A DNA stretch of 64,000 nucleotides from Bdellovibrionales bacterium (GTDB lineage Bacteria; Bdellovibrionota; UBA1018; CAIMNF01). The position numbers and the translations under genes are program-made. Location of the stretch: assembly GCA_947502835.1 (NCBI GenBank), contig CANNBJ010000005.1, forward strand, positions 166,429 through 230,428, given 5' to 3'. Each line of letters opens with the position of its first letter. The stretch's first letter is position 1. The notes under the pieces are model-generated. The model ran no database searches. It saw only the letters and a list, made by a program, of their open reading frames with translations, and had not been told where the DNA came from. This document shows positions 1 to 64,000 of this stretch, in pieces.

Positions 1-103
1 ACTTGGCGGGAGCGGCCCTGCCTGGGTACTCAATAAGAAGGGCAAAAGAATGGAAATCAACATCAGGGCGTCCTTCCCGGCCGAGCCGATGGCTTCATTT
101 TAA
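1..103 (+). CDS. C-terminal fragment of an unidentified protein (cut by window start)
   Basis: The second reading frame is open from base 2 to a TAA at 101-103 and encodes 33 residues ending in MASF. It ends three bases before the convergent arginase gene, which suits a real gene end. No family can be named from so short a piece. Other frames in this interval close early. Confidence 0.45.
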   Translation, partial: LGGSGPAWVLNKKGKRMEINIRASFPAEPMASF

Positions 104-105
104 CG

Positions 106-1083
106 CTAATAAATCCGTTTTCCAAGCGCCGAACCGACGAGTTCGAGGCCGATCTCCACCGTGACATTGGTGTCTCCGCGGTGGGCTGGATCAACATACC
201 CGAGCCTCGGATTGATCTCAACCAGGTCCATTCCCACAAGTGCCCCGGTTTCAGAAACGCTCTCGGCGATGTAGTGGGCTTCACGGTAATTCAGTCCTCC
301 GCGCACGCGGGTGCCGGTACTTGGGGCGAAATGCGGATCGACCGAATCGATGTCATAGCTCAAATGAATCGGGCGCTTGCCGTTCTTGAACAGGATCTCA
401 AATGCGCGCTCCATCACGCCTCCGATGCCGTAGCGATCGACCTCGGTCATGGAAAACACATTTACGCCCCAGGATTTCATGAGGGAACGCTCCTCCGGAT
501 CGATTGAGCGGATGCCCACCAAAACGAGTTGATCGCGGGTAAGAAAGTTCTTGAGCCAATCAAAGCTCTTGATCTGATACCGCTGCATGAGACCCGTCAG
601 AAACGAAAGCGGCATTCCGTGAATGTTTCCGGAGGGCGAGGTTTCGGGAGTGTTGAAGTCTCCGTGCGCGTCCACCCAGATGACGCCGAGATCCGGGCGC
701 TCGAGCAATGCGCCGCCGATCGATCCGATCACAATGCTGTGATCTCCACCCAAAGTGAGAGTGAAGGATTTCTCTTTTGCGGAGTCCCTGGCAAGTCCCG
801 CGATTTCACGGCATGCGTCCCCGAGTTCGTTTGGAAACTTGATTTTTTGCCCCTGTTGGTGCGCAGGAAGATTTCCCACAGGAGAGTTCCACTTCAGGTC
901 ATGTGGGTCGACTTCGCTCACTTGCCCGATCGACCAGCCCAAGGAGCTGATCTGCTCAAGGAGTCCGTTTTGGATCAGGATGGACGGTGCCTCGTCGACA
1001 CCCTCCAGGGTTTGGCCCAGGGCCACGGGAGCTTGAATGAGGTTCAGGGTTTTAGAATTGAGAAAAGGGAGATCGGGGATCAT
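106..1083 (-). CDS. rocF: Arginase (ureohydrolase family)
   Basis: A 325-residue protein with the manganese-binding motifs of arginases: GGDHS near residue 112, DAHGDF near 138 and SYDIDSVDP near 242. The family hydrolyses arginine to ornithine and urea in the cytoplasm. Length and motif order fit arginase better than agmatinase, but the substrate is not proven by sequence alone. Its ATG overlaps the stop of the upstream SGNH protein gene (ATGA), so it is probably translated from the same message as the MBOAT/SGNH pair, an unusual partner for arginase. Confidence 0.85.
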   Translation of the reverse strand: MIPDLPFLNSKTLNLIQAPVALGQTLEGVDEAPSILIQNGLLEQISSLGWSIGQVSEVDPHDLKWNSPVGNLPAHQQGQKIKFPNELGDACREIAGLARDSAKEKSFTLTLGGDHSIVIGSIGGALLERPDLGVIWVDAHGDFNTPETSPSGNIHGMPLSFLTGLMQRYQIKSFDWLKNFLTRDQLVLVGIRSIDPEERSLMKSWGVNVFSMTEVDRYGIGGVMERAFEILFKNGKRPIHLSYDIDSVDPHFAPSTGTRVRGGLNYREAHYIAESVSETGALVGMDLVEINPRLGYVDPAHRGDTNVTVEIGLELVGSALGKRIY

Positions 1084-2123
1084 GGGTGTTGCTCCTTGTT
1101 TGGTTGGCTGTAAATCTCATCAGCCATCTTGATCATCACTTCTGAAGTGGTGTGCGTTCCATCCTGCCAGAAGCGATCGGTCTGGGTAATTCCGTAGTCT
1201 TGATACCGGGGATAACTGAAATTGTGCACGTGAATCGGTCCTCGTTCGTGCGATTTGAGAAAGTCAATCCACGCATCATACACTCCGGTAGTCACAAAGC
1301 GGGATTCAAAATAACGGAAGAAAAGCTCATGAAATGGCGACAGCACCACACGCAGTTCGACGCCGGGATGTTGTTCGATTTCCTGGATGATCTCACCGAA
1401 CAGCTCTCGGGCAAAGAGATCAAGTTCTTTCATCTCCGAGTAGAAGGAACTCATGGCGATGGCCGATGCCTTTACCCGGTTTTCAACCGTATCGCCGGTT
1501 TTCCCTCCAATCATGGATTGGGTGGTGGATCCGTCGGTGTGGTAGGCCGATGCCCACTTGCCCGCCAACGAGGCACGGTAATCTTTGAAGGTTCGAATGG
1601 CTCGATCGAGGACCATGAACGAAAAAAAATCATTGAACCGCTCTCCTGACTCTGGTTTGAGACGTGCCCAATGCCTTTTGTCGAGCCACTTGATCATCTC
1701 GTCCTGATAATAGACTGAGGTCTCGAGCTTTGGTTTGGAAAACTCGAAAAGGTCGGAGACATAGATGACTCGCTTGAGCGAAGGCTGAGTGGCCAGTGCA
1801 TGACGAAGCAGGATCAGGCGGAGGGGCAGACTTGCACCTCCCGAATTCGAAGCAAATGCGGTCACGCCGTAGCGTTCCATCAAAACCCGGGGTACAAAAA
1901 TCTCACTGGTCGAGGAACCGATCACGAGGTCTGTGACGCCCTTGGCCTCCTCGATTACCTTGAATCTTTTGTAGGCTTGATTCCGGTCGGAGATGAACTT
2001 GATCCGCCACTCAAAACCAAGATTTCGAAATGGATCGATCCAGCCGACGAATGCGACTCCCGCCAAAAGGAGGGTCGCCGTTGCAAATCCGAAGTGCATC
2101 ATGAATTTTGCGGGGTTTCTCAT
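1080..2123 (-). CDS. SGNH/AlgJ-like membrane-anchored partner of an MBOAT acyltransferase
   Basis: A 347-residue protein with one N-terminal membrane segment (about residues 10-28) and a long extracytoplasmic domain. An SGNH-type nucleophile motif is seen at IGSSTSE (about residue 68) and a DxxH catalytic motif at DGTHTTSE near the C-terminus. It lies 6 bases downstream of an MBOAT gene. The pair resembles AlgI/AlgJ or DltB/DltD, in which the MBOAT moves an acyl group across the membrane and the SGNH protein transfers it to a polymer. The acceptor cannot be read from the sequence. The gene overlaps arginase by 4 bases. Confidence 0.7.
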   Translation of the reverse strand: MRNPAKFMMHFGFATATLLLAGVAFVGWIDPFRNLGFEWRIKFISDRNQAYKRFKVIEEAKGVTDLVIGSSTSEIFVPRVLMERYGVTAFASNSGGASLPLRLILLRHALATQPSLKRVIYVSDLFEFSKPKLETSVYYQDEMIKWLDKRHWARLKPESGERFNDFFSFMVLDRAIRTFKDYRASLAGKWASAYHTDGSTTQSMIGGKTGDTVENRVKASAIAMSSFYSEMKELDLFARELFGEIIQEIEQHPGVELRVVLSPFHELFFRYFESRFVTTGVYDAWIDFLKSHERGPIHVHNFSYPRYQDYGITQTDRFWQDGTHTTSEVMIKMADEIYSQPNKEQHP

Positions 2124-2129
2124 GGCTCC

Positions 2130-3554
2130 TCAGAATTGAAAGTACAAAAAGGGCGATTTCTTTGAAAAAAAAGCAAGGCTGACCACAAACATAACTGCCA
2201 ATGCCCAGGCCATCCCGGGTCGTTTGATTCTTTCAAGATTCAGCTCGCTCGTATTGCGGGCGCCCCAAGTCAGGATCCCTGCCAAGACAAAAGCTGCGAT
2301 GAATCGATCACGAAATGCGGGCTCGAAGTGGTGCAAGGTGAACGAGGGGTGCAGGGTAAATAGCCTTGAAAGCCAGTCGAGAGCGAAATGCATGTCAGGC
2401 GAGCGAAAGAATACCCACCCCACAGTGACCGCAATGAAAGTGAGCGCCACTTTCACCGAAGCAAACGGAGCAGGTCCTTGTTGTGGGTTTTTCACGCCCC
2501 CGAAACGTCTCTCGAGAGCCAAGAGCAGTCCGTGATAGGCGCCCCAAAAGATGAATACCCAATTCGCTCCATGCCAAAGGCCGCCCAGAACCATGGTGAG
2601 GAAAAGGTTTCGGTAGGTTGCAAGGCTTCCTCCTCGATTTCCGCCGAGAGGAATGTAGAGGTAGTCCCGCAACCACTGGCTGAGCGAGATATGCCATCTT
2701 TGCCAGAATTCGGTGTTGGAGGAGGCTTGGTAGGGAGAGTTGAAGTTTTGCGGAAACCGGATGTTCATCATTCGCGCAAGTCCCACTGCCATGTCCGAAT
2801 ACCCTGAGAAATCAAAGTACAATTGGAAAGCGTACCCGAAAGCGCAGAGCCAGGCCTCAAGAGTGCTTAGCATGGAGAGAGTGTTCAACGCGGGATTGAC
2901 CCCGTCTGCAAGTCGATCCGCAATCAGGATCTTCTTTGCAAGACCGATGACAAACACGATCATTCCTTCCGCAAAATGGTCCGCATTGAATCTGCCTCGT
3001 GCCGGGTCTTCCAGCTGATGAACCAGCTCATTATGGCGAATGAGCGGTCCAGCCACGAGATGCGGGAAGAACGAAACAAATCCTGCGTAGGCAAGGAAGT
3101 CGCGATGCGGGCTGCAGCGACCGAGGTAGACATCGATCGTGTAGCTCAGGGAGATGAACGTGTAAAAAGAGATGCCAATCGGGAGAATGACATCCAGATG
3201 GAAAGCGGATGCCGGGGCAAAGTGCAACCATTTGGCGAGTTCGTAGGCGGATTCCACAAAAAAATTGCAATACTTGAAGTACCCGAGCACCCCGAGATTG
3301 ATTGCGATCGAAATCCAGAGCAATCGCTTTTTGGCCACAGCCTCCCGGCACTCATGGATCCGAATTCCAAGCACAAAATCAACCAAAGTTGAAAACAGGA
3401 GCAGTGCTGTGAACTTGTAATTCCAGAAACCATAGAAAATATAGCTTGCGGCAAGGACCATCAAGAGCCTTGCTTCCCGTTTCCGGATCATGAAATACAA
3501 GGTCAGTACGAGCGGAAGAAAAACAAAAATGAATTCGAACGAGTTGAAAAGCAT
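2130..3554 (-). CDS. MBOAT family O-acyltransferase (AlgI-like)
   Basis: A 474-residue polytopic membrane protein with many hydrophobic helices. Typical MBOAT/AlgI features are visible: PIGISFYTF near residue 125, the FNSPYQASSNTEFWQRWHISLSQWLRDYLYIPLGGNR block (about 268-304) and the catalytic histidine in GGLWHGANW (about 330). The family transfers acetyl or other acyl groups to secreted polysaccharides, teichoic acids or peptidoglycan. With the SGNH protein directly downstream it forms a typical two-component O-acylation module. Confidence 0.88.
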   Translation of the reverse strand: MLFNSFEFIFVFLPLVLTLYFMIRKREARLLMVLAASYIFYGFWNYKFTALLLFSTLVDFVLGIRIHECREAVAKKRLLWISIAINLGVLGYFKYCNFFVESAYELAKWLHFAPASAFHLDVILPIGISFYTFISLSYTIDVYLGRCSPHRDFLAYAGFVSFFPHLVAGPLIRHNELVHQLEDPARGRFNADHFAEGMIVFVIGLAKKILIADRLADGVNPALNTLSMLSTLEAWLCAFGYAFQLYFDFSGYSDMAVGLARMMNIRFPQNFNSPYQASSNTEFWQRWHISLSQWLRDYLYIPLGGNRGGSLATYRNLFLTMVLGGLWHGANWVFIFWGAYHGLLLALERRFGGVKNPQQGPAPFASVKVALTFIAVTVGWVFFRSPDMHFALDWLSRLFTLHPSFTLHHFEPAFRDRFIAAFVLAGILTWGARNTSELNLERIKRPGMAWALAVMFVVSLAFFSKKSPFLYFQF

Positions 3555-3572
3555 GAGAAGTGAAGGCTTCCC

Positions 3573-3998
3573 TCAGTTTCCGTGTTCGAGATGGCCGCAA
3601 GTTCGGTGCGTGCGCTGTTCGTTTTTCCAATCCTCCACGATGAACACAAAGGAGTCGGGCTTGTGTGATTCCGGGTTCATCCGGAGTACGAAAGCCTCCG
3701 CTCCGCTCGTGGTGCCCATGACGGATTGGAGCAGATCATGCGTGAAGTTCGCCGACAGGGCGTTCAAGTCCACCACGGGAGGATGCTGGAGCGTTCGCGA
3801 TTGGTTTGAGTACTCAATCATCACGCGCTCGTTGAGCGGATTTTTCACGCCGCCTTCAAAAGCGATTCCTTTCACTTCAAAAGAGCAGATCTCACCAGAG
3901 GAGGTGGATCCCCGGTAGGTGCCAAGCTCAAGGTGCGCAGATGCAGGAAGTGCGAAAAGGCTCAGTAAAAGAGGGAAGGATCGGATGAGGTTTTTCAT
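3573..3998 (-). CDS. Small secreted protein, unknown function
   Basis: I chose the ATG at 3998, not the longer upstream frame. It has GGAGAA seven bases upstream and begins a signal peptide (MKNLIRSFPLLLSLFALPASA). The mature part is about 120 residues with three cysteines, one near the N-terminus and two near the C-terminus. I do not recognise a family. It sits 18 bases upstream of the MBOAT gene on the same strand and may be co-transcribed with it. Confidence 0.65.
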   Translation of the reverse strand: MKNLIRSFPLLLSLFALPASAHLELGTYRGSTSSGEICSFEVKGIAFEGGVKNPLNERVMIEYSNQSRTLQHPPVVDLNALSANFTHDLLQSVMGTTSGAEAFVLRMNPESHKPDSFVFIVEDWKNEQRTHRTCGHLEHGN

Positions 3999-4060
3999 GG
4001 CGAATTCTCCGTTTCTGGATTCCAAGAGCCTTCCAGAAAGAGATCCACTTTGCAATCCTG

Positions 4061-4909
4061 TCATTCCGGATAAACGGATTTCAGCAAGGAACGATCGCCC
4101 GCACTGAGTCCGATTTTCCCTCCAAGGGCGAACAGGTTTCGGGTGTGGCAATAATTCATGATGGACTTCGAATCATAGCCCGAGCGGACCGCGCCCTTCA
4201 GTTCATAGAGATTTTCGATGTATTTTTTTGGTACGAGTGAAAAGGCCTGGTCCGGTCCCTTCTTCAGGTCATCCGCAAAGGGACTGCTCGCGCAATAGGG
4301 GTCGCGAAGGGCCTCGTCCCGATATGCGGAATGTTCGTGATGAAGGCCCGCGAGATGTCCGAATTCATGCAATGCCGTGAGGCTGATGGCCTCGTGATAG
4401 CCGATGGATTTCGACGAATAGATTTTTTCGGAGGGGATTTGAATCACAAGGGAGGGGAGTCCCGCATCCTCTTCTGGGTCGCGGCGCATGATTTCGCCCC
4501 GAAAGAGATCGATCACCGACATTCCAATCGATGTACCGCCTTCGATGATCTCATCAAAGGAGTCGACCGACTCAAGTGCCAGCACCGCGTCCGCATCCGG
4601 GCGGCCTCCTTGAGCCGGAATCCTGCATTTTTCAAAACCGGTAAAATGGATGCCCGTCTTTTCAGGAGTGAACTCGGCGTTGATCTTTTTCTCGATCACA
4701 TCCGAGAGCTCTGCAGAGTGAAAAAGGCGATTCTCATTGAAGTAGAGAGAATCGTCCAGGAGGTCAGGATTCTTTGTGAACTCGGCTGAATCAAGCCAGC
4801 AAACACGGACCTCGTTCTGGTCCCAGCGCGCGCCGGGTTCGAAGGCTCCCCCAAAAGCGGTCGGCAAAAAGGAGATCACAAAAAACAGAATCAGCGAAGC
4901 TGGCTTCAT
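4061..4909 (-). CDS. Secreted zinc metalloprotease, astacin-like (metzincin)
   Basis: A 282-residue protein with a signal peptide (about residues 1-20). The zinc-binding motif HEFGHLAGLHHEH lies at 181-193 and a Met-turn SIMNY at about 249-253. The HExxHxxGxxH plus SIMxY combination is that of metzincins and is closest to astacins (M12A). It probably degrades proteins in the periplasm or outside the cell. It may head the minus-strand group 4909-106, with a 62-base gap to the next gene. Confidence 0.75.
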   Translation of the reverse strand: MKPASLILFFVISFLPTAFGGAFEPGARWDQNEVRVCWLDSAEFTKNPDLLDDSLYFNENRLFHSAELSDVIEKKINAEFTPEKTGIHFTGFEKCRIPAQGGRPDADAVLALESVDSFDEIIEGGTSIGMSVIDLFRGEIMRRDPEEDAGLPSLVIQIPSEKIYSSKSIGYHEAISLTALHEFGHLAGLHHEHSAYRDEALRDPYCASSPFADDLKKGPDQAFSLVPKKYIENLYELKGAVRSGYDSKSIMNYCHTRNLFALGGKIGLSAGDRSLLKSVYPE

Positions 4910-5188
4910 GGGGCACAGGAATTACAAGCACGGTTCCCAGCGCTTGGTGACCGGATCGTAACAAGGAGAAGGATTCCAAGAACTTTCAGAAGGACCTGCT
5001 TTCTACGAGGAGGGAGGTTATCAGAAATGTTGCTGTGCGTCAATTAGAAAATTTACTCAGCCGAAACTGATTCTTGAGTGTGCCGGAGGGCAGTAGCTTG
5101 GCAATAGAATGAGTTGAAGCGTAGATGATCGAAGCCAAGCCGCAACGACGGAAACATTCATGAGCAAGTTCTTTCTGGGTCTCTCGAC

Positions 5189-5764
5189 TTAATGGTTTGC
5201 CGATACCCCGGAAGACGAATCGGGGTGCCATTTTTCCAGAATGACATTCTCGAGTCTTCGTTTGATCCCGATCGGGGAGTCGTAATCGGGTTGTTCTACC
5301 GTTCCACCCATTGAGTCTCGGGAACCGGCAAACACCAAACGCCCATCGATGAACACTTCCGTGTAGGGGAAAAACGGCACATCCCGACTAAAAGCGGGCT
5401 CGACTTTGAGCTTATCCGCACCCTTTCCATTAATCTCGATCTGCTCCACCCGCGCCCAATACCGAACACCATGAAGAATGACCGGAATTTTCCCTGTGAA
5501 ATAAGAAGGATTGGGAGAGGGCTCTAAAAACTTTTTATCGATCAAGGCATTTTTGATCCCCTGGCAGGGGTGACACCAAGTGGCCGAGGTGAATCGCAGC
5601 AATACATCTGGAAATTGGGTTTCACTATTTTTTTGGCGCTTAACTGCCTGAGTGAGTTCACTGATTGAATTGAATTCAATTTCCGATTGCATGCAAGTTT
5701 CGGCTTTTGCTCCGAAGGAGAACACTAAAAACAAGGTCAGGGTGAAAGTGTATAAAGTGTGCAT
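5189..5764 (-). CDS. Secreted thioredoxin-like protein with WCHPC motif
   Basis: A 191-residue protein with a signal peptide (about 1-21) and a thioredoxin-type active site, WCHPC, at residues 63-67 after a beta-strand (VLLRFTSAT). It is expected to act on disulfides or serve as a thiol-disulfide protein in the periplasm. The gene appears more AT-rich than most of the window. The 279 bases between its end and the metalloprotease start (4910-5188) hold nothing I can support. A short frame at 5040-5231 there has no ribosome binding site. Confidence 0.65.
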   Translation of the reverse strand: MHTLYTFTLTLFLVFSFGAKAETCMQSEIEFNSISELTQAVKRQKNSETQFPDVLLRFTSATWCHPCQGIKNALIDKKFLEPSPNPSYFTGKIPVILHGVRYWARVEQIEINGKGADKLKVEPAFSRDVPFFPYTEVFIDGRLVFAGSRDSMGGTVEQPDYDSPIGIKRRLENVILEKWHPDSSSGVSANH

Positions 5765-5848
5765 ATCCTCTCAGAGTGCAAAACCCATACCCTGAAAAAC
5801 GCAATCATTTCAGCCATAAATCCAGGAAAACTGTCTAAAATACACACA

Positions 5849-5876
5849 GTGACATTTGTTTTGAACGAGATATACT
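5849..5876 (+). promoter_or_regulatory. Probable sigma-70 promoter for the cysteine-rich secreted protein
   Basis: GTGACA (5849-5854) and TATACT (5871-5876) are separated by 16 bases and lie about 20 bases upstream of the start codon at 5896. A good ribosome binding site, AGGAGA, follows at 5885-5890. The position between two divergently transcribed genes fits a promoter. Confidence 0.45.
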
Positions 5877-5895
5877 GCTTCAATAGGAGATTGGA

Positions 5896-6267
5896 ATGAA
5901 ATCAATTAAATTAGTGTTGGCTTTAAGTTTAGGGTTGATGTCTTCGGCACAAGTAAAAGCGGGCGACAAGACTTTTTCGACTGGATGCAAAAGAAGCTGT
6001 AGCTGTCCTTCTGGGAGCAGTTACCAAAACTGTGAATGGGTTCAAACTGGTTCGAGTTTCCAATGTCAAGGGGGAACCCAGTATAATATTGTGGTGGGAG
6101 TAGTCGGGGCCTTGGACTGTCCCAAGCGCAACCGCAACCTCACCCTTTCCGCGTCACTCGATGAAAAAAAAGTAGTTGGCCAACAAGTATTCTGTTCTAA
6201 AGGTTCGGTTGCGGCCTATGACTCGGGTGGTGTCAGCGCGACTTGCTCTACCTTGAGAGCGAAGTAA
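5896..6267 (+). CDS. Small cysteine-rich secreted protein, unknown function
   Basis: A 123-residue protein with a clear signal peptide (MKSIKLVLALSLGLMSSAQVKA). The mature part contains eight cysteines, clustered near the front as C-KRS-C-S-C with others spread through it, which suggests a disulfide-stabilised exported protein. It has an AGGAGA ribosome binding site and its own probable promoter. I recognise no family. The divergent neighbour is a secreted thioredoxin-like protein, which could help fold it, but this is inference. Confidence 0.65.
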   Translation: MKSIKLVLALSLGLMSSAQVKAGDKTFSTGCKRSCSCPSGSSYQNCEWVQTGSSFQCQGGTQYNIVVGVVGALDCPKRNRNLTLSASLDEKKVVGQQVFCSKGSVAAYDSGGVSATCSTLRAK

Positions 6268-6545
6268 TCAGAGCGCGCCCGCTTCGCAGTTGGCACTCGA
6301 GGCCCGGCATGATCTTTCCAAATTCGCATGAAGGATTCCGAACTTGCTTCGGAATACTTTTGTGTTTTCACCAAGTCCCAAAAGAAGCGGGGATTAGCCC
6401 AGGGGATTTGGCAAGCTGGATTGACTTCCGGGGTCGGGCAATCCGGAATTGGCCGCAACTCCTTTGGTTTCAGAACCAAAACTTGAGGAGTCCATCACGG
6501 AACCCTCACAGTACTGCTCCCGTTCTTGGAATATCTTGCAGGCCC

Positions 6546-7874
6546 ATGAAGAAACGACTCGCCCTAAAAACCGTGGTGTTCGCGACTCTTATTTCATCTA
6601 TTTCAGGTTTTGCCCAAGACCTCGACTCCTCTGTCCGCATCCGTTCTGCGCCCTACAAGAGGCAATCCCTGGCCCGGGATCGAATGGATTCCGTCCAATG
6701 GGCCGCGGACACCGCCCTCAAGTCAAAATCATCCGACACCCTGAAGACCCTTTTTCAGGGACGGGGAAACGTCGACCCGAACCTCGGGTCCATCATCGCG
6801 CTCTTCGAAAAAGAGTCGGCCCTCGAAAGACACGTATTCTGGCTTGAACAACAGCTTGACTCGCTCAAGGCCGATGGCACGAAAAAGGAACTTCTGGTGA
6901 ATCAGAAGATCGCAAACCTGAATCACGAAATCGCGGCCCAGAAAAAGGCCTTGGCTGAGGCCAAACAAGCGAAAAAGGCACTCATGATTGCAAAGTACAG
7001 CGGCGCCTCGCTGACCGCAGTATCCCTGTACTTTCAGATCAAGAACATCCGCGATGCCATCGCGAGAGTGAAGATCAAGGAGCTCGATCTGGTAGCACGA
7101 CGCGAAACCATGGAACTCGACGCAACCAAGCTCGACATCCTGAATCGCAAGTACGAAAGAATGAGAACCAGTCTTGAGAGCTTGAAGTCCACCGAAAGCT
7201 CAACCGCTAAACAGATTGCTGCAGCAGAAGAAGCCATGATGGATGCAAAGAATGAACTCAATCAATGGCAGGACGTGATGAGACGGACTTCCCAGAAAAT
7301 TATCGATGCTGAGACCACGGCCCGAATTGATGCCCGCTCGATCTTCAGACAAAAACTCACGGTCGGAATCACCGCCATCGGAGCATTGGTGATCAGCCTT
7401 TTTGGAGACCGGATCGTCCTTGCGGTGAAGGAGTGGCTTGAAAGTGATGATCCGGCCGAGCAAGAAAAAGAAGCCCTGGAGTTCCTCCAGGACTGGCACA
7501 AGGTACACCCCCACTACCAGATGGCCTCACTTATCCCCCTCTACTCCAGGCATGAAGTGAGCCCTCAGCAAAAGGCTTCGGTCTTTTTCATGAGCTCCGA
7601 GGACCTCGGACTCAAGCCCGGGGTTTTTGAAAGAGCCCTTGCCCGGTACAAAAGTCTCGATGCCTATCACTACTCCCAACTCCAGGGCACGGCAGAAGCC
7701 CTCCTGGGTCAGACGATTCAAGGGCAAATGTGCGTGACCGCGAATCGCATCCTGAGTGAGGCCTTAACCGAGCACCAAACCCGGGACCGGGAGTGGCGGC
7801 TGAAGTACAATGTGGCCGCAGTGGATAACACCTTCGTAAAAACTTATCCCGTCACCCTTCTTCATTGCGATTGA
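6546..7874 (+). CDS. Secreted or membrane coiled-coil protein, unknown function
   Basis: The open frame begins at 6243, but the likely start is the ATG at 6546, which begins a signal peptide (MKKRLALKTVVFATLISSISGFA). This gives 442 residues. A long heptad-rich region rich in Glu, Lys and Ala (about residues 95-275) predicts a coiled coil, interrupted by a hydrophobic stretch near 138-155. A second hydrophobic stretch (about 270-295) may cross the membrane. A more globular C-terminal part follows. No family is recognised. Confidence 0.65.
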   Translation: MKKRLALKTVVFATLISSISGFAQDLDSSVRIRSAPYKRQSLARDRMDSVQWAADTALKSKSSDTLKTLFQGRGNVDPNLGSIIALFEKESALERHVFWLEQQLDSLKADGTKKELLVNQKIANLNHEIAAQKKALAEAKQAKKALMIAKYSGASLTAVSLYFQIKNIRDAIARVKIKELDLVARRETMELDATKLDILNRKYERMRTSLESLKSTESSTAKQIAAAEEAMMDAKNELNQWQDVMRRTSQKIIDAETTARIDARSIFRQKLTVGITAIGALVISLFGDRIVLAVKEWLESDDPAEQEKEALEFLQDWHKVHPHYQMASLIPLYSRHEVSPQQKASVFFMSSEDLGLKPGVFERALARYKSLDAYHYSQLQGTAEALLGQTIQGQMCVTANRILSEALTEHQTRDREWRLKYNVAAVDNTFVKTYPVTLLHCD

Positions 7875-7996
7875 TCCCCGGGATTCAGGGCTACGAAAAA
7901 TTTAACTTCTCCTTTAGCGAGGCAGGTCGTCCCTCACTCTTCGACCCTTGATTCGGCCATTTTGCAAACGCTCTAGTGCTTCCTGCTCTCTGAAGT

Positions 7997-8182
7997 TCAG
8001 AAGCGCAATTCGATGCCGCTCAAGAAATAGAGAATCGAGTTTTTCGAAGCGCCGCGGCTCGAATCAATCTCGACCGCGGCGTTTTGTCGTCCAAAGGTCA
8101 GTACAGGACGTAGGAAGATCTGGTTCGCGGTCTTCACAATAATTTGAACAATGTTCCGACCCTTCGTTCCCTTTTCCTTGTT
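7997..8182 (-). pseudogene. Decayed C-terminus of an outer-membrane beta-barrel protein
   Basis: On the minus strand an open stretch of 61 codons runs from after a TAG (8183-8185) to a TGA at 7997-7999. It has no usable start. Its end alternates polar and hydrophobic residues and finishes SILYFLSGIELRF, the pattern of a last beta-strand with the terminal Phe of barrel proteins. It lies beside the duplicated tRNA-Leu end, so it may be what remains of a gene cut by an insertion or deletion. The rest of 7875-8355 shows no gene. Confidence 0.35.
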
Positions 8183-8355
8183 CTAAGGAATGTAGAGTCG
8201 TTTGGTCTCAAATTCTTTCGTGTGAGTTTTTTCGGGCAAGAGGATCGGTCATTTAAATACTACCGACTGCGTCTGCTAGATGTTTGTTCCTGAAAGGGAA
8301 ACCTAAATTACCCACTACAAAGTGAGTAGAATCGTAGAATCTCGTGAGACTAGAA

Positions 8356-8376
8356 TGGTGCCCAGGACTGGACTCG
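8356..8376 (-). repeat. Exact 21-bp copy of the tRNA-Leu 3' end
   Basis: TGGTGCCCAGGACTGGACTCG occurs here and again at 8567-8587, where it forms the 3' end of tRNA-Leu (part of the T-arm, acceptor strand, discriminator A and CCA). The copies are in the same orientation, 211 bases apart, and the identity stops abruptly on both sides. It could be an attachment-site scar of an integrated element or an rtT-like repeat of the kind found after tyrT in E. coli. Confidence 0.8.
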
Positions 8377-8455
8377 TCTTCCGTTTCCTCGCCTCCCGCT
8401 CGGTCACTCCAGACCCAGCCTCCATTCCTAAGTCATGCATCCTGCACGACTTGCC

Positions 8456-8479
8456 GCGAACCGGGCAGTGCCCGTTCGC
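8456..8479. repeat. GC-rich inverted repeat between the two tRNA-Leu 3' ends
   Basis: The sequence from GCGAACCGGGCA to GTGCCCGTTCGC folds back on itself with one extra base. It could form a strong stem in either transcript, but no T-run follows. It sits in the 190-base segment between the two 21-bp copies, which has no gene I can support. Confidence 0.5.
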
Positions 8480-8522
8480 AGCCGGAATTACGGCTTCTCG
8501 TCCAGTCTGAGATCCGCAAATT

Positions 8523-8560
8523 AAAAAAGCCGGCATACCTTTTGGAATTCCGGCTTTTTT
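8523..8560 (-). terminator. Rho-independent terminator of the tRNA-Phe/tRNA-Leu unit (bidirectional)
   Basis: An 11-bp stem (AAAAAAGCCGG at 8523-8533 with CCGGCTTTTTT at 8550-8560) encloses a 16-base loop. It begins 7 bases downstream of the tRNA-Leu CCA end. T-runs occur on both strands, so it can stop transcription in both directions. Confidence 0.85.
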
Positions 8561-8566
8561 AATTTG

Positions 8567-8650
8567 TGGTGCCCAGGACTGGACTCGAACCAGCATGCTT
8601 TTGGCGCTCGCCCCTGAAACGAGTGCGTCTACCAATTCCGCCACCTGGGC
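8567..8650 (-). tRNA. tRNA-Leu (CAG anticodon)
   Basis: Read on the minus strand, the acceptor GCCCAGG pairs with CCTGGGC, followed by discriminator A and an encoded CCA. The D-arm is TGGCGGAATTGGTAGACGC, as in bacterial leucine tRNAs. The anticodon stem CTCGT/GCGAG holds the loop TTCAGGG, giving anticodon CAG for CUG. A long variable arm (class II) is followed by GGTTCGAGTCC. A terminator follows directly. Confidence 0.95.
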
Positions 8651-8691
8651 ACGTAAACCACTATGTAAGTGAGAACAGGGTAATCAAGAAG

Positions 8692-8767
8692 TGGTGGGTA
8701 GGGACGGAATCGAACCGCCGACACACGCCTTTTCAGGGCGTTGCTCTACCGACTGAGCTACCTACCC
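8692..8767 (-). tRNA. tRNA-Phe (GAA anticodon)
   Basis: Read on the minus strand, the acceptor GGGTAGG pairs with CCTACCC, followed by A and an encoded CCA. D-arm TAGCTCAGTCGGTAGAGCA is canonical. The anticodon loop CTGAAAA sits on the stem ACGCC/GGCGT, giving GAA. T-arm is GGTTCGATTCC. It lies 41 bases upstream of tRNA-Leu and is probably in the same transcript. Confidence 0.95.
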
Positions 8768-8829
8768 GTGCCGATTCTTGATCTGAGGGATCAGAGTTAG
8801 TCGAGAACCCCTGAAAACGCAACAGTCAT

Positions 8830-9141
8830 TCAGTTACGGGTCGATTTTTTGCGTCCCTGCCGGGCGCTCAATTTTTTTCCGTGAATGGGAGTTTCTGCCT
8901 GTTCCATCTCAAGGTTGACGGTTTCAGAACTGCCCGAATCGTAGGCAACCGAATCACCCTCTTCAGCGCTCCGTGCGTTTGATTCGAAGGAGGTGGGCAC
9001 CTCGCCATCAAAACCCGGCATGTAGATTTGATCGGAATACAGATCATCCATGTCGGTTCGAGGCACTGCGTTTACAGACGAACTGGCGCTCATGGCGAGC
9101 AGAATAAAAATGAAGCAGATCAATTCAGAGACGAATTTCAT
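8830..9141 (-). CDS. Small secreted acidic protein, unknown function
   Basis: A 103-residue protein with a signal peptide (MKFVSELICFIFILLAMSASSSVNA). The mature part is rich in Asp, Glu and Ser with a basic C-terminal tail (KKLSARQGRKKSTRN). GAGGAAAC just before the ATG is a good ribosome binding site. No cysteines remain after cleavage. No family is recognised. Confidence 0.55.
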   Translation of the reverse strand: MKFVSELICFIFILLAMSASSSVNAVPRTDMDDLYSDQIYMPGFDGEVPTSFESNARSAEEGDSVAYDSGSSETVNLEMEQAETPIHGKKLSARQGRKKSTRN

Positions 9142-9592
9142 GTTTCCTCACATTGTTCCGGCTTCGATCAGGACCTAACCCCTTAGACCCTCGAAGCCCC
9201 CCTTAAAACGTGACGAAGTGCTACCAAGCGGTGCGAAAAAGGTCAACGGAAAAGATTGAAAGAGCCATCGAAGATTGCGCCTTTCATTTCAGTTGGATCG
9301 TATAAAAATCTGAAATCTATGGTGTTTTTGCTCCCATAACCAGGTTTGTCCACGCGGCCGGATTTGGCAAAGGATGGGTGAGAAAAAAGGTAATCCAAAC
9401 GCACGAATGGTACGCTGGAGAGATTTTTCAGGCGCAATCTTCGGGGGCAGTTCGCGGAATATTCGTGCAAAATAGTCAAAAATGTGGAAAAATCTGCGCG
9501 CCTCGCGCTTGACATCCCGTGGGGCGGATCCATTACCGGATTCGGAAACAAGAACTCTTGCGATTTAAACCCAAAACCCTAGGAGGTACACA
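9142..9592. other. Gene-free interval upstream of groES with a possible promoter
   Basis: This 451-base stretch has no gene I can support. A minus-strand frame at 9243-9551 has no ribosome binding site and would run through the groES promoter region. A perfect TTGACA lies at 9509-9514, about 80 bases before groES, but the expected -10 (ATTACC at 9532-9537) is poor. No CIRCE inverted repeat (TTAGCACTC-N9-GAGTGCTAA) is present, so HrcA control is not indicated. Confidence 0.4.
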
Positions 9593-9880
9593 ATGCAAGT
9601 TCGTCCATTGCATGATCGCGTTCTCGTAAAGCGATTCGTAGAAGAAGAAAAGTCCAAAGGCGGAATCATCATTCCCGATACGGCAAAAGAAAAGCCGATT
9701 CAGGGTGAGATCATCGCAGTAGGCACCGGCCGCGTGGCTGAAGATGGTAAGGTTCGTCCTCTCGAAGTGAAAAAGGGCGACAAGGTTCTTTTCGGAAAGT
9801 ACTCCGGAACCGAGATCAAAATCGAAGGCGATGAATTCCTCATGATGCGTGAAGAAGACATCCTCGGAATCATTCAATAG
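9593..9880 (+). CDS. groES: Co-chaperonin GroES
   Basis: A 95-residue protein of full family length starting [13 protein letters not shown]. It has the mobile-loop region ([18 protein letters not shown], about 18-35) and the typical [15 protein letters not shown] segment. It forms the heptameric lid of GroEL in the cytoplasm. An ideal AGGAGG lies 8 bases before the ATG. groEL follows after 20 bases. Confidence 0.98.
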
Positions 9881-9897
9881 AAACTAAGGAGAAATAA

Positions 9898-11535
<1,638 letters not shown>

Positions 11536-11547
11536 TTTCGATTTGAG

Positions 11548-11590
11548 AAAGCCCGCTTATGGCCGTTGGCCGTAGGCGGGCTTTTTTTTT
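11548..11590 (+). terminator. Rho-independent terminator after groEL
   Basis: A GC-rich stem (AAGCCCGC...GCGGGCTT) around an inner GGCCGTTGGCC repeat is followed by a run of nine T. It starts 13 bases after the groEL stop codon. Confidence 0.9.
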
Positions 11591-11606
11591 GGCTGAGGAA
11601 ACGGGT

Positions 11607-12371
11607 TTGGAGATTGAACCAAAAAGTCCGAAACAGAATACGGAAGACGCGCGTCTGAGATTTGATGAAATCCGGAGTTTGATTGACCGGAAGGAGTCTC
11701 TTCGCGGGTTTTACCTTGAGGTGTATCAGAAGTTCCAGGCCTGCCTTGAGCGGTGTCCGCCCGGGGGCTTGGTTCTTGAGCTCGGATCGGGTGCCGGTTT
11801 TTTGAGGGATCTCATTCCGGAGGTGCTCACGTCAGATGTGGTTGCCTATCCGGGACTCTCGATGAGTGTCGATGCAGCCCAGCTTCCTTTCGAGAATAGC
11901 AGTCTACGCGCAATCTTCATGTTCAATGTGTTCCATCATCTTCCTGACGTTGAGGCGTTCTTGCGGGAAGCGGAGCGATGTCTCCTTCCGGGAGGACGAA
12001 TCTTCATGGTGGATCAGCATCTCGGGCCGATTTCGTATCCAATCCTGAGATTCCTTCATCATGAGCCGATGGACCCGAGAGCTGTGAGTTGGTCGTTCCG
12101 GAGCTATGACCCGCTTTTGGGGGCAAACGGAGCTCTTGCATGGATCGTTTTCCGCAGGGATCTCGGGAAGTTTGAATCCTTATTTCCGAAACTCAGGTTG
12201 CTTCGCTACGAACCACACACGCCGCTCCGGTATTGGTGGATGGGAGGATTGAAATCGTGGTCCCTCCTGCCCTCATGGATGTGTGCATGGGCGAGGAGGG
12301 TGGACCAGGGGCTGAGCAGGATCTGGCCTGAGTCGGGGAGTTTTGTCGACATCGAGATCGTTCGGAATTGA
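11607..12371 (+). CDS. SAM-dependent methyltransferase (class I)
   Basis: The reading frame also contains an ATG at 11559, but that lies inside the groEL terminator. The TTG at 11607 has GAGG eight bases upstream and is the better start, giving 254 residues. The SAM-binding motif I LELGSGAGF, the PFENSSLRAIFMFNVFHHLPD block and LLPGGRIFMVDQH are typical of the Methyltransf_11 group. The substrate is unknown. The C-terminal part is rich in Trp and Arg. Confidence 0.75.
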   Translation: MEIEPKSPKQNTEDARLRFDEIRSLIDRKESLRGFYLEVYQKFQACLERCPPGGLVLELGSGAGFLRDLIPEVLTSDVVAYPGLSMSVDAAQLPFENSSLRAIFMFNVFHHLPDVEAFLREAERCLLPGGRIFMVDQHLGPISYPILRFLHHEPMDPRAVSWSFRSYDPLLGANGALAWIVFRRDLGKFESLFPKLRLLRYEPHTPLRYWWMGGLKSWSLLPSWMCAWARRVDQGLSRIWPESGSFVDIEIVRN

Positions 12372-12377
12372 GGGGAA

Positions 12378-13253
12378 TCAGCTCAGCAGGGATTCGAGAA
12401 TCGAGGGCGTAAGCAGGTAGTGCTCCGAGCAGAAGTCACAATCGATCTCCACGTTCTTATTCTCTTCAATCATGGAGCGTATCTCTTCATCACCGACGAG
12501 TTTGATGGATCTCTTGACCCGGTCGAGGGTGCAGCCGCACTTGAAGCGCAGGTCCTTCTCCTCGATGACGCTGAAGGATTGGTTCTCGAGAAGGTAGGAA
12601 AGCAAACGTGTCGGAGTGCTTCTCAGGCTTGCTTGAGAATCGAACTGGTGGAGTTTTTTCAAATGCTCTTCGATGAACTGGATGTCTGCATCCGAGGCCC
12701 CCGGCATCGCTTGGATCAGGAATCCCTCGGCGAGAACGATTTTGTCGTTCTCCATGAAGACCTCGATTCCCACCGCGGAATTCACCTGTTCTGACTGGAG
12801 CCAATAAAAAGTGAGGTCTTTGGCAAGATGGCCGGTGAGGAGGGGAACCGTACCGATGTAAGGCTTTGCCTCATCAAATTTGGTTCGGAGAACCGAAAGA
12901 AGACCGATCCCCCAAGGGCCGATGGAGCGCGCGAGTTTGATCTCCGCCGGATTCCGCTCAAGCACATAGCCCCGGATTTCCGCATCCGCATTCGCATCGA
13001 TCATGCTCTGGGTGCACCAACCGGAGCCTTGGATGTTGAGGTTGATCTTCTCTCCTGATTTGCAATAGGAAGACAAAATGAGTCCCGCGATGATGGATTC
13101 CGAGAGGGCCTTGGACCCTCCGGGGGAAAGGGCATGGCGTTCCGCAAGGAGACGGGAGATCTCGGTTGCGGTGATGGCCACTGCGCGGATGGTGCCGGAT
13201 CCGGAGATGCATTTTACCCATTTGTCGGTTTTGAAGGTGGTATCGATCGCCAT
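12378..13253 (-). CDS. hslO: Redox-regulated chaperone Hsp33
   Basis: A 291-residue protein of normal family length. The C-terminal zinc centre shows CGC and CDFC about 30 residues apart, the CxC-x(n)-CxxC arrangement that makes Hsp33 active under oxidative stress. The N-terminal domain carries family features such as GSGWCTQSMIDANADAEIRGY. It is cytoplasmic and ATP-independent. Confidence 0.93.
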   Translation of the reverse strand: MAIDTTFKTDKWVKCISGSGTIRAVAITATEISRLLAERHALSPGGSKALSESIIAGLILSSYCKSGEKINLNIQGSGWCTQSMIDANADAEIRGYVLERNPAEIKLARSIGPWGIGLLSVLRTKFDEAKPYIGTVPLLTGHLAKDLTFYWLQSEQVNSAVGIEVFMENDKIVLAEGFLIQAMPGASDADIQFIEEHLKKLHQFDSQASLRSTPTRLLSYLLENQSFSVIEEKDLRFKCGCTLDRVKRSIKLVGDEEIRSMIEENKNVEIDCDFCSEHYLLTPSILESLLS

Positions 13254-13268
13254 TGTGTTTCCGCCCGT

Positions 13269-13940
13269 CTAGAAGGTGAGTCCCGCATGGACCATGAACG
13301 AAAGGTAGGCCCCGCCCAAGGATCGCATGCTGTTGTCCGACGCCTTTTTTGAGGAGTCGAACATGGTGTTGTAGGTGGTCTGGGCACCGAAGAACACGGA
13401 ATTGCTGATCATGAGATCGATCCCGGTTCCAAGCTGCATTCCAAAGAGGAGGCCGCTCACGGTCGCATTATTTTCAGAATAGGAGGGATGATAAAACCCG
13501 AGACCGATCTTGGTGAATGGTACGAGGGAATCGAAATACGCAAGATTCGCGCGAAGTCCTGCGGAGAGGTTCCAGATGGACAGGGCTCCGCTTGAGTGGG
13601 AGTGGTATCCGAAGTTGGATTGGAAGGCAAAAAGGTCACTCACGCCGTAGGTGTAGTGAATCTCCGGTCCAATCGCATTTTCAAAACGGGTGAGAGAGCC
13701 AAGCAGAAACACTTGTCCCACGGCAAGGGAGAGATTGTGAGTTCCGGGAGACAATGGAGTTCGATCCGAATAAGATTCGGATTGGCTTTTGGGAGGAGTG
13801 GATTCGCGGGAGCTGCGGGAGAAAGTGGAATCTCCAGAAGCGTTTCTGGGATACGCGTGTGTGAAAGAAAAAACCGAACACACTCCAAATAGCGTAAAAA
13901 CCAGTGGAATTACTCCATATTTTGCGACTTTAACGCGCAT
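13269..13940 (-). CDS. Outer-membrane beta-barrel protein, unknown function
   Basis: A 223-residue protein with a signal peptide (about 1-29) and a Ser-rich linker. A series of amphipathic beta-strands follows with aromatic ends, finishing in MVHAGLTF. The terminal Phe and strand pattern are those of small outer-membrane barrels. It is 15 bases upstream of Hsp33 on the same strand. No specific family is recognised. Confidence 0.7.
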   Translation of the reverse strand: MRVKVAKYGVIPLVFTLFGVCSVFSFTHAYPRNASGDSTFSRSSRESTPPKSQSESYSDRTPLSPGTHNLSLAVGQVFLLGSLTRFENAIGPEIHYTYGVSDLFAFQSNFGYHSHSSGALSIWNLSAGLRANLAYFDSLVPFTKIGLGFYHPSYSENNATVSGLLFGMQLGTGIDLMISNSVFFGAQTTYNTMFDSSKKASDNSMRSLGGAYLSFMVHAGLTF

Positions 13941-14029
13941 ATTTAGAGTGTATTCGGTGTTTGATAAAGAAGCAAAGACTCAATCCGTCAATTTCAGTGA
14001 AATTCCGTCGGGAGTCAGGGTGCTGGCAC

Positions 14030-14395
14030 TTATTGATTCATGCTCGGAGCGCTACCCATGCTCGCTGAGCTGGATGCGGCAACTTCTGCTTCGATCGCGG
14101 CAAGTTCGTTCTTCAGACGGTCCTGGATGAACCCGGAGAATGAGCCATCACCACTTCGAATGATCGCCTTCAAAAGGTTGACTGATGGCTGGGATTTGGC
14201 CTTTCGCTCGCTTTCATAAAGAAGTTGAGTGAGGGTCGATGCTGTGATGTCGTTTTTGGTCTTGTTGTCGATCACGCGGACGTCTTCGCCGGCGCGAATC
14301 ATTTTTGCGATCTCATCGAGAGTCACATAGCTGGACTCATGAGTGTCGTAGAGTTTGCGGTTCTGGTAACGCTTGATTACTTTTGCTTCTTTCAT
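14030..14395 (-). CDS. PhaR-type regulator with PHB/PHA accumulation DNA-binding domain
   Basis: A 121-residue protein whose first 65 residues (IKRYQNRKLYDTHESSYVTLDEIAKMI) match the N-terminal DNA-binding domain of polyhydroxyalkanoate regulators. The remainder is a short helical, Ala/Ser-rich tail. It has AGGGGG ahead of the ATG. No PHA synthase or phasin gene is in the window, so the regulated targets are unknown. The 299 bases upstream of it, shared with the divergent TPR gene, hold no further gene. Confidence 0.8.
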   Translation of the reverse strand: MKEAKVIKRYQNRKLYDTHESSYVTLDEIAKMIRAGEDVRVIDNKTKNDITASTLTQLLYESERKAKSQPSVNLLKAIIRSGDGSFSGFIQDRLKNELAAIEAEVAASSSASMGSAPSMNQ

Positions 14396-14694
14396 ACTGC
14401 CCCCTACCTCTTCTGCGAGGATGTTAGCTGTCGTTAATGATCACGTTCTTACCCACGAACACCCGGACGGACTTTCAGGAACCATGTACCCCCGTTCGCA
14501 CGAAAACGAACGAGCATTCCTTGAGCAAGAGCCTTCTGGGTTTTGGCACTTTGACATGCTGCAATACCCGCTGGCAAAGGAATTGGTAACAACGAGATCG
14601 CTTAATGTCAAGAAAATCAACAAAAAGCATGGAGACATAAAGATTTCAGTTTCACCAGAGAACTGACGAAAAGGGGGATAAGGGAGACGATCCG

Positions 14695-16452
14695 ATGGGT
14701 GAGTCATTTTTTAAGGGATTGAAATCAAAAGAAAATTCGCAACATCCCCTGGCGGTTTTGTGTGTGCTTTGTCTTGCTGCGTGCGCATCCACAAGTGAGC
14801 AGGTCAAGAATGCGAACGATCACGCTCCCAAGAGGTTCGAAACAGCGGCGCAAGCCAGTTGGGAAAAAGGGGGGGTGGAGGCAAGTGCGGATTACCATTT
14901 CTCACTCGCCCAAGCCTACTCCCATGACGGAAAAGTGGATCGAGCCATCGAGGAGTTTCGGGCGGCTTTGGCCCATGATCCAAAGTCAGCCGTGATCCAT
15001 TCAAAACTCGCCGCGGAATATCTTCGAAAGGGCGCGGTGAGCTTCGCCATCGAAGAATGCAGGAAGGCTCTGGAGATCGAGCCCGATTCGGTGGATGTGA
15101 GGTTGATGCTCGGGGGAATCTATTCCTTGAACAACGAGGTGGATCTGGCCTTGAACGAATATGAATGGGTGTTGAGGATCGACCCTGCGAATGATGAGGC
15201 TGCGGTGTTCAAGACCCAGGTCCTCGTGGAAAAGCAGAAATATGAGGAGGCGCTCCGGTTCATCCGCAAATTCACCTCCAAGGTGAAGGATTCTGCGGCC
15301 GCATGGTTTTATCTCGGAAAGATGGAGCATTCCACGGATCACACCAATGAAGCAATCCGCGCCTTCCGCAATGCGATTGAAATCCGCCCCGGATTCAGCC
15401 AGGCGGCTTTGGCGTTGGGGCTCCTCTTCGAGGCCAATGCGCAGAATCGAAAGGCGGTCGAGGTTTACACCGGTCAGATGGAGGAAAAACCCGACATGCA
15501 CGTCGCAGGACGGCTTGTGACGATTCATCTGAAGGAAAACCGGGTGGAAGATGCGCTCAAGGTGTTGCAAACCATGGTCGCTCTGGATCCCGAGGACCTG
15601 AACACCCGGCTCCGGATGGGTCTCATCACGATGCAAAAAGGGGATTGGGCCGCAGCGCGGGTGATCCTCGAGGCGCTCCTTGCGAAGGTTCCGGATTCCG
15701 ACAAAGTGAACTACTACCTGGGCGCGATCTACGAGCAGGAAGGGCGGATCGAAGATACGCTCAAGCATTTGCAACGGGTCTCTCCCGAGTCGAAACTCTT
15801 TGAAGATGCCTTCATCCATGCGGCAGGCATCTATCGCCGCAGGAATGAGGCGGGAAAAGCGTTCGCCCTGATCCGCGACGCAATCCAGAAATCCCCTGAG
15901 AACCCCGGATTTTATCTTTTGATGGCCAGCATGTTCGAGGACGAGAAGAAGATCAGGGAGGCAAGTTCGGCGCTCACCGACGGACTGAAGCTCTTTCCCG
16001 AGGATCAGAAACTCCGTTATTTTCATGGAGCCATGCTCGAGAAACTCGGGGACACCGAGGGTGCGGTGCGGGAGATGGAGAAAATCCTGGAAAAGACCCC
16101 TGATCACGCAGACGCTCTCAATTTTGTCGCCTATACATGGACGACTCAAGGGGTCCGACTGAAGGATGCCGAGTCCATGCTGAAGAGGGCGATGAAACTG
16201 AAGCCCGACAATCCATTCATCCTGGACAGCTTCGGTTGGAACCAGTTCTTGCTCGGAAAGCATCAAAACGCACTCAAGTATCTTGAGAAAGCCGTGGGTT
16301 TGAAGGGGGATGAAGAAACGATCCTCCAGCACCTTCTCGAGGCGTACGCGAAAAACCAGATGCCTGAGCGTGCTCGCGAGACGCAAGGCAGGATAGATTC
16401 CCTGCAAACCAGGGATCCGGTCCGGGCTCCTGCTTCGGTTGAACAAAAGTAA
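14695..16452 (+). CDS. TPR-repeat lipoprotein
   Basis: A 585-residue protein with a signal sequence ending in a lipobox LAAC (Cys about 30), followed by about a dozen tetratricopeptide repeats to the C-terminus. TPR arrays act as protein-binding scaffolds. GGGAGA before the ATG supports the start. The gene is 23 bases upstream of a LolB-like lipoprotein. TPR-LolB pairs are known in other proteobacteria, so it may act in outer-membrane lipoprotein or surface assembly. Confidence 0.82.
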   Translation: MGESFFKGLKSKENSQHPLAVLCVLCLAACASTSEQVKNANDHAPKRFETAAQASWEKGGVEASADYHFSLAQAYSHDGKVDRAIEEFRAALAHDPKSAVIHSKLAAEYLRKGAVSFAIEECRKALEIEPDSVDVRLMLGGIYSLNNEVDLALNEYEWVLRIDPANDEAAVFKTQVLVEKQKYEEALRFIRKFTSKVKDSAAAWFYLGKMEHSTDHTNEAIRAFRNAIEIRPGFSQAALALGLLFEANAQNRKAVEVYTGQMEEKPDMHVAGRLVTIHLKENRVEDALKVLQTMVALDPEDLNTRLRMGLITMQKGDWAAARVILEALLAKVPDSDKVNYYLGAIYEQEGRIEDTLKHLQRVSPESKLFEDAFIHAAGIYRRRNEAGKAFALIRDAIQKSPENPGFYLLMASMFEDEKKIREASSALTDGLKLFPEDQKLRYFHGAMLEKLGDTEGAVREMEKILEKTPDHADALNFVAYTWTTQGVRLKDAESMLKRAMKLKPDNPFILDSFGWNQFLLGKHQNALKYLEKAVGLKGDEETILQHLLEAYAKNQMPERARETQGRIDSLQTRDPVRAPASVEQK

Positions 16453-16475
16453 GCGTTCAGGCATGCTCTCAGGGA

Positions 16476-17162
16476 ATGGTGAATTCCCGTCGAATCCCGG
16501 TCTTTGCGCTTCTGTGTGTTTTGCTCGTCCCTGCGTGCTCCACTGTGCCGATCCGCGATGAATCCGCGGTTTCGGTCGAGGAGGCGCGCGCCTGGCTTTC
16601 CCGATTTTGTTCGAAGGGTCCTCGAGCGATGAATGGAAGCCTCGTGTTCAAGGCAAAAACGCGCGAATTCAAGGGGCAGCATCCGGGGAATCTCAGGTTT
16701 GAGCCGGGGGGGGGATTCACGCTGGAGGTGACTCACATCCTCGGAGGAACCCTGATGAGGCTGACCAGCGACGGTCTCACCTATGCTCTTGAGATCCCTG
16801 CGAAGCCGCGTCTGAATCGCAAGGAAGAGACACGGTATCTGGGCATCGAGCTTCCCATCCTGAGAGGCTTGCTCCTCGGGGATCTTCCGTGCCCCCTCTC
16901 CGGGAAGGATGCGGAGTCGGTGGAAGTTTCAGGTGCGACGATCCGGCTTTCCTCCGGACCGTGGATCTGGGTGTATTCCCGCACCTCGCGAGGGGGTGAA
17001 AAGGTACCCTTCCAGGTCGAGCTTCTGCCTGCAGAGGGGGGAGTGGCTTCGTTCGTTCTCTCGATCGAAGAGTGGGATTCCGGGCGCTCCTTTGCACCAA
17101 AGGCGAAACTCACCACGCCGGAAGGGGAACTCAAGTGGGTCTGGAGAAGTCGGTCTTTATAA
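16476..17162 (+). CDS. Lipoprotein, possibly LolB-like
   Basis: A 228-residue protein with a signal peptide and lipobox LVPAC (Cys about 21). The mature part is a succession of beta-strands (NGSLVFKAK, FTLEVTHILGGTLMRLTSDG, FQVELLP), compatible with the LolA/LolB fold that carries lipoproteins to the outer membrane. The match is by layout and by position after a TPR gene, not by a firm motif. The pair is probably one operon. Confidence 0.5.
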   Translation: MVNSRRIPVFALLCVLLVPACSTVPIRDESAVSVEEARAWLSRFCSKGPRAMNGSLVFKAKTREFKGQHPGNLRFEPGGGFTLEVTHILGGTLMRLTSDGLTYALEIPAKPRLNRKEETRYLGIELPILRGLLLGDLPCPLSGKDAESVEVSGATIRLSSGPWIWVYSRTSRGGEKVPFQVELLPAEGGVASFVLSIEEWDSGRSFAPKAKLTTPEGELKWVWRSRSL

Positions 17163-17216
17163 ATTGTTTTTATTTATTTAATTCGATTCTTCTTTCAGCT
17201 ATGCTGCCCCGACAGC

Positions 17217-18215
17217 ATGGGATCGAACGATAAAATCCTCGAAGTAAAAAACCTGCAAACTTCGTTCTTCACGGACCGTGGCGAGCTCAAGGCCGTCGAT
17301 TCGGTCAGTTTTGATCTCTACGAGGGCAAGACCCTGGGTATTGTCGGCGAATCGGGCTGCGGCAAATCAGTCACCTCCCTCTCCATCATGAGGCTCATCC
17401 CGAATCCCCCGGGCCGGGTGGTGGGTGGCGAAATCCTTTACAAAGGGCGCGATCTTCTCAAGCTTGGAATGGAAGAAATGCGAAAGATCCGCGGCAACGA
17501 GATTTCGATGATCTTTCAGGAGCCGATGACCTCCCTGAACCCTGTCTTTACGATCGGCAATCAACTGATTGAGGCGATTCTCCTTCATCAGGACCTTTCC
17601 AAGACGGACGCGGTACACAAAGCCGTGGAAATGCTGAAGCTTGTGGGAATCCCTGCTCCCGAAAAACGAATCAAGGATTATCCGCATCAGCTTTCCGGTG
17701 GCATGAGGCAGCGGGTGATGATTGCGATGGCTCTCTCCTGCAATCCCAAGATTCTGATCGCAGATGAACCCACGACTGCCCTCGACGTGACAATTCAAGC
17801 CCAGATTCTCGATCTTCTCAGGGATCTACAGCAAAAAACCGGTCTTTCGCTGTTGCTGATCACGCATGATCTCGGAGTGGTCGCGGAGATGGCGCACGAG
17901 GTGGTGGTCATGTACGCGGGCAAAGTGGTCGAGCGTGCTTCCGTGATGGACCTTTTCAGGGCCCCGGCGCATCCCTATACGCAAGGGTTGCTGAACAGCA
18001 TTCCCGTGCTTTCCCGCGATCCGACGGGCAAAGTGAAGAAGTCAAGGCTTGAGCCGATTCCCGGAATTGTCCCGAGTCTGTTTGATCTGCCACAGGGGTG
18101 CCGCTTCCAGGAGCGATGTAAGAATGTGGCATCAGAATGCAAGGGCGAGGAGCCTCTTCTTCGTTCGTTTGCATCGAATCGCGAGGTCCGGTGCGTGAAG
18201 GCGGAAGTCCGATGA
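17217..18215 (+). CDS. dppD: Oligopeptide/dipeptide ABC transporter ATPase (DppD/OppD type)
   Basis: A 332-residue ATPase with Walker A GESGCGKS (about 44), signature [15 protein letters not shown], Walker [14 protein letters not shown] and the C-terminal oligopeptide-transporter extension with its cysteine cluster (GCRFQERC...EC...C). No clear ribosome binding site precedes the ATG, which lies 55 bases after the LolB-like gene. It pairs with the next gene. The permease genes normally beside it are absent. Confidence 0.92.
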
Positions 18216-18231
18216 GGGTGGAGAATTGACC

Positions 18232-19233
18232 ATGGAAAACCGGGAAGTGCTGTTGTCGGTCCGGAACCTCGTGAAGAAATTTCCAGTGAAGGGTGGAATC
18301 CTTGGCCGGGAAGTGGCGTCGGTAAAGGCCGTACAGGACGTGTCGTTTGACATTTATCGTGGCGAAACGCTTGGGCTTGTGGGCGAGTCCGGATGCGGAA
18401 AATCGACGTTAGGTCGCTGCATTCTGCGCTTGATCGAACCCACTTCGGGAGAGGTGTTGTTCAAGGGGAAAAACATCCTTGAGCTCGATTCCGGGGAAAT
18501 GCGGGCCCTGCGCCGGAACATGCAGATCGTATTCCAGGATCCTTTTGCATCCTTGAATCCGAGGATGACCATTGAAGAGATTCTTGGCGAGCCTCTTATC
18601 ATCCACAAGCTTGCAAACACAAAAGAAGAGCGAAGAAAGATCATTTACGAGTTGCTCGATCTCGTGGGACTCAGGCGTGAATCGATCTCGCGCTATCCCC
18701 ATGAGTTCTCGGGAGGGCAGCGCCAGAGGATCTGCATCGCGAGGGCTTTGGCCGTGAAGCCCGAGTTTTTGGTGTGCGATGAGCCTGTGTCCGCACTTGA
18801 TGTTTCGATCCAGGCCCAGATCGTAAACCTCATGCAGGATCTGCAAAAAGAACTCAAGCTCACCTATCTTTTCATTGCGCATGATTTGAAAGTCGTCGAG
18901 CACATCTCCAACCGGGTCGCGGTAATGTACCTTGGAAAAATTGCTGAAATGGCGAGTGCGGAGGAGCTTTATGCGAGGCCTGCGCACCCGTACACGCGGG
19001 CCCTTCTTTCCGCGATTCCGATTCCGGATCCGACGTACAAAAAGGAAAGGGTGATTCTCCAGGGCGATGTGCCCTCTCCGATTCACCCGCCGACGGGATG
19101 TTTTTTCCACCCTCGTTGTCCGGTTGCAAAAGAGCAATGCCGAACCGAGGCTCCGGCGCTTCGGTCCTCTGCTGTCGGATCCGACGGACATCGAGCCGCC
19201 TGCCATTATGCAAGTTTCGAGGTGAACCCATGA
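18232..19233 (+). CDS. dppF: Oligopeptide/dipeptide ABC transporter ATPase (DppF/OppF type)
   Basis: A 333-residue ATPase with Walker [10 protein letters not shown], signature [15 protein letters not shown], Walker [14 protein letters not shown] and the OppF-type tail [19 protein letters not shown] six bases earlier is in frame, but the ATG at 18232 is better placed after GGTGGAG. It works as a heterodimer with the preceding ATPase. Its stop overlaps the start of the pterin dehydratase gene (ATGA). Confidence 0.92.
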
Positions 19234-19532
19234 GCGAAATCAAAGCCGCAAAGTTGACAGCATCCCAAATCGAGCTTGAGCTCAAGAACCTTCCGGATTG
19301 GAAGTTGAATCCAAATGGAGAGATCGAGAAGATTTTTGTTTTCAGCGGCTTTCCTCAGTCCCTCATGTTTGTCACCTCGGTCGGGTATCTGGCGGAATCG
19401 AAAAATCACCATCCTGACATGGTGATTCAATGGAACAAGGTGAAGCTTGCTTTGACCACCCATGACTCTGGTGGCATCACTCAGAAGGATTTCGAACTTG
19501 CCAAGATGGTGAACGGGCTGCCTCAGCTCTGA
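19230..19532 (+). CDS. phhB: 4a-hydroxytetrahydrobiopterin dehydratase (pterin carbinolamine dehydratase)
   Basis: A 100-residue protein of standard family length. The active-site histidines and context are in [24 protein letters not shown], and the front has the [21 protein letters not shown] helix. The family recycles pterin cofactor after aromatic amino-acid hydroxylation. No hydroxylase gene is nearby. The ATG overlaps the stop of dppF, so translation is coupled. Confidence 0.88.
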
Positions 19533-19675
19533 GTCACGAGTGACACCCCCGCATTTCTTTTCAGGTTTTCGTTTGCAAGTGTCCCATGGGTGTCGCCCAG
19601 CAGTTACATCTTGAAGTGATGTTTGTTGAGGGATAACATTAAAAGTAAATCATGCACTTTCGTGAGGAGTGGTAC

Positions 19676-19903
19676 ATGAGAAGTTTGCTTAAGATTGCGT
19701 TCGTGTTTCTTTCGGTCTCTGAGATCAATGCATTTGCGGATGGCAATCTCGGGGATAAGTGTTCTCTCATTCGTGCGTGCAATTCGGGTCTTGTGTGCGT
19801 GTATAGCGATGAAAAGCAAACCGCAATCTGTCAGTCCAGGTCTCAGCCACGTCCTAAAAAACCAGTTCAGATTGAAATCAAATCAAGCAAGTCTTCGAAG
19901 TAA
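19676..19903 (+). CDS. Small secreted protein, unknown function
   Basis: The ATG at 19676 follows GAGGAG and begins a signal peptide (MRSLLKIAFVFLSVSEINAFA), so I prefer it to the ATG at 19652. The mature part, about 54 residues, has four cysteines (KCSLIRACNSGLVCVYSD...C) and a Lys/Ser-rich tail. This spacing resembles small disulfide-stapled domains. No family is recognised. Confidence 0.5.
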   Translation: MRSLLKIAFVFLSVSEINAFADGNLGDKCSLIRACNSGLVCVYSDEKQTAICQSRSQPRPKKPVQIEIKSSKSSK

Positions 19904-19983
19904 AGGATTTTCGGGGTCGATTCCCGGTGGAAGCTTGAAGCTTTTTTAGGATTTTTCGAGCCTTTTTTGGTATTCTCCCGGCC

Positions 19984-21615
19984 ATGATTTCCACCCAGTT
20001 CAAAGTCCCGAATCCCGTCAATGAACCCATCCTCGGCTATCTGCCAGGATCAAAAGAGCGGACCGAGCTCAAGGAGGCACTCGCCTCGATCGAGAGGGAA
20101 GTGGTGGAGATTCCTTGCATCATCGGAGGCAAGGAAGTTCGAACCGGAACTATTTTCGAGGTTCGCATGCCGCACGATCACAAAACGGTGATCGCTCGAG
20201 TGCATTTGGCGGGGAAAGAACAAATTGCCATAGCGATCGACTCTGCACTTGCAGCGAAAAAGGCTTGGGAGTCGATGCCTTGGTCTGAGCGCGCGAGGAT
20301 TTTCCTGAAAGCCGCAGATCTCTTGGCCGGACCATGGCGCGCGCGAATCAATGCCGCCACCATGCATGGTCAATCCAAGAACGTTTACCAGGCCGAGATC
20401 GATTCCGCCTGCGAGCTTGCCGATTTCTTGCGGTTCAATGCGAAGTTCTACGAGCAGATCATTTCGGATCAGCCGTTTTCTCCTGCGGGAATCCATAACG
20501 CTGTCGATTATCGCCCGCTTGAGGGGTTTGTTTTTGCGGTAACTCCGTTCAATTTCACCGCAATTGCCGGCAATCTTCCCGCAGCCCCTGCCATGATCGG
20601 CAACACCGTGGTCTGGAAGCCATCCGAGCAGCAGAGTCTTGCGGCCTATCGCACGTATCAATTGTTCGAGGCGGCAGGGCTTCCTCCGGGCGTGATCAAT
20701 TTCGTGCCTGCGCCGGGTCCGGTGGCAGGTGAGGTTGCTCTTCATCATCCTGCGCTGGCGGGAGTTCATTTCACCGGGTCAAGCGCGACCTTCAATCACA
20801 TCACGCGAACCGTGGGGGCAGGCATCGAGGGCTACCACACCTATCCCCGCATTGTGGGCGAAACGGGGGGCAAGGATTTTGTGTTCGCGCATCCCTCTGC
20901 CGATCTGGATGTCCTGAATGTGGCGCTCATCCGGGGCGCTTTCGAGTATCAGGGTCAAAAGTGCTCGGCAGCCTCGCGTGCGTACATCCCGGCATCTCTT
21001 TGGCCAAAATTGAAGGATCGGCTCATCGAAGAGACTCGCGCCCTCAAGCAGGGAGATGTTCGCGATTTCCGGAATCTCGTCAATGCGGTGATTGATTCCC
21101 GCTCGTGCTCCAAGATTTCGACTTACCTGGAGCATGCGAAAACCACTGCAAGTTACTCTGTGCTTGCGGGAGGCGAGGTGGACACATCGGTCGGCTATTT
21201 TGTGAAGCCGACGCTTCTGCAAGCAACAGATCCAAAAGCCCGCACCCTGTCCGAGGAGATTTTCGGTCCGGTTCTCTCTCTTTATGTTTATGAGGATGCA
21301 AGGCTTGCGGATACGCTCAAACTTGTGAATGAGACTTCGCCCTATGCATTGACAGGGGCTGTGATCTCTCAGGATCGGATGGCGCTTCAAGCTGTTCTGC
21401 AAGAGCTTCGCCACTCGGCCGGGAATATCTACATCAACGACAAGCCGACGGGGGCAGTGGTGGGGCAGCAGCCGTTTGGTGGCGCTCGTCGATCGGGGAC
21501 GAATGACAAAGCGGGGAGCTCGATGAATCTTCTTCGCTGGATGAGTGCGCGGACCATCAAAGAAAACTTTGTCCCGCCCAAGCAGGTCTTGTATCCTTAC
21601 ATGAATGAAGCCTGA
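19984..21615 (+). CDS. pruA: L-glutamate gamma-semialdehyde (1-pyrroline-5-carboxylate) dehydrogenase
   Basis: A 543-residue aldehyde dehydrogenase that matches monofunctional P5C dehydrogenase. The catalytic glutamate is in GETGGKDF and the catalytic cysteine in FEYQGQKCSAASR. The Rossmann region is VTPFNFTAIAGN. It oxidises glutamate semialdehyde to glutamate with NAD. No proline dehydrogenase domain is fused. With arginase at the window start it would allow arginine breakdown to glutamate if an ornithine aminotransferase exists elsewhere. Confidence 0.9.
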   Translation: MISTQFKVPNPVNEPILGYLPGSKERTELKEALASIEREVVEIPCIIGGKEVRTGTIFEVRMPHDHKTVIARVHLAGKEQIAIAIDSALAAKKAWESMPWSERARIFLKAADLLAGPWRARINAATMHGQSKNVYQAEIDSACELADFLRFNAKFYEQIISDQPFSPAGIHNAVDYRPLEGFVFAVTPFNFTAIAGNLPAAPAMIGNTVVWKPSEQQSLAAYRTYQLFEAAGLPPGVINFVPAPGPVAGEVALHHPALAGVHFTGSSATFNHITRTVGAGIEGYHTYPRIVGETGGKDFVFAHPSADLDVLNVALIRGAFEYQGQKCSAASRAYIPASLWPKLKDRLIEETRALKQGDVRDFRNLVNAVIDSRSCSKISTYLEHAKTTASYSVLAGGEVDTSVGYFVKPTLLQATDPKARTLSEEIFGPVLSLYVYEDARLADTLKLVNETSPYALTGAVISQDRMALQAVLQELRHSAGNIYINDKPTGAVVGQQPFGGARRSGTNDKAGSSMNLLRWMSARTIKENFVPPKQVLYPYMNEA

Positions 21616-23101
21616 AAGCAGATATCAAGAGTACAAAACGCTCATGGGTCGAATTGCCGACCTCGACTTTGCCAATGCCGTTCTCGGATGGGATCAGCAG
21701 GTCTACATGCCGAAAAATGGAAGCGAAGGTCGGGGTCGTCAGATGGCGACTCTCTCCACCTTTTCCCACGAGCTTTTCACTTCAGGGAAACTCGAAGGAA
21801 TCCTTCGTGATCTTGCGGAGGAGCAAAATCTCGATGATTCCCAACGCTTCAATGTGCAGCGAACTCTGAAGGATGTGCTTCGAAAGAAGAAATATTCCGA
21901 GGCATTCGTCGAAGAAATGGCTCTCACCACCTCCAAGGCCTTTGGCGCCTGGCATGAGGCGAGGACCAAGCGCGATTTCAAGGTCTTCGAGCCGCTTCTT
22001 GCCAAAATAGTCGAGCTGAAGCGGCAGGAAGCCGAGTTTCTCGGGTACGAGGAACACCCCTACAATGCGCTGGTTGAGGATTACGAACCGGGCCTTCGGG
22101 TATCGAGGATTGACGAGGTGTTTGATCAGGTCAAGCGCGAGCTGTTCCCTTTCACTCGCGAAATCGCAGCGAGGTTCAAGCCGGATACCTCCTTTCTCGC
22201 GAAAACCTTTCCAAAGGAGAAACAGTGGGAGTTTTCAAAACGCATCATCGAAAAGATGGGGTACGACTTTGAGTCAGGCCGCGCGGACGACGCCCCACAT
22301 CCGTTTTGTACGACCTTTGCCCCGGGGGATGTGCGGATTACCATCAGGAGCGCCGAAAATGAGTTCAATATGATGCTCTTTGCTGCAGTTCATGAGGCAG
22401 GGCATGCACTTTATGAACTCGGGCTTCCGCAGCGCGAACAGTATGGACTCCCTCTGGGCTCGGCACTTTCAATGGCATTTCATGAGAGTCAGTCCCGTTT
22501 CTGGGAAAACTCCATCGGGAGATCCTTGCCGTTCTGGAAGGGGCAGTACGGCACGCTTCAGAAGCTGTTCCCTGAGAACCTTGCTGGGGTATCGCTTGCG
22601 GATTTCTACCGGGGAGTGAATGCGGTGGAGCCTTCCTTCATAAGGGTGGAAGCGGATGAACTGACCTATCACGCCCATATTTACATCCGGTATTTGATCG
22701 AGAAGGCGCTCATGAGCAGGGAGATCGAGGTGAAGGACATTCCCTCGTTCTGGAATGACCGCTACCAAGAGTACCTTGGCATTCGTCCGTCGCACGATGG
22801 GGAAGGGTGCCTTCAAGACGTGCATTGGTCGTACGGGTCTTTCGGGTATTTTCCGACCTATTCCTTTGGAAGTTTTTATGCAGCCCAACTGCACGCGGCA
22901 ATGAAGCGGGATCTTCCTGATTTTGATGGCAAGGTGGAACGAGGGGAGTTTTCAGCGATCTTGAAGTGGCTGCGCGAGAAGGTTCATGTGCACGGGAAAC
23001 GGTATTCTTCGGATGAGTTGCTGACTCGGGTCACGGGGGAGCCGCTCAATGGGAATCATTTTATGAGTGGGATGCGTGTCAAGTACGGAGCCTTGGGTTG
23101 A
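21605..23101 (+). CDS. Carboxypeptidase Taq, M32 family metallopeptidase
   Basis: A 498-residue protein of full M32 length. The zinc site is HEAGHALYELG, followed by HESQSRFWEN, which supplies the third ligand and a family signature. It also has the TTFAPGDVRITIR and IRPSHDGEGCLQDVHWSYGSFGYFPTYSFGSFYAAQ blocks. It removes C-terminal residues from peptides in the cytoplasm. It overlaps the end of the P5C dehydrogenase gene by 11 bases, suggesting joint use in peptide and amino-acid catabolism. Confidence 0.92.
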   Translation: MKPESRYQEYKTLMGRIADLDFANAVLGWDQQVYMPKNGSEGRGRQMATLSTFSHELFTSGKLEGILRDLAEEQNLDDSQRFNVQRTLKDVLRKKKYSEAFVEEMALTTSKAFGAWHEARTKRDFKVFEPLLAKIVELKRQEAEFLGYEEHPYNALVEDYEPGLRVSRIDEVFDQVKRELFPFTREIAARFKPDTSFLAKTFPKEKQWEFSKRIIEKMGYDFESGRADDAPHPFCTTFAPGDVRITIRSAENEFNMMLFAAVHEAGHALYELGLPQREQYGLPLGSALSMAFHESQSRFWENSIGRSLPFWKGQYGTLQKLFPENLAGVSLADFYRGVNAVEPSFIRVEADELTYHAHIYIRYLIEKALMSREIEVKDIPSFWNDRYQEYLGIRPSHDGEGCLQDVHWSYGSFGYFPTYSFGSFYAAQLHAAMKRDLPDFDGKVERGEFSAILKWLREKVHVHGKRYSSDELLTRVTGEPLNGNHFMSGMRVKYGALG

Positions 23102-23152
23102 ATCGAAGTCTTCCGCAGGATTAATTTTTATACTGGCCAAATATAAAAAAGA

Positions 23153-23182
23153 TTGACTTAGTCAGGTATTCTCGAGTAGATT
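23153..23182 (+). promoter_or_regulatory. Possible promoter for the secreted protein at 23203
   Basis: TTGACT (23153-23158) and TAGATT (23177-23182) are 18 bases apart. They lie about 20 bases upstream of the ATG, which has GGGAG ahead of it. The surrounding sequence is AT-rich. Confidence 0.35.
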
Positions 23183-23202
23183 CCGCCCGTCGGGAGTAAT
23201 GT

Positions 23203-23760
23203 ATGAAATTCAATCTTGTCTTTGGTCTGTTTGTTTTGGGAATGAGTGGAATGGCCTCCGCCGATGTCGTGTGTGAGGCGATCAAGAGCAATTCCGGGGT
23301 TCAGGTGATCCGTGGAGTTCGCATCAGTCATGACTCGGTCAAGTTCAAGAAGACCACTTGGTTCGGGGTTGATTCCCAGGCCCGGGATCGGGCGTTTCGG
23401 GCATGCTCCGAGGTTTCAAATTCAACACAGTGCTCTAAAACGATGCCGCATCCCTCTGATCGCTACATGAATGTCGGGGATCCCGGATTCGGACCGAGAA
23501 TGTATGTGGAGAACTCCACCAAGGCCGGCGTGCTCACGCTCCAGTGGGCTCCTGCGGATGTCGTGAAGCACTACCCCTCCGATTACTCCAGTCTGCACGG
23601 AAAATATTTTGCCTTCTTCTCCCGATGCGAAGAGGCCCGCGCCGAACTTGCCCAGGATGTGGTGGGGAGCTACCACAGGGACTTCCTTCGTGTTGCGCGT
23701 GAAAAGTTCCTGAGGGAACATCCGGTTCTTGAAACCAACGATTGGCGCCTTGCTCCCTGA
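23203..23760 (+). CDS. Secreted protein, unknown function
   Basis: A 185-residue protein with a signal peptide (MKFNLVFGLFVLGMSGMASA). The mature part has four cysteines and a basic C-terminal helix (FLRVAREKFLREHP). No family is recognised. It stands alone on the plus strand between the M32 peptidase and the convergent ntrX. Confidence 0.6.
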   Translation: MKFNLVFGLFVLGMSGMASADVVCEAIKSNSGVQVIRGVRISHDSVKFKKTTWFGVDSQARDRAFRACSEVSNSTQCSKTMPHPSDRYMNVGDPGFGPRMYVENSTKAGVLTLQWAPADVVKHYPSDYSSLHGKYFAFFSRCEEARAELAQDVVGSYHRDFLRVAREKFLREHPVLETNDWRLAP

Positions 23761-23761
23761 T

Positions 23762-23785
23762 CGGCAGGTTTGAACTCAGCTGCCG
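23762..23785. terminator. Weak stem-loop at the convergent junction before ntrX
   Basis: CGGCAG (23762-23767) pairs with CTGCCG (23780-23785) across a 12-base loop, directly after the stop of the secreted-protein gene. Only a short T-run follows, and one arm lies in the end of ntrX. Confidence 0.25.
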
Positions 23786-25182
23786 GTTTCGATTCCGAAG
23801 GATTTCATCCTACGATGCAAATAGGTGCGTTCGATTCCAAGGACCTGCGCGGTCTTTGAAATATTCCAGCCGTTTTCTTTCAGGGCCTGGATGATGTATT
23901 CCCGCTCGAACTCGGTCTTCGCGTCCTTGAGGGATCTGCCAGAGGAAACTGCGATCGCCCCTTGGGGATTTGGCTCCGATCCCCCAAGGCTCGACCCGGA
24001 ATAGGCGGTGTCGCCCAGGTGAATGCGAAGCTCTTCGGGCGTGATGGTCGCATCGCTCTCTCCGGATCCCTGGAGAATCACCAGTCGTTCGAGCAGGTTT
24101 CGGAGTTCGCGAACATTTCCGGGCCAAGGATACGCTTGAAGCAGGGAGAGCGAGTCCCGGGCGAGCTCGCGTTTTGGCTTTTGGTGGATTTGCGCGAATT
24201 CGCCGAGGAAAGAATCACACAGTTGTGGAATGTCGCTTTTCCGGTCCCGAAGGGCAGGTACATGGATCCGGATTACGTTGAGTCTGAAATAGAGATCCTC
24301 CCGGAAGCCGCCTTTTGAGATTTCTTGTTTCAGGTCTTTGTTGGTAGCCGCAATGATTCGAACATCGACCGAATGGGTCTCCTGTCCTCCGACGCGCTCG
24401 AACTTCTGTTCCTGAAGAATTCGAAGGATCTTCGCTTGCGTTTTGGTCGACATGTCGCCGATCTCATCAAGAAAAAGGGTGCCATGGTCGGCCAGGTCAA
24501 AACGTCCGCGGCGAAGCTGGGTTGCGCCCGTGAATGCGCCTTTTTCGTGGCCGAAAAGCTCGCTCTCGATCAACTCCTCGGGGATTGCGGCACAGTTCAC
24601 TTCGATGAAGGGCTTTTTGAATCTTTGGGAGAGCGCATGCAGGGTCTGTGCGATCACTTCCTTTCCTGTTCCGTTTTCGCCGGTGATCAGCACGGAGCTG
24701 TTGGTAGGTGCGACCCTCCTGATCATCTCGCGGATCTGCATCATGGGTTCGCTCTCGCCAATGATGGGACGCTTGGTGGCAAGCTGCTTGCGGAGTGCCT
24801 GGTTCTCTTCGATCAAATCGCGTGCGGACAGCGCGTTGCGGATCAATACGAGCAGTCGATCGAGCTCGATCGGTTTCTCCATGAAGTCAAAAGCCCCGAG
24901 TTTGGTGGCTTTCACGGCGGTCTCAATATTCCCGTGACCGGACATGATGAGGACCGGGGAATCCACTCCGCGCTTTTTGAGCTCTTGAAGCGCGGTCATG
25001 CCGTCCATCTCGGGCATCCAGATGTCGAGGAGGATGAGACTCGGATCGTGCTTTTGAGCGAGTTCAATTCCTGTGATCGCGTTGTGAGCTGTGATGGTCC
25101 GGTAGCCCTCATCCGAGAGAGCGCCTGCGAGGGAGTCTCGGATCGAGGTTTCATCATCAATGATCAGGATGGTCCGGCTCAT
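23776..25182 (-). CDS. ntrX: Sigma-54-dependent response regulator, NtrX-like
   Basis: A 468-residue protein. The receiver domain (about 1-120) has the phospho-acceptor in LLDIWMPEMDG. The AAA+ domain (about 140-370) has Walker A GENGTGKE and an intact GAFTGA loop for sigma-54 contact. A Fis-type helix-turn-helix (LGIERTYLHRRMKSFGI) ends the protein and is characteristic of NtrX. Its start overlaps the stop of ntrY by 4 bases. It is expected to activate sigma-54 promoters in response to the NtrY kinase. Confidence 0.93.
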   Translation of the reverse strand: MSRTILIIDDETSIRDSLAGALSDEGYRTITAHNAITGIELAQKHDPSLILLDIWMPEMDGMTALQELKKRGVDSPVLIMSGHGNIETAVKATKLGAFDFMEKPIELDRLLVLIRNALSARDLIEENQALRKQLATKRPIIGESEPMMQIREMIRRVAPTNSSVLITGENGTGKEVIAQTLHALSQRFKKPFIEVNCAAIPEELIESELFGHEKGAFTGATQLRRGRFDLADHGTLFLDEIGDMSTKTQAKILRILQEQKFERVGGQETHSVDVRIIAATNKDLKQEISKGGFREDLYFRLNVIRIHVPALRDRKSDIPQLCDSFLGEFAQIHQKPKRELARDSLSLLQAYPWPGNVRELRNLLERLVILQGSGESDATITPEELRIHLGDTAYSGSSLGGSEPNPQGAIAVSSGRSLKDAKTEFEREYIIQALKENGWNISKTAQVLGIERTYLHRRMKSFGIETGS

Positions 25183-27428
25183 GTCGCAAGCTTAGCCGTT
25201 TTCAGGGGAAGCTCAATCATAAAAACGGTGCCTTCCTCCGGTACGGAAGAGACGCGAATGTATCCTCCGTGATCGTTGATGATGCGCTTTACAATGGCAA
25301 GTCCGAGTCCTGTGCCCTCCGACTTGGTGGAAAAGTAGGGCTCAAATGCCCTTTCCTGCACTTCTTCGGACATTCCCGGGCCGTTGTCGCGGATCGTGAG
25401 AGCCGCAATTTCGAGCTTTTCATTGAAATGCGTTTCAACTTCGATGCGCCCCGGGCCTGAGCGGGTCACGGATTTGATCGCTGCGATCCCGTTGTCAATC
25501 AGGTTTAGGATTACGCGCTTGATCTGGTCGCGATCAAGATTCAGGACGGGAAGCGAAGGCTCGAGTTTTGTGATGAAATGAATCTCGGGATGCGCGGAGA
25601 GGTAGAGTTGCATCGTTTCCTGGATGAGGTCGTTCAGCTGATTCGGGGTAGGGGTCACCTCGGGCAATCTCGCAAAGTTCGAGAACTCGTTCACCATCTC
25701 CTTCAGCTCATCAGTGTGCTGGATGATCACGGTGGTGCACTCTTGAAGCAGTTGCCCGTCTTTGCCTTGAAGGTTTTGAAGCCTTCTCTGGAGTCGTTGT
25801 GCCGAGAGTTTGATCGGGGTGAGGGGGTTCTTGATTTCGTGGGCGATTCTTTTTGCGACTTCCCGCCACGCCATCTCCCGCTGGCCCTTTACAAGATAGG
25901 TCACATCATCGATCACGGCAACGGCACCCACCACTTGCCCGCGTTCCTTCAGGGGCGAGGAAATCGCGGTCAGGTTCTTGATCTCTCCGGCAACCTTACC
26001 GGTCCAGCTTACCTCGCGATCCATTCGGGAGAGATCCCCGAGGGCTGCCTGGAGAACCTTCACAATCGACTCGTTCTCGGTGCCCGTAAACGTCGGTCCG
26101 AGCATTCGCTCGGGCGCAGCCTGGTCTTGCGGGTTCGAATCGGGCAGGTCGAGCAGGGATCGCGCGGCATCATTCAGAATCAAGATGCGGCCCGAGGCGT
26201 CGACCAGAATGACTCCAGTCGCAATGGTGGTCAGGATCGCCTCGAGTTGTTGAGTTCGCTGACGGAGTGTTGCCTGATTGTTTTTCAGGTCGGAGGTCAT
26301 CTTGTTGAAGCTTTCCACCAGAGTCGCAATTTCGTCGTTACCGGTTTTCTCGATCTGAACATCGAGGCGCCCGCGTCCGACCTCTTGGGCGGCCTTCACC
26401 AGACGCTCGACCGGCACAGTGAGCTCGCGCGCAAGATAAAGACCGAGCCAAATCTCGGCAAAGATGATCAGAAGGGTGATCAGGATCAAGATGATGAGAT
26501 AGGTGGTCTTGATCGGGTATTTGAGAGGGTTGATGTCTTGATAATCCTCGGCCGTGCGGGCGATCTGACCTGCCCGATTGGTCAGGTTCATGGGAATCAA
26601 TGAATTCACCACGACGAGCGCACGGACCCTACCCGAGGTGTAATCCACTGCAGGGATGATCGAGCGCACAAGGTCGGCATGTCCGATGGTCTGGATGAAG
26701 GAGAGCTTGTTTCCCTGAAACCCCTGTTTGAGACGATCCAGACTCAAGCGGACATAGGCAAACGGAGTATTGGCTCTGGATCCGGGGTCCATCACCAGTG
26801 TCGGATCCTCGAGGGGGTCGGTGTAGATCTCGACCGCGTTCAGCGCGTAGAGCGCCCGGAGCTGTTCGAGCTGGTTGACAAGCGCAGGCGTAATCTGGCG
26901 CTTCCGGCTCATGAGGGGGGAATGGAGTTGTTTTCCGATCAGGGTCGCGAAATGGGTCGAGAGGTTTTCCGCGTTCTTGTAGTAAAGATTCGTGATCTCG
27001 AGCGAGGACTGGAGGGTGTTCTGGATTTTCAGCGAAAACCATTTATCAAAGCTTTGGTTGATGTAAAGGGCCGAGATCGCGAAAACGGTCAGGGTGGGGA
27101 TGATGGAGAACCCGATGAAGGCGGTCACCAGCTTGGTCTTGAGCCTTGAGCCCAGGATCTGGCTTCGACGCTCAAAGAAGATCTTGCCGACGTTTTTGAA
27201 AATGAGCCACAAAAGGCCCATCAGGATCACAATGTTGAAATTGATGAGCCCGAAAAAGAAAATCGAATTCACAAAAGGAAGGCTCGAGGAGATCTTGCCA
27301 AGCCTGAATTCCACCAGTGTGAGGAGCACAAGGGCGATGAAAAGCCCGGCCATGATCGCGCGTTCCCGGCGCCGTTTCCGAAGCTCTTTTTGTTCCAGCC
27401 TGTCCAACATCGCGGCCGAGATTATCAT
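25179..27428 (-). CDS. ntrY: NtrY-like membrane sensor histidine kinase
   Basis: A 749-residue protein. Three hydrophobic helices lie near residues 25-42, 55-77 and 97-122. An extracytoplasmic region follows, then a fourth helix (about 305-327). Next come a HAMP domain, a PAS domain (GVILVDASGRILILNDAARSLL), the HisKA histidine in RIAHEIKNPLTPIKLSAQRL and an ATPase domain with DNGPGMS and GTGLGLAIVKRI. This is the NtrY layout. The ATG of proS lies only 36 bases away in the opposite direction. Confidence 0.93.
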   Translation of the reverse strand: MIISAAMLDRLEQKELRKRRRERAIMAGLFIALVLLTLVEFRLGKISSSLPFVNSIFFFGLINFNIVILMGLLWLIFKNVGKIFFERRSQILGSRLKTKLVTAFIGFSIIPTLTVFAISALYINQSFDKWFSLKIQNTLQSSLEITNLYYKNAENLSTHFATLIGKQLHSPLMSRKRQITPALVNQLEQLRALYALNAVEIYTDPLEDPTLVMDPGSRANTPFAYVRLSLDRLKQGFQGNKLSFIQTIGHADLVRSIIPAVDYTSGRVRALVVVNSLIPMNLTNRAGQIARTAEDYQDINPLKYPIKTTYLIILILITLLIIFAEIWLGLYLARELTVPVERLVKAAQEVGRGRLDVQIEKTGNDEIATLVESFNKMTSDLKNNQATLRQRTQQLEAILTTIATGVILVDASGRILILNDAARSLLDLPDSNPQDQAAPERMLGPTFTGTENESIVKVLQAALGDLSRMDREVSWTGKVAGEIKNLTAISSPLKERGQVVGAVAVIDDVTYLVKGQREMAWREVAKRIAHEIKNPLTPIKLSAQRLQRRLQNLQGKDGQLLQECTTVIIQHTDELKEMVNEFSNFARLPEVTPTPNQLNDLIQETMQLYLSAHPEIHFITKLEPSLPVLNLDRDQIKRVILNLIDNGIAAIKSVTRSGPGRIEVETHFNEKLEIAALTIRDNGPGMSEEVQERAFEPYFSTKSEGTGLGLAIVKRIINDHGGYIRVSSVPEEGTVFMIELPLKTAKLAT

Positions 27429-27463
27429 GGATTTTGGCGTGAAATCGAACTAATCTAGCCGGC

Positions 27464-28936
27464 ATGGCAGAAAAAATCACCCCCCGCACCGAAGACTTTC
27501 CCCAATGGTATCAGGACGTGGTCCTTCAGGCCCGATTGGCCGATTACAGCCCGGTAAAAGGGTGCATGGTGATCCGCCCGAACGGGTACTCCATCTGGGA
27601 GCGCATTCAAAAGGAACTCAATGATCGGATCAAGGCCTCCGGGGTCCGGAATGCCTATTTTCCGATGTTCATTCCCGAGAGCTTCATCAAGAAGGAAGCC
27701 GACCATGTCGAGGGCTTTGCTCCGCAGGTTGCCGTTGTGACCCATGCCGGAGCCAAGGATCTCGAGGAGAGACTCGTGGTCAGGCCAACCTCCGAGACCA
27801 TCATCAACTCGATGTTTGCCAAGTGGGTGCAGAGCTATCGCGATCTCCCGCTCCTCATCAATCAGTGGGCAAACGTGGTTCGATGGGAAATGCGGACTCG
27901 ATTGTTTCTTCGAACCACAGAATTCCTCTGGCAGGAGGGACATACTTGTCACGCCACACTTGAGGATGCAGAACTCTTCACTCAAAAAATGCTTAAGGTG
28001 TATCACGAGTTCTCCGAGAACGTGCTTGCCATGCCCGTTGTGCCCGGCATGAAATCCGAGGCCGAAAAATTCGCGGGCGCGCTCAGAACCTATTGCATCG
28101 AAGCGATGATGCAGGACGGGAAGGCGCTTCAGGCCGGAACATCACACAATCTTTCGGATCACTTCGCAAAAGCGTTCGATACGATGTTCCTCGACAAGGA
28201 TGGAAAGCAGAAGCATGTGTTCCAGACCAGCTGGGGTGTTTCCACCCGTTTGATCGGGGGCATGATCATGACCCATTCGGATGACAAAGGTTTGGTTCTT
28301 CCTCCCATGCTGGCCGAAACCCATGTTGTGATTGTTCCGATCGTGCCGAAGGCTGCAATGGCGGAAAGCGTGTATCACGCCGCAGACCAGCTTGCATCCT
28401 CCATTCAGGAACATGCGGATGCCCGCAAGCTTCCGTATCGCCTCGGTGTTTCCGTCGACAAGGACGAGACCAAGCAAGCCGGATGGAAGTTCCACGAGTA
28501 TGAACTCATCGGAATCCCGATCCGGATTGAGATCGGTCCGCGCGACCTTGAAAAGGGTCAGGCTGTTTTCACCCGGCGTGACCTCGGAGTGAAGGAATTC
28601 ATTCCACTGGCGGATCTCCCAGCGAGGGTTTCAAAAGAGCTGGTGGCAATGCAGGCGGAACTACTTGCCAAAGCAAAAGCTCATCGCGATCAGAACATTC
28701 ATGCCGTGAGTGATTATGCGACCTTCAAGCAAATGATCGATGAGAAGGGCGGCTTCTATAAAGTACCTTGGGGCTTGGATCGTGCCGCCGAGGAACAGAT
28801 CAAGGATGAAACCAAGGCCACACTCCGGTGCATCCTCCTCGATGAGGGATTCAAGCCAATTCCTGCAAATGCTCCGTGCTTCAAGACCGGCAAGACGGAT
28901 GGAACCGTGATGGCGATTTTCGCCCGGTCGTATTGA
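27464..28936 (+). CDS. proS: Prolyl-tRNA synthetase, type 3 (archaeal/eukaryote-like)
   Basis: A 490-residue class II synthetase. Motif 2 region is [24 protein letters not shown] and motif 3 is [24 protein letters not shown]. It lacks the editing insertion of the common bacterial type, and the C-terminal domain ends in a tyrosine (AIFARSY), as in type-3 enzymes. It charges tRNA-Pro in the cytoplasm. pyrF starts 10 bases after its stop. Confidence 0.95.
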
Positions 28937-28946
28937 GGAATCCCTG

Positions 28947-29675
28947 ATGGCAACCGAGCTGGTGGTCGCACTTGACTACTCTGAACGCAAATCAGCCGAG
29001 ATCCTGATGGATGAGCTCCACGGGCTTCCGGTCGTGTACAAGATCGGGCTTGAGCTTTTCATGTCGGTGGACTCGAATTGGATTCAGGCGATTACGGGAA
29101 GTGGTGAGCGGATCTTCCTGGATCTCAAGTTTCATGACATTCCAAACACCGTTGCGCAAGCGGCGGTAAAGGCCTCAAAGCTCGGCGTGGAATTCATGAC
29201 TGTGCATCTCTCGGGTGGGAAGCGTATGCTCGATGAACTTGACATTCGCCTGCAGGAGGCAACAATTTCAGGCGAAATCACCTCGCGTCCGAAGATCCTG
29301 GGAGTCAGTGTCCTTACCTCATTCCTCGAAGAGGAGTGGGTTGCAAATGTTTCGCGGATGGCGAAACTTACCGGTGTCAGGACCATACAGGATACGGTGA
29401 ATCACTTTGCGGATCTTGCCCATTCCCACCCTGCAGTTCAGGGAATGGTTTGCTCGCCCAAGGAAATCGAGGCGGTAAGGTTCAAGTATCCGGAGTTGTA
29501 TCTGATGATCCCGGGAGTCAGGATGGAAGGTTCGGCGTTGAACGACCAGGCTCGTGTGATGACTCCGGCCCAAGCGATGAAAGCGGGCGCCTCGGCCATT
29601 GTTGTGGGGCGACCGATCACTCAATCGCAGAATCCGCGCAAATCCGCGGAAGAATTCCTGAGAGAAATCCAATGA
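28947..29675 (+). CDS. pyrF: Orotidine 5'-phosphate decarboxylase
   Basis: A 242-residue TIM-barrel enzyme of full length. The catalytic DLKFHDIPNTV motif is at about residue 60 and the phosphate-binding GASAIVVGRPIT near the end. It makes UMP in pyrimidine synthesis. Its stop overlaps the start of rlmB (ATGA), so proS-pyrF-rlmB probably form one operon. Confidence 0.95.
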   Translation: MATELVVALDYSERKSAEILMDELHGLPVVYKIGLELFMSVDSNWIQAITGSGERIFLDLKFHDIPNTVAQAAVKASKLGVEFMTVHLSGGKRMLDELDIRLQEATISGEITSRPKILGVSVLTSFLEEEWVANVSRMAKLTGVRTIQDTVNHFADLAHSHPAVQGMVCSPKEIEAVRFKYPELYLMIPGVRMEGSALNDQARVMTPAQAMKAGASAIVVGRPITQSQNPRKSAEEFLREIQ

Positions 29676-30466
29676 GTTCAAGTGAGGTACGGGTCAAGAA
29701 TCCGCATTCGATTCTTGTGGCGCTGAAGCAGCGACCCAAAGATGTGCTCGAGATCACCTATCCCAAGGATCGCAGCGAGGGAGTCTGGAAGGAGATCGAG
29801 GCGCTGGTTGAGCGCCATAAAATCCGCCGCAGCGAGGGTGCGGGTTTCGGCGGAGTCGCTTCCCAGGATTCCAAGCGGGGACGAAATCCGAGAGGGCGGG
29901 ATGGAAGAGCGGAGCGTCCCACAGGCGAACCATCGGGACGCGAAAGCGGCCACGGTGCGCTCCTGAAACCGAAGCCGCAAGCGTCGCTCGAGAAGCTTTT
30001 TTCAGGCATTGATCAAGAGACCCGCGGTTTGTGGCTTGCGCTCGATTGTCTACAAGATCCCCAGAATCTCGGCGCGATTTTCAGGGCGGCCGCATTTTTC
30101 GGAATCAAAGGGATTGTGATGACCACAGAGCGATCCGCTCCCATGACTGGTACCGTGTACGATATCGCGTGTGGCGGAGTCGAGGTGGTACCGTTTGTCC
30201 AGACCATCAACCTGAAACAGGCGCTCGACAAGGCCAAGGAAGCGGGTCTTTGGATTTTGGGAACTTCCGAGCACGCAAAGGAGCCGCTCAGTCGAATCCA
30301 AAAGGATCGCCCCTGGCTCATGGTGGTGGGCAACGAGGAAAAAGGAATTCGCAGGCTCACCGAAGAGGCCTGTGATGTGATGTGTACCATTCCGAATGCT
30401 GGTACCGAAGTGACCTCGCTGAATGTTTCAGTTGCAACCGGAATACTGCTCAGTCATTTGGGCTGA
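29672..30466 (+). CDS. rlmB: 23S rRNA 2'-O-ribose methyltransferase, RlmB/TrmH (SpoU) family
   Basis: A 264-residue protein from the ATG that overlaps the pyrF stop. The N-terminal substrate-binding domain (NPHSILVALKQRPKDVLEI) and the C-terminal SPOUT domain are typical: LDCLQDPQNLGAIFRAAAFFGI, VVGNEEKGIRR and IPNAGTEVTSLNVSVATGILLS. Between them an Arg/Gly/Ser-rich linker of about 45 residues (about 55-100) is longer and more basic than usual. Expected to methylate G2251 of 23S rRNA; the exact site is inferred. Confidence 0.88.
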   Translation: MSSSEVRVKNPHSILVALKQRPKDVLEITYPKDRSEGVWKEIEALVERHKIRRSEGAGFGGVASQDSKRGRNPRGRDGRAERPTGEPSGRESGHGALLKPKPQASLEKLFSGIDQETRGLWLALDCLQDPQNLGAIFRAAAFFGIKGIVMTTERSAPMTGTVYDIACGGVEVVPFVQTINLKQALDKAKEAGLWILGTSEHAKEPLSRIQKDRPWLMVVGNEEKGIRRLTEEACDVMCTIPNAGTEVTSLNVSVATGILLSHLG

Positions 30467-30483
30467 GGGGATTCAGGAAAATC

Positions 30484-31299
30484 ATGATCCGATTGGAAGA
30501 GGCATTTCGGTTTGATTCCCCCAAAGTCACAGCCGCAAGCGGTTTAATCCTCGCGAACGACCATTTTTATTGTGTTTCCGATGATGAGACGAGTTTGAGC
30601 AGATTTTCACGCACTCTCGTGGGTCAGGTGGAACGAATTCCCTTGTTTGACCTCGCCTTGCCCGAGGATCCCGAGGCCCGGAAAAAATCAAAGCCTGATC
30701 TTGAAGCGATTGTTCATCTGTCGGAATCCGGCTCCATTCTTTGCATTCCTTCAGGTTCGAAACCCAATCGGGTGAGGGGAGCGATTCTCGATCGCAATCG
30801 AAGAGTCCGGGAGATCAGCTTTGAAAATGTAGTTTCCTGGCTTGTTGGCTTCATTCCGGATTTGAATTTGGAGGGAGCCGTGAATTCCGGTTCCCGCATC
30901 CTGCTCTTCCAACGTGGAAACGGAAAGTCCGGCCGCAACATGATCATCGAGATGGAGCTTCAGGATTTTCTATCGGATCAGCCCGGGCCTCATCGGGTGA
31001 CCGAGGTGGACTTGGGCTCAATCGGCACCGCACGTTTGGGATTTACAGATGCATGCATGTACCAGGGATCGATCTGGTTTCTGGCTGCGGCCGAGAGTTC
31101 AGACTCCACCTATGAGGATGGAGTGTTTACGGGTGCCACCCTCGGACGCCTTGACTCCAAAATTCGGGTTCAGGAACGCCATGAACTAGCAGTTCCGTAC
31201 AAGCCGGAGGGCTTGGTGGTGGATCAAGGGCGGGTATTTGTGGTGACAGATGCGGATGACCGGAGTGTGAGTTCGAGGCTGTTCGCGGGTCGGATCTAG
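30484..31299 (+). CDS. Protein of unknown function, beta-propeller-like
   Basis: The ATG at 30484 follows AGGAAAAT and gives 271 residues without a signal peptide. Short repeated beta-strand units (ASGLILANDHFYCVSDDETSLSRF, PEGLVVDQGRVFVVTDADDRS) suggest a propeller like those of DUF6929 or esterase/phytase-like proteins. I cannot confirm the family. It lies 17 bases after rlmB and may be part of that operon. Confidence 0.6.
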   Translation: MIRLEEAFRFDSPKVTAASGLILANDHFYCVSDDETSLSRFSRTLVGQVERIPLFDLALPEDPEARKKSKPDLEAIVHLSESGSILCIPSGSKPNRVRGAILDRNRRVREISFENVVSWLVGFIPDLNLEGAVNSGSRILLFQRGNGKSGRNMIIEMELQDFLSDQPGPHRVTEVDLGSIGTARLGFTDACMYQGSIWFLAAAESSDSTYEDGVFTGATLGRLDSKIRVQERHELAVPYKPEGLVVDQGRVFVVTDADDRSVSSRLFAGRI

Positions 31300-31301
31300 T
31301 T

Positions 31302-31769
31302 TCAAAAAAAGAAAAAGAAGTCGATGAGCCATATCAGATCAGTCGATGTATCCCAGGCGGAAGAGGGAGAATTCAGATCGTATGCCGAAGGAGCATCGGA
31401 CACCCGGCGGGATGGTTCGGGTGCGCTCGCCAATGGACGGGGAATGCGTTCAAGTTCGGTTGGATCAAACCAGATCAACATGCAGGAATTGCAGACATCA
31501 AGTTCAATGACTCCGCTCCGTGTCTGAGGATTCACAATCCTCATGGCTCGTTTGCAAGCAGGACAGGCTCTTGAGCCCGGGCGATGGGTTTTGACGAAAT
31601 CTTGCCAAAGCTTCGCGGCAGCATCCGGAGTTGTAATTCTATTGAGTGCTCCGATTCGGACCAAACGTCCCTTGCACGAGGGACAGCTCAGCAGAACCCC
31701 CCAAGGGGTTTGCGTTTCGGCGAGAGTCATTTTGCAGTTTTTGGTGATGCACATGAGTATTGAGTTCAT
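31302..31769 (-). CDS. Zinc-ribbon protein (TFIIB-type zinc finger domain)
   Basis: The preferred start is the ATG at 31769, preceded by AGGGATTT, which gives 155 residues. Two CxxC pairs (CPSC and CPAC) and a third in DVCNSCMLIWFDPTELE match the zf-TFIIB type of zinc-ribbon found in bacterial proteins of unknown role. The C-terminus is hydrophobic (IWLIDFFFFF). It ends convergently 2 bases from the previous gene. Confidence 0.6.
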   Translation of the reverse strand: MNSILMCITKNCKMTLAETQTPWGVLLSCPSCKGRLVRIGALNRITTPDAAAKLWQDFVKTHRPGSRACPACKRAMRIVNPQTRSGVIELDVCNSCMLIWFDPTELERIPRPLASAPEPSRRVSDAPSAYDLNSPSSAWDTSTDLIWLIDFFFFF

Positions 31770-31776
31770 GAAATCC

Positions 31777-32505
31777 CTATTCAATATAAAAAAACTCGCA
31801 TCGGTCATTCTGAGGTTCGGCATAGAAACTCTTGCCGTCAAAACTCACCTCAAGAAACGCGTGTCCGCTTTTTGCTTCTTGATCGTAATCGGCTCGAGCC
31901 TTCGAAGGTATCCCAACGGCATCCTGAAGGGTGGATCCGAGGCGTGCGTAATTGGTACATTTCCCTTTTCCTGAGCAGAAAATTTCAAGATCGGTTTGGG
32001 GGATGTGCCGGGTTTGGAAATTCAACTCATACTTTACGAGGTTGGAGACAAGGCATTTTGCAAAACAGCTCTTCCCGCAGTTGGTCAGATTCATCTCGCG
32101 AGCCTTCTTTTCCATCTCTCTCAAAAATCCTTCAAACTCGATCCGTTCCAAATCAAGAGGAATTCCCAACGCACACTGCTGCGGCAGGGTGAAGTAGTTG
32201 TTGATTGTAGACACGAATTGCATGGCCTCGGAGAAACCAGTGGCCGCATCCACGGGGAGTTCGAGCAGGTCGTCTCCCAGATTCCGCTGGTAATCCCATG
32301 AAGCCTTTTTGGAGGACTTGAAATAGCAAACTTCTTTCTTCCAATCCCTCCCATAGCAGGCGGCTTTGGCCCGCTCCAATCGGACCCGGAGTTCGGCTTT
32401 TTCGCTAATGTTCAACTGAGCCAGAGCCGAGGTGGGTGAGTGCAGAGCAAGGCCAATGGCAAACGCGCAAACCAGGGATGGAAGAATATTCATCCGGACG
32501 TTCAT
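31777..32505 (-). CDS. Secreted transglutaminase-like protein
   Basis: A start at 32505 (just after the tatD stop) or 32493 gives a signal peptide (MNILPSLVCAFAIGLALHSPTSALA) and about 240 residues. The C-terminal part has the transglutaminase-like core: a cysteine in KGKCTNYARLGSTLQDAVGIPSKA, a histidine in SGHAFLEV and a possible third residue in FYAEPQND. The family contains peptidases and cross-linkers. The region before it has a cysteine cluster (NCGKSCFAKC). Confidence 0.55.
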   Translation of the reverse strand: MNVRMNILPSLVCAFAIGLALHSPTSALAQLNISEKAELRVRLERAKAACYGRDWKKEVCYFKSSKKASWDYQRNLGDDLLELPVDAATGFSEAMQFVSTINNYFTLPQQCALGIPLDLERIEFEGFLREMEKKAREMNLTNCGKSCFAKCLVSNLVKYELNFQTRHIPQTDLEIFCSGKGKCTNYARLGSTLQDAVGIPSKARADYDQEAKSGHAFLEVSFDGKSFYAEPQNDRCEFFYIE

Positions 32506-32506
32506 T

Positions 32507-33289
32507 TCATCCAAGCCCAAAACACGCCTTCGCATTGACTGTGGTGGTCGCCTCAAGTTCAGCGAAGCTGACATTCATGAGTTCCGCAAGCTTCAGTGCC
32601 GTGTGCTTCACCATGTAGGGTTCACATTTTTTGCCTCGAAGCGGAGCTGGAGCCAAAAAGGGGGAATCGGTTTCGACAAGGAGTCGGTTGAGTGGAAAGC
32701 TCTTTACGGTTTCCCGAAGCGACTCTGAATTCTTGAAGGTCAGGATGCCCGAGATCGAAATATAGAATCCTAGATCAAGGCACGCCTGCCCGAACTCCCG
32801 CGTGCCGGTGAAGCAATGAATCACGCCAAGGGATGCCGCACCCTTCTGGCGTCTTGCATAGGAAGTGAGCATTGGGAGCAGGTCTTCCTCTCCATCCCTC
32901 GAATGAATCACGACAGGCTTCTTGGTCTCGATTGCGATCTCAAGTTGCGCTTGGCATTCCTGCTTTTGCTTTTCGCGATCGGAGTGCTCGTAATAGTAAT
33001 CCAAGCCGATCTCGCCTACAGCCACACATTTCGGGTGGGTGAGAAACGCGCGCATGCTGTCCAGAATCTCTGGAGTGACAAGTGATGCTTCGTGCGGATG
33101 TACCCCGATCGTGTGGTACACACTCGGAAACTGCTCAGAAATTTTTTGCACTGTTTCGAAGTTGGTGTGGTCGGTCGCGATCGTAATGAGGGTGCCAACT
33201 CCGTTTGCTTCGGCTTCGCGAACGAGATCCGTTGGAGTCTTTCCTCCATCGTAGTCATAGTTGAGGTGGCAGTGTGTATCGATCAGCAT
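32507..33289 (-). CDS. tatD: TatD-family metal-dependent hydrolase
   Basis: A 260-residue protein with the family metal ligands: DTHCHLNYD at the start, IGVHPHEA, AVGEIGLDYYYEHSD, VIHSRDGEEDLL, GVIHCFTG and LLVETDSPFLAP. TatD proteins are 3'-5' DNases or DNA-repair and quality-control hydrolases in the cytoplasm. It overlaps the VKOR-DsbA gene by one base. Confidence 0.93.
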   Translation of the reverse strand: MLIDTHCHLNYDYDGGKTPTDLVREAEANGVGTLITIATDHTNFETVQKISEQFPSVYHTIGVHPHEASLVTPEILDSMRAFLTHPKCVAVGEIGLDYYYEHSDREKQKQECQAQLEIAIETKKPVVIHSRDGEEDLLPMLTSYARRQKGAASLGVIHCFTGTREFGQACLDLGFYISISGILTFKNSESLRETVKSFPLNRLLVETDSPFLAPAPLRGKKCEPYMVKHTALKLAELMNVSFAELEATTTVNAKACFGLG

Positions 33290-34458
33290 TATTTTTTAAG
33301 AAGTCTATCGATGATGTCCACCCATACATTCGTGGGGAGTCCGCCTTCCACCTTGTGGCCGTTCACGAAAAAGGTGGGAGTGGATTGAATCTTCAGGCTT
33401 GAACCAAGTTCCGCATCGCGCTTGATCCGATCGGCAGTTTCCGGTAGCTTCATGCAATCATTAAGTTTGTTCGCATCCAATCCCTCGACTTTGGACACGA
33501 GGAGGTCCGCGATCTTTCCTTGTTCGAATTTTCCCTGATTCTCAAACAGAGTCTCGTAAGCTTCGGGAAACTTGCCTTGTTCTGTTGCGCAAACTGCCGC
33601 CATTGCGGCCTCGCAGGCAAACACATGGATGGTTCGTCCGAGTTGAGGATCCGGATTGCACTCTTTTGCGAGCGGGAAATTCAAGAACACAAATCGAACT
33701 TCCTTCGGATATCTTTTGGTGAGCGGATGAATTGAAAGAGCCCCCATTTTGCATGCCGGGCACTCGTAATCGCTGAACTTCACAATGGTGATCGGTGCGT
33801 TCGAATCGCCGATCGAGGGAGCCCCGGCCGGGATTTGAATCGTGTTGATATTTGAATTGAGCACGCTCTCGACAATGTCATTGAGATCATCCTGGTTCAC
33901 ACCAGCCTGCGGATTCATGCCTTTGGTGAACAAGAATGCCACAATCACTGCCGCACCACCGACCCAGGCAATGTGACCGATTTTTGTCCCATCGTTCGAT
34001 TTTTCGGACTTCGGGATCGTCAGCGCCAGGACGAAAAGAATGATGTTGATGCTATCAACCACAAGGCAAAGAAGGCAGAGCTTTCCGATCTGGGTCAGCA
34101 TGATCATGAGGTAAATCACGGAAAACAAAAACGCGATCCCGGTGAAACCGACGAGGTAGGGCTTCAGTCCTCGCCTGAGGGAGGAGCTGAGTCCGAAAAG
34201 CGAGAGGAGAAGAATCACGAGGTATCCGGCGATAGCCACCGCAGAGAGAGGAATCCCGGGCATCATCTCGGCGAACTTACTCATCTCCACTGCCGTGCAG
34301 TCGAAGGTTTGGCCGATATTGCAGAAGCTTTTCATCTCACCCGAACCGGTGCGGGTCAAAAAGAAGAGGCGGGTTTGCCAGATCGAGATGGCGGCTCCGA
34401 TGCCGGAGAGGCCCGCAAGGAAGTAAAAGAGCTTGGTGCTGGATGTGGATTCTTTCAT
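33289..34458 (-). CDS. VKOR-DsbA fusion: membrane thiol oxidase with thioredoxin domain
   Basis: A 389-residue protein. The N-terminal half (about 1-165) has four to five membrane helices, the paired cysteines CNIGQTFDC and the quinone-proximal LCLLC motif of vitamin K epoxide reductase homologues. The C-terminal half is a DsbA-like thioredoxin domain with SDYECPACKMG. It should make protein disulfides in the periplasm and pass electrons to quinone, combining the DsbB and DsbA roles. The DsbD-like gene lies 4 bases upstream. Confidence 0.88.
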   Translation of the reverse strand: MKESTSSTKLFYFLAGLSGIGAAISIWQTRLFFLTRTGSGEMKSFCNIGQTFDCTAVEMSKFAEMMPGIPLSAVAIAGYLVILLLSLFGLSSSLRRGLKPYLVGFTGIAFLFSVIYLMIMLTQIGKLCLLCLVVDSINIILFVLALTIPKSEKSNDGTKIGHIAWVGGAAVIVAFLFTKGMNPQAGVNQDDLNDIVESVLNSNINTIQIPAGAPSIGDSNAPITIVKFSDYECPACKMGALSIHPLTKRYPKEVRFVFLNFPLAKECNPDPQLGRTIHVFACEAAMAAVCATEQGKFPEAYETLFENQGKFEQGKIADLLVSKVEGLDANKLNDCMKLPETADRIKRDAELGSSLKIQSTPTFFVNGHKVEGGLPTNVWVDIIDRLLKK

Positions 34459-34462
34459 GGTC

Positions 34463-35224
34463 TCAATTCACCTTTCCTGCTTTGAACATAAGATAATTTG
34501 CGAACGCCAGAATCAAAATGCCGCTGAGAATCTTCACCCGGTTCATCCAAGCACCCGCCCGGGGCAGGCGCTGGATCGTGCCCGCGAAAGCGGCGATTCC
34601 GATCAGAATCGTGCCAAGACCGAGTGCAAAAAAAATCATGAGTGTGAGACCCAGCACGACGGATTGGGTTTGGGCGATGTAGGCAAGGATTGCCGAGAGG
34701 ACCGGAGTGGTGCACGGGGCTGCGATGAATCCCGAGGAGGCACCAAGCACAAAGGCGCCCACCAGGGTGGCTTCTTTTTCAGTGTTGCTCTTGGTTCCTC
34801 CCGAGAGTCCGATCGAACGCTTGGCTCGATCAAGCCAGGCTTGCGGATCAAAAGGCAAAACGTCGAGCATCATGAGTGCGGCAAGGGACATGAACAGGGA
34901 AAGCCCGAGATACCAGTTCGAGGTATTCGTGAATGAGCCGAAAACCCGACCTGTGAGTCCCGCGAGGACTCCGAGAAACGCATAGATGATGGTCATTCCA
35001 AGCACATAGGCGATTCCCCGCATCAGGATGCCGCGCGGGTTGCGTTCCTCATGATGGGTTTGAATGCCGCCCACCACGCCGATCGTGATCGGAATCATGG
35101 GATAGATGCAAGGGGTGAGGCTTGAGAGAATCCCGCCCAGATAGGCAAGCAGGAGTGCTAAAAACGAGCTCCCGAGAGACCCGCTGGTCAGTAAATTTTG
35201 AAGGCTGTCTGCAAGCTGATCCAT
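34463..35224 (-). CDS. DsbD/CcdA-like thiol transport membrane protein
   Basis: The start at 35224 gives 253 residues, nearly all membrane helices. The two redox cysteines are in SSLTPCIYPMIP and IAAPCTTPVLSAI, as in the DsbD membrane domain. It lacks the periplasmic alpha and gamma domains of full DsbD, like CcdA. It carries reducing power across the membrane. No clear ribosome binding site precedes it, and its start is 15 bases from the divergent start of the next gene. Confidence 0.82.
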   Translation of the reverse strand: MDQLADSLQNLLTSGSLGSSFLALLLAYLGGILSSLTPCIYPMIPITIGVVGGIQTHHEERNPRGILMRGIAYVLGMTIIYAFLGVLAGLTGRVFGSFTNTSNWYLGLSLFMSLAALMMLDVLPFDPQAWLDRAKRSIGLSGGTKSNTEKEATLVGAFVLGASSGFIAAPCTTPVLSAILAYIAQTQSVVLGLTLMIFFALGLGTILIGIAAFAGTIQRLPRAGAWMNRVKILSGILILAFANYLMFKAGKVN

Positions 35225-35239
35225 GGTATCGTTTCTAGC

Positions 35240-36736
35240 ATGATCCATCAATTCATGACCAGAGTTGTTTTCGGGGTTTTGTGCTCTATCCTTTTGAATT
35301 CGGGAGCATTTTCCCAGCCCCTCCAGGTGCAGTTTTCCTCCGAGCCGACCCAGTATGATCCTCTTTTTCTCGAGGATGGCGTGGCCTTGAAATTGGCTGC
35401 GAACACATTGGGAACGCTCTATTTTTATGATGGAAAAGGGGAGCGAAAGAAGGGTTTGGTGGATTCCCATTCCCGCTCCAGGGATCGACTTCATTACACC
35501 TTTCGCTTCAAGCCCTGGCTTCGCTGGAGTGACGGAAAACCCTTCCATGCGGAACAGTTCGTCCTTGCGCTGAAGCGTCTGACCGAGGAGCCCGTGAAGG
35601 GGGCGCTTTCAGACTTGTATCCGCGGATCGATCTCAAGAAGACCCGCGCACCAGACGCGAGGACCGCGGAGGTGCATCTCCTCCAAGCAGATGAACAGCT
35701 CCTGAATTGGCTTACGATGCCGCCTTTTGCCCCGATCCGGCCTGACCTGATCGAGAGCTATTCCAAGACACGATCTCCTGTGGTTCCGACACTGGGGGCG
35801 TATCGGATTTCCGAGTACCAGCGGGATGGATTCCTGATCCTCAAGAAAAATCCCGAGTTTCACGACCACAAGGAGGTCTCCATCGAGGAAGTGAAGATCC
35901 GGTTTCTCCCCGAAGAAGGCACACTGCTTCCCCTGTTGAAAGCGGGATCGATCGACATCTTGAACCGGGTTCCTGTTTTGCAGCAAAAGGAAATCTCGGA
36001 ACTTGCCACTGTTTTCGACGTGCCCGTGGAGGCCGTGACTTATCTTGCGTTCAATACGCGGAAACCGCCCTTCAATGATTTGAAGAACCGTCTTGCCGTC
36101 CGGAACTCCCTTCTCATCCCCAAGAGAGTCGAGCTCGCACGGTTGCTCAACACGGGGGAAGTGGGAGCCGCCTCCTTTGTGCCGGTTCTGTTGGCGCCCG
36201 GGGGGTATCGCAGGGAGTGGAATGTGATGCCCGTGAAAGGCACTGAAAAACCGGAGTTTTCTATCCAGAGCGATCAGAGTTCGAGGAATTCTACGATGCT
36301 TGAATATTTGCAATCCGAGCTCAAGAGCGATCTCGGATGGAAGCCGAAACTCGATCTTTTGGATTGGAAGGCGCACTACGCGAAATTGAAGTCGGATCCA
36401 GCGGAAGTGTACCGCTTCGGCTGGCAGAATCCGGTGAGCGATCCCTCAATCGTGTATGGGGTGCTTACGGAAAAGAGTCCCAACAATTTCACAGGGTGGA
36501 GCAACAAGGAATATGATGGTTTGGTTGAGGACTTGCGGCAGGAAAACCGCATGGTGAAGCGCTCGAAGATCATCTATGAGTTGGAGTCGATTTTGTGGGA
36601 TGAGGCGCCGGTAGTGCCTCTTTTGCATCAAGTTCTGAGATTTGCGATTTCCAAACGGGTGTCTGGCGTCCGTGCCAACCCGTTTGGAGTCATTCTTTTC
36701 CGTGAGCTCCGTCTCAACGGCAAATCCGGGCAGTGA
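35240..36736 (+). CDS. Peptide ABC transporter substrate-binding protein (SBP family 5)
   Basis: About 498 residues from the ATG at 35240; another in-frame ATG at 35255 is equally possible. A signal peptide (TRVVFGVLCSILLNSGAFS) is followed by the OppA/DppA fold: LTLYFYDG-like and FRFKPWLRWSDGKPFHAEQFVLALKRLTEEP regions. It should bind peptides in the periplasm. No permease genes are near; the only ABC ATPases in the window are 17 kb away. Confidence 0.85.
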   Translation: MIHQFMTRVVFGVLCSILLNSGAFSQPLQVQFSSEPTQYDPLFLEDGVALKLAANTLGTLYFYDGKGERKKGLVDSHSRSRDRLHYTFRFKPWLRWSDGKPFHAEQFVLALKRLTEEPVKGALSDLYPRIDLKKTRAPDARTAEVHLLQADEQLLNWLTMPPFAPIRPDLIESYSKTRSPVVPTLGAYRISEYQRDGFLILKKNPEFHDHKEVSIEEVKIRFLPEEGTLLPLLKAGSIDILNRVPVLQQKEISELATVFDVPVEAVTYLAFNTRKPPFNDLKNRLAVRNSLLIPKRVELARLLNTGEVGAASFVPVLLAPGGYRREWNVMPVKGTEKPEFSIQSDQSSRNSTMLEYLQSELKSDLGWKPKLDLLDWKAHYAKLKSDPAEVYRFGWQNPVSDPSIVYGVLTEKSPNNFTGWSNKEYDGLVEDLRQENRMVKRSKIIYELESILWDEAPVVPLLHQVLRFAISKRVSGVRANPFGVILFRELRLNGKSGQ

Positions 36737-36738
36737 GA

Positions 36739-37101
36739 TCAGGCGTAGATCTTTTCGCGATGCTCATGTTGTTCCTGGCATGAAACACAGAGAGTCGAGA
36801 AAGGTCTTGCATCAAGACGCCGCTTTTCAATGTCCTCTTCGCAGGATTCGCAAAGTCCAAAAGTGCCTTCCTGGATTTTTTGGAGAGCGGTGTTGATCTT
36901 GGCGATCATCACGCGCTCGCGGTTGCGAAGTTCAAAGGTCAGGCTTTGATTGATTTCGCTTGCGGCAAGATCCGCTTCATCGGGCAGATCGTCCGTTGAA
37001 GTGTTCAGATCGTATTTGATGGTTTCCTTGGATAAGTTCAAGAGGCGTTCGCGCTCTGCGGATAGAATCCTTTTGAACTTTGTGATGGTTTGTACGTCCA
37101 T
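36739..37101 (-). CDS. DksA/TraR-family zinc-finger protein
   Basis: The ATG at 37101 has a GGGGGG ribosome binding site, giving 120 residues. A coiled-coil N-terminus is followed by a four-cysteine zinc finger CESC-x(17)-CVSC near the end and the IQEGTFGLCESCEEDI segment of DksA. Members bind RNA polymerase with ppGpp to control rRNA and amino-acid genes. It converges with the substrate-binding-protein gene 2 bases away. Confidence 0.85.
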   Translation of the reverse strand: MDVQTITKFKRILSAERERLLNLSKETIKYDLNTSTDDLPDEADLAASEINQSLTFELRNRERVMIAKINTALQKIQEGTFGLCESCEEDIEKRRLDARPFSTLCVSCQEQHEHREKIYA

Positions 37102-37403
37102 TTTAAATCCCCCCTTTAAAATAGTTGTCTTTGACCTTGCCCATTCCGGCACCTGTTGCGGAGCGGGGTTCCCAACCCCCGATCCAGTGCGGGCTCATCC
37201 TTGAGCTTCTGCCTTTGACTCGCGCCAACGACAAAAATTAGACGGTAGATAGGGTGTATAAGCATCTCTAAGGAGGAGCAATCATTTTAACTTGAAGATT
37301 TTATTGTAAAAAGCATAAAAGTCAACTAAACAACGGCGCTCCTTGTGGAAGAATTTGAAAAAATGAGCAGAAAAATGCCCGAAAATAAGTGAATCTACGG
37401 CCC
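37102..37403. other. Gene-free interval between the DksA-type gene and glmU
   Basis: This 302-base stretch lies between divergent genes and should hold both promoters. A strong AAGGAGGAG occurs at about 37270-37278, but no start codon or worthwhile frame follows it. The part nearest glmU is AT-rich. I see no clear -35/-10 pair, repeat or RNA gene. Confidence 0.4.
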
Positions 37404-38846
37404 ATGGTTTCAGACTCTCCCCCCTCTCCCTCCATTGTGATTCTTGCAGCAGGCCTTGGAAAAAGAATGTTCTCCACGCTGCCCAAAGTCCTGATTCCGG
37501 TCTGCGGTCGTCCCATGCTGTTCCAGATTCTCGACCGGATCTCCGAAGTTTCCCCGAGGTCCAGGGTTGCAATGGTTGTAGGACATCAGAAAGATCTCGT
37601 GATCGAACGCATTCGGGAGCAGGGATATCCCTTTCCTGTGTCTTTTGTGGAGCAGGCCGAACAAAAAGGCACGGGCCATGCAGTCAAGTGTGCCATGGAT
37701 GCCGAGTGGGGCAAGGTTGCGGTGGATCGCAAGGAAACGGTTCTGGTCCTTCCGGGAGATCTCCCCCTCATGACGCCGGAACTTTTGAGGGAGATGCTCG
37801 AGCCCCTTAAGCGGGGGACCGCCATGAGGGTACTCACGGCAGTCCTGTCGGATCCCTTCGGATATGGAAGAATCGTCCGGAAGGGAAAAAAGGGCGGGCT
37901 CCTCCGCATCGTCGAGGAAAAAGATGCCACTCCCCGTGAAAAGCTCATTCAAGAGGTCGGAGTTTCCATTTACAGCTTCCAAGCGCAGTTTCTTGCGACG
38001 GGTGTTTCGCAATTGAAAAACCAGAATGCACAAAAAGAATATTATCTGACCGATCTTGTGGCCTCGGCGGTCTCGAAAAAAAGAACCATCGAAACCCGCA
38101 TTTGGGAGAGTCCGGAGGATGTGCGGGGGGTGAACAATCCTTTCGAGCTTTCCCTTGCGGCCGAAATCCTGAATGCCCGGGTGGTAAAGAAGCATGCCTT
38201 GAACGGGGTTCGCTTCATGGATTTGAAATCGTGCCGAATCGACCCGTTGGTCGAGATTGAACGTGATGTCATTGTCTATCCGGGAGTGGTGCTGGAAGGC
38301 CGGACGCGGATCGGCTCCGCCACCGTCGTCGGTCCCAATGTCCACTTGAAGAACATGACGATTGGTGCAGGCTGCGAAGTCAAGACCGGCACTGTTGGCG
38401 AGGATTCGAAGGTGGGGGATCAGGTGAAGCTCGGGCCCTATGCGCATCTTCGTCCGGGCAGTGAGGTGAAGAATGGCGCGAAAATCGGAAATTTCGTGGA
38501 GCTCAAGAAGTCCTCCATCGGAGAAGGGAGCTCCATTGCTCACCTCAGCTATGTCGGAGATGCAGAGGTGGGGGCCAGGGTCAATATCGGGTGCGGATTC
38601 GTCACCTGCAATTATGACGGACGTGAAATCAACGGCTCACGCAAGCATAAAACGGTGATCGAGGATGATGTTTTCGTGGGAAGTGATTGCCAGGCGGTGG
38701 CGCCCGTTACCCTGAAAAGGGGAAGTTTCATCGCCTCAGGTTCCACCATCACCGAAACGGTCGAGGCGGAGTCGCTCGCAATCGCCCGCGCGCGCCAGGT
38801 GAACAAACCGGGATACGCGAAAAAGCTGAAGCCCAAGGGATCGTGA
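37404..38846 (+). CDS. glmU: Bifunctional GlmU: GlcNAc-1-P uridyltransferase and glucosamine-1-P acetyltransferase
   Basis: A 480-residue protein from the ATG at 37404; a GTG 15 bases earlier is less likely. The N-terminal uridyltransferase has ILAAGLGKRM (a GKRM variant of GTRM) and VLPGDLPLM. The C-terminal half is a hexapeptide-repeat left-handed helix with FVELKKSSIGEGSSIAHLSYVGDAEVG and NYDGREINGSRKHKT. It makes UDP-GlcNAc for peptidoglycan and LPS in the cytoplasm. Confidence 0.95.
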   Translation: MVSDSPPSPSIVILAAGLGKRMFSTLPKVLIPVCGRPMLFQILDRISEVSPRSRVAMVVGHQKDLVIERIREQGYPFPVSFVEQAEQKGTGHAVKCAMDAEWGKVAVDRKETVLVLPGDLPLMTPELLREMLEPLKRGTAMRVLTAVLSDPFGYGRIVRKGKKGGLLRIVEEKDATPREKLIQEVGVSIYSFQAQFLATGVSQLKNQNAQKEYYLTDLVASAVSKKRTIETRIWESPEDVRGVNNPFELSLAAEILNARVVKKHALNGVRFMDLKSCRIDPLVEIERDVIVYPGVVLEGRTRIGSATVVGPNVHLKNMTIGAGCEVKTGTVGEDSKVGDQVKLGPYAHLRPGSEVKNGAKIGNFVELKKSSIGEGSSIAHLSYVGDAEVGARVNIGCGFVTCNYDGREINGSRKHKTVIEDDVFVGSDCQAVAPVTLKRGSFIASGSTITETVEAESLAIARARQVNKPGYAKKLKPKGS

Positions 38847-38855
38847 CAGGAGCTT

Positions 38856-40976
38856 ATGGAGCGGGAACTCGATTTTGATTTCAGTTTCGACCTTGAGGCG
38901 ATTGAACCCGAGCCGCGCTCACCGGGATCCGAACGATCCGTGCCGGATTTCGTGGATTCCCTGAACGCGCCCCAGAGGGAGGCGACTCTCCATACCGAGG
39001 GGCCGCTTCTCGTTCTCGCCGGAGCAGGTTCCGGAAAAACAAAGATGCTCACCAGTCGGATCGCCTATCTCATCTCGAGCATGGGAGTCAGGCCATGGCA
39101 AATCCTTGCGGTGACCTTCACCAACAAGGCAGCAGGTGAGATGAGGGATCGTGTGTATGGAATCCTTGCAAAACAGGGAATCCAACGTCACGAAGTGCAG
39201 GGACCGCTGGATATCGGAACCTTTCATGCCATTTGCGCGCGCATTCTCCGGCGCGAGGCTGATCGCCTTCCATTCACCCAGCCCTTTGTGATTTTTGATG
39301 ACAGTGACCAGCTTTCCCTCCTGAAGTCCATCGTGCGCAATCTCGGGATCGACGAGAAGATTCACTCACCGAAGAGCTTTCAATATGCGATCAATCGCTT
39401 CAAGTGCGACGCGATCGATTTCGACAATCCGCTTGCCAAAACCGGGCGGGGGATCGACCGGAAGCTGCCCGAGGTCTGGGCTGCCTACAACAAGGCCATG
39501 ATTGAAAACAATGCGCTCGATTTCGGAGAAATGATCACCGCGACCTATCGGCTGTTGCGCGACCATCCTGATGTGCGTGAAAAGTACCAGAGGCGCTATC
39601 GGTACATTCACGTGGACGAGTATCAGGACACCAACCGTGCGCAGTACCTGCTTCTTTCCCTGCTTGCCAGTCCCTCTCTTGGAGGTCATGGAAACATCTG
39701 CGTGGTCGGGGACGAGGATCAGTCGATCTACGGGTGGCGGGGTGCGGATATCAAGAACATTCTCGATTTCGAGAGGGAGTATCCCGGGGCTCACGTTGTG
39801 AAACTCGAGCAGAACTACCGATCCACCCAAGTCATCGTCGAGGCCGCCTCGAAGTTGATTGCGCACAATTCCCAGCGAAAGAACAAGACGCTTTTCAGCG
39901 AGCAGGAGGTGGGCGATCCGATTGTGCGGGTTCAGTGCCCGGATGATCGTTTCGAAGCCGAGATCGTCGTGAAGGAAATCAAGCGACTCACCCAGGAGCA
40001 CCCCGAGCTGGCCCTGAATGAATTCGCAGTGTTTTATCGAACCCACGCGCAATCCCGCTTGGTCGAGGAATACCTGAGACAAGCGAAGCTTCCGTACAAG
40101 GTTGTGGGGGGGCTTCGGTTCTTTGATCGAAAGGAAATCAAGGATGTGATGGCCTATCTCAGGCTCGTCTACAATCATTCGGATTCGATCTCGTTCAAAC
40201 GGATCATCAATGTCCCTGCCCGCGGAATCGGCAAGACCACGCTCGACAAGCTTGAGTCTGCTTGGGGGCAGGAGGGTTCGCTTTGGAGTTTCTTTTCAAA
40301 GGAGCTTCAGGGAGGTGCCCTGTTCTCAGGCAAGACGCTCAAGAAGCTCCAGGATTTCAAGAAAATGGTCGAACGCTGGATCGATGCCCAGCCCGGAATG
40401 CTCGTATCCGAGCTCTATCACCGGATGCTCGATGACACGCGCTACGTTGAGGAACTGAAACAAGAGGGCTCTGACGAATCGCTCGAGCGAATCGACAACT
40501 TGGAAGAGTTCAATTCAGTGGTTCTCGAATTCGAAGAGCGGGAACTCGAGGGTCTCAGCAAGGAAGAGATTGAACGTCGCAAGCCCCTTCTGCTGGGGCG
40601 GTTCCTTGAGCAAACCACTCTTGCAGAGGCTCCGGATACAGACGGGGTATCCGCGAGTGTGCAACTCATGACCTTCCATGCATGCAAGGGCCTTGAATTC
40701 CCTGTGGTGTTCATGCTCGGGGTCGAGGAGGGGCTGTTTCCCTCGGTTCACGGGGAAGACACCGAGAAAGAGGCCTTGGAACTCGAAGAGGAAAGACGGC
40801 TTTGCTATGTGGGGATGACCCGAGCCCGGGAGCGCTTGTACATGTGCCATGCATCCTTCCGAAGGGTGTGGGGCGATCTTCTTTATCAATATCCTGCCAG
40901 ATTTTTTGATGAGATCCCGGGGCAGTATGTGGAAGTTCGCGATTACTCAAAGGCGGATTCCCGGTTCCGGGAATGA
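38856..40976 (+). CDS. uvrD: UvrD/PcrA-type ATP-dependent DNA helicase
   Basis: A 706-residue superfamily-1 helicase. Walker A is VLAGAGSGKTKML (about 69), motif II is HVDEYQDTN, motif III is VGDEDQSIYGWRGA and motif VI is RRLCYVGMTRARERLYM. An acidic N-terminal extension of about 35 residues precedes the core. It acts in excision or mismatch repair and replication-fork maintenance. It follows glmU after 9 bases, with AGGAG overlapping the gap. Confidence 0.93.
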   Translation: MERELDFDFSFDLEAIEPEPRSPGSERSVPDFVDSLNAPQREATLHTEGPLLVLAGAGSGKTKMLTSRIAYLISSMGVRPWQILAVTFTNKAAGEMRDRVYGILAKQGIQRHEVQGPLDIGTFHAICARILRREADRLPFTQPFVIFDDSDQLSLLKSIVRNLGIDEKIHSPKSFQYAINRFKCDAIDFDNPLAKTGRGIDRKLPEVWAAYNKAMIENNALDFGEMITATYRLLRDHPDVREKYQRRYRYIHVDEYQDTNRAQYLLLSLLASPSLGGHGNICVVGDEDQSIYGWRGADIKNILDFEREYPGAHVVKLEQNYRSTQVIVEAASKLIAHNSQRKNKTLFSEQEVGDPIVRVQCPDDRFEAEIVVKEIKRLTQEHPELALNEFAVFYRTHAQSRLVEEYLRQAKLPYKVVGGLRFFDRKEIKDVMAYLRLVYNHSDSISFKRIINVPARGIGKTTLDKLESAWGQEGSLWSFFSKELQGGALFSGKTLKKLQDFKKMVERWIDAQPGMLVSELYHRMLDDTRYVEELKQEGSDESLERIDNLEEFNSVVLEFEERELEGLSKEEIERRKPLLLGRFLEQTTLAEAPDTDGVSASVQLMTFHACKGLEFPVVFMLGVEEGLFPSVHGEDTEKEALELEEERRLCYVGMTRARERLYMCHASFRRVWGDLLYQYPARFFDEIPGQYVEVRDYSKADSRFRE

Positions 40977-40999
40977 GTGGCGCCGGGGCGGAAGCAGAT

Positions 41000-42046
41000 T
41001 CAGAACGGTTTCCCCGCTGGATCGAACCGCAGGACCCGGCTTGAATTGTACTCGGTGACATACACATTGCCCTTTGGGTCGAGCCGGATCACTCGGGGAA
41101 CATTCAATCCTCGAAGAAAATCCTCACAGGACAGCGAGTTCCTCGCGAGCGAGCACTTCAGGATTCGATTTCCAAAATAATCCGAGACAAAGAGAGCAGA
41201 GCCCGAGGCGATTCCCACAGCCATGGTTCGTCCGTCCGGGAAGGAGTGGCTTCTGCAGTTGCTGACGCTTTCCGTGCACACCTGAAGAGATGTTGCGTTT
41301 GCCACATACACAGATCCCTCCGGCGAAACAGCCACGTCGAATCCACTCAATGCCTTGTGGAGTGTGCATGCGGTTTTGGTTTCAGAGGTTCCGGTCTGGC
41401 AGACCGCTCCGGTTCCTTCTTCTCCTGTGATGTAGAGTCGGGTGCCGTTCGCGTTTGATGCGATTGCATACGGGGAAAATTCCAAGGAGGTCACCTGCCA
41501 CTCAATCGTCTTCGCGGAGGGAGCGGAGACCTGGAGATGGAGGGATCTTGCATCATGATCGACGTAGGCGATGCGCGAGTCCGGAAGGATCGCGACACCG
41601 ATCGCACTCGGCCGGGCGGGGGAGAGCCCGGCGGGAGTCCGCGAGATTTGCGTCAAGGTTGAACAGTGGCCATTGGCATTCATGCAAAGGACAAGAGGAC
41701 CCTGATAGGAGGCAATCGCAACATTGCGATTTGCATCCACCGAGAGGCCGAAGGGGCGTCCCGGTTGGAAGAGCGGGTTTCCGTGCGAATCTCTTTCGAT
41801 GGGAAACTTGAGCGCTTGCGATTCCAAGGCGGGTTCCACGTCAGAGCCGCCGGATTCGTTGGCAGGATCCAGATCATCGGTGGGGGACGGAATGGTGTTC
41901 GTGTGCAAGACGGGGGAGGGAGAGGGAGCGACAGTGCGACCGCAATTCTGAAAGACGGTGAAGATTCCCAAAACCACCACCAGAGTCTGAAACAATGGAG
42001 CGTTTCTTCGAGAGTGAACCCAAATTTTCAATACTTTCCTTTTCAT
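41000..42046 (-). CDS. Lipoprotein with beta-propeller (NHL-like) repeats
   Basis: A 348-residue protein. A basic N-terminus and a hydrophobic stretch end in TVFQNCGRTV, with a cysteine at about 35 as a lipobox. A Pro/Ser/Asp-rich linker follows, then six or so repeated blades such as VAIASYQGPLVLCMNANG, VYVANATSLQVCTES, LFVSDYFGNRILKCS and VYVTEYNSSRVLRFDP. This is an NHL-like propeller, often used for binding. The FQNC lipobox is frequent in Bdellovibrionota lipoproteins (from memory). Confidence 0.65.
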   Translation of the reverse strand: MKRKVLKIWVHSRRNAPLFQTLVVVLGIFTVFQNCGRTVAPSPSPVLHTNTIPSPTDDLDPANESGGSDVEPALESQALKFPIERDSHGNPLFQPGRPFGLSVDANRNVAIASYQGPLVLCMNANGHCSTLTQISRTPAGLSPARPSAIGVAILPDSRIAYVDHDARSLHLQVSAPSAKTIEWQVTSLEFSPYAIASNANGTRLYITGEEGTGAVCQTGTSETKTACTLHKALSGFDVAVSPEGSVYVANATSLQVCTESVSNCRSHSFPDGRTMAVGIASGSALFVSDYFGNRILKCSLARNSLSCEDFLRGLNVPRVIRLDPKGNVYVTEYNSSRVLRFDPAGKPF

Positions 42047-42096
42047 CCAAAGCCTTCCCTTCCGAGCCTATCGGCAGCGCAGGATAAAACTTGAGC

Positions 42097-42978
42097 TTAA
42101 AGGTCGGATTGGAGGATTTTGCGAAGTTTTTCTGCCAGTTCCTCGAGTTCCTTGTGTTCGTCGGACTTTCGGAGAACGAGTCTTTGCTCGGAGCTCTCGG
42201 AGAGGCCATTCACGAACTTCCTGAAGGCATGGATCGGGCCTGCGATCCGGTGGGAGAATACGATCGACAGGAAAAAAGTCACAGACAGGAAAAGCAAAAG
42301 GAGGGGTGAGATTCCGATCAAATACGCAAGCCCCGCATCACGGGTGTCTTGATGAAGCACGTGAGTGAGAAAGGTGAATGAGAATATGGTCAGAACCAGA
42401 AATGCAAAGAAGACGATCGACGTCGTGAAGATTGCAATCCGCAATTGAAGGCCCCGATTGATGAGAAGTGTTTTCCGGCTTGAGTCCGGGTGCCAGATGA
42501 GATCCCGGTCGCGGATCAGGGAGAAGACGGTAAGCGAGGTCGCAATCCACATCATGCCATCCGCAAGATTGAAATAGACGAGATCTGCACCCATCCGAAG
42601 GCAGATGAAATCAATCGCACCCCCGAGAAGGGTTCGGTCAATGGAGTTTCCGGCGATGGAAGCAAGAAGAAGGGTCAGCGAAAAACGAAGCATCTTCAAA
42701 GGATTGCTGAGCAGGTTTTGAATGATGAAGTAGGCGAAGGCCAAGAGAGCAAAAAGAGAAGTCGTGAATACCACTCGCGCCATGACCGATACATCGCTCA
42801 GGGTCTGGAAAATGAATCCTGGATTCCGGTGGGCCTCGAAAAACACAAAAGAGGGAAGAGATGAATTCAATATGGAGAGGGATTCGACCGAGTGCTTTGA
42901 GACCTGATCCAGTGTGATACAGCCGAAAAAAATGGCAATTTTCAGGATGAATTCGCGGTTGATTCTCATTCCAGACAA
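42097..42978 (-). CDS. lspA: Signal peptidase II (LspA) fused to a HAMP-like segment
   Basis: A 293-residue protein. The first 160 residues match signal peptidase II: LDQVSKHSVE, HRNPGFIFQ, the catalytic Asp in SIAGNSIDRTLLGGAIDF and the second in YFNLADGMMW. The C-terminal 110 residues add two more hydrophobic helices (about 175-200 and 205-235) and a HAMP-like stretch, SHRIAGPIHAFRKFVNGLSE, with a coiled tail. The catalytic pair is kept, so it could still cleave prolipoproteins. It is not adjacent to ileS. Fusion to HAMP is unusual. Confidence 0.75.
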   Translation of the reverse strand: MSGMRINREFILKIAIFFGCITLDQVSKHSVESLSILNSSLPSFVFFEAHRNPGFIFQTLSDVSVMARVVFTTSLFALLAFAYFIIQNLLSNPLKMLRFSLTLLLASIAGNSIDRTLLGGAIDFICLRMGADLVYFNLADGMMWIATSLTVFSLIRDRDLIWHPDSSRKTLLINRGLQLRIAIFTTSIVFFAFLVLTIFSFTFLTHVLHQDTRDAGLAYLIGISPLLLLFLSVTFFLSIVFSHRIAGPIHAFRKFVNGLSESSEQRLVLRKSDEHKELEELAEKLRKILQSDL

Positions 42979-43045
42979 AACAATTTTTTCTTTTCGCGGG
43001 CCACATCGCAGCCGGGAAAGCCCTTTGAACTAGGATCTATCGGGA

Positions 43046-43062
43046 TTGACCTTCAAAGTCAA
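43046..43062. promoter_or_regulatory. 17-bp palindrome, possible operator
   Basis: TTGACCTTCAAAGTCAA has 8-base arms with one mismatch around a central C. It lies 68-84 bases upstream of the lspA-HAMP start and just after the pseudopilin gene. No regulator is known for it; it may be chance. Confidence 0.2.
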
Positions 43063-43069
43063 CCAAGCG

Positions 43070-43900
43070 CTATGGAGCCGCGCTCAAATCCAAGGGGTGA
43101 GCTGCGGTTCCCAGGAGCAAAAGAGTGTGAGGCTGATCAACGGTCACAAGATAAGGTCCATAAGTCACACTCGCCGCGGTTTTCGTCGGGAGAAAGAGTG
43201 TGACGGACCGAATCCCCGGCGGAACCTTCTCGAAGAGAAATGCCCCCGCATCGGAGGACTCGATGGTGTAGGACTTGGTGCCGACGTCTCCCGTTGCCGG
43301 ATCCGGAAGGTTGAGCTCCACCTCAAGGGATCCGCTCCAGGGGTTTCCCTGATCGAGGATCAGGCCATGGAGATTGTATTTCTGTCGGAGAAGAGGAATG
43401 GTGAGTGTGATGTCGGAATTCAATCCAAACCCCCCGGCCGCCTGATCCGCTCCATAGCTTGTGAGAGTGGCAGGATCCGAATCCGGATCGTAGACATAGG
43501 AGTTTCCCCACGCATCCTTGGAGTAATCCACTCCCCCCGCGCCTTGATCGAACAGGTAGGGTCCATTCCATCCGGTTCCCATGCGAAATTCAGGAGTGAT
43601 CTTCCACGCATTCAGGTCGTTTGGTTGTTGCCAAAGTGCGCTCAGCCCGTGCGCCGTGGTCGGGATGGATCCAAGATCGCCAAGGTATCCAAAGGAAACC
43701 TTGGTGGAACTCGAAAGTTTCTCACCGAGCAGGGCACCCCTGATTGTCATCATTTGGGCCAGAGTGCGGTCGTATTTGGCCTGATCGAGCGAGTCCCCGA
43801 TCGGAACCAGCGAAAGAGTCGCGAGGATTCCAATCAAACCCACCACCATCAACGTCTCAATCAGGGTAAATCCGCGGCTTCCACGCATCAATGCCAGCAT
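43070..43900 (-). CDS. Long pseudopilin with extra C-terminal beta domain
   Basis: About 276 residues from the ATG at 43900; the ATG at 43888 is possible. The prepilin signal is RGFTLIETLMVVGLIGILA with Glu at position 5 after cleavage. A GspG-like domain follows (GWNGPYLF, DAWGNSYVYDP). A C-terminal domain of about 95 residues (LHGLILDQGNPWSG, GAFLFEKVPPGIRSVTLFLP) resembles carboxypeptidase-regulatory/Ig-like beta folds. The protein at 55952 is its paralogue. It is divergent from the MshN-like gene. Confidence 0.78.
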   Translation of the reverse strand: MLALMRGSRGFTLIETLMVVGLIGILATLSLVPIGDSLDQAKYDRTLAQMMTIRGALLGEKLSSSTKVSFGYLGDLGSIPTTAHGLSALWQQPNDLNAWKITPEFRMGTGWNGPYLFDQGAGGVDYSKDAWGNSYVYDPDSDPATLTSYGADQAAGGFGLNSDITLTIPLLRQKYNLHGLILDQGNPWSGSLEVELNLPDPATGDVGTKSYTIESSDAGAFLFEKVPPGIRSVTLFLPTKTAASVTYGPYLVTVDQPHTLLLLGTAAHPLDLSAAP

Positions 43901-43983
43901 ACCAGACCTGTGGCGGGTGTGACACATGGTCAAAAGAGCTCAAGATTCTGACGCGAGCGCCGAAAAGCTATCAGGGAAGGCGC

Positions 43984-44895
43984 ATGAGCAAGGTTCTGAA
44001 ACAGCTTTTCAAAGACGAGTGGGAGAGTTCGGGGAAGAAGTCCTCGCACTTGCGCCTCGTTCCGCCTCCACCCCCTCCCCCGGATTTTGGCCGTCTTCAC
44101 CTCAAACCCGTGAAAATGCCGAAGGTCAAGAAGACCAGGCTTTATGTTTTGTTCAGTGTTTTTTTATGCGTTTCCGCCTATTCGTACTGGCTGATTACCG
44201 AGGGAAGACGTCTGGATCGGGCGGTGACTTATCAGAGGAAGGTGATTCCAAAGCGTTCCGTGATCCAAGGGGTGAGGCCCGCACGCACCGAGCCCATGGT
44301 CGAAATGGACGAGGAGAAGGAGATCTCCGAGGCTTCGCTCAAATTGAATCGCGAGGGAATGGAGCTTTTCAAGAATCAAAAATTCGCCGAGGCTGCCACG
44401 CTGTTTGCCCGCTCTGCAGAGATCGACCCCCTGAACCCTCTCTCGCTCATCAATCTCGGGATGGCAAAGGCGCGATCAAGAGAGCTGAAGGAAGCAAAAG
44501 AGATTCTCACCAAGGCCGGAAAACTCCTTGGTTCCGCCTCTCCCCTTGCCGGCTCCCCGAAGCTCGAGGTCGTGTACAACAACATCGGCTCAATCGATCT
44601 TGAGGAGAAGAGTTTTGGACCCGCGATCCTGTATTTTCAGAAAGCGATTCAGCTCAATCCCGAGTATATCGATGCACGTCTCAACCTTGCCAAGGCACTG
44701 GAGCTCGCGGGGCGTCCCGTCGACGCAGCCCGGGAGTACCAGGAGTTTATCGACAATGGCCGTTTGAATCCGGCCTTGAAGCCGGCAATTCAGAAACGCC
44801 TCGCGAAACTGAATGCATTCTTGGGTTACCTCAAGGAGGAAGAGGCGGCGATCAAGGCCGAAAAGGAACTTCTTGAGACTGACGATCTGGAGTGA
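43984..44895 (+). CDS. MshN-like membrane TPR protein of the pilus system
   Basis: A 303-residue protein. A cytoplasmic tail with a run of seven prolines (about 27-33) precedes one membrane helix (about 49-71). The periplasmic part (about 110-280) consists of TPR repeats. This one-helix-plus-TPR layout matches MshN of MSHA pili. The polyproline run suggests a need for elongation factor P. It converges with the MshE/PilB gene. Confidence 0.7.
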   Translation: MSKVLKQLFKDEWESSGKKSSHLRLVPPPPPPPDFGRLHLKPVKMPKVKKTRLYVLFSVFLCVSAYSYWLITEGRRLDRAVTYQRKVIPKRSVIQGVRPARTEPMVEMDEEKEISEASLKLNREGMELFKNQKFAEAATLFARSAEIDPLNPLSLINLGMAKARSRELKEAKEILTKAGKLLGSASPLAGSPKLEVVYNNIGSIDLEEKSFGPAILYFQKAIQLNPEYIDARLNLAKALELAGRPVDAAREYQEFIDNGRLNPALKPAIQKRLAKLNAFLGYLKEEEAAIKAEKELLETDDLE

Positions 44896-44913
44896 TCCGG
44901 GACCTCCCGGAAT

Positions 44914-46662
44914 CTAGAGGGTTGCCTTCAGGACCTCTTCAATTGAAGTGATTCCCGCAACAATCTTTGCAACCCCGTCCTGACGCATACTGATGAATCC
45001 GTTTTCCATGAGATGCTGGAGAATCTCGCTCTCCGGCTTTCTTTCAATGAATGCGCGGCGTACAACATCATCGACGCGCATCAACTCAAAAAGAGCGATC
45101 CGGTTTTGATATCCGGAATGAAGGCATTTTTCACACCCGACAGGTTCGTAAACTGGTGTCCCGGCCTTCAGGAAGCGGGTTCCGAGGATCTTCGCATCGG
45201 CTTCCGAGAGAGGCACCCGCTTTCGACAGTGCACGCACAGGACACGCACAAGTCGTTGCGCAAGAATCGCACTCAAGCCGGACGCAAGCAGAAAGGGTTC
45301 CACGCCCATGTCCATCAAGCGGGTGGGTGTGCTGACTGCATCATTCGTATGGATCGTGCTCAGGACCAGGTGACCGGTCAGGGCGGCGCGAATCGCAAGA
45401 TCGGCAGTCTCCTGGTCCCTGACTTCCCCGATCATCACAATGTCCGGATCTTGTCGCAGGATGTTCCGGAGAAGTCCGGCAAAGGAAAGGCCAGCCTTTT
45501 CGTTCACCTGAACTTGGTTGATTACGTCGAATTTGAACTCGATCGGATCCTCCACAGTGATGATATTCTTTTCGATCGCATTGATCTGATTGAGCATCGA
45601 GTACAGGGTGGTTGTCTTTCCGCTTCCCGTGGGACCTGTGATGAAAATGATTCCGTGCGGACGTTGCAGAAGAGTCTGCACTTCCCCTTCGATTTCCGGA
45701 CTCATCCCGATCTGGGAAAGATTTCCCTTCATTTTCTCCTTGTCGAGAAGACGAAGTACCAGTTTCTCCCCGTAGGCTGTCGGCAAGGTCGAAACCCGGA
45801 TGTCAACGGGCCTCGTACCCCCGGAATGGTGGAATCCGCCATCTTGGGGTTGCCTTCGCTCGGAAATGTCGAGATTGGAGAGCACCTTGATCCGTGATGC
45901 GACGCTTTGATGCAACTCGGGCGGGTAGGAGTACAGCTCGTGGAGGATCCCGTCGATCCTCCCGCGAACGCGAACCTTCTCCTCCGCGGGATCAATGTGG
46001 ATGTCGCTTGCACGATCCATCAAGGCGCGGCCGATGAACTTGTTCACGAGGGATTCGATCGAGGGGGCCGAATCCTTATAGGGTCCGACAACCGCAGTCA
46101 GGCTCAGAGATGTTTTTTTGCGGGATTGCTTCTTGGAGAGATGTTTTACGATCTTGTCCACCGAATGCTCGTCGTTGTAGATCCGGCCCACTGCATTCTC
46201 GATTTGCGATTTCGGACTGATTCTCAGCTCGATTTGACCCGGAAGAATGCTCTTCAGGTTCTCGAGTTTCAAGAATTGGATCGGATCATGGGAGGTGAGG
46301 GTCATCACTCCGTCCTCGAAACTCACGGGTAGAAGTGAAAAGTTCCTCGCCATGCGTTCCGGAAGATGCCTTGAAAGATCGGAGTCCAAAGGGACTCCCT
46401 CGAGATTCAGGTAGGGGATTTCGTATTGGGCTGAAAGAGCCTGTGCAACTTGGTCCTCCGAGAGCAGCCCCTCGGCCAGGAGAAGGTCCCCAAGGCGCAT
46501 TCGTTTTTCAGCACTTCTTTCCAGGGCAGAGTCAATCTGTTCCTGATTCAGGAACTTCAAATCGTGCAAGACTTCACCGAATTTTCGGTGGGTGCTGAGT
46601 GAGAATGATTTTTTCTCTGCGGGACTCCCCATGTTGGAAGTATCGGAATTCATCGGGAACAT
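44914..46662 (-). CDS. Type IV pilus/type II secretion assembly ATPase (MshE/PilB/GspE)
   Basis: A 582-residue ATPase. The N-terminal MshEN-type domain (about 20-160) is present. The C-terminal motor has Walker A GPTGSGKTTTLYSML, the Asp box, Walker B RQDPDIVMIGEVRD and LVLSTIHTNDAVSTPTRL, and the CxxC pairs CVHCRKRV and CEKCLHSG of the zinc-binding region. It powers pilus assembly on the cytoplasmic side. No retraction ATPase (PilT) is in the window. It diverges from the pilin at 46838. Confidence 0.93.
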   Translation of the reverse strand: MFPMNSDTSNMGSPAEKKSFSLSTHRKFGEVLHDLKFLNQEQIDSALERSAEKRMRLGDLLLAEGLLSEDQVAQALSAQYEIPYLNLEGVPLDSDLSRHLPERMARNFSLLPVSFEDGVMTLTSHDPIQFLKLENLKSILPGQIELRISPKSQIENAVGRIYNDEHSVDKIVKHLSKKQSRKKTSLSLTAVVGPYKDSAPSIESLVNKFIGRALMDRASDIHIDPAEEKVRVRGRIDGILHELYSYPPELHQSVASRIKVLSNLDISERRQPQDGGFHHSGGTRPVDIRVSTLPTAYGEKLVLRLLDKEKMKGNLSQIGMSPEIEGEVQTLLQRPHGIIFITGPTGSGKTTTLYSMLNQINAIEKNIITVEDPIEFKFDVINQVQVNEKAGLSFAGLLRNILRQDPDIVMIGEVRDQETADLAIRAALTGHLVLSTIHTNDAVSTPTRLMDMGVEPFLLASGLSAILAQRLVRVLCVHCRKRVPLSEADAKILGTRFLKAGTPVYEPVGCEKCLHSGYQNRIALFELMRVDDVVRRAFIERKPESEILQHLMENGFISMRQDGVAKIVAGITSIEEVLKATL

Positions 46663-46775
46663 CTTGATTTTCTCTTTTCAGGAAACCGTCCGGTTTTTGA
46701 CGCGCGAGCCGATCTTGACGCATACAAATTACATTTTTTGACCTTTTTGCACTTTTAATGGCTGTAATTTTCAAA

Positions 46776-46809
46776 AATCTGTCTGATGATGGAAATGACA
46801 GGATTTTTT
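46776..46809 (+). promoter_or_regulatory. Terminator-like stem-loop in the leader of the first pilin gene
   Basis: AATCTGTC (46776-46783) pairs with GACA-G-GATT (46797-46805) with one bulged G, and a T-run follows. It lies about 30 bases before the GTG start and just upstream of the GGAGATGAA ribosome binding site. The upstream gene runs the other way, so a terminator is not expected here. A matching structure precedes the pilin at 54395. Confidence 0.4.
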
Positions 46810-46837
46810 GTAGTGAATCTTTTTTGGAGATGAACGC

Positions 46838-47353
46838 GTGTTGAAAACAAATCGTATCCAGGAACAAGGTTTTACCCTGATTGAATTGTTGATGGTCATT
46901 TTGGTCATCGGCGTCCTTGCCGCCATGGGGATTTCACAGTTTGTGAATTTCGGTAAAGATGCGAAAGATTCGGCTTTGAAAGCCAATCTGCAGCTCATCC
47001 GGAGAGGGATCTCCGCACAGAACGGGATGATGAGGGTGCGCTGCGGAGTGACCACCGCATCTTTCCCGGATGTACAGAGTATTGAAGCCAATGACATCGC
47101 CGACGGAAACTCCACATGCAACACGACCATGATTCCGAACACCGAGGACCGCAAGTTCGTATCCGGTGATGAATTGCCAAACAATCCGTGGACTGCTGCC
47201 GGAGACGATGCAAACGATGTTCACACGGATTGCACTTTGGCAACCCGGGCAGTGGGTGCGACTGACGGAGGCTGGTGCTACGACTCGGCCACCGGAACTT
47301 TTTGGGCCAATACAGCCAACAATGGCGACACCCCCGCCGAGAATCTTTTCTAA
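46838..47353 (+). CDS. Type IV prepilin (major pilin candidate)
   Basis: A 171-residue prepilin with a GTG start after GGAGAT. The leader ends at QEQG and is followed by FTLIELLMVILVIGVLAAMGISQF with Glu5. The C-terminal part has cysteines (GWCYDSATGTFWAN) that can form the pilin disulfide loop. It is a close paralogue of the 54395 pilin (shared NLQ..RR.IS..NGMMR.RC). A small stem-loop (about 47366-47384) lies in the 89-base gap before the next gene. Confidence 0.9.
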   Translation: MLKTNRIQEQGFTLIELLMVILVIGVLAAMGISQFVNFGKDAKDSALKANLQLIRRGISAQNGMMRVRCGVTTASFPDVQSIEANDIADGNSTCNTTMIPNTEDRKFVSGDELPNNPWTAAGDDANDVHTDCTLATRAVGATDGGWCYDSATGTFWANTANNGDTPAENLF

Positions 47354-47442
47354 ATACGTCAATGGTCCGCCGCAACTCGCGGAATCAAAAATAAATTCAG
47401 GCCCTTCAAGGGAAATTCCGAAAGGATTTCAGAGAAGGGCTT

Positions 47443-48297
47443 ATGAAGAACTACTATAGCAAATTCTTCAATCTTGAAATCAATCCGTTCGGTGAGACGC
47501 CGGATCCGGATTTCTACTACGCTTCCGCTCAACACAATCGCGCCATTCGCGATCTCGATGGCGCCTTGAGGCAGGGAAAAGGGTTCAGTCTCCTCACTGG
47601 AGAAGTGGGGACAGGCAAGACTCTTCTTGCCCGCATGGTTCTCGGGCTGCATGCTCCGATCGCAAATACTGCTCTCATTCTTTTCCCCAAATTCAACGAG
47701 CTAGAGCTTCTGCAGGCGATCTGCGAGGAGTTCGAGATCCCTGCTCCTCCGGAATCCCACCCCACTGCGAAGGCGTATGTGGATCATCTCAATCGCTTCT
47801 TGCTGTCCAGCCTCGATGCGGGGCGGCCCTCGGTTCTCGTGATTGATGAGGCCCAGGCACTGAATCGCGAGGCACTGGAGACAATTCGCCTCCTCACGAA
47901 CCTTGAAACGAAAACCCGCAAACTTCTTCAGATCATCCTTGTCGGACAGCCCGAGTTGAATGAAATCCTGGATCGTCCGGATCTCCGTCAACTCAAACAG
48001 CGAATCGGGACGCACGCTTCCTTGAGCGGACTTGATCGGAGTGAGACCGATCGCTACATCAAGAGTCGCATTGAACAGGTCGTAAAGGGGAACTTCATCA
48101 AGTTCGACCCGGCGTCCGTGAGAGCCATTCATGAGCTCAGTGCGGGTGTTCCCCGCAGGATCAATCAGATTTGCGAGCGCATTCTCGCATTTGCGGAGGT
48201 TTCACGGGCCCGGTTGGTCGATGCTTCGACTGTTCGGGAGGCCCTCGGGATCAAACCGAAGTCCATCTTCTCGATTTTTCAAAGGGGATCTGCATGA
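47443..48297 (+). CDS. MshM/ExeA-like AAA ATPase
   Basis: A 284-residue AAA ATPase. It starts with the typical YYSKFFNLEINPFGETPDPDFYYAS, has Walker A TGEVGTGKTLLAR and Walker B VLVIDEAQALN, and ends in a winged-helix region (GVPRRINQICERILAFA). MshM of MSHA pili and ExeA of type II secretion belong here; ExeA, with a peptidoglycan-binding partner, helps insert the secretin. Its stop overlaps the PilM start (ATGA). Confidence 0.88.
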   Translation: MKNYYSKFFNLEINPFGETPDPDFYYASAQHNRAIRDLDGALRQGKGFSLLTGEVGTGKTLLARMVLGLHAPIANTALILFPKFNELELLQAICEEFEIPAPPESHPTAKAYVDHLNRFLLSSLDAGRPSVLVIDEAQALNREALETIRLLTNLETKTRKLLQIILVGQPELNEILDRPDLRQLKQRIGTHASLSGLDRSETDRYIKSRIEQVVKGNFIKFDPASVRAIHELSAGVPRRINQICERILAFAEVSRARLVDASTVREALGIKPKSIFSIFQRGSA

Positions 48298-49364
48298 GTT
48301 GGTTCAAGAAGGACATACTGGGGGTGGATTTGGGAGCGCGCACCTTGAAGGGTGTGAAGCTGAAACAGGACAAAACCGGCAGAGTGATCCTCTCGCGGCA
48401 TTTTTTCCAGGACTTGGCGCTGACATCCGAGAGTTTTCCCGAGCGCACCAACCAGGATGAGGCATTCAGGGCCGCAATCGAGGTTCAGCGACTGAAGTCC
48501 GCTTACTCGGCCAGTTCCGTGCGGGATGCTGATGTCATTTCGCTCAGCCTTGAACTTCCCAAGATGAGTGACAAGGAATTGAAAAAAGCGGTTCCCCTCG
48601 AGATCGCGGAGATGTCGGGGATTTCGGCCGATGATCACAGCGTGGATTATCTTGTGACGAAAGGGCCGGAAAACAATCCCGAGGTGATCGGGATCAAGGC
48701 ATACTGCGTGAAGAAAGACCTGGTTCTCAGTCAGATCAAACAAATGAAGGATGCAGGATTGAGGCCGGAGGCCATCGAGTCCGAGATGATGGCCATCCGG
48801 GCAATGCTCGATTTCAATCACTACCTCGACCCGAAGGAAGTCGTCATGGTGATTGACCTTGGAGAGGGGCATGTGACCTCGGCACTGATTGCGGATGGAA
48901 TGCTTGCCTACACACGGGATCACGGAACCGGATTCGGCAAGATCAATCTGGCGCTCAGGGACTCACTGGGATTGTCCTATTCGGATGCGGAGAGTGCGAA
49001 GCTTGCGTATGATTTCTTGTCCGCACCCGAGGAAACCCCACTCAACCGCACCATGGATGAAGTTTTCACCGGGATTTTCAAGAGCATCAAGGATTCCATG
49101 GATTTCTACAAGGAATGCGTGGAGAGCCGCGGTCGGATCGACCGGATCCTCCTGGTCGGGGGCGGCAGCCAGATCAAGGGAATCGACAAGATACATCAGA
49201 TTTTCTTCCGCATCCCCACAACCATTGTGAATCCCTTCCGGAACATTGATGTATTTTCCGGACTGGATGAATCCGAACACGAGGAGATCTCGAAGATCGG
49301 TCATCATATGGCCACTGCTGTTGGGCTGGCCCTTCAGGGCATTCCAGTGAAGGGGGCTGCATGA
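48294..49364 (+). CDS. pilM: PilM/MshI-like actin-fold pilus assembly protein
   Basis: A 356-residue actin-like ATPase with phosphate-1 region LGVDLGARTLKGVKL, KKAVPLEIAEMSG, VIDLGEGHVTSALIADGML and RILLVGGGSQIKGI. PilM sits on the cytoplasmic face and links PilN to the motor. Its start and stop both overlap neighbours (ATGA), so the 47443-52958 genes are tightly coupled. Confidence 0.88.
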   Translation: MSWFKKDILGVDLGARTLKGVKLKQDKTGRVILSRHFFQDLALTSESFPERTNQDEAFRAAIEVQRLKSAYSASSVRDADVISLSLELPKMSDKELKKAVPLEIAEMSGISADDHSVDYLVTKGPENNPEVIGIKAYCVKKDLVLSQIKQMKDAGLRPEAIESEMMAIRAMLDFNHYLDPKEVVMVIDLGEGHVTSALIADGMLAYTRDHGTGFGKINLALRDSLGLSYSDAESAKLAYDFLSAPEETPLNRTMDEVFTGIFKSIKDSMDFYKECVESRGRIDRILLVGGGSQIKGIDKIHQIFFRIPTTIVNPFRNIDVFSGLDESEHEEISKIGHHMATAVGLALQGIPVKGAA

Positions 49365-50017
49365 ACGCCGGGACAACGCGGATCAACTTCATGCCCAGGA
49401 CATCGGGACTCACGGCAAGCCGTGCAGTCATTGCATTCATTTTCCTTGGTGCATTGGGTGCCGGGGTATTGAGTCTGGAGTTTGAGCACAGCAAGATTGA
49501 AACCGCCGGCCCCGGGATTTCCACTCCTGTCCACCAGCCGGAGATGGTGATGAGAGCCGAGTCCAAGGAAATTGTGCCGGAAGTCTCTTCAAGGGTCCTT
49601 GGAATGCCCGGGGTCGGGAGGCTTCTTGAAGCGGGTGCCAAAGGGATTCTTGCGCTGGAGCTGAGATCCGATGATTTCTTCCAGGTGGGGACTGCCAATC
49701 TTCAGGAGAACTCCCTGTCTTCCGTTCGTGATCTTGCAGTGTTGCTGCGCGAAACTTTTGCTGAGGCACGAATCGAAATCGAGGGTCACACTGACGAATC
49801 CCCCGTTGTGAAGCAGCGCAAATTTTTTCCAAGCAATTGGGAGTTGTCCGCCGCACGGGCTGCCTCGCTTCTCCATGTTTTCGAGCGAGCCGGATTTCGC
49901 AAGGAGAGACTCAAAATCGTTGCATTCGGGGATTCCCGGCCGGTCGCTTCCGACGGCCCCGCGAATCGAAGGCTTGTGGTTCGTGTGAGCTATCCTGATC
50001 AGGGGGAGGGTGGTTGA
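49361..50017 (+). CDS. OmpA/MotB-domain protein within the pilus operon
   Basis: A 218-residue protein with one membrane helix (about 21-39) and a C-terminal OmpA-like domain (about 95-210). The peptidoglycan-binding signature is visible: IEIEGHTDESPV, NWELSAARAASLLHVFERAGF, IVAFGDSRPVASDG and ANRRLVV. It should hold the pilus machine to the cell wall. This position between PilM and PilN is not standard in PilMNOPQ or MSHA operons. Confidence 0.82.
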   Translation: MNAGTTRINFMPRTSGLTASRAVIAFIFLGALGAGVLSLEFEHSKIETAGPGISTPVHQPEMVMRAESKEIVPEVSSRVLGMPGVGRLLEAGAKGILALELRSDDFFQVGTANLQENSLSSVRDLAVLLRETFAEARIEIEGHTDESPVVKQRKFFPSNWELSAARAASLLHVFERAGFRKERLKIVAFGDSRPVASDGPANRRLVVRVSYPDQGEGG

Positions 50018-50021
50018 TCGA

Positions 50022-50603
50022 ATGATGCGCAAACACCTGAACTTCATTCCCAAAGAGCTGCGACCCCGGGTGGAGATTCCGCATGAGATTCTTCCTGCCG
50101 TCCTGGTGCTGTTTGCTTTTGTGTATGTGCTCATGGGGCCTGTTCGCATTTCATTCCTCACCAAATCCAATCTCAAGGAACTGGCTGAAATGCAGACGAT
50201 TCAGCAGGATCTCGAGAAAAAAATGAAGAGCATCTCCGAGGCGGACAAGATCACCCGGCAGAACAATGAAAGTTTCAAGGCGATCGAAAAAGTCCTGGGT
50301 CGCAAGAATTACTGGTCCGAGATCTTCAAGGAAATGAGCATGCTGATTCCGGACGGCGTCTGGTTGACCAACTTCACCCATCAGGGAGTCAAGGGTGGCG
50401 GCAAGGTCCCGGACCAGCTTCTTGTGAAGGGGGAATCCACAAGTCAACTCGGCATGGTGAAGTTCCTGGCGATTCTCGAAAAGTCGCATTATTTCTCGGG
50501 AGCCCGTCTGGTCTCGTCTGAGAGAATGAAAGACGTGAGACCCGCAAAATTCAGGTTTGAGTTTACCATTCCGGTGAGGGCCGGGACGGGGGGTAGAGGA
50601 TGA
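50022..50603 (+). CDS. pilN: PilN-like pilus assembly protein
   Basis: About 193 residues from ATG 50022; a GTG at 50010 is too close to the GGGAGG. It has a short cytoplasmic N-terminus (NFIPKEL), one membrane helix (about 24-42), a coiled coil and an alpha/beta periplasmic domain (WLTNFTHQG, LLVKGES, FSGARLVSSERMK), as in PilN/GspL C-terminal domains. PilN binds PilM through its N-terminus and pairs with PilO. Confidence 0.72.
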   Translation: MMRKHLNFIPKELRPRVEIPHEILPAVLVLFAFVYVLMGPVRISFLTKSNLKELAEMQTIQQDLEKKMKSISEADKITRQNNESFKAIEKVLGRKNYWSEIFKEMSMLIPDGVWLTNFTHQGVKGGGKVPDQLLVKGESTSQLGMVKFLAILEKSHYFSGARLVSSERMKDVRPAKFRFEFTIPVRAGTGGRG

Positions 50604-51157
50604 AATTCCCCGGCAAACGGAAATTGAAATGGACCGAGTCCCTTTTGATCAGCCTATTCTCGGTGGTGGCATTGATGGCTTTCGAGAGATTCTGGCAGAA
50701 GCCGCACTCAAAGGAGCTGAAGGAGCTCGAGGCGAAGGTCGCTTCCACACGGAAAAGCATCGAGGAGGCGAAAAAGATTTTGGATGACTTGAAAAGCAGG
50801 GCGCCGGCTTCCCAGGACAATCAAACCACGCAATCCCTTTTTCACCGGTATCTGTCCGCAAATGATCGGTTTTCCAGTGTGGTCATGGGGATTTTTTCGG
50901 GATCCAAGGAGTATGACTTCGCGGTTCAGAAGATCTCCGCCTTGCAGTCGAATCGGTTCGAGGGATACACGCAGACACTCTACTCGCTGGAGGCGGAATC
51001 CAATTTCATTGCGATTGGAAAGTTTCTTGAAAACCTGGAGGACTCGCCCTTGCTGACCGAGATCGAATCCATCGACATTGCCAGAATTGAAAATGAGCTC
51101 AAGCAATGCAAGGCCAGCATCCGGCTGTACGGGTATGTCGGAGGGGGAACGCCATGA
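50600..51157 (+). CDS. pilO: PilO-like pilus assembly protein
   Basis: A 185-residue protein with one membrane helix (about 13-30), a coiled coil (about 40-70) and an alpha/beta periplasmic domain (FAVQKISALQSNRFEGYTQTLYSLEAESNFIAIGKFLENLEDSPLLTEIESIDI) as in PilO/GspM. It overlaps PilN and the next gene by 4 bases each. Confidence 0.7.
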   Translation: MKFPGKRKLKWTESLLISLFSVVALMAFERFWQKPHSKELKELEAKVASTRKSIEEAKKILDDLKSRAPASQDNQTTQSLFHRYLSANDRFSSVVMGIFSGSKEYDFAVQKISALQSNRFEGYTQTLYSLEAESNFIAIGKFLENLEDSPLLTEIESIDIARIENELKQCKASIRLYGYVGGGTP

Positions 51158-51579
51158 GCACAGCACGACTGCTCATCCTGTTTGTCCTCCTCTTCCTGGT
51201 TCGCTCCCGGGCATTCGCGGAAAGCGAGCAAGGCTTCGATGTGATTTCGGATGTGGACTATGGATTCATCATGGGACAGCCGAGGATTCCCTGGGGGGAG
51301 GACCCGTTTTCTAGAATCCCGGGGTTTGCTTCGGTACCTTCGGTCGAGGAAAAGTTCACCCTCGGTGGGATCATCTTCAGCAAGCAGAGCCCCTCAGCGG
51401 TCGTGAACGGGAAGATGGTTCAGGAGGGAGACCTCATCGGAACCCGTATTGTGAAACGAATTGGTGAAAATTATGTCATTTTGAAGCGGAAGCAATCCGA
51501 GATCGAACTCACATTGCCTCCTGTTTCGGATGAGTTCCCGGATGATGACCGGGATGAACTCGAGGAGGATTCGCAATGA
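51154..51579 (+). CDS. PilP/GspC-like periplasmic alignment protein
   Basis: A 141-residue protein with a signal peptide or membrane anchor (about 1-22). The C-terminal part, FTLGGIIFSKQSPSAVVNGKMVQEGDLIG...VKRIGENYVILKRKQSEIELTLP, matches the homology region of PilP, GspC and MshK-type proteins, which bind the secretin. The acidic tail is DDDRDELEEDS. It overlaps PilO and the secretin by 4 bases each. Confidence 0.75.
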   Translation: MSTARLLILFVLLFLVRSRAFAESEQGFDVISDVDYGFIMGQPRIPWGEDPFSRIPGFASVPSVEEKFTLGGIIFSKQSPSAVVNGKMVQEGDLIGTRIVKRIGENYVILKRKQSEIELTLPPVSDEFPDDDRDELEEDSQ

Positions 51580-52958
51580 TCCGTGGGAATAGATTTGGTT
51601 TGGGATGGGTCCTTGTCGCAATGCTTGCACTTTTGCCGGTGAAGAGCTTCTCGCAGATGGATTCCGAGATGAGCGTGAATGTGAGGGATACACCCCTTCG
51701 CGGCGTGCTGGAAATGATTGCAGCACGCACAGGCTTGTCACTTGTCCTGGCGCAGGAACCCACGGTGAATGTGACTTTGTCGCAATCGGGTGTCACACCC
51801 CGCCAGCTTCTCGATTTCCTCGCGCGTGACCAGCAGATCGAATACACGATTTCTGGATCGCAACTCATCATCACCAAGCGGTTTGTCGGAGGCGGGATCG
51901 GGGATTCCCATCTGCTCCATTTGAGATACGCACCCGCTGCGGATGTCTCAGCGAAGATCAAGAGCGTCATGGGGGGGGATGAAAAAATCCTTGTGGATGA
52001 GCGGGAGAACAACCTGATTTTCCTCGGCTCGCGCGTGAATTTCGAAAAGCTCAAGTCTCTTGCGGCCATGTTCGATGTGGCGCCAAAACAAATCCTGATT
52101 GAAGGATTGATTGTCGAAACCTCGCACAATTTCATCCGTCAACTCGGAATCTCCATGTTGGGCTACGGGAGCCGGACGACGACCCCCGGTCCGAACAATC
52201 CCAATGCGGCATTCAAGACGGTGCTCACTGGGATCAATGCAAAGACCCTTGAAATCCGGCTGAATGCGGCCGAAACGAACGGCGATGCAAAGGTGATTTC
52301 AAGGCCGAAAGTAACCACCTTGAACAACAAGCCTGCGACGATCCAAAGCGGCATCACCTTCTTTGTCAAAACATTGAGTAACGTTCTCACCACCGATCGA
52401 CCCATGGGGAATGTCGGCATGGCCGGAGGCGTGGGTGCTGTCGGCGCGGGTGCGGGTGGCGCAGGCGGTGTGGGCGGTCTCGGAATGGTGGCAGGCGGTG
52501 TGACCTCGCTGCAGGCCGGGCTCAACCTGAACATCCTTCCCATCCTGGTGGGGGATGATGAAATCAAATTGAACGTCGACATCAACAACTCGACCTCGGA
52601 TGTGGGAAGTTCGGTGGACGGAATTCCGGGGATTCTGAAAAACTCGGCCAATACCACCGTGATTGTTCGGGACAAGCAGACGGCGGTCATCGCGGGTTTG
52701 ATCAAACAGAACAAGGCCAAAACCAGCGGAGGGGTGCCGTTTCTTCAAGACATTCCCTTGCTCGGGCTTTTGTTCAAGTCCCGCGAGGTCATCGATCAGA
52801 ACAACGAGCTGGTGATCTTTCTCACACCGACGATCGGCAATCCCGAGAACGCGAAGACAGATTCTTACGCGGGTGAGAACGGGGGCGGCGTCGAAGCGGC
52901 GAGCCGGGAACCCTCCAGTGACAGGACCTTGCCGGAGATGGCGCCTTCGCGGCATTGA
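51576..52958 (+). CDS. Secretin (PilQ/MshL/GspD family) with a glycine-rich insert
   Basis: A 460-residue outer-membrane secretin with a signal peptide (about 1-26) and short N domains (STN-like MSVNVRDTPLRGVLEMIAARTGLSLVLAQEPTVNVTL, then an N1-like domain LRYAPAADVSAKIKSVMGGDEKILVDERENNLIFLG). The C-terminal barrel has VGSSVDGIPGILKNSANTTVIVRDKQTAVIAGL and VPFLQDIPLLGLLFKSRE. A Gly/Ala-rich insert occupies about 277-308. It forms the outer-membrane channel for the pilus. Confidence 0.92.
   Translation: MIRGNRFGLGWVLVAMLALLPVKSFSQMDSEMSVNVRDTPLRGVLEMIAARTGLSLVLAQEPTVNVTLSQSGVTPRQLLDFLARDQQIEYTISGSQLIITKRFVGGGIGDSHLLHLRYAPAADVSAKIKSVMGGDEKILVDERENNLIFLGSRVNFEKLKSLAAMFDVAPKQILIEGLIVETSHNFIRQLGISMLGYGSRTTTPGPNNPNAAFKTVLTGINAKTLEIRLNAAETNGDAKVISRPKVTTLNNKPATIQSGITFFVKTLSNVLTTDRPMGNVGMAGGVGAVGAGAGGAGGVGGLGMVAGGVTSLQAGLNLNILPILVGDDEIKLNVDINNSTSDVGSSVDGIPGILKNSANTTVIVRDKQTAVIAGLIKQNKAKTSGGVPFLQDIPLLGLLFKSREVIDQNNELVIFLTPTIGNPENAKTDSYAGENGGGVEAASREPSSDRTLPEMAPSRH
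52404..52499 (+). repeat. Low-complexity Gly/Ala/Val-rich coding insert in the secretin
   Basis: About 32 codons made mostly of Gly, Ala and Val (GNVGMAGGVGAVGAGAGGAG...) with repeated GGCGG-type units. They fall between barrel strands near the periplasmic gate region of the secretin. Confidence 0.75.
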
Positions 52959-52962
52959 GCAT

Positions 52963-54192
52963 TCATTTCGGCTTGATGACCGAATTCATTTTCCAGATGG
53001 GCAGGAATACTGCAAGTGCAAGCACGAGCACGCACACGAAGATCATGAACAGAAGGATTGGCTCCAGCGCCTTTGAGAGATTCTCGAGCAGGTAATTGAG
53101 TTGCACATGATAGTAACGGCCCAGTCGCTTCAGGATCGGGGAGAGTCGGCCTGTTTCCTCTCCGATGTTGATCAGGTTTCGAAGAGTGTGCGGAAAAATC
53201 GGGTGTTTTTCCATGCCCTTTGTAAGGCTTCCGCCCTTGGAGATTTCGATCTGGAACTCCCCGAGCGCATTCTTGAAGAGCTGGTTTTTCTGGGATCCCT
53301 TCAGTGTTTCCAGTGACTCCAGCAAGGGGATTCCGCTTGAAATCAAGAGCTCGAGGATGACGCAAAAGTTGTTGAGCTCCAGAAAAAGGAGCACTTTTCC
53401 CACGGCGGGAAGCTTGAGGATCGCGCGGTCGAACCAGAGTCGTCCCCGCGATGTCCCGAGGAATTTGCGAAAACCGAGGTATCCGGCGTAGGAGACGGCA
53501 AGGATGACGTGCCAGTAGTGGATGAAAAAGTCCGATGTGCTCACGACAAACTGGGTAATCGGAGGAAGGTCGGAATTGAATGTTTTCAGGAACTGTTTGA
53601 TCTTCGGAATCACGAAATACACCATCACTATGACCACGAAGATCATCGCGACTGCCACGATTTTCGGATAGTACATGGCGGACTTCACCTTTTCGCGATT
53701 CTCAGACTCCTGCTCGAGGAGTTGCGTGATCCTGCCCAGGGTCTCGTCGAGTTTTCCGGTCACTTCTCCCGTTCGGATCAGTCCGATCACAGTCGGATCA
53801 AAGATGTCGGGATGCTTGGCAAAAGCGCCGTGCAAGGTTCCTCCGTCCGTGATGTCGAGAAGGATTTGGGCGATGGCTTGTTTCAGGCGGGGGTTTTGCA
53901 CTTCCTCTTGAAGCAGAGTGAACATCTTCATGATGGGAATCCCTACCGAAATGCCCATCTCGATCTCACTCATGAGGGTGATTTTCTCCTCAAGTGAAAC
54001 ACTTCGCGTGAGTTTTTCAACGGAGTCGTTCGCCTCATTTAACATGAGGCGGAGATTGAATCGTCCCAGTTCCAAGGGAATCAGGCTCTGCCGGGAAAGA
54101 TCTTTGCGCGCAAGCCATTCGTTTTCAGCGCGAACGGAGCCCTCAATGATCTCGCCCTTGCGATTCCGGGCGCGGTAGTAGAATTTCCCCAT
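52963..54192 (-). CDS. Inner-membrane platform protein (MshG/PilC/GspF)
   Basis: A 409-residue protein with two repeated GspF domains. The first has IEMGISVGIPIMKMFTLL and GLIRTGEVTGKLDETLGRI; the second has LELLISSGIPLLESLETLKGSQ and IGEETGRLSPILKRL. Three or four membrane helices occur near 175-195, 225-245 and 375-400. It couples the ATPase to pilin extraction. It is convergent with the secretin gene (4-base gap). Confidence 0.93.
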   Translation of the reverse strand: MGKFYYRARNRKGEIIEGSVRAENEWLARKDLSRQSLIPLELGRFNLRLMLNEANDSVEKLTRSVSLEEKITLMSEIEMGISVGIPIMKMFTLLQEEVQNPRLKQAIAQILLDITDGGTLHGAFAKHPDIFDPTVIGLIRTGEVTGKLDETLGRITQLLEQESENREKVKSAMYYPKIVAVAMIFVVIVMVYFVIPKIKQFLKTFNSDLPPITQFVVSTSDFFIHYWHVILAVSYAGYLGFRKFLGTSRGRLWFDRAILKLPAVGKVLLFLELNNFCVILELLISSGIPLLESLETLKGSQKNQLFKNALGEFQIEISKGGSLTKGMEKHPIFPHTLRNLINIGEETGRLSPILKRLGRYYHVQLNYLLENLSKALEPILLFMIFVCVLVLALAVFLPIWKMNSVIKPK

Positions 54193-54304
54193 GACCCCTT
54201 CAGTGTACCCCGACTCGGCCCCGAATCTCCACCTTAACCAAGGATGTCAAGCACTTGTCAAGGGGTTGACGATGTCAAAAAAAATGAAGGGTTCACAGCA
54301 TTTA

Positions 54305-54352
54305 GCTATACTCAAGTCCAATCCTCTGGCTATACTTGAATCAAACTTGAAT
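54305..54352 (+). promoter_or_regulatory. Repeated boxes upstream of the second pilin gene
   Basis: GCTATACT occurs at 54305-54312 and 54329-54336 (24-base spacing). ACTTGAAT occurs at 54334-54341 and 54345-54352 (11-base spacing, one helical turn), with the inverted-type ACTCAAGT at 54310-54317. TATACT could be a -10. This suggests a promoter with a bound regulator. Confidence 0.35.
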
Positions 54353-54356
54353 TTGT

Positions 54357-54382
54357 GATCCTCGTGCGTTGAGGATTTTTTT
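54357..54382 (+). promoter_or_regulatory. Terminator-like stem-loop in the leader of the second pilin gene
   Basis: ATCCTC pairs with GAGGAT around GTGCGTT, and a run of seven T follows. It lies 12 bases before the GTG start, directly ahead of the GGGAGATGAA ribosome binding site. The nearest upstream gene is transcribed away, so this is not a normal gene-end terminator. Confidence 0.5.
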
Positions 54383-54394
54383 GGGAGATGAATT

Positions 54395-55021
54395 GTGGAA
54401 AAACTCAATCAGTCGAATCAAAAAGGATTTACTCTCATTGAATTGCTGATGGTGATCTTGGTGATCGCCATTCTCGCGGTGATCGGGATCACCCAGTTTG
54501 TGAATTACGGGAAAGACTCCCGGGATGCCGCCACCAAGTCGAATCTTCAAATTCTGAGAAGAGCCATCTCTGAAAAGAACGGAATGATGCGACTCCGATG
54601 CAACATTCAAACCACCGAGTTTCCGCCAGTTGGAACTCTGAATGCAAATAATATTACCGCTCTCGCAGCTGGGACATACACCCAGGGAACCGTTTCCGGA
54701 ACTGTAGCTCCCTGCAATACCACGACCCAGGTTCCGAACGTGGTGGATCAACTCTTCGTATCGGCTGGAATTCCTGTGAATCCGTGGTCTTCCGACATCC
54801 AGACCAGCGAAGCCAACAGCAAGCTGGTCACGGAGTGTGCCGGTGCAGGGTGTGCGGTGATGGGATCACGTTGTAACCAGGCATGTGACGGTAACGCCTA
54901 TGCGGGAACCGAGAACGGTTGGTGCTACAATCCAACTACGGGTGAAATCTGGGCCAACACGGCACGGAATGACGGTGACAACCCTGCTGTGGCAGATGCC
55001 GATGACGAGTGTTCGTACTAA
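54395..55021 (+). CDS. Type IV prepilin (major pilin candidate)
   Basis: A 208-residue prepilin with a GTG start and GGGAGATGAA. Cleavage after KG gives FTLIELLMVILVIAILAVIGITQFVNYG with Glu5. It has several cysteines and the C-terminal loop NGWCYNPTTGEIWANTARNDGDNPA shared with the 46838 pilin. It begins a plus-strand run of four prepilin-like genes. Confidence 0.9.
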   Translation: MEKLNQSNQKGFTLIELLMVILVIAILAVIGITQFVNYGKDSRDAATKSNLQILRRAISEKNGMMRLRCNIQTTEFPPVGTLNANNITALAAGTYTQGTVSGTVAPCNTTTQVPNVVDQLFVSAGIPVNPWSSDIQTSEANSKLVTECAGAGCAVMGSRCNQACDGNAYAGTENGWCYNPTTGEIWANTARNDGDNPAVADADDECSY

Positions 55022-55052
55022 GTGATCCGAGTCTCGTTCCGGGTGGAGCGAC

Positions 55053-55517
55053 ATGAGAAGAACGCAAGGATTTACCCTGATCGAATTGTTGATGGTGATC
55101 CTTGTTGTCTCTGTTTTGGCTACCATAGCCGTTTCCGTATTCGTCGACTTCGGGCATGACGCGAAGATCGCGATCACCAAGGACAGGATGAATCTGATCA
55201 AGCTCGCAATCCTCGGAGATTCAAGACTTGTTTCAGGGGGAAAATACACGAAACCCGGGTTTCTGGCCCATTGTCTGGTCGTCCCCGCCGATCTGACCGA
55301 ATTGACGAACCAGCCGGGAGCAGGGGCCTGTGCAAGCGATTACAATCCCCACACACAGCAAGGATGGAAGGGGCCTTATGTTTCCACGTCTGATGCTGAG
55401 ATTTTCAATGATGCCTGGGGAGAGGCGCTCATCTACGATGGTACTGGACGAACGATCACCAGCAGCGGACCGGATCAGAGTCCCTCAACGAGCGATGACA
55501 TTGTCGTTTCATTCTAA
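55053..55517 (+). CDS. Type IV prepilin-like protein
   Basis: A 154-residue prepilin with a short leader (MRRTQG) and FTLIELLMVILVVSVLATIAVSVF with Glu5. GspG-like features appear at the C-terminus: GWKGPYV, DAWGEALIYDGTGRTITSSGPD. GGTGGAG precedes the ATG. It overlaps the next gene by 23 bases. Confidence 0.87.
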   Translation: MRRTQGFTLIELLMVILVVSVLATIAVSVFVDFGHDAKIAITKDRMNLIKLAILGDSRLVSGGKYTKPGFLAHCLVVPADLTELTNQPGAGACASDYNPHTQQGWKGPYVSTSDAEIFNDAWGEALIYDGTGRTITSSGPDQSPSTSDDIVVSF

Positions 55518-55965
55518 ACTTCCGGATCGCAGAGGTTTCTCCCTCATCAGCATGATGCTGGTGATTCTCGCCATTTCCCTTGCTGCAGTGTTGGTGTTGT
55601 CCCTTGCTCCCCCTTCGATCTTCCTGACCCGGACGGTTCAGACGCGCGATCGCCTTTCGGATTTGAAGGGAGCAATCCTGAAATACTACGACGACCATGG
55701 CGGGTTTTACCCTGTCCTCCTGGATCTTCTTGTGCTCGATGAGGGAATTCCCTGTGAGATTGACAACGACCCGGGAAGTCCCACCTATCAAAAATTGCAA
55801 GGCTGGTGCGGGCCGTATCTCGATCCTGTGTTTGCCGAGGATGCAAACGACTTTCAAACCGATGGTTGGGGAACCCTCTTTGAGTACGACCCCTTGACCG
55901 GTGCCATGAACAGTTGCGGTCCTGATCTGAGTTGTGGAAATGGAGACGACATTGCGGATCCCTGA
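55495..55965 (+). CDS. Minor pseudopilin lacking Glu5
   Basis: From the ATG at 55495, 156 residues. The leader (MTLSFHSKLPDRRG) is followed by FSLISMMLVILAISLAAVLVLSLA, where Ser replaces the usual Glu at position 5. The C-terminal part has WCGPYLDPVF and DGWGTLFEYDPLTGAMNSCGPDLSCGNGDD. Missing Glu5 is typical of tip subunits such as GspK. Confidence 0.8.
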   Translation: MTLSFHSKLPDRRGFSLISMMLVILAISLAAVLVLSLAPPSIFLTRTVQTRDRLSDLKGAILKYYDDHGGFYPVLLDLLVLDEGIPCEIDNDPGSPTYQKLQGWCGPYLDPVFAEDANDFQTDGWGTLFEYDPLTGAMNSCGPDLSCGNGDDIADP

Positions 55966-56773
55966 GAAAAATGCGAGCAATTCATTTGGATTTACGCTGA
56001 TCGAAGTGCTGATGGTGGTCGGGATCATCGCCATCCTCGCCCTTGCGTCCATGGATCTGTTTTCGGACTATGTGGATGAGGCGAGGTACCAGGACACCAT
56101 TTCGAAGCTCGAGCAATTGAAGATCGCCCTGGTCGGGGACCCCTCGATCCGGAATCAGGGAGGCCGCACAAGTTTCGGGATTTTCGGTGATCTTGGGGGT
56201 CTGCCGGCAGAGCCGACACCCGGACTTTCGGCACTGATCACCAATTCAACCTATCCCGCTCTTGCTCCGGACAACACGGTTCGAATCTCGGTGGGATGGA
56301 ATGGTCCCTACCTGACCCTTCCGAATGCGGGCGCGAGTGTGTCGACGGACGCATGGGGTACCCCCATTCAGTATGATCCATCAGGAAACCAACTCACGCT
56401 CACGTCTTTGGGGGCCAACAAGACATCAGGGGGCACCGGGTTGAATGCCGATCTCACGGTGAGTGTTCCGGCGGAAGCCTTGTTTTCAACGGTGACGGGG
56501 TTTGTTTGTGATCATGGAGGCCCCTTCGATGACAACGCCGAGATTCACCTGAACTATCCGGATGGATCGGGGGCGGTGAAACAAGACACTTTGGCGATCG
56601 CAGCCGGAGACAAGGGATTCTTCAAATTCACGATGATCCCTTTCGGGGTTCGGTCAATCACGATTTATCTTCCGAATCAGGGATCGGCTTCCCAGACCGT
56701 GGGTCCGGTGCTGATCACCGTGGACTCTCCCAATTTCACAGTACCTTGCAGGCAGATCGATATTGACCCCTGA
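55952..56773 (+). CDS. Long pseudopilin with extra C-terminal beta domain
   Basis: The TTG at 55952 has GGAG six bases upstream and gives 273 residues; an ATG at 55940 is the alternative. Prepilin motif is FGFTLIEVLMVVGIIAILA with Glu5. Then a GspG-like domain (GWNGPYLTL, DAWGTPIQYDPSGNQ) and a C-terminal beta domain (FFKFTMIPFGVRSITIYLP). It is clearly paralogous to 43070-43900. It overlaps the previous gene by 14 bases. Confidence 0.8.
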   Translation: MRIPEKNASNSFGFTLIEVLMVVGIIAILALASMDLFSDYVDEARYQDTISKLEQLKIALVGDPSIRNQGGRTSFGIFGDLGGLPAEPTPGLSALITNSTYPALAPDNTVRISVGWNGPYLTLPNAGASVSTDAWGTPIQYDPSGNQLTLTSLGANKTSGGTGLNADLTVSVPAEALFSTVTGFVCDHGGPFDDNAEIHLNYPDGSGAVKQDTLAIAAGDKGFFKFTMIPFGVRSITIYLPNQGSASQTVGPVLITVDSPNFTVPCRQIDIDP

Positions 56774-56842
56774 ATTCGAGCGGTTCGGGATCTTCAGGAA
56801 TCCGTTTGCACCCCTCCGAAAAGCGAGTTAGCTTGAGTGACC

Positions 56843-58012
56843 ATGAAAAAAGTACTTTTGTTGGGATGTGGAATGCAGGCGTATGGGGCTGCATTGGACT
56901 TGATTCAATTCGGAAATCCATCAGAGCTTGTTCTTGCGGATGCGTTTCCCGGGATGGCCTCAAAGCTCAGGGCGTTTTTGGAGAAGCATGCCAAGCCGCA
57001 GAAGCTTACTGAACTGAAGGTGGATGTGGCGAACGTGGAGGCCACGGCCGAGGCTGCTCGCGGGTGTGATCTGATCCTGAATGCGGCACCCTATCAATTC
57101 GCTCTCGAAATCACCCAAGCCGCAATCAAGGCTCGCGTGCCTATGGTGGATCTGGGAGGCGATACGGAGCGGGTTCTCAAGCAACTTGAGTTGTCGACTG
57201 ATGCGAAGGCTGCGGGAATCACGATCATTCCGGATTGTGGAATGGGTCCGGGCATGACGAACATCACAGTCGGTCATGCAATGGAGATCCTGGATTCCGC
57301 TGAAACCATCATCACCCGCGATGGAGGAATTCCGCTCAATCCCAAGCCGCCCCTCTTTTATCATCTGGTGTTTGCGATCGAGACTCTTACCAACGAGTAC
57401 ACGGGAATGACCACACAGATGCGAAACGGGAAGATGATCGAAATCGCTCCCATGACCGAAATCGAGCAATGTGATCTGCCGGTCGTTGGCAAGGTGGAGG
57501 CGACCCACGGAATGGGCATGCTTTCGACTCTTCCGTGGACCTATGAGGGCAGGGTTAAAAATCTTGAAAACAAGTTCGTTCGATACCCTGGGCATTTGAC
57601 CTTCCTGAAGACCCTTCGTGATGCGGGATTCTTTTCGCGGGAGGAAATCAAAACCGAGCGAGGAATGTTTCAGCCGCGGGCAATGACCAAGGCAGTGATG
57701 GAAAAATTCCTCATGCCCAAGGGCGGCGAGAAGGATGTTTCTTTCATCCAGACGGTTTCAGAGGGTCTGAAAGACGGAAAGAAGACGGTGATCGAGCACT
57801 GGATCTGTGACTACTCGGATGAAAAGACCGGTCTGACTTCAATGCAAAGAACCACAGGATTCACAGCATCCATCGTGGGACAGATGATTGTGTCAGGCAG
57901 GCTCACCGCAAAAGGGGTTCTTCCCCCGGAGCTTGGAGTGCCTAAATTGGCTTTTTTCGAGGAAATCCAGAAGCGGGGATTTGAATTCAAATGGACGCAA
58001 AAGAGCGTTTGA
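56843..58012 (+). CDS. Saccharopine dehydrogenase family oxidoreductase
   Basis: A 389-residue protein from ATG 56843; an earlier in-frame GTG is less likely. Rossmann fold KKVLLLGCGMQAYGAALDL is at the N-terminus, and the family blocks ILNAAPYQFALEITQAAI and PDCGMGPGMTNITVGHAMEIL follow. Members act on saccharopine, lysine or related amino acids with NAD(P). The substrate here is unknown. It overlaps galE by 22 bases. Confidence 0.82.
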   Translation: MKKVLLLGCGMQAYGAALDLIQFGNPSELVLADAFPGMASKLRAFLEKHAKPQKLTELKVDVANVEATAEAARGCDLILNAAPYQFALEITQAAIKARVPMVDLGGDTERVLKQLELSTDAKAAGITIIPDCGMGPGMTNITVGHAMEILDSAETIITRDGGIPLNPKPPLFYHLVFAIETLTNEYTGMTTQMRNGKMIEIAPMTEIEQCDLPVVGKVEATHGMGMLSTLPWTYEGRVKNLENKFVRYPGHLTFLKTLRDAGFFSREEIKTERGMFQPRAMTKAVMEKFLMPKGGEKDVSFIQTVSEGLKDGKKTVIEHWICDYSDEKTGLTSMQRTTGFTASIVGQMIVSGRLTAKGVLPPELGVPKLAFFEEIQKRGFEFKWTQKSV

Positions 58013-58998
58013 TCGTTCCCCGTTCAGGGGCCGGGAATATCCTGGTCACGGGAGGGGCGGGCTACATCGGGAGTCATGTTTGCAAGGAGCTCGCGCTCCA
58101 CGGGTTCCATCCGGTGACTTTGGATCATCTGAAGGAAGGACATCGGGAATTCGTGAAGTGGGGGCCGCTCGAGGAAGGGGATCTCAGGAATGAGGGGTTT
58201 CTTCGCGATGTGATCAAAAAGCACCACATTGATGCTGTGATGCATTTTGCTTCGTCGATCGTTGTGAGCGAATCGGTGGTGGATCCTGAAAAGTACTACC
58301 GGAACAATGTCGAGGGCTCCCTTTCCCTGCTTTCTGCGGTGAGGGATGCCGGCATCAAATCCTTCGTTTTTTCAAGCACGGCTGCCGTTTACGGAATGCC
58401 AACACAGCTCCCGATTCCTGAGGGGCATGTCACTGAACCCATCAATCCTTACGGTGTGACAAAGTTGGTGATCGAGCACGCGCTTCGTGACTACTCACGA
58501 GCGTATGGATTCAAGTCCGTGGCGCTCCGGTATTTCAATGCATCAGGTGCGGACCCCGATGGGGAGCTTTGGGAGGCGCATGATCCTGAAACCCACCTGA
58601 TTCCAAATGCGGTTCGGGCAGCCCTTGATCCGGACTACACATTGAAGCTCTTCGGGGATGATTACTCCACTCCGGATGGCACCTGCATTCGGGATTATAT
58701 CCATGTGAAGGATCTCGCGCGGGCCCATGTGGCGGCCCTTTTGCGTCTCTCTGACTGGGATTCCTTCCAAGCCTTCAATCTTGGAATCGGAAAGGGTTTC
58801 TCAGTTCGCGAGGTCATCGGAGCTGTCGAGAAAAAATTCGGGAGCAAGGTCAAAGTGGAGATCTCTGCAAGAAGAGAGGGCGATCCCCCTGTTCTGCTCG
58901 CGGATGCAAGCAAGGCGATGAAGGTGCTGGACTGGAGTCCTGAATATACTTCAATCGAGGCGATTGTCGGGACCCTCCGGACCCCCGGCTGGACTTGA
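57991..58998 (+). CDS. galE: UDP-glucose 4-epimerase (GalE family)
   Basis: A 335-residue extended SDR. Nucleotide-binding GGAGYIGSH starts at about 20; the catalytic STAAVYG and YGVTK (YxxxK) follow, then LRYFNASGADPDGELWEAHDPETHLIP and DYSTPDGTCIRDYIHVKDLA. It interconverts UDP-glucose and UDP-galactose for surface polysaccharides. It has an extra N-terminal 14 residues. Confidence 0.92.
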   Translation: MDAKERLIVPRSGAGNILVTGGAGYIGSHVCKELALHGFHPVTLDHLKEGHREFVKWGPLEEGDLRNEGFLRDVIKKHHIDAVMHFASSIVVSESVVDPEKYYRNNVEGSLSLLSAVRDAGIKSFVFSSTAAVYGMPTQLPIPEGHVTEPINPYGVTKLVIEHALRDYSRAYGFKSVALRYFNASGADPDGELWEAHDPETHLIPNAVRAALDPDYTLKLFGDDYSTPDGTCIRDYIHVKDLARAHVAALLRLSDWDSFQAFNLGIGKGFSVREVIGAVEKKFGSKVKVEISARREGDPPVLLADASKAMKVLDWSPEYTSIEAIVGTLRTPGWT

Positions 58999-59007
58999 GG
59001 GACGTTC

Positions 59008-59997
59008 TTAGAATTTCATTGTGCAAAGCACGGATCCCGAACTGCCGGGACGGGCGGGGAATCCATCAAACTGGGCTTGGTTGGTTCGTGTATTCAGTTG
59101 GATGGTGAATCCGCCGATTCGTGCGCCCGGACTGGAGAACACGCTCAAGATCGGGAACTCCGCATTGGAGACCACACTGACCGATCCAAGAAATACGGGT
59201 GCCAGGAGTGATGCCTTGCCGTTTTGAACATAGGAGACTTTTCCGCGAAAGACCGAATTGGTGTCTCGTTCGAACTCCAAGATCGCATCCGTATTCGAAT
59301 TGAACGTGAAGATTCCTTTTGCGCTGGTGGACGGAATCGTGCACTGGACGAGGGTGATGTCGAGATTGCCGAGTGGGTTCACGCGAATTGCATCGCTCGC
59401 TTGTGCCGGGTCAGTGGTTTCCGGAGTGGATCCTTCCTGTTTTTTTCCAGTCGCAATTTCAATGGCTTCCCGGACAAGATCCGGATTGCTCAATTCTTGC
59501 GGCTCCGGGCTTTCCGGGCGGATGGACCCGAATTCGTTCGCCCAATAGTAAGGGCAGCGCTCTCTTCCGGTGCCTGCCCGGGCGATTCCCATCTGGTGGA
59601 ATTGAGGGTGCATCATATTGCGCAGATGAGTGGGGGATTTTGAGAATTGAAGGAAGGTATCGGTTGCCCCTCCGAATCCGCAGGCGATGTTCTCGCCGGC
59701 AAACGAGTAATTTGAATAGCCCAGGCCCTTCATGCGCTGAAACGGCGTTTGTTGGTTCACGGGACCGTAGTGAGTGAGGAAATCCATCCCCGCCATCCAG
59801 GTGCTGTGATTCCGGGCGGCGAGCATCAATGTCGGCTCGAGTTCCAGGCGAGGAAGGCTCAGGTGCGCCCGGAAGGAATTGATGATTCCGAAAAACCGGG
59901 TTTCTTCAGTCCCAAGACCCTGGTTTTCGGCTTCCGCAAACGCGACACTGCTGAGAAAAAGCGCGACAAGCGCCCCCAAACGCACAGATGATTTCAT
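59008..59997 (-). CDS. Secreted CAP-domain (SCP-like) protein
   Basis: A 329-residue protein with a signal peptide (about 1-21). The CAP domain (about 30-160) has INSFRAHLSLPRLELEPTLMLAARNHSTWMA, FLTHYGP, FAGENIACG and the MGIARAGTGRERCPYYWANEFG end. Bacterial CAP proteins are extracellular; functions vary. A C-terminal beta domain (about 210-329) of unknown type follows. Confidence 0.8.
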   Translation of the reverse strand: MKSSVRLGALVALFLSSVAFAEAENQGLGTEETRFFGIINSFRAHLSLPRLELEPTLMLAARNHSTWMAGMDFLTHYGPVNQQTPFQRMKGLGYSNYSFAGENIACGFGGATDTFLQFSKSPTHLRNMMHPQFHQMGIARAGTGRERCPYYWANEFGSIRPESPEPQELSNPDLVREAIEIATGKKQEGSTPETTDPAQASDAIRVNPLGNLDITLVQCTIPSTSAKGIFTFNSNTDAILEFERDTNSVFRGKVSYVQNGKASLLAPVFLGSVSVVSNAEFPILSVFSSPGARIGGFTIQLNTRTNQAQFDGFPARPGSSGSVLCTMKF

Positions 59998-60123
59998 GCG
60001 ACGACCCCCCTTTGAGCCCCACGATGAGGAGATCTACCTTTCGGGAATCCTGGAGTAAAGGAAAATCATTGACATTGAGTTCCAAACGTGTGAAACGTCG
60101 TGTCGACTTGAAGGGGGCGATCG

Positions 60124-60777
60124 ATGAGAATCAGTTTTGCGAGCGTGTGCGTATTGGGTTTGATCTTTGGATGTGGTTCCCGTGTGATGGACTATACTAC
60201 TCAAGATCAGGGGACTCCAAGAGTGATTGATTCCGACCCCCTTCGAAATGCCGATCATTTGAGACGCGGGATCCAAGGGCTCGGGGGGCGGTGGATGAGC
60301 TCATGCGTTCTTCATCCTCTGAAGTCCGGAGTGTATTTCAAGGAGTTCCTCGAATTCGATGAGGGCAGGATCCATCGAACCCAGCGTGTGGCCCTGGACC
60401 GCTATTGTGCCCAAATTCTCTACCAGCAGGAGACGGAATCGACGAGTGTCATTTCCGGGAGCGGCGGGTATGCGGAAACCAGGGAAGGAGTGACCCTGCT
60501 TCCTTTCGGAGTGGCAGGGATGGAATTGTTCAATCGTGGTGGAGTTTGCGGAGTAAAGGATTGGGAGGCTACGGTTGCCCAGTCCTTTGATGATCCAAAG
60601 TCCTGTGGGATCCCGCGGGTGGTTACGGGGCGGATTGAGGTCAGTGTTCAAGGCAGCCGATCGTTCATGAACACGGAGACTTGCGAGACGCAAACCTCAA
60701 CGTCCTGTTACAGATTGACGTACGAGCAAAAAAATTCGACGCCTGCGAGGGAATCAGCTGATCTAGCCTTGCGTTGA
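60124..60777 (+). CDS. Lipoprotein, unknown function
   Basis: A 217-residue protein with a short signal sequence and lipobox LIFGC (Cys about 17). The mature part has seven further cysteines and mixed beta-strands. No family is recognised. GGGGG precedes the ATG by about 7 bases. It diverges from the CAP gene and overlaps the end of the convergent rhodanese gene by 15 bases. Confidence 0.6.
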   Translation: MRISFASVCVLGLIFGCGSRVMDYTTQDQGTPRVIDSDPLRNADHLRRGIQGLGGRWMSSCVLHPLKSGVYFKEFLEFDEGRIHRTQRVALDRYCAQILYQQETESTSVISGSGGYAETREGVTLLPFGVAGMELFNRGGVCGVKDWEATVAQSFDDPKSCGIPRVVTGRIEVSVQGSRSFMNTETCETQTSTSCYRLTYEQKNSTPARESADLALR

Positions 60778-61086
60778 AATCTTGAAGCCCAGGTCCTGCC
60801 AATCCGGAAAGCCGCCATCGGCAACGCATCTGAGGTTTTTTGCGCCCATGGTCTCCAGAATCTGACAAGCAGTGACCGCTCGTCCTCCGGCCCTGCAATA
60901 AACATAGATCGTTTTGAAATTCTTCAGGGTTTCAAAATGGTTCATGACCTGATCGAAGGGAATGTTTTTCGACCCCGGAACATGGCCCTCTGCAAATTCA
61001 CCCGGCGTCCGCACGTCCAGAATGATCTCGTCGGTTTTCGGGGCCTGGGAGGCGCTGTGGAGTTCGTCAATCGTGAGGGTTTTCAT
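60763..61086 (-). CDS. Rhodanese-domain protein
   Basis: A 107-residue single rhodanese domain with the EIILDVRTPGEFAEGHVPGSKNIPF signature and the active-site cysteine in IYVYCRAGGRAVTACQIL. It transfers or carries sulfane sulfur; no signal peptide, so cytoplasmic. It diverges from gatC. Confidence 0.87.
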   Translation of the reverse strand: MKTLTIDELHSASQAPKTDEIILDVRTPGEFAEGHVPGSKNIPFDQVMNHFETLKNFKTIYVYCRAGGRAVTACQILETMGAKNLRCVADGGFPDWQDLGFKISTQG

Positions 61087-61170
61087 TTTCCGAAACCTAT
61101 CATGACCGACCTTGGGGAATGCAACAAAATGTTCGTCATTTCAGCGTATTTATGGCAATTTCATGAGCCT

Positions 61171-61473
61171 ATGACCGAACTCAATGAGGCGTTGATCCGA
61201 AAGGTTGCCGAGCTCTCCCGCCTGAAGCTCGACGAGGGAGAGATTCCAGGCTACGTGACCTCGATTGGTGAAATTCTGAACCACGTGGATCAATTGCGCA
61301 GGGTAGACACCCAAGGGGTGGAGCCCATGTTTTATGGAATCGATGATTCGCTCAGATTGAGGGAAGATGAGGTGCGTTCCTTTGCTCCGGGGAAAGACGC
61401 CCAGCCCCGGATTCTGGAGTCCGCGCCTTCAGTCGAAGACGGGGGATTCAAGGTTCCCCAAATTGTGGGCTAG
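61171..61473 (+). CDS. gatC: Glutamyl/aspartyl-tRNA amidotransferase subunit C
   Basis: I chose the ATG at 61171, giving 100 residues, the usual GatC length; an upstream ATG at 61129 would add 14 residues unlike the family. It has IRKVAELSRLKLDEGEIPGYVTSIGEILNHVDQL and the C-terminal LREDEV...APSVEDGGFKVPQIVG. It stabilises GatA-GatB. Confidence 0.92.
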   Translation: MTELNEALIRKVAELSRLKLDEGEIPGYVTSIGEILNHVDQLRRVDTQGVEPMFYGIDDSLRLREDEVRSFAPGKDAQPRILESAPSVEDGGFKVPQIVG

Positions 61474-61482
61474 GGAGCGGAA

Positions 61483-62955
61483 ATGAAACAGACGCTTCCC
61501 TCAATTCAGGAGATCCATGATTCGTTCGATGCAGGGACATCCGATCCGCTCTCCCTGACGGAAGGTTTTTTTACCCGAATCAAAGCCAGCAAACACAATG
61601 CCTACATCACGCTCTGTGAAGATCGGGCCTTGCAACAGGCGCGGAATCTTTCCATAGAGCTCAAGACAGCGTTTCAAGGCAAGGTTCCCCGTCAGACGCA
61701 TCCGCTCTTCGGAATTCCGCTCGGGATCAAGGATGTCCTTACCATGGACGGAGTCCGCACCACCTGTGCTTCGCGTATCTTGGAGAACTACGTCCCTCCT
61801 TTCACGGCCACTGCAGTGGCGAGGCTTGAAGTGGCGGGAGCGGTTTCGCTTGGAAAATTGAATCTGGATGAGTTCGCCATGGGAAGCTCCAATGAGAACT
61901 CGGCCTTCGGCCCGGTCCTTCACCCGACGCATCCTGACCGGGTTCCCGGGGGCTCGAGCGGCGGCTCCGGCACTGCGGTCGCAGCCGATCTCTGTGTGGC
62001 TGCACTTGGAACAGACACGGGTGGATCGATTCGCTTGCCTGCGTCTTTTTGCGGAGTGGTGGGGCTCAAGCCCACCTACGGAAGGATTTCAAGGTACGGG
62101 CAGATCGCTTTCGCATCCTCGCTCGATCAAATCGGACCGATGACCCGCACAGTTCGTGATGCAGCCCTTTTGACCGGCATCATGGCGGGAGTGGACGAGA
62201 ACGACTCTACCACCTTGGCTCGTGCGCCGGAGGATTGGGTTGCCGTTGTGGATCGCGCGAACGGGGATTCCTCGAGTCTTCATGGTTTGAGAGTGGGGAT
62301 TCCTGCGGAGTATTTCATCGATGGAATCGATCCGGGGGTGCGGCAGGCGATTGAACGGGCCATCGAGTTTCTGAAACAGGAGGGCGCTCTTGTGGTTCCG
62401 GTGTCGCTTCCCCATACGGAATACGCGGTATCGACCTATTATGTGATTGCCGTCAGCGAGGCCTCATCCAACCTGTCCCGCTATGACGGCGTTCGTTTTG
62501 GAGTACGGCCAGAAGGGGCGATGAGAGCCGCAACCCCTTCGGAGTTCTACAAGGAGGCCAGAGCGCTCTTCGGAGCGGAGGTCAAGAGAAGGATCATGCT
62601 CGGGACCTTCGCGCTCTCGAGCGGCTATTTTGATGCCTATTATCGAAAGGCGGCTCAGGTTCGCCGCCTCATGAGGCAGGATTTCGAGAATGCCTTTCAG
62701 AAGGCGGATGTTCTTGTTTCGCCGGTCAGTCCGACCACAGCGTTCAGGCTTGGTGAAAAATCAAAGAACCCCCTTCAAATGTATCTCACTGACATCTTCA
62801 CCATCCCGGCCTCTCTTGCGGGGCTTCCTGCCATGAGTATTCCCGTGGGCGAGGATGCGGATGGACTCTCGATCGGGATGCATCTCATCGGACCAAGGTT
62901 CGGAGAAAGCACGCTCCTTCGCGTTGCAAGCCGGATCGAAGGAGGACTCTCATGA
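61483..62955 (+). CDS. gatA: Glutamyl/aspartyl-tRNA amidotransferase subunit A
   Basis: A 490-residue amidase-signature protein. The catalytic Ser-cisSer-Lys triad is visible: Lys in [12 protein letters not shown] and the serines in [46 protein letters not shown]. It releases ammonia from glutamine for GatB. It starts 9 bases after gatC and overlaps gatB (ATGA). Confidence 0.96.
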
Positions 62956-64000
62956 GTCTCACCTGTCTTGGCGTGAGTGTGGATGTGAACACCGAGTTTG
63001 AGGCGGTGATCGGTCTAGAAGTGCACGTGCAGCTTGCGACCGATTCAAAGATATTTTCATCTGCCCGTGCGCGTCCTGAGCCGGGGAACTCGGTGGCAGA
63101 CGAAGCCGTGAACAAGAACACCACGCCCGTGTGTGCGGGTCACCCCGGCACCCTTCCTGTTCTGAACCAAAAGGCGGTGAATTATGCAATCCGTGCCGGA
63201 CTTGCGACCTCTTGCAAGATCAACCTGAAAAGCATCTTTGCGAGGAAACACTACTTTTATCCCGACTCGCCCAAGGGCTACCAGATTTCCCAGTACGATC
63301 TTCCCCTCTGTGAGGGAGGGCATCTGGACATCGAGTGGGGCGAAGAAGGTGAGATGACAAAACGGATCGGCATCACCCGGATCCACATGGAAGAGGATGC
63401 CGGGAAGAGCGTGCATCATCATGGATACAGCCTTGTGAATCTCAACAGGGCGGGAGTTCCGTTGATCGAAGTTGTGAGCGAGCCCGAGATGAGGGGCCCC
63501 GCCGAGGCCGGCGCCTATCTCCGGAAACTCTATGCGATCGTAACCGCGATCGGGGTGTGCGACGGAAACCTTCAGGAGGGAAACTTCCGTTGTGATGCGA
63601 ATGTCTCGATCCGGCCCAAAGGGGTGAAGGAATTCGGGACCCGAGTCGAGATCAAGAATGTGAATTCCTTTCGATTTGTCGAAAAGGCGATCGAGTATGA
63701 AGTGGAGCGCCAGAGGCAGGTCATTCTTTCAGGAGGAAAGCTGGTTCAGGAAACGCGTCTTTATGATTCCCAAAAGAACCGGACCTTCTCGATGAGAACC
63801 AAGGAGGAAGCCGAGGACTACCGGTATTTTCCGGATCCCGATCTCCCCCCCTTGATCCTGAGTGAGGAACAGGTTGAGGCCATCCGGGCCTCCCTACCGG
63901 AGCTTCCGGATCAGAAGCGCGATCGATACATTCGTGAATTCGGGTTGAAGAGATATGACTCCACCCTCCTCACCTCCGATGTTCTCTGGGGGAGGCTCTT
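62952..64000 (+). CDS. gatB: Glutamyl/aspartyl-tRNA amidotransferase subunit B (cut by window end)
   Basis: The ATG overlaps the gatA stop. About 350 codons are present. The family motifs are clear: [20 protein letters not shown] near residue 16, [59 protein letters not shown] and [16 protein letters not shown]. It carries the kinase-transamidase activity that makes Gln-tRNA(Gln) or Asn-tRNA(Asn). The tail domain is outside the window. Confidence 0.96.

Follow-up and report, generated by a model that had tools for sequence, protein, structure and literature searches.

A putative adhesive type IV pilus locus related to MSHA in a Bdellovibrionales bacterium

A locus in which MSHA-type components lie beside GspG-like prepilins raises the question of whether it builds a long pilus, a short pseudopilus or a secretion system. 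Such a locus is carried by a Bdellovibrionales bacterium (assembly GCA_947502835.1) within a 64,000-nucleotide stretch of contig CANNBJ010000005.1, hereafter the window, and the preliminary description had left the choice between these products open. The gene inventory given there was recovered in full: based on ORFs and Pfam in the window, all named genes are present with open reading frames, in the order pp1, TPR protein, MshE ATPase, pp2, MshM/ExeA-type AAA ATPase, PilM, OmpA-domain protein, PilN, PilO, PilP/GspC-like protein, secretin, PilC platform and pp3–pp6, where pp denotes a prepilin (Table 1). Pfam scores exceed the cut-off for all locus proteins except PilO (20.5 versus 22 bits), pp5 (N_methyl, 17.4 versus 21.2) and the PilP-like protein, whose T2SSB match is weak; these three identities were accepted because position and sequence are kept in orthologous loci. 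The start sites of the TPR (~43984), PilP-like (~51154) and pp5 (~55495) genes were revised. MshE is the sole T2SSE-family ATPase on the contig, on which no A24 peptidase was found, and thus the window was correctly described as lacking PilT and a prepilin peptidase. Comparison across all loci revealed no extra shared component besides the listed genes.

Table 1. Positions of the locus components in the window and the evidence for their assignment
Feature	Position	Strand	Evidence
pp1, prepilin of GspG fold with a head at the C terminus, pp16 type, pp6 paralogue	43070..43921	-	T2SSG 1.3e-10, N_methyl 1.8e-05
TPR protein, MshN counterpart	43984..44895	+	TPR families; hhalign to Aeromonas/Legionella MshN P=96
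MshE extension/assembly ATPase, MshEN domain	44914..46662	-	T2SSE 1.9e-131, MshEN 8.9e-15; tree
pp2, type pp23, paralogue of pp3, candidate shaft pilin	46838..47353	+	N_methyl 2.1e-06; orthologues across phylum
MshM, ExeA/MshM-type AAA ATPase	47443..48297	+	AAA_22 5.2e-26; hhalign to ExeA and MshM P=100
PilM, distinct subfamily	48291..49364	+	PilM_2 4.7e-32; bimodal scores in phylum scan
OmpA-domain protein	49361..50017	+	OmpA 2.5e-15; TM at 16-42
PilN	50010..50603	+	PilN 2.7e-10
PilO	50600..51157	+	PilO 5.8e-04, below cut-off; hhalign PilO P=76, MshJ P=68
PilP/MshK-like periplasmic protein	51154..51579	+	T2SSB 1.4e-04; hhalign MshK P=96, GspC 62, PilP 64
Secretin, short: N0, N1 and secretin domain	51576..52958	+	Secretin 2.7e-38, Secretin_N 5.6e-07, STN 1.6e-04
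PilC/MshG inner-membrane platform	52963..54192	-	T2SSF 2.5e-51; sister to Aeromonas MshG 100/98
pp3, type pp23	54395..55021	+	N_methyl 4e-08; pp2 identity 51%
pp4, small GspG-like prepilin	55053..55517	+	N_methyl 2.4e-07; T2SSG 5.4e-04, just under cut-off
pp5, GspG-like prepilin without Glu5 (Ser at +5)	55495..55965	+	Glu5 absent from all orthologues
pp6, prepilin of GspG fold with a beta-sandwich head at the C terminus	55934..56773	+	T2SSG 2.5e-06; AlphaFold2 and Foldseek

Aeromonas caviae and Legionella adelaidensis served as MSH references in the trees and comparisons. The focal proteins form one clade of their own, with 100% support, in each of the ATPase, platform and secretin trees. In the concatenated tree this clade is sister to MSH (92/93), its grouping with T2SS is rejected (AU p=0.015) and a 100/100 branch splits T4aP from the focal clade, MSH and T2SS together. 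The platform tree also rejects a T2SS placement (p=0.008), and in the ATPase tree MshE is nearest, with a support of only 81/86. In the secretin tree the focal clade lies nearest to T4aP PilQ, not firmly, and does not join MshL; no placement is rejected there, the grouping with MshL included (AU p=0.33). The secretin scores 90 bits with the MshL model TIGR02519, for which the cut-off is 250, and its best NCBIfam secretin score is that of PilQ. In hhalign comparisons, T4aP is a better match than MSH for the profiles of PilM, PilN and the secretin, a preference biased by T4aP references that were taken from the same phylum. None of the trees of ATPase, secretin and PilC, which the preliminary description had proposed as a check, places the proteins firmly inside T4aP or T2SS, and its term “MSHA-like” was justified by the presence of MshM, an MshN-matching TPR protein, an MshK-like protein and an MshEN-bearing ATPase, as well as by the grouping of the platform with MshG and the concatenated tree.

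A largely identical set of genes is conserved in no fewer than 11 further genomes, which excludes chance. It recurs sporadically in other families of Bdellovibrionota (14 of the 291 genomes sampled), both its content and its synteny being kept from family to family, and the locus was found in 4 of the 12 genomes of the genus; in most relatives, the MshM gene lies beside the MshN-like TPR gene. Contigs beyond the phylum were scanned with a profile built from a 7-row PilM alignment. A PilM match in Nitrospirota (L106) sits in a T4aP-type pilM cluster, while those in Terrabacteria/Armatimonadetes come with only weakly matched pilM, pilN and secretin genes and neither MshM nor MshE of this system. 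A match on an Ideonella plasmid is just an ExeA/GspB pair.

The six prepilins that had been counted are all there, but their number is a lineage detail; they belong to four conserved types, namely pp16 (pp1 and pp6), pp23 (pp2 and pp3), pp4 and pp5, two of which are duplicated in the genus. A T2SSG domain or fold is seen in four of the six. The absence of Glu5, as in pp5, is a trait of tip subunits. Conservation of pp1 extends to G011, G002 and G004, and pp16-type orthologues carry a LamG module in G002 and G004 and Calx-beta with fn3 in G187. For pp6 of the window, where the head is known by model only, AlphaFold2 and Foldseek gave a GspG match and a confident CNA-B/prealbumin-like sandwich; the pp3 model (pLDDT 70, low-confidence tail) gave no Foldseek match. 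Similarity of pp2 and pp3 to an Aeromonas MSHA pilin is weak (~35 bits). A pilin domain with a grafted module is adhesive in S. sanguinis, and lectin-type modules are predicted to bind carbohydrate (PMC8179133). The bimodular build of the GspG-like prepilins, combined with the adhesion modules of their counterparts in relatives, favours a surface-displayed pilus. As for regulation, no Rfam match, such as a riboswitch upstream of pilin genes, was found near pp2 and pp3, the upstream regions of which align poorly among relatives, and promoter and terminator scans showed no excess over shuffles. A single sub-threshold match to a SAM-SAH riboswitch, antisense to the secretin gene, is at chance level.

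Regarding the remaining components, MshE scores 46.6 bits with NF053729 (cut-off 38). Of its c-di-GMP half-motifs (RLGxx..LxxxLxxQ), motif II is intact and motif I is degenerate (KFG..K..S); control by c-di-GMP through MshE is therefore possible, yet uncertain. The TPR protein has a cytoplasmic N-terminal tail, one TM near residue 52 and periplasmic TPRs. No peptidoglycan-binding domain was found in MshM, and no AMIN, N2 or N3 domain in the secretin. The OmpA-domain protein combines one TM with a periplasmic peptidoglycan-binding domain bearing MotB-like HTD/NWELSxxRA residues, invariant in A2; its gene separates those of PilM and PilN in each of the four genomes of the genus that have the locus and occurs in G193 as well.

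Besides this locus, which is a distinct system, the genome encodes two further type IV filament systems: a T2SS locus (C3) and a canonical T4aP locus (C2) with PilB, PilT, PilC, PilD and PilM–Q. The search of the full genome for pilT suggested earlier found PilTs outside the contig, including in the T4aP locus, where the sole prepilin peptidase of the genome is encoded too. A prepilin peptidase outside the locus is normal for MSH, a single-locus system (PMC6668835), and MSHA pili use PilT (PMC9815625). Hence, the doubt between long pilus, pseudopilus and secretion system stands only in part: the GspG-like prepilins are real, but the MSH norm for the peptidase, the off-locus PilT and PilD and the adhesion modules narrow the choice.

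Taken together, the genes make up a full envelope-spanning machine, with MshE, PilC/MshG, PilM-N-O and an MshK-like protein, a PilQ/MshL-type secretin, MshM/MshN and four kinds of prepilin. We consider it probable, from sequence and models, that this machine is an adhesive type IV pilus whose lineage is the sister of MSHA, and it is best read as being of the single-locus type, relying on the T4aP locus for PilD and PilT. A branch of its own within Bdellovibrionota, together with subunits bearing interchangeable sticky domains, makes an attachment pilus more plausible than a secretion machine. The single genomic PilD would mature the prepilins, after which MshE and the platform may polymerise pp2/pp3, the candidate shaft pilins. 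A priming or tip complex of pp4, pp5 and pp1/pp6 would expose the pp1/pp6 heads outside the cell, allowing attachment. MshM and MshN may aid secretin assembly, the OmpA protein could fasten the inner-membrane complex to peptidoglycan and PilT would retract the fibre, as in Vibrio cholerae.

Pseudopili are also made of GspG-like subunits, which counts against a pilus. The subunits could then span the periplasm only and push exoproteins, possibly the pp1/pp6 heads, through the secretin, like T2SS or atypical Geobacter systems. Such a secretion system would agree with the T2SSG folds, with a Glu5-less prepilin that recalls GspK and with the top single-family HMM scores of the ATPase (GspE) and platform (GspF), both below cut-off. 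Even so, we find it rather unlikely, given that the concatenated and platform trees reject a T2SS placement, GspL/GspM-type proteins are absent (hhalign gives P=17 for PilM to GspL and P=2-3 for PilN/PilO to GspM), Aeromonas MSHA likewise has a Glu5-less prepilin, the genome already holds a T2SS and the prepilins of relatives carry adhesion modules.

The T4aP preference of the PilM, PilN and secretin profiles and the PilQ score could instead indicate a second ordinary T4aP set that arose by duplication of the canonical one and has no particular role. This seems quite improbable with only ~24-40% identity to the T4aP components of the same genome, a full T4aP locus already present, MshM and MshN being foreign to T4aP and the 100/100 branch that sets T4aP apart. 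A pilus for DNA uptake, a role often served by T4aP-type machines, is the most doubtful of all, as the locus has no competence genes and its prepilins give no hint of DNA binding, their heads being lectin- or Ig-like.

Beyond the adhesive pilus that we favour, it is conceivable, though we lean against it, that the locus represents an undescribed branch of type IV filaments, restricted to Bdellovibrionota as sampled, in which a T4aP-like alignment complex and secretin are joined to an MSH-like motor. Such a branch might have survived as an intermediate between T4aP and MSH, its GspG-type pilins displaying swappable lectin or Ig heads that serve to attach to prey or surfaces, and a MotB-like peptidoglycan anchor having been added in one lineage. 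A coherent MSH-sister clade with modular adhesin-bearing pilins in a phylum of predatory bacteria offers a test case for the origin of MSH from T4aP, and a concrete attachment candidate in lineages where pili play a part in predation.

Like MSHA of Vibrio, Aeromonas and Legionella, the locus gathers MshE, MshG, MshM, MshN, MshK-like and PilN/O-like genes and has neither prepilin peptidase nor PilT, and its Glu5-less prepilin has an Aeromonas counterpart in the MshP position. It differs from MSHA in a secretin outside the MshL family by HMM cut-off, a PilM nearer to that of T4aP than to MshI, GspG-type bimodular prepilins, a permuted gene order (M-N-I-I2-J-K-L-E) and, in the focal genus, the added OmpA protein. 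With T4aP it shares PilM, PilN, PilO and a PilQ-like secretin, yet it forms a separate clade, possesses MshM/MshN, lacks PilT/PilD in the locus and has modular GspG-like prepilins. T2SS resembles it in GspG-fold prepilins and a Glu5-less prepilin, but not in GspL/M/C, which have no match, in tree placement or in adhesion modules on prepilins. The modular pilins PilB and PilC of S. sanguinis (PMC8179133) similarly join a pilin domain to a lectin-like or Ig-like module, whereas here the carrier is a GspG-type prepilin within an MSH-like machine of a diderm. In formal mapping, MSH was assigned to Gammaproteobacteria, Epsilonproteobacteria and Chrysiogenetes (PMC6668835). Compared by description only, the annotated Msh pilus of Pelobacter carbinolicus, which has one major pilin and five minor ones (PMC3543383), is likewise an Msh system outside Gammaproteobacteria.

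We have re-read the region gene by gene, scanning it against Pfam and NCBIfam, and every gene listed in the preliminary description was found. The genes are distributed over the two strands and span 43070 (pp1) to 56773 (pp6). PilO, the PilP/GspC-like protein and pp5 match weakly when taken singly, and support for their assignments comes from orthologues that occupy the corresponding places in related genomes. The six prepilin genes stand as well, but they represent only four types, pp23 (pp2, pp3), pp4, pp5 and pp16 (pp1, pp6), with at least two copies each of pp23 and pp16 in the window's genus. At 53.5% G+C the locus matches the window as a whole (53.3%) and so shows no compositional sign of recent import.

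Most likely, the locus encodes an adhesive pilus, sister to the MSHA-type pilus (MSH); the main rival is a pseudopilus-type secretion system. The Bdellovibrionota loci form one clade by ATPase, platform and secretin alike (paired supports 100/99–100/100). In the platform tree their sister is Aeromonas MshG (100/98), and placement with the type II secretion system (T2SS) is rejected (p 0.008). The ATPase leans to MshE (81/86), though not decisively against T2SS (p 0.09) or the type IVa pilus (T4aP, p 0.22); the secretin leans to PilQ (89/75), with neither MshL nor T2SS placement rejected by topology tests. Concatenation (1423 columns) groups the clade with MSH (92/93), a placement limited by only two MSH references, sets T4aP apart (100/100) and rejects grouping with T2SS (AU test, p 0.015), while MSH joined with T2SS to the exclusion of the clade is not rejected (p 0.14). 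By profile comparison the TPR protein matches MshN and the PilP-like protein MshK; PilM, PilN and the secretin come nearest to T4aP references, a closeness to be read with those references' origin in the same phylum. These comparisons agree with a mosaic of MSH-like and T4aP-like parts.

The prepilins bear on the same choice. Glu5 is present in pp16, pp23 and pp4 (one pp4 start being unsettled); in all pp5 orthologues position +5 is Ser or Thr, or else a Glu5 cannot be recognised. In T2SS a missing Glu5 marks the tip subunit GspK; in Aeromonas MSHA the prepilin at the MshP position also lacks it. Both pp1 and pp6 carry a GspG domain followed by one further domain. In pp16-type orthologues the extra part is Laminin_G_3 in relatives G002 (E 1e-31) and G004 (4e-16, before the GspG part), and Calx-beta plus fn3 in G187. 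The predicted pp6 structure shows a pilin helix together with a GspG part that is modelled poorly and a beta-sandwich that is modelled confidently; Foldseek matched Vibrio GspG structures (prob 0.96–0.99, though E 0.02–0.06) and also Gram-positive pilin/CNA-B-type sandwiches. Modular pilins with lectin-like parts are a known adhesion device (PMC8179133). A terminator-like hairpin with a T-run lies immediately upstream of the pp3 ribosome-binding region.

The MshEN domain of MshE scores above the curated threshold of the c-di-GMP family. When it is compared with the 24-residue motif in the literature (PMC5013675), the second half alone is intact in the window and most relatives deviate further, so c-di-GMP control is a possibility. 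The OmpA-domain protein has one transmembrane segment and retains MotB-like peptidoglycan-binding residues. Since Pfam/NCBIfam scans detected neither an AMIN domain in the secretin nor a peptidoglycan-binding domain in MshM, the OmpA-domain protein may reasonably be regarded as a putative anchor.

PilT and prepilin peptidase, absent from the window, lie elsewhere in the 2.73 Mb genome (98% complete), and are therefore not missing from it. Two T4P/T2SS-type assembly ATPases exist besides that of the locus, in a T2SS locus on contig C3 and in a canonical T4aP locus on C2 with PilT, PilC, PilM-Q and the A24 peptidase; C4 carries further PilT-family ATPases, and C3 a Tad-like ATPase/secretin pair. 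A single peptidase was thus found against T4aP, T2SS, the present system and Tad-like genes. MSH loci systematically lack prepilin peptidase (PMC6668835), and extension and retraction of V. cholerae MSHA pili both depend on PilT (PMC9815625); the situation here is normal.

Features at the locus, in its relatives and elsewhere in the genome
Feature	Location	Strand	Remarks
NHL-repeat beta-propeller protein, predicted secreted	window 41000-42046	-	beside locus
Signal peptidase II (LspA)	window 42097-42978	-	Pfam 1.5e-16
Terminator-like hairpin	window 54357-54377		no Rfam match
A24 prepilin peptidase	G000 (window's genome), C2:450767-451096		only one found in genome
Second mshM copy	L048 (G002) 11762-12643		62% to window's MshM; beside TPR gene
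Three tandem pp23-type pilins, then ABC transporter set	L049 (G004) 3369-8894		inserted upstream of mshM
Two mshM-type genes, rearranged locus	L093 (G085) 1523-9321
Small ORF, about 130 aa	L094:16099-16488; L095:17052-17435; L096:3141-3527		beside locus

LspA is extended at its C-terminus by an additional membrane segment and a tail that looks HAMP-like; the HAMP reading was made by eye rather than by Pfam. It adjoins the locus in relative G011 too (78%), where the NHL-repeat protein also occurs (50%). The small ORF is kept in the three f15-family genomes.

A phylum-wide profile search separated this PilM subfamily from T4aP PilM and found it (E<1e-50) in 13 of 291 genomes; G251 was added for its syntenic locus. 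Four of the 12 genus members examined carry it. Of the named relatives, the nearest are metagenome-assembled genomes of Bdellovibrionales/Oligoflexia, and others belong to Pseudobdellovibrionaceae. The system is scattered over several families, and every tree unites the genus members in a single clade; this pattern fits a system that was present early and has often been lost. Transfer inside the phylum is possible. The open-access literature, to which our search was confined, yielded no account of an MSH-like pilus from Bdellovibrionota.

Beyond the genus, the usual core is mshM-TPR-pilM-pilN-pilO-pilP-secretin(-mshE), adjoining pilC and a pp23-pp4-pp5-pp16 cassette. The window's genus differs in that its TPR gene is next to mshE and its OmpA-domain gene lies between pilM and pilN. 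G193, from the same order, has an OmpA-domain gene as well. The second copy beside the TPR gene indicates that MshM was duplicated in G002. The G004 transporter set comprises ABC_tran, ABC2 membrane and ABC_transp_aux, and in G085 pilM-pilN is split from the pilO-pilP-secretin block. Compared with the Aeromonas MSHA reference (MshI-I2-J-K-L-M-N-E-G-F-prepilins), the window locus has the same gene set in a permuted order.
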